Source: a virus. From it: a stretch of 31,047 bases of DNA. The translations under genes and the position numbers were made by a program. Below the pieces are notes generated by a model that was not told the origin of the DNA, did not search any database, and saw only the letters and a list, made by a program, of their open reading frames with translations. Shown here in pieces: positions 1 to 31,047 of this stretch (position 1 is its first letter; every line of letters starts with the position of its first letter). The stretch lies in the IMG/VR virus record IMGVR_UViG_3300031862_000026, positions 1 to 31,047 of that record; one strand, 5' to 3'.

Positions 1-127
1 TCAGAGTAACGGCTGCGTGATCCGCATAAGATTTGGAATCAAAGACGATAATCCCGCTCAACAACTGGACCTTCCAGATCACGCGACCCCGAAGCCGGCA
101 ACGCCAGACGGAATAAAGATTGCGCAT
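1..127 (-). CDS. Partial small protein, open at the left edge
   Basis: Forty-two codons are visible, starting MRNLYSVWRCRLRGRVIW and running off the window without a stop. The start is ATG at 127. An AGGAGGT motif lies upstream with a rather long spacing of about 12 bases, just beyond the end of the ArdC-like gene, so it is probably the next gene of the same minus-strand transcript. The visible part is basic, with a single cysteine. No family is recognised. The spacing and the missing C-terminus keep confidence moderate. Confidence 0.45.
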   Translation of the reverse strand, partial: MRNLYSVWRCRLRGRVIWKVQLLSGIIVFDSKSYADHAAVTL

Positions 128-144
128 GATATATTACATACCTC

Positions 145-1032
145 CTATCGGAATAAAACGCCTTGACGATCCTCGATCTTGACAACGCGACGAGCCCGAA
201 CCGGAAGCCCCAAGAGAAGCCCCGCCGGCTTGCCGAACTGATCAGGAACCAAGCGCTTGAGAATCTTTTCCGCCGTCGAGATAATCTTCAACGCCTGCCC
301 TTCAAGCTTGCTCTTGTCACCATGCCAATTCGAGATATAAAGATTCGACTCCTGATTATCCAAGCCCAAGCAGCTTGAAACCAAGTAAGCCACCGCTTCC
401 GCCTCAACTTCCATAATGTCACGCCCAACGCCCTTGAAGCGCTCACCGAAATGGCCGAGAAGAACGTGACCGAGCTCATGGAAATAAGAGCAAACCATTT
501 GTCCCTTATTTTTCCGCTCGGAAACGGCAATAAATTCGCCGTTCGTCCACCCGTCCGCCACGCCCAGGACAATCTTGAATTGAAATTCAGGATATGCTTT
601 GACGCAATCCTCAAGGCTCAAGGCCGGATTGCCCTTGACTTTATTCATGCCCAAGTCCAAGGGCTCTCCGTCTGTCTGGTTCACGTCGAACACCGGGACG
701 CCCAGGAAATAGGCGAGATACTTTTCCTTTGACTCGATCTCAAGACCCGTCTCTTCGTCCGTCTCAATCCAGCGCTGGAATGACGGCGCCAAAATCCAGA
801 TAGCCTTTTCCCCCGCCCGAACATAGCGCCCAACCTTTTTCCATTGATTGAACCCCGCGCACAAAGACGCATCCGGTTTGGTGGACCAAATCAGCAGCAG
901 ATTATGGAAAGAATAAGAATGAAACCCCGAACGCCAAACCGAAGCGAAAGCCTTAATCCGCTCGGGATCGGTCACCAACTCGGACCCGAGCTCCTTTAGC
1001 TTAGCGCTTAACTCCGCTTTACGATCCGCCAT
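145..1032 (-). CDS. ArdC-like antirestriction protein with metalloprotease motif
   Basis: This 295-residue protein has the architecture of ArdC-type antirestriction proteins. An N-terminal ssDNA-binding-type domain (about residues 1-120, with the typical FHNLLLIW and GFNQWKKVGRYVRAGEKAI segments) is followed by a zinc metalloprotease domain. The HExxH motif HELGH is at residues 185-189, and a downstream EVEAEAVAYLV segment near 208-218 would supply the third ligand. Family members protect incoming plasmid or phage DNA from host restriction. The start is fixed by GAGGAGGT about 8 bases before the ATG. A strong promoter (-35 TTGACT, -10 TATAAT) lies just upstream, leaving a leader of roughly 40 bases. 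The C-terminal tail after residue 265 is basic. Family assignment is confident. Action against a particular restriction system is inferred. Confidence 0.88.
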   Translation of the reverse strand: MADRKAELSAKLKELGSELVTDPERIKAFASVWRSGFHSYSFHNLLLIWSTKPDASLCAGFNQWKKVGRYVRAGEKAIWILAPSFQRWIETDEETGLEIESKEKYLAYFLGVPVFDVNQTDGEPLDLGMNKVKGNPALSLEDCVKAYPEFQFKIVLGVADGWTNGEFIAVSERKNKGQMVCSYFHELGHVLLGHFGERFKGVGRDIMEVEAEAVAYLVSSCLGLDNQESNLYISNWHGDKSKLEGQALKIISTAEKILKRLVPDQFGKPAGLLLGLPVRARRVVKIEDRQGVLFR

Positions 1033-1077
1033 CTTTTATGACCTCCTCACAATGATAAGTAACTTTCCTACAGCTTA

Positions 1078-1105
1078 ATTATATCATGAGATTGTAAGTA
1101 GTCAA
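1078..1105 (-). promoter_or_regulatory. Sigma-70-like promoter of the ArdC-like gene, extended -10
   Basis: On the minus strand TTGACT (1105-1100) is followed after 16 bases by a perfect TATAAT (1083-1078). The three bases before the -10 are TGA, an extended -10. Transcription would begin near 1071, about 40 bases before the ArdC start. The sequence GGTAGTTGACT here recurs exactly at 2740-2730 upstream of the other minus-strand genes. Confidence 0.75.
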
Positions 1106-1147
1106 CTACCATAGGAAAGATATATAGTAATATTAATAAGAGTAGAA

Positions 1148-1169
1148 GCCGGCCTGGAGCCCGGCCGGC
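1148..1169 (-). terminator. GC-rich hairpin, possible minus-strand terminator
   Basis: GCCGGCC (1148-1154) pairs perfectly with GGCCGGC (1163-1169) across an 8-base loop. Read on the minus strand, the stem is followed by TTCTACTCTTATT, which is only moderately T-rich. It lies downstream of the 1755-2701 gene chain and upstream of the ArdC promoter, where a terminator separating two units would be expected. The weak T tract keeps confidence low. Confidence 0.3.
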
Positions 1170-1231
1170 AGCCGCCCCCGCCCCCCCTAATAACCATATA
1201 GGATTATATAAAAGTACTATTAAAGAATATA

Positions 1232-1247
1232 ATAAGAGTACTCTTAT
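1232..1247. repeat. 16-base perfect palindrome in AT-rich DNA, candidate operator
   Basis: The sequence ATAAGAGTACTCTTAT reads the same on both strands. It lies about 50 bases upstream of the plus-strand promoter at 1296 and within the AT-rich part of the gap. The core AGTACT also occurs singly about 20 bases upstream (near 1213). Perfect palindromes of this length in phage control regions are typical of sites for dimeric repressors, but no regulator is identified in the window. Confidence 0.45.
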
Positions 1248-1295
1248 AAGAATATAAGTAATATAGGGGGGTGTACAGTAACCTATCGAATTAGA

Positions 1296-1323
1296 TTGAC
1301 AAAAAGAGATTGTGTGATAGAAT
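1296..1323 (+). promoter_or_regulatory. Sigma-70-like promoter on the plus strand, extended -10
   Basis: A consensus TTGACA (1296-1301) is followed after 16 bases by TAGAAT (1318-1323), preceded by TGA as an extended -10. It would start transcription near 1330 into a region with no long plus-strand gene and opposite to the minus-strand units. It could serve a very short gene at 1408 or a non-coding transcript. Confidence 0.6.
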
Positions 1324-1338
1324 CAGAATAGAATGAAC

Positions 1339-1368
1339 CCTAAAAAGATTATGTAAACCATTTTTAGG
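1339..1368 (+). repeat. Inverted repeat just after the plus-strand promoter
   Basis: CCTAAAAA (1339-1346) and TTTTTAGG (1361-1368) form an 8-base perfect inverted repeat with a 14-base spacer. It begins about 10 bases after the predicted transcription start of the 1296 promoter. It could be an operator or a leader hairpin. The AT-rich stem and lack of a following T run argue against a terminator. Confidence 0.35.
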
Positions 1369-1407
1369 TCAGTATAGGGGGAAGGACCGGGTCGCATAAT
1401 AAGTATT

Positions 1408-1521
1408 ATGTCAACTATGCCCAAGAACCCCCTGAATTTTAAGAGAGAGGCCCCGCGCACAGCCGGAGCCGAAACGCCGAGGCCCCTATGGGAACTTTCC
1501 TTTCTGCCCCCCCCTCCATAA
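1408..1521 (+). CDS. Possible 37-residue protein, doubtful
   Basis: This short frame starts MSTMPKNPLNFKREAPRT and ends with a four-proline tail before TAA. It lies about 80 bases downstream of the predicted plus-strand promoter at 1296, the only reason to consider it. The nearest purine-rich motif (AAGGA) is about 20 bases upstream, too far for a normal ribosome binding site. The protein is basic and proline-rich, with no recognisable family. It may be a chance frame. Confidence 0.27.
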   Translation: MSTMPKNPLNFKREAPRTAGAETPRPLWELSFLPPPP

Positions 1522-1679
1522 GCCTATCCCCCTCTAAGTAATTTTCTATTTTCCCCTAACTGGTTTTATATATATTATCTTTCTTCAGTAATCTAGAATA
1601 TACTTTCTCTATTATTATAAAGAAATCACTGGGGGTAGTATTAAGAGAGAGCGATGGGTTGAGTTTAGCGAGGTGGACG

Positions 1680-1772
1680 ATGGAGGGGTTGCGGGAGAAG
1701 AATCGGGTCACGGCTCTTCTTTTCTCATGTTCTGGGGGGCCTCCGGCCAGTCAGTCATTTCCTTGTCTCTGA
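1680..1772 (+). CDS. Possible 30-residue protein, doubtful
   Basis: The frame starts MEGLREKNRVTALLFSCSGG and ends at 1772, running 18 bases into the 3' end of the converging minus-strand gene. An AGGT motif 5 bases before the ATG could act as a weak ribosome binding site, and the frame stays open for some distance upstream of the ATG. No promoter is seen close by. It is listed only because nothing else occupies this stretch. Confidence 0.2.
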   Translation: MEGLREKNRVTALLFSCSGGPPASQSFPCL

Positions 1773-2054
1773 TTTATATAGCCTTTCGGTGAGAGCCATA
1801 ATGGTAAATGTTAAAACCTGCATTTGACGAAGATTATGTTTCATTGTTTCATCATAAATTCTTATATCAAAACCCGGAATATTTTTGTAAGAATTTTTTT
1901 CCTCTTCAAACTTTCCTATTTGTTCACGCAGATTTTTTCTGCGAATATCTAGTTCTGATATAAGGGCTATATAGTGGTAACGGAGAGCGTCGATTTCTTT
2001 GTTAAGGTGCTCCCGATCTTTGGTTAAGGGGGTTTTAATCGCGGTGTTTTTCAT
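1755..2054 (-). CDS. Small coiled-coil protein of unknown function
   Basis: Ninety-nine residues starting MKNTAIKTPLTKDREHLN. The start is chosen because its ATG overlaps the TGA of the upstream gene (ATGA at 2051-2054), the usual mark of translational coupling, with a purine-rich GAGGAAGAAG before it. The body is highly charged and predicted to be mostly helical, with a heptad-like segment around residues 12-60 and no cysteine or membrane segment. Its 3' half is clearly more AT-rich than the neighbouring genes, which may indicate a separate origin. It is the last gene of a four-gene minus-strand chain. No family is recognised. An early, host-interaction or regulatory role is only a guess from position. 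Confidence 0.65.
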   Translation of the reverse strand: MKNTAIKTPLTKDREHLNKEIDALRYHYIALISELDIRRKNLREQIGKFEEEKNSYKNIPGFDIRIYDETMKHNLRQMQVLTFTIMALTERLYKSETRK

Positions 2055-2332
2055 CTTCTTCCTCTTCCCGGGATCTCCAGCACCGCCTCTTTCTTTCCAT
2101 CCCCGTCTTCGTCTTTTGTTTTTATCGGCGGGGGGAACTTCCGGGCCTTCCATTCGTCATACGGCTCATGCTCGATGCCCAGGATTTCTTCTCCACGAAG
2201 AACCGTCAGGTGGTTCTCCAGTTGAGAGTAGAAGATCTTCGGGCCTTTCTTAAAAAACTTCTTGTCGACGGCATCGCCCTTGACGGTCATCATCATTCCC
2301 GGAAGGCGCTTCAAGTAGATAAGCAGCGGCAT
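2051..2332 (-). CDS. Small hypothetical protein
   Basis: Ninety-three residues starting MPLLIYLKRLPGMMMTVKGD. A longer upstream reading to 2404 is possible, but the ATG at 2332 has a well-placed GGAGA 7 bases before it. It also starts just after the upstream gene ends at 2334. The first 70 residues look folded (hydrophobic N-terminus, FFKKGPKIFYSQLENHL segment), and the last 25 are low-complexity and charged (KTKDEDGDGKKEA). The stop overlaps the next start in an ATGA. It sits in the middle of the minus-strand chain of small genes. No family is recognised. Confidence 0.6.
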   Translation of the reverse strand: MPLLIYLKRLPGMMMTVKGDAVDKKFFKKGPKIFYSQLENHLTVLRGEEILGIEHEPYDEWKARKFPPPIKTKDEDGDGKKEAVLEIPGRGRR

Positions 2333-2333
2333 T

Positions 2334-2504
2334 TTATTTCTCCTTTCCGTCGCCACGAACTTCTTCGTGGATGAAGAGGTTCCGACAATCGGGTCTATTT
2401 TCAATTTTCGGGAAACAGAAGCAGTTTTTATTCAAGACGTGGCCTTTCTGTAGCGGGAGGACATGGACTTCTTTTTCAGATTCCTGAATCATCCAGTGCG
2501 TCAC
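2334..2504 (-). CDS. Small cysteine-containing protein of a common phage type
   Basis: About 56 residues if started at the GTG at 2504. An in-frame ATG at 2492 is the alternative, and a much longer upstream reading to 2735 is unlikely because it would cross the promoter and the previous gene. The core reads HVLPL, then a CFCFPKIE segment, then FIHEE. Small phage proteins with an HVLP...H...C.C.P..E...IH pattern are common, and paired Cys/His residues could bind a metal ion. That role is an inference. It starts 12 bases after the upstream gene ends and ends one base before the next gene starts. An AGGA motif is the only candidate ribosome binding site. Confidence 0.5.
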   Translation of the reverse strand: MTHWMIQESEKEVHVLPLQKGHVLNKNCFCFPKIENRPDCRNLFIHEEVRGDGKEK

Positions 2505-2515
2505 TTCCGCATATC

Positions 2516-2701
2516 CTAGTTTTGGTTTACCGTAAAGAATTTCTTGAAATCCCGGAGAGCCTTGAGGATCAATCTCTCGACGCGGCGCTGGCGGTGTTTG
2601 AGGTGTTGGGTCTCTTTGGCATTTTGATCTATTTGCCGGGAGATAATTTTGAAGGCGAGGCGAAGCCGGGATTCTTTGGGTTCTTCTTGGGCCTGTTCCA
2701 C
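2516..2701 (-). CDS. Small basic coiled-coil protein, start uncertain
   Basis: Sixty-one residues from GTG at 2701 (MEQAQEEPKESRLRLAFKII), highly charged and helical, with a basic stretch HLKHRQRRVERLILKALRD. It directly follows the minus-strand promoter at 2735-2708. The GTG would fall at or within a base or two of the predicted transcription start, so the message would be almost leaderless. No later ATG exists in the frame. Either translation is leaderless or the true start is a non-standard codon further in. It heads the minus-strand chain of small genes. The function is unknown. Confidence 0.45.
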   Translation of the reverse strand: MEQAQEEPKESRLRLAFKIISRQIDQNAKETQHLKHRQRRVERLILKALRDFKKFFTVNQN

Positions 2702-2707
2702 GCCTTA

Positions 2708-2735
2708 ATTTTAGCATGGGATTTCGGGAAGTCAA
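2708..2735 (-). promoter_or_regulatory. Promoter of the minus-strand gene chain, extended -10
   Basis: TTGACT (2735-2730) is followed after 16 bases by TAAAAT (2713-2708), with TGC just before the -10. The 11 bases GGTAGTTGACT (2740-2730) are identical to those of the ArdC promoter, and the spacing is the same. The match of both boxes, spacer and flank between two sites 1.6 kb apart makes this a convincing phage promoter. Confidence 0.7.
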
Positions 2736-2792
2736 CTACCCCGGTTGGCTATGTTCTTCTTGCCATAAATTAGCACACTCAAAATAAACCTC

Positions 2793-2822
2793 TTGACAAA
2801 TCTCTAGTCTTCGCCCTATCTT
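2793..2822 (+). promoter_or_regulatory. Promoter at the head of the late structural operon
   Basis: A consensus TTGACA (2793-2798) is followed after 18 bases by TATCTT (2817-2822), a weak -10. It lies back-to-back with the minus-strand promoter at 2708-2735, about 60 bases apart, and directly ahead of the terminase genes. No other strong plus-strand promoter is apparent before the operon. Confidence 0.5.
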
Positions 2823-2872
2823 TAGTATTGGTTAAGTCGTTATCACAATATGTAGGGTTATCATGTAGGCCA

Positions 2873-3451
2873 ATGAACTTACGAAAAGCCGGCGGGAGGG
2901 CTTCTCCGAAGAGGGATAAATTTCTACTTCCGGATATTGTGGACGGAACTCCGGTTCTGATCACGAGAGCGAAGTATCCGCGTACCCACAGAATGAAAAA
3001 GAAATCGGAGTCCGGGGTTGAGAGAGCAACGCCGATGCAGAAGCGAGCGCTTGAGAATCATCTTTTCAAGGGCATGAACAAAACTGAGGCGATGGAGAAG
3101 GCCGGTTACAGTATGACTCCGCACAACACGGCGGGTATCAATGCCGCGCTTGAGAAGCGTCCCATTGTAAAGGCGCTTGAGAAGCGGAAGATCACAAACG
3201 ACACGGTAGCCGAGGTCATCGAAGGGGGACTTAAGGCCATGAGGCCGGACGATCATAAATTCCCGGATCACACGGCCCGGGCTCCGTATGTCCGTGAGGT
3301 GAACCGGATCCTGGGCAACTACGCACCGACGAAAGTGCAGGTCCGGGAGCAAGCCGTTGTCATCAATCTCACATCGGACGACGCGGCCAAGTTTCAAAAA
3401 TATCGAGCGATGAGGGCGGGGAATGGCGGAAACGAAGACGGGGCAGATTGA
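2873..3451 (+). CDS. Terminase small subunit-like DNA-binding protein
   Basis: The region from about residue 65 to 175 looks like a phage terminase small subunit. TPMQKRALENHLFKGMNKTE followed by AMEKAGYSM resembles the helix-turn-helix start of that family (a crowding helix, then A...AGY), followed by repeated helical segments (NAALEKRPIVKALEKRKI). It would recognise the packaging site and recruit the large subunit. The start is uncertain. ATG 2873 gives 192 residues, ATG 2993 gives 152, and neither has a clear ribosome binding site. A TTG at 2828 would lie on the transcription start. I chose 2873 because the extra codons look coding, although the N-terminal 40 residues match nothing known to me. 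The gene overlaps the next by 29 bases, as usual for this pair. Confidence 0.72.
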   Translation: MNLRKAGGRASPKRDKFLLPDIVDGTPVLITRAKYPRTHRMKKKSESGVERATPMQKRALENHLFKGMNKTEAMEKAGYSMTPHNTAGINAALEKRPIVKALEKRKITNDTVAEVIEGGLKAMRPDDHKFPDHTARAPYVREVNRILGNYAPTKVQVREQAVVINLTSDDAAKFQKYRAMRAGNGGNEDGAD

Positions 3452-4997
3452 CGCCAAGACCGCTTCCGAATGGCGGCAGTCCTGTCTCGATGATCTTTTT
3501 TTTCTCTGCTCGTTTGTCTTTCATCACGGGAAAAAGCGCGAGTATCGAGATCTCAATCAAATCCATCTCGAGCTTTGCGATTTTCTGGACGATAAGCGCT
3601 TTCTCCAGAAGCTTGTCCTCATGTTCCGCGACGGGTTAAAGAGTTCGATGGCTCGGGCAAAGGTCATTCAATGGTTCCTCCGAAAGCTTGCCGCGGAGGA
3701 AGAGGGCAAGGCGTTCTATTACTCCGGCGTTTTCGAGCTGGCCCAAGATCAGCTCGGGCGCATCGTCAAGGAGATCGTGGAGAACGATTTGCTTCAGGCG
3801 CTTTTCAAGGACGTTATCCCGCGAAAGAAATCGGATTTCGATTACTGCGCCGTGACCGAAGGCAAGATCCGATTCCACAAAGCCGAGATCGACATCGGAT
3901 CACCGGACAAGGCCCTGGCCGGCCATCACTACGACCTGGGGATAAACGACAATTTGATGAACGAGGTCAACACCCGCAGCGATAAAATGCGGAAGACCAT
4001 CGTCAAGGACTGGCAGCACCAGGAATCCATGCTCGCAGAGAGGGCGGAGGAAGTCGTCTTTGAGACGCCCTGGTTCCCGGACGACGTTTCCGGGATCATC
4101 CTCGACCCGGACGCGCTTTTTGATTATCGCAAACTTTGGCGCCGGCCCTGCCATCGTTTCATATCCGAAACCGGATATGCCGTATTCTCATGCCCGGCGG
4201 CGAAGGGCGAGGGTAGGATAGGAATTCCAGTCTTCCCGGAAAAGGTGGATGCGGAATACCTGGAGAGAAAACGCCGGAAGCAGGGCCCGGCCATCTACGG
4301 GGCCATGTATGACCTCCAGCCCGTCTCCGAGCAGGAAGCGGTTTATCGGCCTTCTTGGATCCGCCACTACACGGAACTTCCCTATCCTTTCTACCGGACC
4401 CTGACCATCGACTGCGCCGGCACGAAAGGCCGGGAATCAAGTCCGAGTGCTATTTCGATTGGAGATTGGGATCCGGATGGGCGGCTTCATATTGTCTATG
4501 CCGAGAAGCGCAAGGTCAGCCACATGGAGCGTTACTACTGGTTTTTGAACTTACTGGAATCTTGTTTTGAAGAGAAACGGCCGGTTATGGGTGTCGGAAT
4601 TGAGAAAGAAAAATACGGGGATGCTATGGACAGCATGCTAAGGGCTTTCAAGATAGATGAAAAGTATAAATTCGTTCTGAATCTTGTTCCGATTGAGAAA
4701 TCAAGGCCGGATCGGCTTGCAAGTATGCAGAGCGAGTATGAACTGGGAAAGATTCTATCCAAACCGGGACTTGAGGACTATGAAAAAGAGGTTCGGTCTT
4801 ACTACCGGGATAAGGTCATGGGCGTTGATATTTTGGAGACGATTTATCTTCACTCCAAAATCAAGATGATCCCGAAGAAAGCGGAAATGGCGAGGCCGGC
4901 CGTGAAGACGGCCGAGGAAGATTTTGTCCGGCAGATAAAGCGGGACCGGATGAGGGGCATCTATCCGTCCGGCCAATTTATCTCGAGGTCTTTTTAG
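3423..4997 (+). CDS. terL: Terminase large subunit
   Basis: At 524 residues this has the expected length and layout of a phage DNA-packaging motor. An ATPase domain comes first (Walker A-like RDGLKSS at 69-75 after the hydrophobic KLVLMF strand; Walker B region HYDLGINDNL at 169-178; ETPWFPDDVSGIILDPD like the coupling segment after it). An RNase H-type nuclease domain starts near YRTLTIDCAGTKG with a first acidic residue, and an IEKEKYGDAMDSML region follows. The motor pumps DNA into the prohead through the portal encoded two genes downstream and cuts the concatemer. GGGCGGGGA precedes the ATG. Oddly, the second acidic position of Walker B, usually Asp or Glu, reads Asn here (IND-N). The family call is secure. 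Confidence 0.92.
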   Translation: MAETKTGQIDAKTASEWRQSCLDDLFFLCSFVFHHGKKREYRDLNQIHLELCDFLDDKRFLQKLVLMFRDGLKSSMARAKVIQWFLRKLAAEEEGKAFYYSGVFELAQDQLGRIVKEIVENDLLQALFKDVIPRKKSDFDYCAVTEGKIRFHKAEIDIGSPDKALAGHHYDLGINDNLMNEVNTRSDKMRKTIVKDWQHQESMLAERAEEVVFETPWFPDDVSGIILDPDALFDYRKLWRRPCHRFISETGYAVFSCPAAKGEGRIGIPVFPEKVDAEYLERKRRKQGPAIYGAMYDLQPVSEQEAVYRPSWIRHYTELPYPFYRTLTIDCAGTKGRESSPSAISIGDWDPDGRLHIVYAEKRKVSHMERYYWFLNLLESCFEEKRPVMGVGIEKEKYGDAMDSMLRAFKIDEKYKFVLNLVPIEKSRPDRLASMQSEYELGKILSKPGLEDYEKEVRSYYRDKVMGVDILETIYLHSKIKMIPKKAEMARPAVKTAEEDFVRQIKRDRMRGIYPSGQFISRSF

Positions 4998-5002
4998 GAG
5001 GG

Positions 5003-5260
5003 ATGATGGCGGCGACTATTATACTCGGGGCGTCATTAATCGCGGCGTTGGCCGTTATCCTCGCTCAGAATGTACTCCACTACCGCGAGAAGCGCGATCT
5101 CTTTAACCGCTTCATGGCCGGCGACTACAAGACTTACAACCATTTCGAGAAAGTTCTGCCCGAGCAGATGAAGCAGCAGGAAAAGATTCTTGAGAAAAAA
5201 CTTGAAGAGAAGGTCACGCCCGAGGTGCTCAGGGCCAGGGAAGCGGCCAGGGGTTTCTAA
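5003..5260 (+). CDS. Small membrane-anchored coiled-coil protein
   Basis: Eighty-five residues (84 if the second ATG at 5006 is used; the GGAGGG motif suits 5006 slightly better). Residues 2-22 form one strongly hydrophobic membrane segment (ATIILGASLIAALAVILAQ). A charged helical tail with an EKKLEEK coiled-coil stretch follows, so it is probably inserted with the tail in the cytoplasm or periplasm. It sits between large terminase and portal, and its stop overlaps the portal start (TAATG), so it is co-translated with packaging genes. Small one-helix proteins occur at this spot in other phages, but their role is not established. Its topology resembles an inner-membrane spanin, though its location does not. 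Confidence 0.75.
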   Translation: MMAATIILGASLIAALAVILAQNVLHYREKRDLFNRFMAGDYKTYNHFEKVLPEQMKQQEKILEKKLEEKVTPEVLRAREAARGF

Positions 5261-7278
5261 TGGCTGAGAAATTCAAGCCCATCCCGCGCAAGGACTTCGA
5301 CTCCGAGATAAAGGAAGTTTACGAGCAAGCCGAGCATAACTGGGTTAAGAACCCCGTCATCGAGAACTATCACGGCAGTTGGCGAGAGGACATCAGGTGG
5401 TTCGAGGGCGATCAGTATGTTTTTTGGAATGAAGTTGCCGAAGACCTTCAAGACGTTACGCCGATTCTCAAGCTTGAGGGCCGGGACATTTTCGTTGTCA
5501 TGAACCGTATCCTTCCCATGATCCGCCAGATGTGGGGCGAAATGCGGTACGACCACAAATTTTACGGCGAGGCGGGGACGAGCGAGGCCGAGGACGTCAA
5601 GGCCGCTCACCTTGCGAGCATTCTTATCGAATCCGTCCATGATAGGCGCAAATTTAACTACAAGATCAGCCGGGCCAAGCTTTGGGCTCTGATCGTCGGA
5701 CAATGCTACTGGAAGATATGGTGGAACAAAGAGCTTTCGGGAATCGTCCGGTCCGAGAAAGGGACGACGGCTGAGGAGAAGGGCGACATCGACATGGATT
5801 TAGTCATCCCGTTCAACGTCCGCCCGGATCCGGAGGCCAGCGATCGCTCCGGTTGGCGGTATTTTAGCGAGGGCAAGAGCGTTGCCAAGGAACTTGTCGA
5901 AGACGAGTTTGATCTTCCGCGGGGGACGCTTGACGAAGAATCCAAGGAGAAGGCCAACGGGATTTTTGACCGATGGGATTTAAAAAAGTCCGACGAGAAA
6001 ACCGTAATCCGCCAGGAATATTATGAGGGCAAAAGTAAGAAATATCCGGAGGGGCGGTTCTTTGTCTGCGCCTCGAACTATGCGCTTTGGTACGGCCCGA
6101 ATCCGATGCCGGACAGGGAGATCCCCTACTTCATCGTTCCTGGATCCATCCCGATTTTAGGCGACCAGTATTACCGGTCGATGGTTTCAGTAGGCAAGCC
6201 CGGCCAGCAACGGCTAAACCGGATCGCCTCGAAGATAGACGAGTTTTGGGAAAATCTTCGGCTCAAGGCGATGATCCCCCAAGGCTCGATGTTCCCGGAA
6301 GAACTCAAGATGTACACGCGGGCGGGCGTTGATTTTGTTTTTTATAACGCCCTGAGCGGCGGGACTCCTTTTTGGCAGAAGCCCCCCGACCCTCCGCCGA
6401 TCTTGAATGATAGGTTCGTTCAGGCCGAGAGGGAAATTGAAACCGAAATGTCGCTCCGCGAGGTCACAATGGGCCGGCTTCCCAAATACAGCAGCCGGGC
6501 TTCGGGTATTCTTTGGAAGGGCCTTAAAGGCCAGGATGAGAAAGTCATGCTCCCGGCCGTCGAGGACCTGGACGTCAATCTTCAAGAAGGCGCGAAATTC
6601 CTATTGAAGTTGGCGAAGATGCACTACTCGCAGCCCCGGCTTCTCAAGATAACCGGGAAGGATAAGCGCCGCTACATTGTCGCCATCAAGGGGGCGGACC
6701 TGAGAGACAATACGGACATCAAGGTTCGCTCCGGAATCGACATCTTCACCAACCGCGAATTTCGCCAGGACATCGTTATGTCATTCGTTGACAAAGGCGC
6801 GATCACCGATCCGAAGCAAGCGTTTGAGCTGATGGAGGGAAAGGGGGTCGAGGAATATCTGGAAGAGGAATTTATCGACCAGCGCCAAGCGCAGCGAGAG
6901 AACGACATGATTAGAGAGGGCCGAGTCAAGCCCGTTGCCCATCAGGATGACAACCATCAAGTGCATTTCAAGATCCACGACGAACCGCGAAAGTCCGAGG
7001 AGTATGCATCCTGGCCGGATGAATCGAAACGATGGCTTGAGCAGATGAAGGCGGCGCACAAGGGGTATATGGCAAAGGCGGAGCAGAAGCCGAAGGGACC
7101 GGCAGTACGGCCGGGGGCCGGAGCGGAAGCCGCGCTTGGCGGTGCTCCGGGCGGACCGGCCGCGCCGACAACCATGCCCGAGGAGCCGGCGCCTTTCGAT
7201 ACGCTCCCGCCCGAAATTCTAAACTCGCCCGAGGGTAAGGCCCTCATGGAAGCCCTGGCGAATCAAGGAGCGCGGTAA
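5260..7278 (+). CDS. Portal protein, P22-like podovirus type
   Basis: A 672-residue protein close to the roughly 700 residues of P22-family portals. The N-terminal pattern is typical of that group: residues about 35-60 (ENYHGSWREDIRWFEGDQY), then NRILPMIRQMWGEMRYD, then a basic and aromatic region (GQCYWKIWWNKE). It forms the dodecameric ring at one capsid vertex, docks the terminase, and holds the tail adaptor. The last 70 residues, with a Gly/Ala/Pro-rich segment near 605-645 (GPAVRPGAGAEAALGGAPGG), look disordered. The start overlaps the preceding stop by one base, and the stop overlaps the next start in the same way (TAATG). It belongs with large terminase before it and scaffold plus capsid after it. 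Confidence 0.88.
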   Translation: MAEKFKPIPRKDFDSEIKEVYEQAEHNWVKNPVIENYHGSWREDIRWFEGDQYVFWNEVAEDLQDVTPILKLEGRDIFVVMNRILPMIRQMWGEMRYDHKFYGEAGTSEAEDVKAAHLASILIESVHDRRKFNYKISRAKLWALIVGQCYWKIWWNKELSGIVRSEKGTTAEEKGDIDMDLVIPFNVRPDPEASDRSGWRYFSEGKSVAKELVEDEFDLPRGTLDEESKEKANGIFDRWDLKKSDEKTVIRQEYYEGKSKKYPEGRFFVCASNYALWYGPNPMPDREIPYFIVPGSIPILGDQYYRSMVSVGKPGQQRLNRIASKIDEFWENLRLKAMIPQGSMFPEELKMYTRAGVDFVFYNALSGGTPFWQKPPDPPPILNDRFVQAEREIETEMSLREVTMGRLPKYSSRASGILWKGLKGQDEKVMLPAVEDLDVNLQEGAKFLLKLAKMHYSQPRLLKITGKDKRRYIVAIKGADLRDNTDIKVRSGIDIFTNREFRQDIVMSFVDKGAITDPKQAFELMEGKGVEEYLEEEFIDQRQAQRENDMIREGRVKPVAHQDDNHQVHFKIHDEPRKSEEYASWPDESKRWLEQMKAAHKGYMAKAEQKPKGPAVRPGAGAEAALGGAPGGPAAPTTMPEEPAPFDTLPPEILNSPEGKALMEALANQGAR

Positions 7279-7553
7279 TGCCGAAGTTTTTATCGGTCAA
7301 AGAAATCGCCGCAGTCCTGAACGAATCCCCCGAGATCATCGTTAAGGAGTGCGAGATGAGGACGATCCCCTACAATAAAACACCCGAGGGGGTCTATATG
7401 TTCACGCTCGAAGATGTGCTCGCTGTGAGGCAGCCCGGGCCGGTTTCCGCAAAGAAGGAAGAGCCGAAGGCCAAGGTTGCCGAGCAACAGGACGAGAAGC
7501 CGCATCCCACGAAGCGCGAAGGGAAGCCGAAGGCTTCAAAGAAAGCGAGGTAA
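7278..7553 (+). CDS. Small excisionase-like helix-turn-helix protein with charged tail
   Basis: Ninety-one residues. Residues 4-50 (FLSVKEIAAVLNESPEIIVK, then RTIPYNKTPEGVYMFTLEDV) match the winged helix pattern of the excisionase/MerR-like HTH family. The remaining 40 residues are a Lys/Glu/Pro-rich disordered tail. The ATG overlaps the portal stop. An excisionase-type fold between portal and scaffold is odd, because these genes are usually structural. It may bind DNA during packaging, regulate late genes, or be a small portal or scaffold partner that keeps only the fold. No integrase is present in the window to pair with it. I favour a DNA-binding role but cannot choose. Confidence 0.6.
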   Translation: MPKFLSVKEIAAVLNESPEIIVKECEMRTIPYNKTPEGVYMFTLEDVLAVRQPGPVSAKKEEPKAKVAEQQDEKPHPTKREGKPKASKKAR

Positions 7554-7555
7554 TT

Positions 7556-8626
7556 ATGCCCGAGCAAGCGGTTGAAACAGAAAAGGCGAAAGCGCCCTCC
7601 GAGTTCATACCGAAAAGTCTGCACGAAGGGCTTGATCGGTTCGCCAAAGATCAAGCTGCAAAGCCGTCCGAGGAAGCCGTCAAAGCCCAACCGGAAGGAA
7701 AACCGGGGGAAACCCAAGTGAACGAAGAAGAATGTCCGGAGTGCGAAAAAGAGAAACGCGCAAAGGCAGCAGAGGCGGAGAAGGCGGCGGCAGCCGCGAA
7801 GCCTTCTTGGTTCCTAACGGACGAAAAGGGGGAAAAGAAAATCCCCTTCGGTCCGATCAAGGCAGACGGGAAGGAGTATGACTGGGAAACTCCCGAAAAG
7901 CTCATGAACTGGGCTTCACTCGGGATCCACTCCAACACGCGCCTGGAGGAAATCAAGAAGGCCGAGGGTATGCTTCAGCAGATCATGGATGCCATTCAGC
8001 AAGGCCGGGTCGAGATCAAGGACGGTAAGCTCATAGCGACTCCCCCGAGTAAGGCGAAGGCTTCTGAGGCGAAAGCCGAGGAAGAGTCGGAGGCCGAGGC
8101 GGGGAATGAGGACTACCTGTCGCCCGAGGTTCGGGAAGCGAACAAAAGGATCAAGGCGCTGGAAACCGATCTTGCGACCCTCAAGAAAAACAACGAGGCT
8201 TTAGCCATGATGGCTGCCGACGATTTTTTCAAGAAGGAAAAGGCGAAGCTTGACGACGAGATCTCGAAGTTTAGGCCTAAATATCCGCTTGCGAGAGAGA
8301 AAGACATTTGGAATCTTCTCAAATTGACGGAGAACGACCAGCCGAAATACTCGGTTGAAGACGCTTTGCGAATAGCGCACGAAGAGGAATATACCCACTT
8401 CAACAAGTTCAAGACTGAGCATCCCGAGTTTGTCGGCAAGGATGAAATCATCGCCAACTATCTCAGGGAGAAGGGCGACAAGGAAAAGGCCCCCGTGGCC
8501 TCTCCGTCCCCCGAATCCGCTCCGTCTCCGAAGGTCGAGAACAGGGTTCCAAAGAATCTCCGCCAAGGACTGGCGTTTTTCATGGAGGACCAGGACAAAG
8601 CACTCCGGGCTAAAACAAAATTTTAG
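7556..8626 (+). CDS. Probable capsid scaffolding protein
   Basis: At 356 residues, this acidic, Lys/Glu/Ala-rich, largely helical and low-complexity protein directly precedes the major capsid gene, the standard place for a scaffold. Coiled-coil potential is strongest around residues 195-225 (SPEVREANKRIKALETDLAT). A CPEC pair lies near residues 59-62. A 16-residue motif occurs at both ends: IPKSLHEGLDRFAKDQ at 18-33 and VPKNLRQGLAFFMEDQ at 331-346, with eight identical positions. Scaffolds guide prohead assembly and are then ejected or cleaved, and their C-terminal helix usually contacts the coat. The duplicated motif could be such a contact. Function is inferred from composition and position. 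Confidence 0.72.
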   Translation: MPEQAVETEKAKAPSEFIPKSLHEGLDRFAKDQAAKPSEEAVKAQPEGKPGETQVNEEECPECEKEKRAKAAEAEKAAAAAKPSWFLTDEKGEKKIPFGPIKADGKEYDWETPEKLMNWASLGIHSNTRLEEIKKAEGMLQQIMDAIQQGRVEIKDGKLIATPPSKAKASEAKAEEESEAEAGNEDYLSPEVREANKRIKALETDLATLKKNNEALAMMAADDFFKKEKAKLDDEISKFRPKYPLAREKDIWNLLKLTENDQPKYSVEDALRIAHEEEYTHFNKFKTEHPEFVGKDEIIANYLREKGDKEKAPVASPSPESAPSPKVENRVPKNLRQGLAFFMEDQDKALRAKTKF

Positions 8627-8638
8627 TACGGAGGAAAT

Positions 8639-9880
8639 ATGTTTGACATCGTAACGGAAGCTAAGCTCTTCCGCGAGTACATTCAGCCCGGTGTCGATAA
8701 CCAGATAATCGCCTCCTCGAAGCTTTGGGACCGTTTCCAGAAATCGGATAAGCTCCAGCTCGGCGGAAAACTAGCCAAGCAGACTGTCCGGGTCGGAAAC
8801 TCCCAGGCTGCAAGGGCCTCCAATAGCTCCATCTACCCGGTCGCGCAAGAATCCACACCCGCCCAAACGCTCGTCTATCTGAAAAGGGCGATGATGTTCA
8901 CCATGAAATTCGACGGGTTCGCCCTGGAAACCGCGCAGAACGCCGGGACCGCTATGGACCCTGAAAAATTTGAGGAAGAGGGAATCCTGGAAACCGTCAT
9001 CGACAAGATGAGCCGGCAGGTGATCGGAGACGGCTCCGGAATCATCTGCCAAGCCAAGGGAGCGGGGTCCGGAGCCACGGCCCTGATCGTTGACAGCCCC
9101 TACTACGCAGACCTCACGAGGTTCTTGAAGAAGGGGCAGGTGATCGACTCTTACTTGGCGGCAAGCCAAGAGATCGACTCGAAGGCGATCAGCGACTTTG
9201 ACACGGCAACGCAGACCGCTACCATCCCCTCCTCAACCTGGACGGACAATTCCAATATCCGAGACGAGGACACCTACGGCGGAGTAGCCGAGGCCGCGGG
9301 TACCGGCGAAATGATGGGGTTGCTGGGAATCGTATCCAACGCAGATCCCCCGGAGCCCAATGCGACTCTCGGACTCCAGGGGTTGCTCGTGGCGAGCTAT
9401 CCGAGCTGGAAGGCCGTCGTCAAGTCCAACGGCGGGGTGAAGCGGGCCCTTACCGAAGACCTGATCTTGTCTGCTTTCGACGACATCGAAATGGGCAACA
9501 TCACGGTCATGCTCTACACGGCGAAACTTCGCCGGGTTTGGGCCTCGATTCTCCGGGAATACAAGATCACCGACGCCAAGGAAATGTGGGGCGGCTGGGT
9601 CGGGCTTCCCTTCTATTATGACGGGAAGAATATCCCGATGGTCGTGGACCGGTTCATGCCGGACGGGACGATCCTGGGCCTGGACGAAAGCCAGTTCACT
9701 CTTTACCTCACCAATAAGGGCAAGATTGTCACTTGGGAAGAGGGGAGGGCGGGCGGTTATCTCCAGAAAGTCGCCGGAGCCAACCAGTACCAAGCAGAAG
9801 CGCACATCTTCGCCAACCTGGGCGTGAGGACCAGAAGGGCCAACTTCAAGATTTCGGATCTTGACGAGCCGACAGCCTGA
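8639..9880 (+). CDS. Major capsid protein
   Basis: A 413-residue protein placed right after the scaffold, with a strong ribosome binding site (GGAGGAA, 3-5 bases before the ATG). The N-terminus (FREYIQPGVDNQIIASSKLW) and middle (MFTMKFDGFALETAQNAG, then IDKMSRQVIGDGSG) resemble phage coat proteins of the HK97 fold used in podovirus-like phages. The C-terminal half alternates beta strands and Gly turns (WGGWVGLPFYYDGKNIPMV) as expected for the A domain. It forms the icosahedral head shell. It is probably the most highly expressed gene, in line with the hairpin immediately after it. No cleaved delta domain is apparent, and the separate scaffold fits that. Confidence 0.88.
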   Translation: MFDIVTEAKLFREYIQPGVDNQIIASSKLWDRFQKSDKLQLGGKLAKQTVRVGNSQAARASNSSIYPVAQESTPAQTLVYLKRAMMFTMKFDGFALETAQNAGTAMDPEKFEEEGILETVIDKMSRQVIGDGSGIICQAKGAGSGATALIVDSPYYADLTRFLKKGQVIDSYLAASQEIDSKAISDFDTATQTATIPSSTWTDNSNIRDEDTYGGVAEAAGTGEMMGLLGIVSNADPPEPNATLGLQGLLVASYPSWKAVVKSNGGVKRALTEDLILSAFDDIEMGNITVMLYTAKLRRVWASILREYKITDAKEMWGGWVGLPFYYDGKNIPMVVDRFMPDGTILGLDESQFTLYLTNKGKIVTWEEGRAGGYLQKVAGANQYQAEAHIFANLGVRTRRANFKISDLDEPTA

Positions 9881-9889
9881 TGATTTTTA

Positions 9890-9920
9890 AGCGGGGAGAT
9901 CCTTCCGGGTCTCCCCTGCT
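9890..9920 (+). terminator. Strong hairpin after the major capsid gene
   Basis: AGC-GGGGAGATCC (9890-9902) pairs with GGGTCTCCCC-t-GCT (9907-9920), giving about 13 pairs with one bulged T and one G-T wobble around a 4-base loop. It starts 10 bases after the capsid stop. Only two T residues follow, so it may be a partial terminator that lowers downstream expression, or a 3' end stabilising the capsid message. The next gene starts 17 bases later. Confidence 0.6.
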
Positions 9921-9936
9921 TTGAAAAGGAGACGCC

Positions 9937-10353
9937 GTGAGGAATCCCGAAAGATGGTTCACGGAGGAATTGAAAACATTCCTTCCCCATTGTTATCCCT
10001 GGTTTAGCGACCGATATAAAAAGTGGATGATCGTCAGAGACCATCCCGGCTTTAAGGTCGTACCCGGGATCATGGAATACGATCCCATCCGAGGGAAAAT
10101 CATGGTCGTTGAAATGGTTCTTGAATTCGAGAATCATCCCGTTCCCTTGTCCGGAAGGACTCTCCGGGCCGTCCGAATTGCCGCTCAGGACAGAGGCCGG
10201 AAGCTCGATGACTGTTTCAGGGAAGTCGATGAAGAAGAGCAGCGGAGATTAAGGGCGGCCGGGAAGGATTATCTTCTCCGGAAGAGGGATATGGGTAGGA
10301 AAATCTACGGGCTGGACACAAAGAAAACTTTTGTATTTGGAGGAACATCATGA
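9937..10353 (+). CDS. Hypothetical head-region protein
   Basis: A 138-residue protein starting at GTG. GGAG lies 7 bases upstream and no suitable ATG offers a better site. The N-terminal 60 residues are rich in aromatic residues (FTEELKTFLPHCYPWFSDRY). The C-terminal half is helical and basic (RLRAAGKDYLLRKRDMGRKI). No signal peptide or membrane segment is seen, and no family is recognised. It lies between the capsid gene and a probable beta-sandwich protein, and its stop overlaps that gene in ATGA. A head completion, decoration or connector role is possible from position alone. Confidence 0.7.
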   Translation: MRNPERWFTEELKTFLPHCYPWFSDRYKKWMIVRDHPGFKVVPGIMEYDPIRGKIMVVEMVLEFENHPVPLSGRTLRAVRIAAQDRGRKLDDCFREVDEEEQRRLRAAGKDYLLRKRDMGRKIYGLDTKKTFVFGGTS

Positions 10354-10727
10354 ATGAGCAGATAAAAGCTCTAACTATGCGCGAGCTCGAAAAGCTCGGC
10401 GCAGTAGAGGTCGTTTTTCACGCGCTGGGGGCGGAGACGGTGGACGGCGACACTTCCTTAACTCCTTTTGATGTCAGTCGGTTCAAGGAAGGGAGCTTCT
10501 TCCTTGCCGTGACGGCCTTGACCGGGACGAACATCATCGTCACCATCAAAACCAAGGATCCCGGAAGCGCCAACTGGTCCACCATCACCACGTTCACAAC
10601 CGCGACGGGGGCGACCGCAGAGGCGAAGCACGTTGCCGCCAACCTGGGAAGCAAGATCGCCGCCTTTTGGGACATGACCGCTACCACGGTGACGTTCTCT
10701 ATTTACGCCGTCCTCAAGACGAAATAG
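10350..10727 (+). CDS. Probable beta-sandwich head or decoration protein
   Basis: A 125-residue protein whose ATG overlaps the previous stop (ATGA) and has AGGAAC just upstream. After a short helix (residues 1-20) it is rich in Thr, Val and Ala, with alternating strands such as NIIVTIKTKDPGSANWST and TVTFSIYAVL. Such a pattern is typical of small beta-sandwich phage virion proteins. No signal peptide is present, unlike the similarly strand-rich secreted protein encoded next. A capsid decoration role is suggested by its place after the capsid gene but is not shown. The hairpin at 10752-10771 follows. Confidence 0.68.
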   Translation: MNEQIKALTMRELEKLGAVEVVFHALGAETVDGDTSLTPFDVSRFKEGSFFLAVTALTGTNIIVTIKTKDPGSANWSTITTFTTATGATAEAKHVAANLGSKIAAFWDMTATTVTFSIYAVLKTK

Positions 10728-10751
10728 GGATTCTTTCCGTGAGGAAAAAAT

Positions 10752-10771
10752 GGGGCGGCCCGAGCCGCCCC
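10752..10771 (+). terminator. Perfect GC hairpin between head and secreted-protein genes
   Basis: GGGGCGGC (10752-10759) pairs perfectly with GCCGCCCC (10764-10771) across a CCGA loop, followed by TTAATCCCTTT. It sits in the 67-base space between a stop (10727) and the next start (10795). The T tract is interrupted, so termination may be partial. With the hairpin at 9890 it brackets two head genes. Confidence 0.6.
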
Positions 10772-10794
10772 TTAATCCCTTTATGGAGGGAGAC

Positions 10795-11244
10795 ATGAAG
10801 AAATATTTTATCGGACTGATGGTTTTCGTCCTCTTGATCTCCGTGGCCTCCGGGGCCTGGAGAGACAAGAAAGTTTTCCTGGCAACAGCCGTGGACTGCG
10901 GGGCGGGCGTTACGCTCGTCGATGAGACGGGCTTTACTTCGGCAAAGATTTCTATTCCGTGGAACATTCAGGTTGCTCTCGTGACCGTGACTTTTACGAG
11001 GGCGGCGGGTTCAACGCCCACGGTTGATTTCTACTTCCGGGTCAGCTACGACAACGGGACGACTTGGGCGAATTACCGCTCGACGATCTCCATCCCCACG
11101 AATGAACCGATTATAAGCGGAACGACTTGCCGTGTTTCTCAGCCTGTTTATTTTTACGGGGTGAGCCATATCCGGCTTTGGAAAATCGTTAATACTGATG
11201 CCGCAAACGCTCTAACCGCCGTAAACGCGACGCTCAGCTATTGA
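10795..11244 (+). CDS. Secreted beta-rich protein with signal peptide
   Basis: A 149-residue protein starting MKKYFIGLMVFVLLISVASG, a textbook Sec signal peptide with likely cleavage near ASG-A at 20-21. GGAGGGAGAC precedes the ATG at 10795. A start further upstream would begin inside the hairpin and is rejected. The mature part is strand-rich (VALVTVTFTRAAG, VDFYFRVSYDNGTTWANY) and carries two cysteines. A signal peptide is unusual for a gene in the head region. The product may be displayed on or exported from the infected cell, or the leader may be a membrane anchor. No family is recognised. Confidence 0.75.
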   Translation: MKKYFIGLMVFVLLISVASGAWRDKKVFLATAVDCGAGVTLVDETGFTSAKISIPWNIQVALVTVTFTRAAGSTPTVDFYFRVSYDNGTTWANYRSTISIPTNEPIISGTTCRVSQPVYFYGVSHIRLWKIVNTDAANALTAVNATLSY

Positions 11245-11252
11245 GGTACACC

Positions 11253-12086
11253 ATGAAAACAAAAAATATTCTTCTCATTCTCGGAATCTTGCTGGCCGCC
11301 TGGATCGGGATAGGCTCGCAGATCCCGACGATCCTGCCGGTCTCGCCGGTCACGGAATTCGTGGACTTCCTGAAAGGCATGAGGGCCACGGGGCCGTTTG
11401 AGGTCGGGCCGGTAGGGCGCAACCTTAAGACGTGGTGGCATTTTGATGATTTTATTCTTGGAAATGTTACGAATACGGGGACAGGACTTTGGATCGGCTA
11501 TTACAGTGGAACCGGCGCGATTGTGTCGCCCTATCCTTCAACAGCCCTAAGGCCGGGAATACAAAGACTTGATACTGGAACGACCATATCCGGTTATGCC
11601 GTATTGCATCTGAATATTTATTATTATAATTTTTTGTTTGGTGCCGGAGTTTATACTCTCGAAACGGATATTTATATTTCTAATTTATCTACCGTCACAG
11701 AGACCTATACTCTTCGATTTGGATTTGGAGATAATATCTCGGGCGACATGGTAGATGGCGCCTATTTTGAATACACCAACACCGGCTCTACCCCCAACTG
11801 GTACAGGTGTACGGCCTCGAACAGCACAAGAACCAAGACCGATACGGGGGTAGCAGCCGCAGCCGGAACTTGGACACGACTTAAGGTTGTCGTCAATGCC
11901 AATGGAACCTCAGTTGAATTTTTCATAAACGGCGTATCCGTTAACGTCAATACGACCAATATCCCGACCGGAGAAGGGAGGGGAACGGAGGCCATTTTAT
12001 CCGTCATTAAATCCGCTGGAACGACTAGCAGAACCATTGATATTGACTGGGTCTGGATTCATGTCGACCTGGCGACATCGAGGTAG
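11253..12086 (+). CDS. Membrane-anchored or secreted LamG-like jelly-roll protein
   Basis: A 277-residue protein. The ATG at 11253 is chosen because GAGGT lies 5 bases upstream, overlapping the previous stop. An N-terminal hydrophobic segment (MKTKNILLILGILLAAWIGI) acts as a signal or anchor. Residues about 60-277 look like a concanavalin/laminin-G-type beta sandwich: FDDFILGNVTNTGTGLW at the start, TLRFGFGDN in the middle, and WTRLKVVVNANGTSVEFFI with a closing DIDWVWIHVDL strand. Such domains often bind sugars. The stretch 11590-11760 is more AT-rich than its flanks. It is the second of four secreted or membrane proteins in a row. Sugar binding is inferred from fold. Confidence 0.72.
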   Translation: MKTKNILLILGILLAAWIGIGSQIPTILPVSPVTEFVDFLKGMRATGPFEVGPVGRNLKTWWHFDDFILGNVTNTGTGLWIGYYSGTGAIVSPYPSTALRPGIQRLDTGTTISGYAVLHLNIYYYNFLFGAGVYTLETDIYISNLSTVTETYTLRFGFGDNISGDMVDGAYFEYTNTGSTPNWYRCTASNSTRTKTDTGVAAAAGTWTRLKVVVNANGTSVEFFINGVSVNVNTTNIPTGEGRGTEAILSVIKSAGTTSRTIDIDWVWIHVDLATSR

Positions 12087-12088
12087 GA

Positions 12089-12475
12089 ATGAAAAGAAAA
12101 ATTTCGCTCCTACTCGCCGTCCTTTTTTTTCTCATTGCTATCTTTCTGGCCGTTGAAGTATTCGGCGAGGAGACGAAGACGTTCAAGACATCGCTCCAGG
12201 TCTCGTTTTCCGCGATGGATTGGGCGGACCTGACGATGAGTTATATTGCGGTCAAGGGCGGATGGGCGGAGGAACGAAATTTAATCGGCGGCCGTCTCTT
12301 GCCGAGACCGGCGTTGGCCGTGACGGTTTCGGTCTTGAAGCAGGCGGCGTTCTGGATTTTAACCGACGCGGTTTATAATCGGAATAAAACTCTGGCCTGG
12401 ATAATTATAGGTGCAGCAGTAATTTACAAGGGCTATGTTTTAACCCGCAATTTCTCGGTTATCAGAGGAGGCTAG
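12089..12475 (+). CDS. Small multi-pass membrane protein (DUF5658-like)
   Basis: A 128-residue protein with GAGGTAGGA immediately before the ATG. The N-terminal hydrophobic segment (residues 4-24) could be a signal peptide. About two more membrane segments follow (near 73-93 and 100-117). The motif order D-W-A-D-L...G-G-W-A-E-E-R-N-L, then ...R-N-K-T-L-A-W, then ...T-R-N-F resembles small bacterial membrane proteins of the DUF5658 type, of unknown function. It starts 3 bases after the previous gene and ends 2 bases before the next. A holin-like role is possible but unsupported. Confidence 0.6.
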   Translation: MKRKISLLLAVLFFLIAIFLAVEVFGEETKTFKTSLQVSFSAMDWADLTMSYIAVKGGWAEERNLIGGRLLPRPALAVTVSVLKQAAFWILTDAVYNRNKTLAWIIIGAAVIYKGYVLTRNFSVIRGG

Positions 12476-12476
12476 C

Positions 12477-12770
12477 ATGAACAGCGATAAATACAAAGAA
12501 CTTATCAAGGCGATCCAGAAGGCACCCTTGGTCCGGGAAAACGAACATCGGTTTCTTCAGGAAAAATTCTCTTTGCTCTCTCAGATGGTCTTCCTGATGG
12601 CGACAAACGACCTGGAAATGATTGAGAAGCGGCAGGAGAAGTTGGAGGTCAAGTTATCGAAGTACGCAAAGTACGGGGCCATTTTCGGATTCGCTATCCT
12701 CCTGGGCATTCTCTTCCAGAGCCCCGAGACGCTAAAGGGGATCATCGGGATTCTGGCAAAAATCTTTTAA
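12477..12770 (+). CDS. Small protein with C-terminal membrane segment
   Basis: Ninety-seven residues with a GAGGAGG site 6 bases before the ATG. Residues 1-60 are charged and helical with coiled-coil character (EMIEKRQEKLEVKLSKYAK). A hydrophobic C-terminus (AIFGFAILLGILF, then GIIGILAKIF) gives a tail-anchored topology. It comes last in the run of four secreted or membrane proteins and precedes the head-tail adaptor. This shape is seen in some phage lysis and holin-accessory proteins, but the lysin of this phage is 16 kb downstream. The function is therefore unknown. Confidence 0.65.
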   Translation: MNSDKYKELIKAIQKAPLVRENEHRFLQEKFSLLSQMVFLMATNDLEMIEKRQEKLEVKLSKYAKYGAIFGFAILLGILFQSPETLKGIIGILAKIF

Positions 12771-12779
12771 GGAGCAATC

Positions 12780-13925
12780 ATGAACAGACTAGAGCTGAGA
12801 ACATACATCAGGGACTTGGGAGACGAGCCGGACGAATATCCGGAAGGGCTGTTCACGAACGTTAAGCTCAATGCCCTCATAAACCTATCTCAGCAGAGGG
12901 TCGCCTTGAAGTTGGCGAGGTTCATTCCCTGGGCCTTTCAAAAGAAATTCAATTTCTCGACGGTCATAAATAAAAAAACATACTCAATCGGAACGGACTT
13001 GGCCGTGACGGACTTCTTCATGATGAACGGGATCTACCGGAACGTGGCCGGCAGGAAGGCTAAGGAACTCGTCTTTTTAGAGAAGGACCAAATCGGATCG
13101 CTTTGGCACGTTGACGAAGGCGGGGAAGCCCTGGCCTGGACGTATGACGATGCCGGGAATATCATGCTCAGCCATCTCCCGGCAGAGAGCGTTGCCGGTA
13201 AGTATGTCGGATACTATATCCCGATCTTCCCCGACCTTAACCATGATACGGTTCATTATCCGCTCGCCGGGGCCGGCACAAACCTTGTGGCGAATGGCGG
13301 ATTCGACGCGACCGTTACGGGATGGGACGGAGCGTACTGTGTGCTGACGAGCATTCGCGGAGGGCAGTCTGGAAATTGCCTTTGTATTACGAATAGCTTG
13401 GCGCCGCCCAATGCTTGGCAATCCGCATATCAAACAATTAGCGGGTTAACCATTGGATTAAACTACCTAATTTCATTTTATGTAAAATCCGGGACGACCG
13501 GCAATGAGATCGGCAAAGTACATTTCTACATGGGATCCGGCAGCGACCCCGAGGTTAATTTTACGACCAACGATGTATGGACAAAATACGAATTAAGCTT
13601 CGTAGCTACTGCCGCATCGGGCGTATTAAGTCTCGTAAAAAATACCTCGACCTGGGGGACGATGCTTTTTGACACGGTTGAATTTGCAAATTCTGGGCTT
13701 TATGCGATCCCCTGGATGGACATTAAAAGTCTCTATCCGGCCCACCCGCTCATAGCCCTCGATGTTTTGAAGAAATGGCACATCGCAGACGAAGAAGAGG
13801 GGTTGGACATCAGGGAAGAGTTCAATGATTTATTATCGGAGATTGTCTCTACGATGACTCAGGCACAGGGAACGACAAGCCGACATCGAAGAAGCATAGA
13901 TCATAATATTATCGGGGGAAGATAG
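12780..13925 (+). CDS. Head-tail adaptor-like protein with inserted carbohydrate-binding-type domain
   Basis: A 381-residue protein with GGAGCAATC before the ATG. Residues 1-160 and 305-381 together resemble the podovirus head-tail adaptor or tail tubular protein. They comprise an N-terminal helical part (NRLELRTYIRDLGDEPDEY, LINLSQQRVALKLARFIPW) and a C-terminal YAIPWMDIKSLYPAHPLIAL followed by a helix with DEEEGLDIREEF. Between them, at about 167-304, lies a separate domain that starts NLVANGGFDATVTGWDG and ends FDTVEF, the hallmarks of a CBM4/9-like jelly roll (N.GFe...GW at the start, a D-vEf strand at the end). The insert is more AT-rich than the flanks. The adaptor would bind the portal, and the insert would project outward. 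The adaptor call rests on order and pattern. Confidence 0.75.
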   Translation: MNRLELRTYIRDLGDEPDEYPEGLFTNVKLNALINLSQQRVALKLARFIPWAFQKKFNFSTVINKKTYSIGTDLAVTDFFMMNGIYRNVAGRKAKELVFLEKDQIGSLWHVDEGGEALAWTYDDAGNIMLSHLPAESVAGKYVGYYIPIFPDLNHDTVHYPLAGAGTNLVANGGFDATVTGWDGAYCVLTSIRGGQSGNCLCITNSLAPPNAWQSAYQTISGLTIGLNYLISFYVKSGTTGNEIGKVHFYMGSGSDPEVNFTTNDVWTKYELSFVATAASGVLSLVKNTSTWGTMLFDTVEFANSGLYAIPWMDIKSLYPAHPLIALDVLKKWHIADEEEGLDIREEFNDLLSEIVSTMTQAQGTTSRHRRSIDHNIIGGR

Positions 13926-13928
13926 AAA

Positions 13929-14135
13929 ATGGCAAGCGAAGTCCCTCCGAAGGCCCGCGGGCCAAGGGGCCAACGCGGACATGATGGCCCCAAGGGAGAT
14001 CCCGGAGATCAGGGGGCTCCGGGATTGGCTGGCGATATTATTTCGGACCCGCCTCCGGGATGCAAGAAAGTGAAAAATCTTTATGTAAATGAATCCGGGA
14101 AATTTGTAGTTGTCTATGACGATACCCCGGTTTAG
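13929..14135 (+). CDS. Short collagen-like protein
   Basis: Sixty-eight residues. Residues 11-34 are eight uninterrupted Gly-X-Y triplets (GPRGQRGHDGPKGDPGDQ, then GAPGLAG), a collagen-like triple helix that should trimerise. A short C-terminal module follows, containing one Cys (KVKNLYVNESGKFVVVYDD). This ending lines up without gaps with the end of the next protein (GK....YDD..V). Collagen-like stretches are frequent in phage fibres and collar proteins. The start is 4 bases after the adaptor stop, with a purine-rich upstream sequence. It is probably a small trimeric fibre or spacer attached to the adaptor or tail hub. Confidence 0.72.
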   Translation: MASEVPPKARGPRGQRGHDGPKGDPGDQGAPGLAGDIISDPPPGCKKVKNLYVNESGKFVVVYDDTPV

Positions 14136-14144
14136 GAGGGTGAC

Positions 14145-14564
14145 ATGGCACTAGCAAGCATGACTTTAGACCCTAACGCCGCGTCCTATACGGACGATCA
14201 GATCGTCGGTAAGGTCAACAGCGCTTCGGCCCAGATCACACGAGCCGGGTCAGTAGCCGCGGCCGCTCGACCGCTTGCCGACGGAGAGGTTGCTGCCGCG
14301 AAGATGGCAGCTGGAGCGATTAAGGCAAAGTTGGCCGGAGAGGAGGACGGCAACAAACTCACGACTTCTGAGTTGGCAGCCGCAGCCGGCATTGCCAACG
14401 CCCAGGTCGCAGCGGGTCTGGCAAAGGCAAATCTTGATGCCCTGACGGATGTGAACCGGGGTTATGTCAAGACTTCCCCGACCTCTGGCCAATTCAAGGT
14501 TATCTCCATCGAAAGACAGGCGGACGGAAAGCTCAAGACGGACTACGACGATCAGGCTGTTTAA
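14145..14564 (+). CDS. Alanine-rich virion-associated protein, probable small fibre
   Basis: A 139-residue protein with a strong GGAGGGTGAC site before the ATG. The middle (residues 25-105) is Ala-rich with repeated A-A-A-K and AAGIANAQVAAGLAKANL segments, suggesting a long helical or coiled-coil shaft. The end, FKVISIERQADGKLKTDYDD, carries the same terminal motif as the preceding collagen-like protein. Two adjacent fibre-like proteins with a common end suggest attachment to the same virion site or a shared trimerisation knob. The stop overlaps the next start by one base (TAATG). No database family is recognised. Confidence 0.65.
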   Translation: MALASMTLDPNAASYTDDQIVGKVNSASAQITRAGSVAAAARPLADGEVAAAKMAAGAIKAKLAGEEDGNKLTTSELAAAAGIANAQVAAGLAKANLDALTDVNRGYVKTSPTSGQFKVISIERQADGKLKTDYDDQAV

Positions 14565-15040
14565 TGGCTAATCAATCTGAGGCCGTTGGACATGCCGCCC
14601 TAGTAGGCGGAGCGGAGACAGCTCTGCACTCTCACGCAGGGGGAGGCTTAGGATATACTCTCCACGTTCAAGCCTTGACCTCAAGCCCAACGGATTCTCA
14701 AACGATCTATTTTGGCGCTCTTCCAAAGGCTCCGACTACGACGGCGAATATCAGCAAGGTATATATCCCCAAGGCGGGGACGATCAAGGTAGCGGAGATT
14801 TATTGCTACTCGGGAACAGCGGGAAGTGCAGAAGGATGGTCGATGTATATTAGAAAGAACAACAGCGTGGATACGCTGATAGCGACGCTTTCCGTTTCTG
14901 CCGGCGAGAGAAGATTCAGCAATACGGGGTTGAGCATCGCCGTTGCCCAAGGAGACTACATCGAGATCAAGTGTATCAATCCTACCTGGGCGACGAATCC
15001 AGCCACGACAATTTTCGGAGGCCGTATCTACATCGAGTAG
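14564..15040 (+). CDS. Probable head or tail fibre protein with jelly-roll end
   Basis: A 158-residue protein. The N-terminus (ANQSEAVGHAALVGGAETAL, then HSHAGGG) resembles the linker seen in phage fibre proteins. From about residue 40 a compact beta domain follows, with strands such as KVYIPKAGTIKVAEIYCYSG, TLIATLSVSAG and a closing FGGRIYIE, resembling small jelly-roll phage knobs. Three cysteines are present. Its ATG overlaps the preceding stop, and the large hub gene starts 9 bases after its end. A receptor-binding or decoration role is inferred from the fold-like pattern and neighbours. Confidence 0.65.
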   Translation: MANQSEAVGHAALVGGAETALHSHAGGGLGYTLHVQALTSSPTDSQTIYFGALPKAPTTTANISKVYIPKAGTIKVAEIYCYSGTAGSAEGWSMYIRKNNSVDTLIATLSVSAGERRFSNTGLSIAVAQGDYIEIKCINPTWATNPATTIFGGRIYIE

Positions 15041-15048
15041 GCAAGAAC

Positions 15049-18000
15049 ATGATTAGACACTCGGCCAAGGGAAAGAAGAAGATCGAGATCGGTGCGTTCG
15101 CCCTTGGGCTGAATGAAATGAAGCCGGTAACCGAGGTAGGCATAGCAGAGGCGATAAGGTTTGAGAACGCTAGGGTTTCCATTGACGGAAGCTTCTTTGA
15201 GAAGCGGAAGGGCGGACTCGAAAAAATTGACGCCCTTTATAACTTCGGTGGAAAGAAAATCCTGGGGTTTGAAAGCCTCGGCGGCGCAACCGAAGTAAGG
15301 CTTGTCGTTTGTACGGAAGACAAGATCTGGCTCAAGACGGCGGGGGCCTGGACGACCATCTTCACGCCGACCCAGGCCGCGACAAAGCCGCTCAGCCTTG
15401 CCAAGTATAGGGATCTTCTCTATATCGCGGGCTATGAGAAGCCCATCGTCGTCATTGGAAACCTGGCTTATTATGCCGGGGTCGGGAAACCGGCGAGCGC
15501 TCCTACCTTAACGGCTCAGGCGGCCACTACCACGGTAAAGGTCGGAGAACACGCCTTCACGAATCAGGACTACGGGCCGAGGCTCAGGGCGACAAATGAT
15601 AACGTGCTGTTTGCTCAATCTTTCATGCCGGCTTCGGCTATTGAGATTTCCGGGGTCAAGCTAAGCCTCAAGAAAATAGGATCCCCGAGCGGGAATGTTT
15701 GGGTTGAGATCCATTCTTCGCAGGTCGGGACGTCGGCCACGAAAAATGCCTCAACAAATATCGTCGGTCAGGGAAGCGACAATATCGCCTGTTCGACGCT
15801 CTCCGGGAGCTATTCGACGCAGACTTTCTCTTTCTCCGGGACGAAGCCAAGCCTTGCCAAAGACACGATTTATTATATCGTCGTCTATGGAGATTTCTCC
15901 GTATCGGCATCGGCCTATGTTCTTGTCGGCGCGGACATGAGCTCATCGAATTTCTCGGTAGGAAAGGGCTGGACAATAAACAGCTCGTTCGCCTGGACGG
16001 CAGAGGAAGACCTGGACGTTGTTTTTGAAATTTTAGGTACAGGGACCGCAACGGGAACCGTAGAGGAATTTGGGCCGCTTGAATCCGGATGGGCGGAAGG
16101 ATTGAGGAAAGATGGGTACAGCGCTTTACTGGCGCAGAGCTTCAAGGTCGATGCCGCAACTGATGTTTCAAGCGTAAAGATTGCATTAAGGAAAGTGATC
16201 GGGGATGAGGCGTTCTTCGGAAATGTTTGGGCGGAGATCCACAGCTCTCAAACCGGGACGGATTTCACGAAGGGCATTTCAGCGAGCATTGTCGGGGGCG
16301 CCTCAGACAGTATATCGGTGGCGAATATTTCAGAAGGATTCGCCTGGGTGGAATTTATTTTCTCAGGAATGAAGCCCGCTCTGGCGGCGGCGACGACTTA
16401 TTATCTTGTCCTTTTTGGAGATTTCAACTGGACGGAAGACCACTATATTGATTGGACTTATCTCATAGGATATGACGACGGGCAAGCCTGGAAGATAAAC
16501 GCTTATTTGGAATGGTCGGGCCAGGCCGTGGATCTTTCATTTAAGATCATCGGGACTTATGTAACAACCACGACTCTTATGCAATATGCGCTGGCGAATC
16601 TTGATGATCCGGGGGAACTTCGGGATGCGGCGGCCCGAACGATTATGGCGCAGAGCTTTAAATTATCAAGAAGCGGAAGTCTCTCAAGTATAAAGCTAAA
16701 ACTGGCAAAGGTGGGAGCGCCGACGGGGAATATTTGGGTAGAGATTCACAAGGCCCAGGGAGGAACTTCGCTAACAAAGAACGCCTCAACAAATATCGTC
16801 GGCCAAGGTTCGGACGATCTTGATGTAAGCACGATCTCAGCCTTCCCGACGTACACGGAATACACTCTCTCTTTTTCCGGGACAAAGCCGTCTCTCGCAG
16901 GTGACTATCAATATTTCCTCGTGGTCTATGCGAGCTATACGATAAGCGCAAGCGCCTTAATTTTTACAGCCATGAGTACAATAGGGTCTAATTATGGGGA
17001 TGGAGAATGTTGGTATATCAATGCGTCCTTGGCCTGGACGAAGCAAGATTATATAGATATTTGCTTTGAGGCTTATTATCTTGGGGCGGCCAGCCCGGGC
17101 GTCTTTAAATATGTCGTGACATTTTTAAGGTCAGGGAATTATCCGTGTGAAGGAAACCCGTCCGAGGAAAGTCTTACGGTTCCGGCTGCCGCCGGGCAAG
17201 AAATATCTATAACAAACATTCCCGTTTCTTCGGAGCCTTCCGTCGACAAGAAAAGACTTTATAGGACGACGGCCGGCGGTGCGATTTTTTATTTCCTTGA
17301 AGAGATCGACAATGCGACTACTTCATACTTAGACCAGCACCTTGATTCGGAGCTGGGGGATGAGGTCGAATATGACAACGATCCCCCGCCGCCTTCGGAT
17401 GAACTTGAGATTTTCGATGGAAGAGTTTGGTATGTCGGCAAAGGCGAATGGGCGGAGTATGTCTATTGCTGCAAGGCCGATTATCCGGAAAACTTTCCAG
17501 ACTATAACTTCTATCCGTTCAAAGACGCGAGCTCAACGAAAGAGGTTTCTCCGGTCAGGAAAATAAAAAACTTTAATAATGAACTTTATGTATTGAAGTC
17601 GAATTGTATCAAGTCCATCTCTCGGTACGGAGAGGATACTTATAGAATAAATGACATCATGGCGGGGACGGGTACGGACGCTCCGGCATCCGTGATCGAC
17701 ACCGGGGAAATGCTTCTCTTTCTTTCGAACCACAAGGGAATCGAGGCGCTTCTCAAGAGCAATACTTTCCTATATCCGAGGCCGTCTGATAAGGTTAAAA
17801 GCACGCTCAGCTCCATTGACTATAAATATATCGGGCTTTCAACAGCCGCCCATTATGCCAAAAATACAGAGTATCTTATAGCGATTCCCGCCGACGGAAG
17901 CGCCGAAAACGGAAAGCTAATTTCCTTCAACTATGTGACCGGGAAGATTGCCGTTGACCAATATGGTGGGAATATGGGTTTTCTAGGAATGATAAATCCT

Positions 18001-18438
18001 GAACTTTCAAAGTCGTTCCTGGCCGTTGGCAGCCAGTATGGCAACCTTTCACTCCTCGATGAAGCCGAGCTTGACGACAACGGAAGGTCAATCATGATGG
18101 ACGTTCAAAGCGGGTGGCTGGCCTTTCCGGAGCATACGGTAATAAGGCGTATCTACATTGAATATATTTTAGGTCCGGAGGCATCGAAGAAAATCTACTT
18201 CAAGATTTATTCGAATTTCAGGCAGTCTCCGGTCCTTGAGGTTTATCTTCCTTCCCTTGCGACTCTCGACGATCTGGATAAAAGGGACGTTCAAAGGAGA
18301 AGGATAGACGCTGCCGCCAGGGGCGAGTTTTTCTCTTTCCGGTTTCTATGCCCCGACAATGTTACGGAAGCGAAGGTTTTCAAAATGACTCTTTATGTAA
18401 GATCAAAGGGATTAAGAAGGTCTATCGAGGCAACCTAA
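15049..18438 (+). CDS. Large tail hub/nozzle-like protein with three tandem jelly-roll domains
   Basis: A 1129-residue protein from ATG 15049. Longer readings upstream lie inside the previous gene. The N-terminal 180 residues (FENARVSIDGSFFEKRKGG, LVVCTEDKIWLKTAGAW) and the C-terminal 380 (GKGEWAEYVYCCKADYPENF, YVLKSNCIKSISRYG, LSNHKGIEALL) look like the beta-propeller hub of podovirus tails (P22 gp10-like or T7 nozzle-like). In between lie three copies of a domain of about 150 residues (near 187-335, 360-509 and 532-684), each with AQSF...S..V.L.L.K......GN.W.EIH, like choice-of-anchor jelly rolls. A fibronectin-like segment (690-785) follows. The uninterrupted hub would be about half this size. 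Hub identity is by order and pattern. The triplication is directly visible. Confidence 0.75.
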   Translation: MIRHSAKGKKKIEIGAFALGLNEMKPVTEVGIAEAIRFENARVSIDGSFFEKRKGGLEKIDALYNFGGKKILGFESLGGATEVRLVVCTEDKIWLKTAGAWTTIFTPTQAATKPLSLAKYRDLLYIAGYEKPIVVIGNLAYYAGVGKPASAPTLTAQAATTTVKVGEHAFTNQDYGPRLRATNDNVLFAQSFMPASAIEISGVKLSLKKIGSPSGNVWVEIHSSQVGTSATKNASTNIVGQGSDNIACSTLSGSYSTQTFSFSGTKPSLAKDTIYYIVVYGDFSVSASAYVLVGADMSSSNFSVGKGWTINSSFAWTAEEDLDVVFEILGTGTATGTVEEFGPLESGWAEGLRKDGYSALLAQSFKVDAATDVSSVKIALRKVIGDEAFFGNVWAEIHSSQTGTDFTKGISASIVGGASDSISVANISEGFAWVEFIFSGMKPALAAATTYYLVLFGDFNWTEDHYIDWTYLIGYDDGQAWKINAYLEWSGQAVDLSFKIIGTYVTTTTLMQYALANLDDPGELRDAAARTIMAQSFKLSRSGSLSSIKLKLAKVGAPTGNIWVEIHKAQGGTSLTKNASTNIVGQGSDDLDVSTISAFPTYTEYTLSFSGTKPSLAGDYQYFLVVYASYTISASALIFTAMSTIGSNYGDGECWYINASLAWTKQDYIDICFEAYYLGAASPGVFKYVVTFLRSGNYPCEGNPSEESLTVPAAAGQEISITNIPVSSEPSVDKKRLYRTTAGGAIFYFLEEIDNATTSYLDQHLDSELGDEVEYDNDPPPPSDELEIFDGRVWYVGKGEWAEYVYCCKADYPENFPDYNFYPFKDASSTKEVSPVRKIKNFNNELYVLKSNCIKSISRYGEDTYRINDIMAGTGTDAPASVIDTGEMLLFLSNHKGIEALLKSNTFLYPRPSDKVKSTLSSIDYKYIGLSTAAHYAKNTEYLIAIPADGSAENGKLISFNYVTGKIAVDQYGGNMGFLGMINPELSKSFLAVGSQYGNLSLLDEAELDDNGRSIMMDVQSGWLAFPEHTVIRRIYIEYILGPEASKKIYFKIYSNFRQSPVLEVYLPSLATLDDLDKRDVQRRRIDAAARGEFFSFRFLCPDNVTEAKVFKMTLYVRSKGLRRSIEAT
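15607..16053 (+). repeat. Jelly-roll domain copy 1 inside the tail hub gene
   Basis: Encodes about residues 187-335 of the hub, starting LFAQSFMPASAIEISGVKLS and ending near FEILGTG. It shares GNVWVEIHSSQ and NASTNIVGQGSD with copy 3. A 20-base identical stretch (15748-15767 and 16783-16802) remains at DNA level. Confidence 0.8.
16126..16575 (+). repeat. Jelly-roll domain copy 2 inside the tail hub gene
   Basis: Encodes about residues 360-509, starting LLAQSFKVDAATDVSSVKIA. It keeps GNVWAEIHSSQTGT and FSGMKPALAAATTYYLVLFG but has diverged more than copies 1 and 3 in the middle strand (SIVGGASDSI against NIVGQGSD). Confidence 0.78.
16642..17094 (+). repeat. Jelly-roll domain copy 3 inside the tail hub gene
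   Basis: Encodes about residues 532-684, starting IMAQSFKLSRSGSLSSIKLK. It is closest to copy 1, sharing KNASTNIVGQGSD and SFSGTKPSLA exactly, which suggests a 1-to-3 duplication or gene conversion after copy 2 diverged. Confidence 0.8.
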
Positions 18439-18439
18439 G

Positions 18440-19144
18440 ATGATACCGATTGATGAAGCCAAGGCGACGGAAATAGCGCGGAGGGAAATAGAGGCCGCGC
18501 TAAAGAAGATCGCCCTGCCTACCATTATCGAAAAGCTCAAGCGGGAACACAACCTTGAAACGGGCCAACATAGCATTCCCTACGAGCGAACTACAAATAA
18601 AGATATTCCGGGCGGCTATCCTTCGCTCGATGAATCTGCCCTGGTTCCAACGGATGATCTTGGGGAAGGGGTCGCAGACGTCACGAAATTTTTGAGAGGC
18701 GATAGAGAATGGATGCCCATTTTTCTAGGAGCAAGGGTATATTTATCCGCCGATCAACTTAATTTTACATCGGGGGCGTGGACGACGATTCAACTCAATA
18801 CTGAAGATTATGATATTGGGGCTAATTTTGATGTTAGCCTCTATAAATTCATCGTTCCAGTGACTGGCTATTATGACATTATGGGGCAAGTTTTTTGGGG
18901 AAGTGTAATAGCCGATAAAAGATATGGCGCCGGTGTATTTAAGGGGGTTACTCATATTGCTGGTGGGTTAACTCACGCCTCTCATGCCGATAATATTACC
19001 GTATCGTGTCGAGATATTATTTATTTAACTGCCGGAGATGAACTTTACTTGAAGGGCTATAACGACTCCGGAGTTAATACTTGTGGCGTAATTTCCGGGC
19101 CATATTGCTCGACTTTTCTTACGGTGCGTTTAATTAATATTTAA
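18440..19144 (+). CDS. Tail fibre protein with C1q/TNF-like receptor-binding head
   Basis: A 234-residue protein starting one base after the hub stop. Residues 1-40 form a charged helix that could attach to the tail. Residues 57-92 (GGYPSLDESALVPTDDLGEG, then ADVTKFLRGDREW) are the linker typical of phage fibres ahead of a C-terminal knob. Residues 97-234 match a C1q/TNF-type jelly roll: GARVYL, then W..IQLN, FDVSLYKFIVPVTGYYDI, LTAGDELYLKGYN and the terminal FLTVRLI. Such trimeric knobs bind host surface receptors or sugars. The DNA encoding the knob (from about 18720) is clearly more AT-rich than the part encoding the stalk, as expected for a swapped receptor-binding module. Confidence 0.8.
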   Translation: MIPIDEAKATEIARREIEAALKKIALPTIIEKLKREHNLETGQHSIPYERTTNKDIPGGYPSLDESALVPTDDLGEGVADVTKFLRGDREWMPIFLGARVYLSADQLNFTSGAWTTIQLNTEDYDIGANFDVSLYKFIVPVTGYYDIMGQVFWGSVIADKRYGAGVFKGVTHIAGGLTHASHADNITVSCRDIIYLTAGDELYLKGYNDSGVNTCGVISGPYCSTFLTVRLINI

Positions 19145-19155
19145 GGAAGTTAAAT

Positions 19156-20352
19156 ATGTGCATTTTTAAGAAGAAGAAAGAAAAGGTCAGGGTGAAGGTT
19201 TGTAATAGCTGGCCGGATCTTCCGCCCGAGGTCGCCCGGATCGCCACGGCCAAATGCCCGGCGACTCACGAAGCGGAGTACTATAAGGTGAGCCGGCCGA
19301 CCTCGATCTGCGATCTTTCGCACGAAGCACCGAAGCCCCATATCGTTGACAATCCGAAGCCGGGATGGATGCCGAGAATGGTAGTGGCCGCGCTGAGGCT
19401 TCACTATGATTCTCCGGGCCTGACAGATGAACAACTCAAATCCTTCGCTGAGAAGATCAGTCTTGCCGGGGTTGATTACATCCGAATCATGGGAGACTGG
19501 GAATCCTATTTCACGCCGGGTTCGGGTGTCTCCGCATTCATGAGGACGGCGAGCGACAGATTCGATCTGGACCAAGAAAATCCCGAATGGGACAAGGCGC
19601 TCAAAAGACTCAGGGATATTTTCGATCCCTACTTCATAAAGATTTATTTCGACCTTATAGATAACTGTGATTCAGACAAGGGGCCTTGGGCCTGGAACGT
19701 GAATGGATTCTTGAGCATTTACGAACAGGGACTTGTCACGCGCTACATCAAATTCTTTGACCGCGTTTTCGCCGTTCTCGGTGCGGAAGCGAAATATGGA
19801 CTCGGCAATGAGTTTCAGGGTGACAATGTTGACTGGATCCAAAACTGTATGCTGCCTCTCGCGGAGCATATCCACGGCAAGGCACAGAAGCCGATCTGTT
19901 TTTCCGGCGACGACATGACCGCCCACCATCTTCACGGCGCACTATCGCCCGACGTCTCCGGAATATTCGGGATCCGGGATTCCTGTCTTGTCCGTCATTG
20001 GTGCGGAACTCCAGCAAAGATTTTGGAATTTCTTGACCAGGGCTCTTCTGTTCGTTGCTATGCCTATTCCGATGATGGCCTCACAATGGAAAGCGTAGCA
20101 TCAGAACACGGCCCATGCACTCCCGCCAATGTTTTCTGTCAAGGGACTATTCAGCAGAGAATCGATGTCGTCCGGGCAGCTTGGGATTCGCTCAGGAATA
20201 TCGACAACCGGATGGACCACATCGAGTTTCTTCCGAGGGAGATCTCCTGGGAGGGCGATCCCAATAACATCTCGGAGGAAAGCTTGAAAATATATGATGA
20301 TCTCGCGCAAGCGCTTTGGGGTCTTTCGATAAAGCGTGAGATGGAGGTGTGA
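19156..20352 (+). CDS. Clan GH-A-like glycoside hydrolase, possible depolymerase
   Basis: A 398-residue protein with AAGGAAG before the ATG. From about residue 73 it reads as a (beta/alpha)8 glycosidase of the cellulase type: strand VDYIRIMGDWESYF, then IKIYFDLIDNCD, then YGLGNEFQG with the Asn-Glu pair (N218-E219) typical of the acid/base in clan GH-A, and SEHGP with E317 as candidate nucleophile. Cysteine is unusually frequent. No signal peptide is present, so it is probably a virion protein cutting a host polysaccharide. It lies between the tail fibre and the ejection-type proteins. The first 60 residues (KKKKEKVRVKV, then CNSWPDLPPEV) are unlike glycosidases and may attach it to the tail. 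Substrate and exact family are unknown. Confidence 0.75.
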   Translation: MCIFKKKKEKVRVKVCNSWPDLPPEVARIATAKCPATHEAEYYKVSRPTSICDLSHEAPKPHIVDNPKPGWMPRMVVAALRLHYDSPGLTDEQLKSFAEKISLAGVDYIRIMGDWESYFTPGSGVSAFMRTASDRFDLDQENPEWDKALKRLRDIFDPYFIKIYFDLIDNCDSDKGPWAWNVNGFLSIYEQGLVTRYIKFFDRVFAVLGAEAKYGLGNEFQGDNVDWIQNCMLPLAEHIHGKAQKPICFSGDDMTAHHLHGALSPDVSGIFGIRDSCLVRHWCGTPAKILEFLDQGSSVRCYAYSDDGLTMESVASEHGPCTPANVFCQGTIQQRIDVVRAAWDSLRNIDNRMDHIEFLPREISWEGDPNNISEESLKIYDDLAQALWGLSIKREMEV

Positions 20353-20353
20353 T

Positions 20354-20860
20354 ATGCCACTAGGACTGACAAATCCAGGACTCGGAAGGAATACATCTTC
20401 CTGGGCGGCGGGGCAAGCCGGGCCTTTGGGCTTAAGTAGGGATGATTCTCCTTGGGGTTCTTTAGCCGCTGGAGGCTTGGGAGCTCTACTCGGAGGTGCC
20501 GGCGGGTCACCGTTAATGGGGATTTTTGCCGTTTATTCCTTGCTGAAAAGCCTTGGTATCTTCGGGGATGGCGACGATGAAGAACAGCAACGCCAAGATC
20601 AAGAGGCACTTCTAAGGGAACTCAAGCCGAGGCAGCCGCTTTATCAAAGCCCGTTCCTTGCTACGGCAGACAAGAGCGTACTCGAAACGCTACTGGCCCG
20701 ACTCGGCCAGACACAGAACTGGGGATGGCCGCAGGGCAATAATATCAACCTTCCCTTTCTCCAGTCGATACTGGCCGGGGGAATCGGAAGCGCCGGCGGA
20801 TCGCCGATCAGAAGGCTAGGCCAGAGCCAAGCCCCAACGCTTCGAGACGTCATAAGGTGA
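20354..20860 (+). CDS. Gly-rich hydrophobic protein, probable ejection protein
   Basis: A 168-residue protein. The ATG at 20354 is preferred over an upstream GTG because GGAGGTG lies 5 bases before it. Residues 35-75 hold a Gly-rich hydrophobic segment (GSLAAGGLGALLGGAGG, then PLMGIFAVYSLLKSLGIFG) able to insert in a membrane. An acidic Gln-rich stretch and a Leu-rich segment (LETLLARLGQTQNWGW) follow. Small hydrophobic proteins at this place in podovirus genomes are often injected with the DNA to form the trans-envelope channel. This is an inference, since no family pattern is certain. Confidence 0.6.
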   Translation: MPLGLTNPGLGRNTSSWAAGQAGPLGLSRDDSPWGSLAAGGLGALLGGAGGSPLMGIFAVYSLLKSLGIFGDGDDEEQQRQDQEALLRELKPRQPLYQSPFLATADKSVLETLLARLGQTQNWGWPQGNNINLPFLQSILAGGIGSAGGSPIRRLGQSQAPTLRDVIR

Positions 20861-20868
20861 GGTGAACC

Positions 20869-22062
20869 ATGTCAAATTCCGCCTCAAATATTTATTGCTG
20901 TAAACAATGTGTGAACGGAGTTGTAAAAAAGGGGATGTCCGTCAATCCCTGCAAATATCCGTGGCTTCCGTGCAGTAGTTTAACTAATCCATGCGGAGGA
21001 ACCGAGGAGTGGGGCGGGGGTACAGATGCGGGAGGCGGGAAAAATTGCGAGAACGAGTGCATTGATTTAGACAAGGGATCGCAAGAATATAAGGATTGCC
21101 TTGAGGAGTGTAGGCAGAGAGGGGCCGGGTGTCAAACAGATAGCGATTGTGGGTCGGGCGAAGTTTGCAAAAGCGGGTCTTGTGTAAAGTCGGGGACCTG
21201 TAATGAGGACGCAGACTGCGGGACGGGGAAACATTGTGTCGATGGAAAGTGCGTTGACGATACGGGGGCGGATTGCGGGAAAGGCAAGGTCACAAGCGAC
21301 GCATACCCGAAAGGCCGGGACTGGACTGGATGCCCTTGCAGCGCCGCATATTATCCGACGAACCCGGGAGAGTGCCAAGCCGGATACAGCCCGGTGGGAA
21401 CCGGGACGGATGCCCGTTGCGAGTGCGATAAGTACGATGCAGAGGTCGGGACGGAAGAGACGAAACAGGGTGGGACATTCGAGTTTTCTCCTGATGTCAA
21501 GGCTCTCATGGCCCGGCTTTTGCAGAGGGCAAACTGGTTGCTCGATAACCCCGGTGGAATGACAGCCGAGGAAAGGGCGATGATCTCAAACCGCGCCACG
21601 GAGCAAATAAAAGGAGCGGAGCGCGGAACCCTTCAATCTTCAAGGGATACGCTTGCAAGGCTCGGGCTATTGGGCTCGGGACAGCAGATAAGTGAGGAAG
21701 GGAGAATAAGAAGGGCAACGGGTCAGGCCGTAGCCGCATCGCAGAGAGACATCGCCATAGAGGAAGCGGCCCGAAGGGTTCAGGATCTTCTTGGAACAAC
21801 GGGAATGGCAAGCCAGCTGACAACCGGGGGGATGACCGCCGATCAACTCGTTGAGGCATTGAACGCGGCCCGGCGCGGCGAGAGCAAGGACTGGACGCAG
21901 ATGCTGCTCACTTATCTCTCGAACATGATGAACGCACAGAACGCCGCCTGGAGCCCTTATTACCAAGCGCTCGCTCAGAGATACAATACGCCGAACCAGA
22001 CTGGGACGTCTTCTTCCTCTTGGCTGCCTTACCTTTTGGCGATGCTCGGGTCGAAATACTAG
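20869..22062 (+). CDS. Ejection-type protein with cysteine-rich N-terminal repeats
   Basis: A 397-residue chimera with GGTGAGGTGAACC before the ATG. The first 186 residues hold 24 cysteines, and the remaining 211 hold none. Two tandem repeats have identical spacing C-x5-C-x5-C-x4-C (C88, 94, 100, 105 and C111, 117, 123, 128), with the signature DSDCGSGEVCKSGSC and DADCGTGKHCVDGKC. This is the disulfide-rich pattern of secreted proteins, seen in myxobacteria and in EGF/Dickkopf-like eukaryotic modules. The C-terminal part (EERAMISNRATEQIKGAERG, IAIEEAARRVQDLLG) is helical and resembles ejection proteins such as P22 gp7/gp20. It is followed by two more ejection-type genes. How the disulfides would form is unclear. 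Confidence 0.72.
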   Translation: MSNSASNIYCCKQCVNGVVKKGMSVNPCKYPWLPCSSLTNPCGGTEEWGGGTDAGGGKNCENECIDLDKGSQEYKDCLEECRQRGAGCQTDSDCGSGEVCKSGSCVKSGTCNEDADCGTGKHCVDGKCVDDTGADCGKGKVTSDAYPKGRDWTGCPCSAAYYPTNPGECQAGYSPVGTGTDARCECDKYDAEVGTEETKQGGTFEFSPDVKALMARLLQRANWLLDNPGGMTAEERAMISNRATEQIKGAERGTLQSSRDTLARLGLLGSGQQISEEGRIRRATGQAVAASQRDIAIEEAARRVQDLLGTTGMASQLTTGGMTADQLVEALNAARRGESKDWTQMLLTYLSNMMNAQNAAWSPYYQALAQRYNTPNQTGTSSSSWLPYLLAMLGSKY

Positions 22063-22071
22063 GAGGCGGAC

Positions 22072-23061
22072 ATGGCAGGACTGACTGAATTACTTCAAAC
22101 AAGGCCGAAACAAAACATGAACGACTTCCTGGCGTTCTACCTGCCGGAACTGCTCAAGCAGCAGATGCAACTCGAGCAGGTGAAAAAACAATCGGAGATC
22201 TGGCTCCAGAATCAACTCAAGGAGTATCAGGCATACGGGGATATTCAATCGAAGCAGGGGAAGGAAGCGTTTATCAGGGAAACTTTGGGGAAGTTGATCA
22301 ATCCCGAATACTTCAAAGAGCGGCCGATGCCCGAACTCCAGACGGCCAAAACGATAAGGGATTATTTTCCCGCAAATGTAGTTTCGGAACTCGGAATAAA
22401 TATTCCTCCGGCAGCGGAGACATCTTTGGCGGATTCTATTCTTGCCGGGAGAGGAGCTTTGAACGCTCGGCAGACGCTTGATAATATCCCGGCCGACCAA
22501 CTCGCCACCCTCGTAAGGACAATCGGCTACAAGCCCGTCCTCGAAACTGTTCAGGAGATCCAGAAAGAGAAACAGGCGAGAGACGAGATGGCATTGAGAG
22601 GAAGGGAATTGACGGAGACGGAGAAAGGCAACGTACTTCGCGGCCGGGAAATCGGGGTCAGGGAAGCAGAGGCTGGCATGGCGGGAACGGCGGGAAAGCA
22701 AACAACCAAAGACCTCAAGGCCGAACTCAAGGAGAAGGAAGCAGAGCGTCAAGAAATGGCGAATATGTATTATGGTTTTAAGGGAAGTTTAGACTTTCAA
22801 TATACCGACGAAAAAAACAAAACGGTTGTTCTTGACGAAAAGAAAAAGGGTATTTTTGTAGCTGACCTTATAAGAATTAGTAGGGAAGTCAAGGAACTTA
22901 AAAGTAAATTGGGCATAAAACCCGACGCTGATCTCGTTGAGCGAGTGAAAAGAATTAAGGCACAAAAATATAACATTAAAAGTCTTTTCGATGATGAGGA
23001 ACTTATCAAGGCTCTCACGGATCGGGGTATAAATCCGCTTTATCTAATAGAATACTGGTAA
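22072..23061 (+). CDS. Helical virion protein, probable ejection protein
   Basis: A 329-residue protein with AGGAGGCGG 3-4 bases before the ATG. It is mainly helical and charged, with long coiled-coil-like stretches (LLKQQMQLEQVKKQSEIWLQ, then EIQKEKQARDEMALRGRELT) and no cysteine or membrane segment. It lies between the cysteine-rich protein and the 1951-residue protein, the position of internal virion proteins in podoviruses. The last 100 codons (from about 22757) are much more AT-rich than the first 230, and the shift continues into the next gene. This points to a recombination junction. No family is recognised. Confidence 0.62.
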   Translation: MAGLTELLQTRPKQNMNDFLAFYLPELLKQQMQLEQVKKQSEIWLQNQLKEYQAYGDIQSKQGKEAFIRETLGKLINPEYFKERPMPELQTAKTIRDYFPANVVSELGINIPPAAETSLADSILAGRGALNARQTLDNIPADQLATLVRTIGYKPVLETVQEIQKEKQARDEMALRGRELTETEKGNVLRGREIGVREAEAGMAGTAGKQTTKDLKAELKEKEAERQEMANMYYGFKGSLDFQYTDEKNKTVVLDEKKKGIFVADLIRISREVKELKSKLGIKPDADLVERVKRIKAQKYNIKSLFDDEELIKALTDRGINPLYLIEYW

Positions 23062-23063
23062 AA

Positions 23064-26000
23064 ATGAATTTATTCGATCAGGAAAAAGATCAATTTGATT
23101 GGCTGGATGGTCCTTCAAAAAAGAAGCCATTAGCCAACGTTGAACCATTAGGCGCAAATATCCAACAGGTCATTCTCCCAAAACCAGAATTTCCGACCGA
23201 TGATCAATTTTCATGGTTGGATGGTCTTCCTGCGGGGAAAAAGCCCGAAACTATGCAAGTAAAGGCCGTGCCGAAACCTCCGGGGGTAGCAGAAAGGGCT
23301 ATGAATTTAGCCAAGAAGCTTGGTCTGCAGGCTCTCGTAACGCAGGGAATTTCCTCAGCCAAGCCGCCGGATTTACGAGTTGATGGAACTCCAAAGGGAG
23401 CAGGATTTTTCGGCCCATTGAAAAGACCGGACGGAATGGTTTCAACGGAATTGTCGGCTGGTATAAGTGGCCCGGAATTTGGGGGAAAGGAAACGCTTGT
23501 CCCGCTTCTTGTCCCGACATTAAGTAGAAGTGAGATTGATTATCTTCTCGCTGGAAATAAACCTACCGATGAAATAGTCGCAAAGGCGAAGGAATATGCG
23601 TTGTCCAGAATTCAATCGGGCAAAAGTCCATTTGCCGGGCCGGGAGAACAAAGGGAGCCTCCTGAATATCAACCTTCAATGAGGGCCATGAATCCGGTAG
23701 AGAAGACGGCGGCGGAGCTTGAAGCATTGAGGAATGTGACGGCGATCCCCCCGGAGAAACTCGTAGAGCCGACTCTACCGGGGGAAATCATTCCGGCCGC
23801 AGTTAAGACTCTCGGCGGAGGTTTTTTAAGTGCGGCGTCGAAGACAGCCGGAGTGTTGAATACCTACGCTCAAAAACTCGGCAAGTTGATAGGCGTCCAG
23901 CCGGGCGGAATCTTCAAGCAACTTTCCGACAACTGGGATTATTACGCAAAGGAACTGCAGGGGCGGGGATTTAAAGCCGAAGGAGAAAGGGTTAGTCCAA
24001 CGGAAAAGACGTTTACTGGATTCCTTGGGGGCGTCGGAGCCGCGGGATTCGATATTCCAATGATCTATGCTTTGGGACCCGAAGGGCTAGCGATTCATGG
24101 CGCGATTATGGGTGGTGCTGAAAAGGGGCTTGAAGGTGCGCTTATTGGTGCGGCACAGGGAAGGTTGATGAAGGGTTTTTTAGCTGCGACTTCTAGGATC
24201 CCGGCAGTAGTGCAACCGTTAGCCGGTGGAGTAGCTTTCGGACTCACGGTTCCCGGTGGTCTGAAGGAGAAGGCGGAAGCTTTTACGATCGGATCAGTCC
24301 TCACGCTCACCGGGGGAAGGCAAGCACCGACTTGGGGGGAATTTTTCGACGCCTATAAAGCTCATGCTCCGCAGATGACCGAGCATGATGCCGATATGGT
24401 CTATCGTGATTTGACGGGTCAGGAGAAGCCGAAGATAACGATGTCGGCAAAGGCGCTGGTCGATGAGACGATCAACGAATTGAACAAGGGACTCGCCCCG
24501 GGGCAACCGATGGCGGATCTCGTCGGAACCGTAGGAAAGCCGGAGACATGGCGACAACCCCCGCCTCCTGAAGTAGCACCTCGAAGGATCACGGCGCCGG
24601 CAACCTATGAAGTAGCCCCTGGTGGAACAGTAATTCCGAAGACGATCCCGGAAGCGCAGAGAATTCAGGTCGCGGCGAGAGCGGCCGAGATCCCGCCGGA
24701 AGAAAGACCGCTGACCACGATTCAGATTAGGACTCTCCCGGACGGGACGATTGAGATAACCCCGATAAAGCGAACGGCAGAAGAGGTCATAAAGCCGACA
24801 GAAGAAATTCCTCCGAGAATAGAACCGGCGAAATACGCACCGCCTATTAGAATGGCTCCCTTGCCGACCGTAACCCCAAAGGCTGAGATTGTCGCCCCAA
24901 AAAAAATACCGTCATTAAAACAACCGAAACTTTCCGAAACACCTTTTATCTCCTGGATCCGGAAGCAGGGCGGGATTGACTACAACTCCTATCTAGGCAC
25001 AGGCCTTGGTGCTGGTGAGGTTCAGAATATTATGCAGTCCAGCGCCAAGAGTGTTTTTAAGAAGAAGGGCGGCGGGATGAAGATAACTCTTCTTGCGGAG
25101 AAAGCGCGAGATGAAGGATATATCAAAGCCGCTGGTCCAGAGGATGTTTTAGCCGCGATAGACCAAGAGGTCGCTGGAAAACCTCAGCCGCCAGCGGCAA
25201 CGAGTTACGAGTATTTCCAGCAAGCCAGGGCGAAGCAGGAAGAAGCCGCCATAGCCGCAGAAGCCGAACGCTACAATGCGGAGCAAGCGGAGAAGGCCGC
25301 GCCCGTAAAGGAAGAGAAGGTTCTTTACCGGGGGAATATTCCAACGATGAACCCGGATACCGCTAAGAAAGAAAATGTAGGTGTTTTTGTATCGAGACAA
25401 CCAATTGGCGGAAAAATTATTGAGGCTACGGCAATAAATTTGTCCTCAATAAACCCCGAGATTATTCCTGGTAGATTTGAGAAAATTCAAGAATCATGGA
25501 AAAACCTAAAGGATGAAATAGGCTATGTCAGTTATGACAAAATTTCCAAAGATACGAATCTTCCCGTCCAAGAAATCGGGGCTGAGCTAAAAGCTCAAAA
25601 ACAAAACAATCCTTATCTTATTAATTTTTCCTCTGATCGTATGGGGGCTAACGTAGGAATTAAGATTAAGTCAGAAAGGGAACAAGTTGAAAGTCGCCCA
25701 CCCGAAAAGCCGATAGAAACGAAGCAGGATCTTAAGGATTCATTCGGCCCGGAGCGAACGCCCGAGGATAGGGCCAGGGAAGAGAGGATCCTCACGGAGA
25801 TTGATGAGGCAATCAAGAAGGGGAAGGAACTCACGCCGGAGCAGAAAGATTTGCTGGAGAAGCAGGGAATTTATAAAGAAGTCCCAGCCGCAACTACAAT
25901 CCCGCGGGGGGAAGAAGAAATAGCAGTATCCGAAGAAGGTCTTTACGAGGGGACGATTCCAGAGGGGCAAATGAAGCTTGTTAGGGTTTCAATAAAAACC

Positions 26001-28919
26001 CCTACCGGAGAATATGAGAACTTGGGTGAAATTTCCCCCGATAAAATAGATGAAATTAGGCAATATGCTAAGAAATTTGGTGTCGAGGATAATTTAAAAA
26101 TTGGACAAGAATTTATTGGAAGATGGAAGGAGTCTATATCACCCGAACAAATTGAAAAGTTTATGAAGGATATTATTCGTGATGTTAAAAATATCCCGAA
26201 AGAAACTTGGGAGCTTTATGCCGGTTATCCTTTTACAAAAGAAATCAAGCGAGCGGTTCTGGCGATTAAGGATAGGTCAGAGAAGAGAAGGTTTGTTGCC
26301 AATGAAGAGTTGAGGAATGAACTTCAAAAGACGGATGCCGGGAAAGTCGAATGGATGTACCATGAGACGGATCGCGCAATAAAAGAAAAAACGAAACCTA
26401 CTTTTAAGAAGGCCTTTGCTTGGTCAAAGAGGGCCTTTGTTGATACGAGCGGGAATATAAAAAAAGCCTTAATTAAAGACCTTGGGCCACTTGGCAAAGA
26501 GGCGGTTGTCCAACACGACCTATTAGCCGGGGCAAGTGCGAAGGCTCAGAGAATGTATGAGGAGGCGGAGAAGGGCATCTATAAAGGAATTTCAAAAGAA
26601 GAAGAAATGCTTTTGAATCGGGCAATCCAATCCAGGCGAACCATAGCCATATCGAAATACAGGCCGGACGTTAAACATCCGATGGGCTTAACCGAAAAGG
26701 AACATGGGCAATATCTTAAAGGGATCCCGCCGGAAATTCAGAAAAGGGCCGATGTCTATTTTAAGGAGATGGAAAAGGTTCTCGATAGGCTCAAGGGGGA
26801 GGGCCTTTTAAGCAAGCAAGATTATGAAAACCTAAAAGAAAAAGGCGACTATTCTCCCCGCCGCTTCATTCAATACATTGACCCGGAAGTAAAATATAAC
26901 ATTTCGGGAAGGACGATAACCGTTGGAGATAGCGGACTAAAGCGGTTGGACGAGGGAAGCATTCAGGTCATGGAAACGAACTCAAGGCTTTTTCTTTCAA
27001 ATGTCCTTGGTAGGACCGAGAGCAGAATATTTAGAAACAAGGCGAATGTAGCGCTTTATAATTTAGCGAAAGAGATTCCCGACAATGGAATAGTTAGCTT
27101 GGCTAAGGTCGGCCACTTAACAAAAGAAGGGGAGCCGGTATATGAATCGGCCAAGGGCGGCTTTACGAAAATCAAGGTCATGGTTGAAGGCAAGCCCAAG
27201 GAAATGACCATGCCCTACGAATATGCGAGGGAGTGGATTCTCAGGGACCCGCTTGTCGATCATACCCAGGCAAACATCATAGGTTGGGTCTCGGGAAGTA
27301 AGATTCTCAAACCCTTAGCCACGGGAATAAACCCCGGATTCGCATTGACGAATATGCCCAGGGACATTCTTCATGTTTGGTTCACAACTCAGGAATATTC
27401 AAAATCACTCGTTAAGTATCCCTTCCAAATTGCGAAGGATTATTTCGAGACGGCCAAGGATGCGTTTTCAAGAAAGGGGGCGTTTAAAGATTATGTCGAT
27501 GAAGGCGGCCTCATGAACTTCCTTACCTTGCAAGGAAGGACCTTCCCAAATGCCAGTGCGAAATTAAGGAATCTTCAGGAAGTCTTGGGATATATCGGAG
27601 AAACCTCCGAGATCTGGACAAGACTCGCCCTTAGAAACAGGGCTTTAAAGAATGGGGCCACGCCCGACGAGGCGACTTGGACCGCGAGAAATTACATTGA
27701 CTTCAGCCAGGGCGGGAACGTCACCAAGGCATTTGATACGGGGATCCCCTATCTTAACGCATCGGTCCAGGCAACGAGGGGCATCTTCAGGGCTTTCGGG
27801 GAGCATCCAAGCGAAACCATTTGGAAGTTTGCCCAGCTCGGAACTTTGGCCGCGGGACTTTATGTTGCAAACAGCCGAGTAAATAAAGATTGCTACGACT
27901 CAATTTCCACGAGAGACAAGGAGGCCAATTTTATCATCACAACCCCGTTTAGTTTCAAGGATAAAAATGGAAATATCCGATATCTATATTTCAAGATAGC
28001 CAAAGACCAGACGACCAGGATGCTTTGCTCTGTCTTTGAAGGGTTGATGGCGAAAGTCCTGGGGGACAAAGTAGATCCGGACCAGATCGCTCAGGCTGTT
28101 CAGGATTCTTTCCCTATAATTCCAGACCAGAACCTTCCGCCTTCCTTGTCCGCATTTTTGGGATACACGTCAAACAAAGACTTCTGGAGAAACGAAGATG
28201 TTTGGAAAGGCCCCAAGGTTACACCACGGGAGGAATACACGGTTTACACCGACCCGACTTTGATTAAGGCCGGCGAGATAACTCACCTCTCCCCGGAAAG
28301 ACTCGGCTATGCGATAAAAGAAATGTTTACGCGGGGGAATATTTATACGTCGCTTGTCTCCGGCGGCTTGAATCTTTTAATGCAGGATCTTACCGAGGCC
28401 GACAAAAGGAGGGTCTCGGCTGAGATTATAACGAGCATCCCGGATGTTAAGAGGGTCTTTAATGTGACTCCGCCTTATTCCATGAAAGAAATTAAGGAGG
28501 CGGAGAAGGCCCAAGTAGAGCAGTCAACAATAAAATATAAGCAAACAAGAGAACTGGACAGGATGGCTTCTGGCTATTATAGGAAATTAAAAGACGAAGG
28601 GCAGGAGGACACGGAGCTTTTCACGGAGATCAAGAAATTTATTGGTGAACAACCGGCGCCGGATCGCAAGGCCTTAATAACAAGATTTAAGAACTATGGC
28701 ATTGTCTATAAAATTCCCGAAAAACGATGGTGGCTTGAACTGGACGGCATGAACCCGGAAGCAAGGGCGACTGTATTTTGGACGAAGTACCTTGAATCAA
28801 ATGAGGAGAAAAGGCACGAACTCATGAGGCTTGCACACATTGTCCCGGGAATTTGGACGGACCGATTCGTTAATCGATTTAATTCCTTAATGAGCAAGTC
28901 GGGGAAAAAGAATGAGTAA
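23064..28919 (+). CDS. Giant polyvalent-type protein, 1951 residues, probable ejected protein
   Basis: It begins 2 bases after the previous stop, without a clear ribosome binding site. An N-terminal DQF(D/S)WLDG motif occurs twice (9-16 and 47-54). Residues about 103-190 (GFFGPLKRPDGMVSTE, LVPLLVPTLSRSEIDYLL) form a segment seen in many phage giant proteins. A Gly/Ala-rich hydrophobic stretch (about 310-430) may span a membrane. Residues about 627-705 (FISWIRKQGGIDYNSYL, MKITLLAEKARDEGYI) are another recurring phage module. The C-terminal third (about 1140-1620), with NPGFALTNMPRDILHVWF and ARNYIDFSQGG, matches the LPD38-type domain of large polyvalent proteins. Such proteins are packaged and injected to act early in infection. 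The domain names are from memory of the families. No catalytic motif is certain. Confidence 0.75.
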   Translation: MNLFDQEKDQFDWLDGPSKKKPLANVEPLGANIQQVILPKPEFPTDDQFSWLDGLPAGKKPETMQVKAVPKPPGVAERAMNLAKKLGLQALVTQGISSAKPPDLRVDGTPKGAGFFGPLKRPDGMVSTELSAGISGPEFGGKETLVPLLVPTLSRSEIDYLLAGNKPTDEIVAKAKEYALSRIQSGKSPFAGPGEQREPPEYQPSMRAMNPVEKTAAELEALRNVTAIPPEKLVEPTLPGEIIPAAVKTLGGGFLSAASKTAGVLNTYAQKLGKLIGVQPGGIFKQLSDNWDYYAKELQGRGFKAEGERVSPTEKTFTGFLGGVGAAGFDIPMIYALGPEGLAIHGAIMGGAEKGLEGALIGAAQGRLMKGFLAATSRIPAVVQPLAGGVAFGLTVPGGLKEKAEAFTIGSVLTLTGGRQAPTWGEFFDAYKAHAPQMTEHDADMVYRDLTGQEKPKITMSAKALVDETINELNKGLAPGQPMADLVGTVGKPETWRQPPPPEVAPRRITAPATYEVAPGGTVIPKTIPEAQRIQVAARAAEIPPEERPLTTIQIRTLPDGTIEITPIKRTAEEVIKPTEEIPPRIEPAKYAPPIRMAPLPTVTPKAEIVAPKKIPSLKQPKLSETPFISWIRKQGGIDYNSYLGTGLGAGEVQNIMQSSAKSVFKKKGGGMKITLLAEKARDEGYIKAAGPEDVLAAIDQEVAGKPQPPAATSYEYFQQARAKQEEAAIAAEAERYNAEQAEKAAPVKEEKVLYRGNIPTMNPDTAKKENVGVFVSRQPIGGKIIEATAINLSSINPEIIPGRFEKIQESWKNLKDEIGYVSYDKISKDTNLPVQEIGAELKAQKQNNPYLINFSSDRMGANVGIKIKSEREQVESRPPEKPIETKQDLKDSFGPERTPEDRAREERILTEIDEAIKKGKELTPEQKDLLEKQGIYKEVPAATTIPRGEEEIAVSEEGLYEGTIPEGQMKLVRVSIKTPTGEYENLGEISPDKIDEIRQYAKKFGVEDNLKIGQEFIGRWKESISPEQIEKFMKDIIRDVKNIPKETWELYAGYPFTKEIKRAVLAIKDRSEKRRFVANEELRNELQKTDAGKVEWMYHETDRAIKEKTKPTFKKAFAWSKRAFVDTSGNIKKALIKDLGPLGKEAVVQHDLLAGASAKAQRMYEEAEKGIYKGISKEEEMLLNRAIQSRRTIAISKYRPDVKHPMGLTEKEHGQYLKGIPPEIQKRADVYFKEMEKVLDRLKGEGLLSKQDYENLKEKGDYSPRRFIQYIDPEVKYNISGRTITVGDSGLKRLDEGSIQVMETNSRLFLSNVLGRTESRIFRNKANVALYNLAKEIPDNGIVSLAKVGHLTKEGEPVYESAKGGFTKIKVMVEGKPKEMTMPYEYAREWILRDPLVDHTQANIIGWVSGSKILKPLATGINPGFALTNMPRDILHVWFTTQEYSKSLVKYPFQIAKDYFETAKDAFSRKGAFKDYVDEGGLMNFLTLQGRTFPNASAKLRNLQEVLGYIGETSEIWTRLALRNRALKNGATPDEATWTARNYIDFSQGGNVTKAFDTGIPYLNASVQATRGIFRAFGEHPSETIWKFAQLGTLAAGLYVANSRVNKDCYDSISTRDKEANFIITTPFSFKDKNGNIRYLYFKIAKDQTTRMLCSVFEGLMAKVLGDKVDPDQIAQAVQDSFPIIPDQNLPPSLSAFLGYTSNKDFWRNEDVWKGPKVTPREEYTVYTDPTLIKAGEITHLSPERLGYAIKEMFTRGNIYTSLVSGGLNLLMQDLTEADKRRVSAEIITSIPDVKRVFNVTPPYSMKEIKEAEKAQVEQSTIKYKQTRELDRMASGYYRKLKDEGQEDTELFTEIKKFIGEQPAPDRKALITRFKNYGIVYKIPEKRWWLELDGMNPEARATVFWTKYLESNEEKRHELMRLAHIVPGIWTDRFVNRFNSLMSKSGKKNE

Positions 28920-29364
28920 GCAGTTTCCGGGGATCCACATTTCCCGAGAAGAATATTGCTGCAAATGCTGCGGCCAACTGCCGCCCGACTTCTACAATGA
29001 AGAGAACGAGCCGAGCATTGAATATATCCTTCTCTTCAACTGTTTCGAGGAGATCCGGCAGATTTACGGGAAGCCGATCCCGATCTCAAGCGGCTTCCGC
29101 TGTGTCAGCCATGAACTCGAACTGTTCGCTCGGCATGAGATTCAATCGCCCGTATCGGTCCACATCTTCGGCCTTGCTCTGGACATCGTGCCGCCGAAGG
29201 AAGACATCGAGAAGGTCGTCAAGATCGCCCGGATAGTGACGCCGACGCCCAGGATCGGCTGGCATGATTATCTTCCGCATCCCACTCCACATATACATCT
29301 CGACGTTGGCTGGATGATTATACCGAGGTGGAGTAAAGACTTAGTGAAAGGAGTAGAGTGGTGA
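28912..29364 (+). CDS. M15-family zinc peptidase, probable endolysin
   Basis: A 150-residue protein overlapping the end of the giant gene by 8 bases. It has the M15 D-Ala-D-Ala carboxypeptidase pattern. SVHIFGLALDI supplies the zinc ligands H84 and D91 (the S.H..G.A.D motif). GKPIPISSGFRC is the strand ahead of it, and HPTPHIHLDVGW gives the last His (129) and neighbouring residues. An N-terminal CCKCC (16-20) is unusual and may be a second metal site. The length suits a single-domain lysin with no cell wall-binding module and no signal peptide, so it would need a holin. It would cut peptide cross-links of the host cell wall at the end of infection. Small overlapping genes follow. Confidence 0.85.
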   Translation: MSKQFPGIHISREEYCCKCCGQLPPDFYNEENEPSIEYILLFNCFEEIRQIYGKPIPISSGFRCVSHELELFARHEIQSPVSVHIFGLALDIVPPKEDIEKVVKIARIVTPTPRIGWHDYLPHPTPHIHLDVGWMIIPRWSKDLVKGVEW

Positions 29365-29501
29365 AAGATCATATGATCAGGGAACTTAAGGACTTCATCA
29401 AGAACACAAGGCGAAGGCCCAAGAGAAAATTTAAAAAGGGAAGGAGGCCCGAATATGCCGATAACAATCGCAGAGATAGCGGGGCTTTTAACAAACCCTG
29501 A
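29361..29501 (+). CDS. Small basic protein
   Basis: Forty-six residues from GTG at 29361, whose GTGA overlaps the lysin stop. GGAG lies 8 bases upstream. An ATG 4 codons later is the alternative. The product is very basic (KNTRRRPKRKFKKGRRP), without a membrane segment. Its last 15 codons overlap the next gene in another frame. The stretch 29365-29454 has no other gene, and the coupling to the lysin gene argues that it is real. The function is unknown. DNA or RNA binding is possible from charge. Confidence 0.45.
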   Translation: MKDHMIRELKDFIKNTRRRPKRKFKKGRRPEYADNNRRDSGAFNKP

Positions 29502-29673
29502 AATTATCTCGAAGCTTCTAAAGCTTCTGTTCCCGGACATGAGCGATCAGGTCGATTCCGCGATTATGGATCTTCGGAAACAAAGGGAGGAGAAACGTGC
29601 GAAATTTAAAAAGGCTGTCGCTGATATGGACGATACCGCTATTAATCTTCTTATCGACGAGCTCCTGCCATAA
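29455..29673 (+). CDS. Small helical protein in the lysis region
   Basis: Seventy-two residues with AAGGAGG 7 bases before the ATG. The N-terminal half is amphipathic and leucine-rich (EIAGLLTNPEIISKLLKLLF). The second half is a charged helix (DLRKQREEKRAKFKKAVADM). The last 77 bases also encode the start of the lipoprotein gene in another frame, a nested arrangement like that of spanin pairs. However, there is no true membrane segment here. It may be an accessory to lysis or an unrelated small regulator. Confidence 0.6.
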   Translation: MPITIAEIAGLLTNPEIISKLLKLLFPDMSDQVDSAIMDLRKQREEKRAKFKKAVADMDDTAINLLIDELLP

Positions 29674-29878
29674 GTACAAAGCTCCAGCGACTACGCCGCC
29701 GCAGGGCGACGTCAAGGTAGTCGGCAAAGTACAGAAGGGACTCGTCTTCTTCGATCCTGGATTCGATGTCAACGGGGATTACTTCGTCGTTACTAAAGCG
29801 TTTGTCCTCTACTTCAATTTTATTTTGTGGGAAAACAAAGAACAAGCCCTTGAGATTGAAAGGCTCAAGAAGAAATGA
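29597..29878 (+). CDS. Small lipoprotein-like protein, possible outer-membrane spanin
   Basis: A 93-residue protein starting at GTG 29597, with GGAGGAG 5 bases upstream and the start embedded in the previous gene. Residues 1-24 (MRNLKRLSLIWTIPLLIFLS, then TSSC) form a signal peptide ending in a lipobox-like STSSC with Cys24 as the lipid site. A proline-rich segment (PATTPP) and a mixed tail follow. Outer-membrane spanins are short proline-containing lipoproteins often nested in another lysis gene, which fits partly. The tail is longer than usual and no inner-membrane partner is obvious. If it is a spanin, the host is Gram-negative. The stop overlaps the next start (ATGA). Confidence 0.55.
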   Translation: MRNLKRLSLIWTIPLLIFLSTSSCHKYKAPATTPPQGDVKVVGKVQKGLVFFDPGFDVNGDYFVVTKAFVLYFNFILWENKEQALEIERLKKK

Positions 29879-30012
29879 AGACGAACGAAACTTGTCCGAA
29901 CTGCAGGGCGGCGAAGTTGGAGATCGTTCCCGCGTGCTGCTCGGATAAAAGTAAGGGGCATGAACTCGTAAAGAAATGTCCAAAATGTGGGTTTAAGGAG
30001 ATTCTGTTATGA
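29875..30012 (+). CDS. Small zinc-ribbon protein
   Basis: A 45-residue protein starting MKTNETCPNCRAAKLEIV. Two CxxC knuckles (CPNC at 7-10 and CPKC at 35-38) bracket a CC pair, the typical zinc ribbon layout. The ATG overlaps the previous stop in ATGA, and its TGA overlaps the next ATG in the same way, so it is translationally coupled on both sides. Such small ribbons in phages usually bind nucleic acid or proteins. The exact role is unknown. Confidence 0.68.
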   Translation: MKTNETCPNCRAAKLEIVPACCSDKSKGHELVKKCPKCGFKEILL

Positions 30013-30224
30013 GTGTAACAATCGCAAAGGGTGGGAAGGGTCCAGTCGGCAGCGCGGTTAAGGCACCGGGGGGAGCGTTCGTGCATCATCGAGCGACCAG
30101 CCCGGGGAAGTATGACACCTGTAGGACGATTACTCAAAAGGACGGAACTGAGATCCGTGTCTGTCGGATCAAGGGGACGGACAAGTGGGAGAAGCAGAGT
30201 ATCCTCACGCCGATTAAAAAATGA
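30009..30224 (+). CDS. Small hypothetical protein
   Basis: Seventy-one residues, coupled to the neighbours by ATGA overlaps at both ends. It is basic, with a Gly/Lys-rich N-terminus (VTIAKGGKGPVGSAVKAPGG) followed by RTITQKDGTEIRVCRIKG, which looks like two short beta strands. No membrane segment is present, and no family is recognised. The tight coupling to the zinc ribbon and the membrane protein is the main evidence that it is expressed. Confidence 0.6.
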   Translation: MSVTIAKGGKGPVGSAVKAPGGAFVHHRATSPGKYDTCRTITQKDGTEIRVCRIKGTDKWEKQSILTPIKK

Positions 30225-30505
30225 TGAAATGGATTTTGGGTATTGTCGCTACCGAGGGGATCGTTGAGGTTCTCATACACTCGGAGCTTTTGGACAAGCC
30301 GAGACAATATCTCATGGGAAGATACTGGCTCTTTCAAAAGCTTCTGTCGTGCGGATGGTGCTTGTCTCTGTGGGTTGCCGTCGCCGTATTCGGGATCGTC
30401 TCAGTGGGATGGCAGATAATCCTTGTGCCGATAGTGATTCACCGGGCCAGCAATTTTCTACACATGGGATGGGGAATATTAAAAATGATTCGATGGAGGA
30501 AATAA
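30221..30505 (+). CDS. Small membrane protein (DUF1360-like)
   Basis: A 94-residue protein from ATG 30221 (93 from the second ATG at 30224). Two hydrophobic segments lie near residues 42-58 and 60-75. The CGWC at 44-47, followed by LSLWVA and a later HRASNFLH, resembles small DUF1360-type membrane proteins found in phages and bacteria, where a C..C..(S/G).W motif ends a membrane helix. The function of that family is not known. Its location after the lysin makes a holin-like role conceivable, but there is no direct support. Confidence 0.62.
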   Translation: MMKWILGIVATEGIVEVLIHSELLDKPRQYLMGRYWLFQKLLSCGWCLSLWVAVAVFGIVSVGWQIILVPIVIHRASNFLHMGWGILKMIRWRK

Positions 30506-30506
30506 A

Positions 30507-30671
30507 ATGCCTTATACTCCGATTGAGAAAACCGAGGTAAAGGGAGAGGTTAAATTTTGTTTCAAGAATAAGGAGACTGGTCAGAGGATATGTTCCGATA
30601 CAGAGAAAGGGGCTGTCGCTGCCATGAGGGCGAGATACGCACACAGCCCCGAAGCAGAGAAAAAGAAATAA
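30507..30671 (+). CDS. Small hypothetical protein, last gene of the late operon
   Basis: A 54-residue protein starting MPYTPIEKTEVKGEVKFC, with GGAGG 8 bases before the ATG. The pattern KFCFKNKETGQRICSDTE followed by the helix KGAVAAMRARYAHSPE, with two cysteines, looks like a small folded phage protein, but no family is recognised. It starts 1 base after the previous stop, and its TAA directly abuts the stop codon of the converging minus-strand gene. Confidence 0.62.
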   Translation: MPYTPIEKTEVKGEVKFCFKNKETGQRICSDTEKGAVAAMRARYAHSPEAEKKK

Positions 30672-30887
30672 CTACTTCTTCGCCTTCTTCTCCGCCTTCT
30701 TGAACTGCCCCATCAGCGATCTCACCTTGACTTGTTTCTGTCCCAGGATATTGATCTTGTCGTTCTTTTTCCCGATATTCTCCTGAAGTTTTGAGATCTC
30801 TTCCGTTATCTCCGTATCTTCCAGGCTCAGGAAATTGAAGATCTCGTCCTCTTTGCCGAAAAGGTTTTTTGTTTCTGGCATGGTCAT
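30672..30887 (-). CDS. Small coiled-coil protein
   Basis: A 71-residue protein starting MTMPETKNLFGKEDEIFNFL. A second in-frame ATG lies two codons in. The middle (LSLEDTEITEEISKLQENIG, then KKNDKINILGQKQVKVRSLM) is a coiled coil, and the tail is Lys-rich. The start overlaps the stop of the upstream minus-strand gene in ATGA, so the two are coupled. The gene ends head-on against the late operon. The function is unknown. Confidence 0.6.
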   Translation of the reverse strand: MTMPETKNLFGKEDEIFNFLSLEDTEITEEISKLQENIGKKNDKINILGQKQVKVRSLMGQFKKAEKKAKK

Positions 30888-31047
30888 AATTCATTAACGA
30901 GCGAATCTAGGACTTTGTTAGACTCTTCGAGGACGCAACAGATGTCCTGGGCAGAAGCGCAGACGAACCCGAAGAGGGGTTGTATGGAAGGATCGTTGGC
31001 GAGCGGCTTGCGATCGCTTTGCTCTTTCGGGACAGAAGCAACCAATC
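30884..31047 (-). CDS. Partial protein entering from the right edge
   Basis: The C-terminal 53 or so codons of a minus-strand gene, open to the window edge. The visible part reads VASVPKEQSDRKPLANDPSI, then a segment with FVCASAQDICCVLEE and an end at LDSLVNEL. It has three cysteines and a likely C-terminal helix. The overlap with the next gene (ATGA at 30884-30887) supports it as real. Nothing can be said of function from this fragment. Confidence 0.5.
   Translation of the reverse strand, partial: LVASVPKEQSDRKPLANDPSIQPLFGFVCASAQDICCVLEESNKVLDSLVNEL

Follow-up and report, generated by a model that had tools for sequence, protein, structure and literature searches.

The window analysed here, 31,047 nucleotides covering positions 1 to 31,047 of the virus record IMGVR_UViG_3300031862_000026, carries a podovirus-type structural operon. 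Among its genes is an open reading frame whose product joins an N-terminal half dense in cysteines to a C-terminal half devoid of them (Table 1). This raises the question of what such a protein might do in a phage and where its cysteines would come into play.

Architecture and genomic setting of the fusion protein

The open reading frame translates into 397 residues. All 24 cysteines lie within residues 10-186 (positions 10, 11, 14, 28, 35, 42, 60, 64, 77, 81, 88, 94, 100, 105, 111, 117, 123, 128, 136, 155, 157, 169, 184 and 186) and none in the last 211, a distribution already reported by a first-pass annotation of this DNA and confirmed by translation. Under random placement, the probability that all 24 fall within the first 186 of the 397 residues is ~5e-9. 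The two tandem units with the spacing C-x5-C-x5-C-x4-C described in the same annotation also held up. They begin at residues 88 and 111, and both fit the fuller pattern C-x4-D-C-x2-G-x2-C-x2-G-x-C. Shuffling residues 1-196 at fixed composition gave the bare spacing twice in 144 of 200,000 shuffles, one copy of the fuller pattern in 15 and two copies in none.

Overall, the Cys-rich half consists of four distinct blocks, two of which are common to the sole homologue found, a 314-aa protein encoded at positions 7719-8663 of IMGVR_UViG_3300031873_000009 (hereafter L002). This independent phage has the same Cys-rich and helical layout within one open reading frame, which rules out a frameshift artefact joining two genes; the fusion is real.

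Table 1 Positions of the structural genes, the cassette genes and the parts of the 397-aa protein in the window.
Feature	Position	Strand	Remarks
TerL	3423-4997		
Portal	5260-7278		
Probable scaffold	7556-8626		
Major capsid protein (MCP)	8639-9880		SU10_MCP, 24.4 bits
Tail genes	12780-18438		
174-aa small cassette gene	20336..20860	+	upstream of the 397-aa gene
Plausible SD-like ribosome-binding site AAGGTGAGG	20854-20862		upstream of the ATG of the 397-aa ORF
Cys-rich/helical fusion protein, 397 aa, ejection cassette (by position)	20869..22062	+	ORF; relative L002:7719-8663
N-terminal leader, residues 1-57	20869..21039	+	6 Cys (10, 11, 14, 28, 35, 42)
Twin CX3C segment, residues 58-83	21040..21117	+	C60-x3-C64 ... 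C77-x3-C81
Repeat unit 1, residues 88-105	21130..21183	+	TIGR04201/DUF7107-like; absent from L002
Repeat unit 2, residues 111-128	21199..21252	+	same pattern as unit 1; absent from L002
6-Cys module, residues 134-196	21268..21456	+	70% identity to L002 across 63 aa; conserved sequence CGKGKVTS..YP.GRDW.GCPCSAAY.P.....CQAGY...G.G.D.RCECDKYDAEVG
Cys-free helical C-terminal region, residues 197-397	21457..22062	+	27% identity to L002
GLLGSG motif, residues 266-271	21664..21681	+	sequence comparison
329-aa helical-looking cassette gene	22072..23061	+	no Cys; synteny
1951-aa large cassette gene	23064..28919	+	positional counterpart of gp16-type ejection protein
M15 peptidase endolysin	28912..29364	+	after the cassette; PF08291 38.5 bits, cutoff 23.2

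Judging from its position only, the 397-aa protein is an ejection-cassette protein, in line with the ejection-type setting given by the first-pass annotation. The gene order 174/397/329/1951 matches the small, middle and large ejection gene layout of T7 (PMC8954989). The order of a small gene, a 397-aa-type gene, a gene of ~330-430 aa, a gene of 1.7-2.6 kaa and an endolysin recurs in the L002 phage with one extra 227-aa gene. The same order is found in four phages whose capsid and portal proteins are distantly related to those of the present phage: Jasmine and Casserole of Arthrobacter, Shocker of Microbacterium and DS1 of Cellulosimicrobium. Among the flanking genes, the 174-aa protein, whose most hydrophobic 19-aa window scores 1.54, weakly resembles a 158-aa gene product in the same place of the L002 phage (33% over 82 aa, E 0.001), and the 1951-aa product shows a local 36% match to that of a 2553-aa gene of the L002 phage, the large gene having the same place in Jasmine-type phages. 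From the cassette position we infer that the 397-aa protein resides in the virion.

The likeness to the cassettes of T7/P22-type (T7 gp14-gp15-gp16) and Jasmine-type podoviruses thus comprises the order of small, middle and very large genes, the helical character of the proteins and, in some, a GLLxSG-like motif; GLLGSG resembles R-G-L/M-x-x-S in the same-position genes of other podoviruses. However, sequence similarity to these proteins is not significant, the local hhalign match to a Jasmine-type gene centred on GLLGSG having a P of 0.11. Moreover, T7 gp14-type proteins have membrane helices, whereas the 397-aa protein has none predicted (maximum 19-residue hydropathy 0.37). The Jasmine-type proteins checked are also Cys-free, and the cassette proteins checked of six phages (Jasmine, Casserole, Shocker, DS1 and two Manatee Spring podoviruses) contained no cysteine, so that Cys-richness is no general property of such cassettes. 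As the same-position proteins of the cultured phages are Cys-free, the Cys-rich part is an added layer. Pairing of the C-terminal part with a Cys-rich N-terminal part, which the first-pass annotation had singled out for comparison among related phages, held for L002, with its hairpin and 6-Cys module.

Structure prediction, likewise proposed earlier for the Cys-rich part, gave two poor AlphaFold models (pLDDT 47.5 and 55.2) from which no fold could be named. At low confidence, the twin CX3C segment was modelled as a helical hairpin (helices 60-63 and 72-85, pLDDT about 55-73) and residues 197-397 appeared as helices in the AF2 model. Foldseek searches with these models returned no match at E<=0.001. 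The match to an internal virion protein had an E of 0.15, and EGF-like and ScpA/ScpB matches at E 4-10 were judged meaningless. In sequence searches, the protein matched the tape measure family phrog_1068 at E 0.04; the only PDB sequence match, to a P2X receptor (E 0.04), was composition-like.

Unequal conservation of the cysteine blocks

Comparison with L002 showed that the four blocks have fared differently. The leader of the L002 protein has no cysteine where the 397-aa protein has six, and both repeat units, with their eight cysteines, are missing. In contrast, the twin CX3C hairpin keeps 4/4 cysteines (C48, C52, C67 and C71 in L002) and the 6-Cys module 6/6, these being the only N-terminal blocks that the L002 protein retains. 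The two proteins thus differ by whole, self-contained blocks with even numbers of cysteines, a pattern to be expected if the blocks are disulfide units.

Sequence identity between the two phages is likewise uneven, amounting to 70% in the 6-Cys module and only 27% in the C-terminal region and in TerL and 32% in the MCP. Only 5 of 20 four-fold sites in the module are identical, which is about chance level and indicates saturation. A recent swap of the module between the phages is thereby ruled out, and its sequence must have been held by selection. Judged from this one pair of sequences, one homologue being known, the module is old and under strong purifying selection. TerL as bait yielded no viral relatives; an MCP alignment search recovered the known relative and three short contigs of 5-8 kb, in which a profile search found no cassette gene.

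Conservation is as strong in the residues around the module cysteines (GRDW, SAAY, QAGY and DKYDAEVG) as in the cysteines themselves, which suggests a putative binding surface. Beyond L002, no homologue of the module was found when viral and genome contigs were scanned by protein, by alignment and by DNA pattern, or by tblastn of phages, and the exact-peptide and spacing patterns applied matched no bacterial genome. Relaxed spacing patterns hit chance frames only, many with stops. None of the family libraries and sequence collections used recognised the module. By these searches and this comparison it is new, strongly conserved and separate from the repeat units. By eye, it can be likened to thyroglobulin type-1 domains (CxC with C..GY), although the cysteine order differs.

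Relatives of the repeat units on other viral proteins

The first-pass annotation had likened the cysteine repeats to myxobacterial and eukaryotic Cys-rich families, and profile searches support this likeness as a near-miss. TIGR04201 (Myxo_Cys_RPT) scores 21.7 bits with the whole protein and 22.9 bits with its N-terminal part (curated cutoff 25), and DUF7107 (PF23416) matches residues 88-129 over nearly the full profile length at 22.9 bits (gathering cutoff 24.6). As both cutoffs are missed, we do not class the protein as a member of either family. Still, tandem units of 20-22 aa with conserved cysteines, a trait of TIGR04201, are present, and the protein may work like these families, judging from the pattern and the tandem arrangement. 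It shares with the TIGR04201 repeats of myxobacterial TraA and with DUF7107, Dickkopf_N and EB modules the unit pattern, the tandem repetition and an expected place outside the cytoplasm. Unlike in the TIGR04201/DUF7107 systems, the units here lie just under the cutoffs, number only two, stand in a phage protein with no evident signal peptide and are attached to an unrelated 6-Cys module.

Although tblastn of the N-terminal half against phages gave weak matches only (E 0.5 and up), inspection revealed true tandem repeats of the unit in two archaeal viruses, in cyanophage PSS2, where the carrier is the 2612-aa gp084 encoded next to tail genes, and in Synechococcus phage S-SCSM2R, where it is the baseplate hub; this hub itself scores 24.1 on TIGR04201 (cutoff 25). 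A scan of viral contigs for the strict unit matched at least 120 contigs. In at least 116 IMG/VR contigs the unit lies in an open frame, at least 108 of these frames being at least 100 aa long, although a few are probably open by chance. Carriers were clustered and assigned by the PHROG matches of representatives: among the matches listed, at least 24 group with the baseplate wedge protein phrog_219, at least 20 with the baseplate hub phrog_1922, a loose cluster because long repeats link some members, and at least six with phrog_773, labelled 'major head protein'. Two contigs (L087 and L123) carry the unit as a clean insertion in their wedge protein; it is absent from the cyanophages S-SZBM1, P-RSM6 and S-WAM1, close cultured relatives of the carriers at 54-60% identity.

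Occurrence in several virion families, together with presence and absence in the wedge protein, marks the unit as a module that phage virion proteins have repeatedly gained and lost. The earlier view that such modules are unexpected in a phage virion protein was thus wrong; as regards ejection proteins specifically, we found no other with the domain. Similar accretion is known for Ig-like domains, a small, self-contained fold grafted on many phage virion proteins, gained and lost; here the module is a disulfide-type Cys unit and not an Ig fold. The insertions in marine T4-like phages (hub phrog_1922, wedge gp6 phrog_219 and phrog_773; for example in Synechococcus phage S-SCSM2R and IMG/VR contigs L087, L103 and L106) resemble the present case in that a virion protein carries the unit in some relatives and lacks it in others. 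They differ in that they concern structural proteins of long-tailed phages, and not a podoviral ejection cassette with a conserved new module. A stalk repeat of myxobacterial cell-surface recognition thus appears to recur on phage virion proteins, and we found no description of the unit in phages in the open-access literature searched.

Several further Cys-rich viral proteins came to light. Two phrog_773 members of 818-1120 aa (L103:10555-13917 and L085:256-2712) carry an N-terminal Cys unit; given this size, the label 'major head protein' may denote something other than the actual capsid protein. The archaeal virus ANMV-1 encodes a protein of 1166 aa (L081:1696-5196) that consists almost entirely of Cys repeats and whose end is only weakly Phage_Mu_F-like (17.1 bits, cutoff 29.6). 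Viral proteins of ~290-536 aa with 31-65 cysteines (L084:989-2170, L104:1982-3592, L117:554-2071, L136:6907-8505 and L194) each have one N-terminal CGSGxxCxGGxC-like unit; those of L084, L117 and L136 form one family.

Candidate role at the host envelope and competing readings

The reading that we consider on balance moderately probable is that of a virion protein of the ejection cassette, internal or at the tail tip, whose disulfide modules would act in or outside the host envelope. The Cys-free helical half would be the part belonging to the phage machinery, and the N-terminal modules would work in an oxidising space outside the host cytoplasm. T7 ejection proteins exit via the narrow portal and refold (PMC8954989), from which we infer that the Cys half is in the reduced state during transit and acquires its fold after leaving the virion. 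The protein would thus be made and packed reduced, pass through the tail in a partly or wholly unfolded state, and fold and oxidise outside or in the periplasm, locking the channel assembly in place.

In TraA, the repeats are predicted to be disulfide-bonded (PMC3325183) and have been proposed to form a rigid stalk (PMC3325183, PMC6372800), several of them being deletable singly without loss of function (PMC6372800). By analogy, the two units of the 397-aa protein may serve as a disulfide-stapled spacer or stalk, which phages would gain and lose like Ig-like domains. The 6-Cys module is probably the constrained working part, which would dock to a partner that is itself conserved and sits either at the tail tip or in the envelope of the host. 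Whether it is in addition a redox-switched domain, packed reduced and unfolded and oxidising and folding only after exit, so that disulfides formed in the host envelope irreversibly latch the DNA channel, is a speculation to which we give little credence; should the module oxidise after ejection, the redox chemistry of the host envelope would become a testable part of phage entry.

Phage assembly takes place in the reducing cytoplasm. This circumstance, together with the CxC pairs 155/157 and 184/186 and the CX2C at 11/14, would suit a Cys-rich half that binds zinc or an Fe-S cluster and, as a cap folded in the cytoplasm, structures the protein inside the virion. We favour this less and regard it as unlikely: the CX2C knuckle is the only one, the single histidine (122) is not conserved, lying in a repeat that L002 lacks, and no zinc-family match was found in Pfam or NCBIfam. 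The CX3C pairs and the TIGR04201-like units are, moreover, disulfide-type patterns. The likeness to known families, the even cysteine numbers per block, the CX3C spacing and the scarcity of CX2C and histidine make disulfides the likelier state, ahead of bound metal.

The other carriers of the unit being largely baseplate or tail proteins, the 397-aa protein could instead be an external tail-tip or adhesin subunit that is not ejected and binds the host surface with its Cys modules, a reading that seems doubtful to us. In this reading the protein would work with the glycan-enzyme-like neighbour encoded at 19156-20352, a protein that is also unusually conserved between the two phages (57% versus 27% for TerL). 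The cassette position beside a gp16-sized gene, the helical C-terminus and the gene order kept with L002 speak against an external subunit, and in the L002 phage the glycan-enzyme-like gene sits elsewhere. A recently captured host Cys-rich domain that has yet to settle into a role would fit the lack of both repeat units in L002; we think it highly improbable, as the 6-Cys module and the hairpin are common to two phages with capsids 32% identical and saturated synonymous sites, and the bacterial genome search described above gave no match.

Other genes of the window also drew attention. The 398-aa protein at 19156-20352 (+), with a counterpart at L010:6700-7962, has GNEFQ and EFLPRE motifs and is suggestive of a glycan-acting TIM-barrel enzyme; Pfam, NCBIfam and the phage collection gave no match, and WD-40 chain matches in a PDB profile search cover only 54 positions and are probably an artefact. 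The tail-adaptor-like product of 12780-13925 (+) contains a stretch resembling the carbohydrate-binding module CBM_4_9 (22.7 bits, cutoff 25.9), and that of 18440-19144 (+), which matches phrog_15750, has a C1q-like C-terminal domain (20.4 bits, cutoff 23.7). On the opposite strand, 145-1032 (-) encodes an ArdC N-terminal domain and an IrrE-like metallopeptidase, a gene of anti-restriction type.
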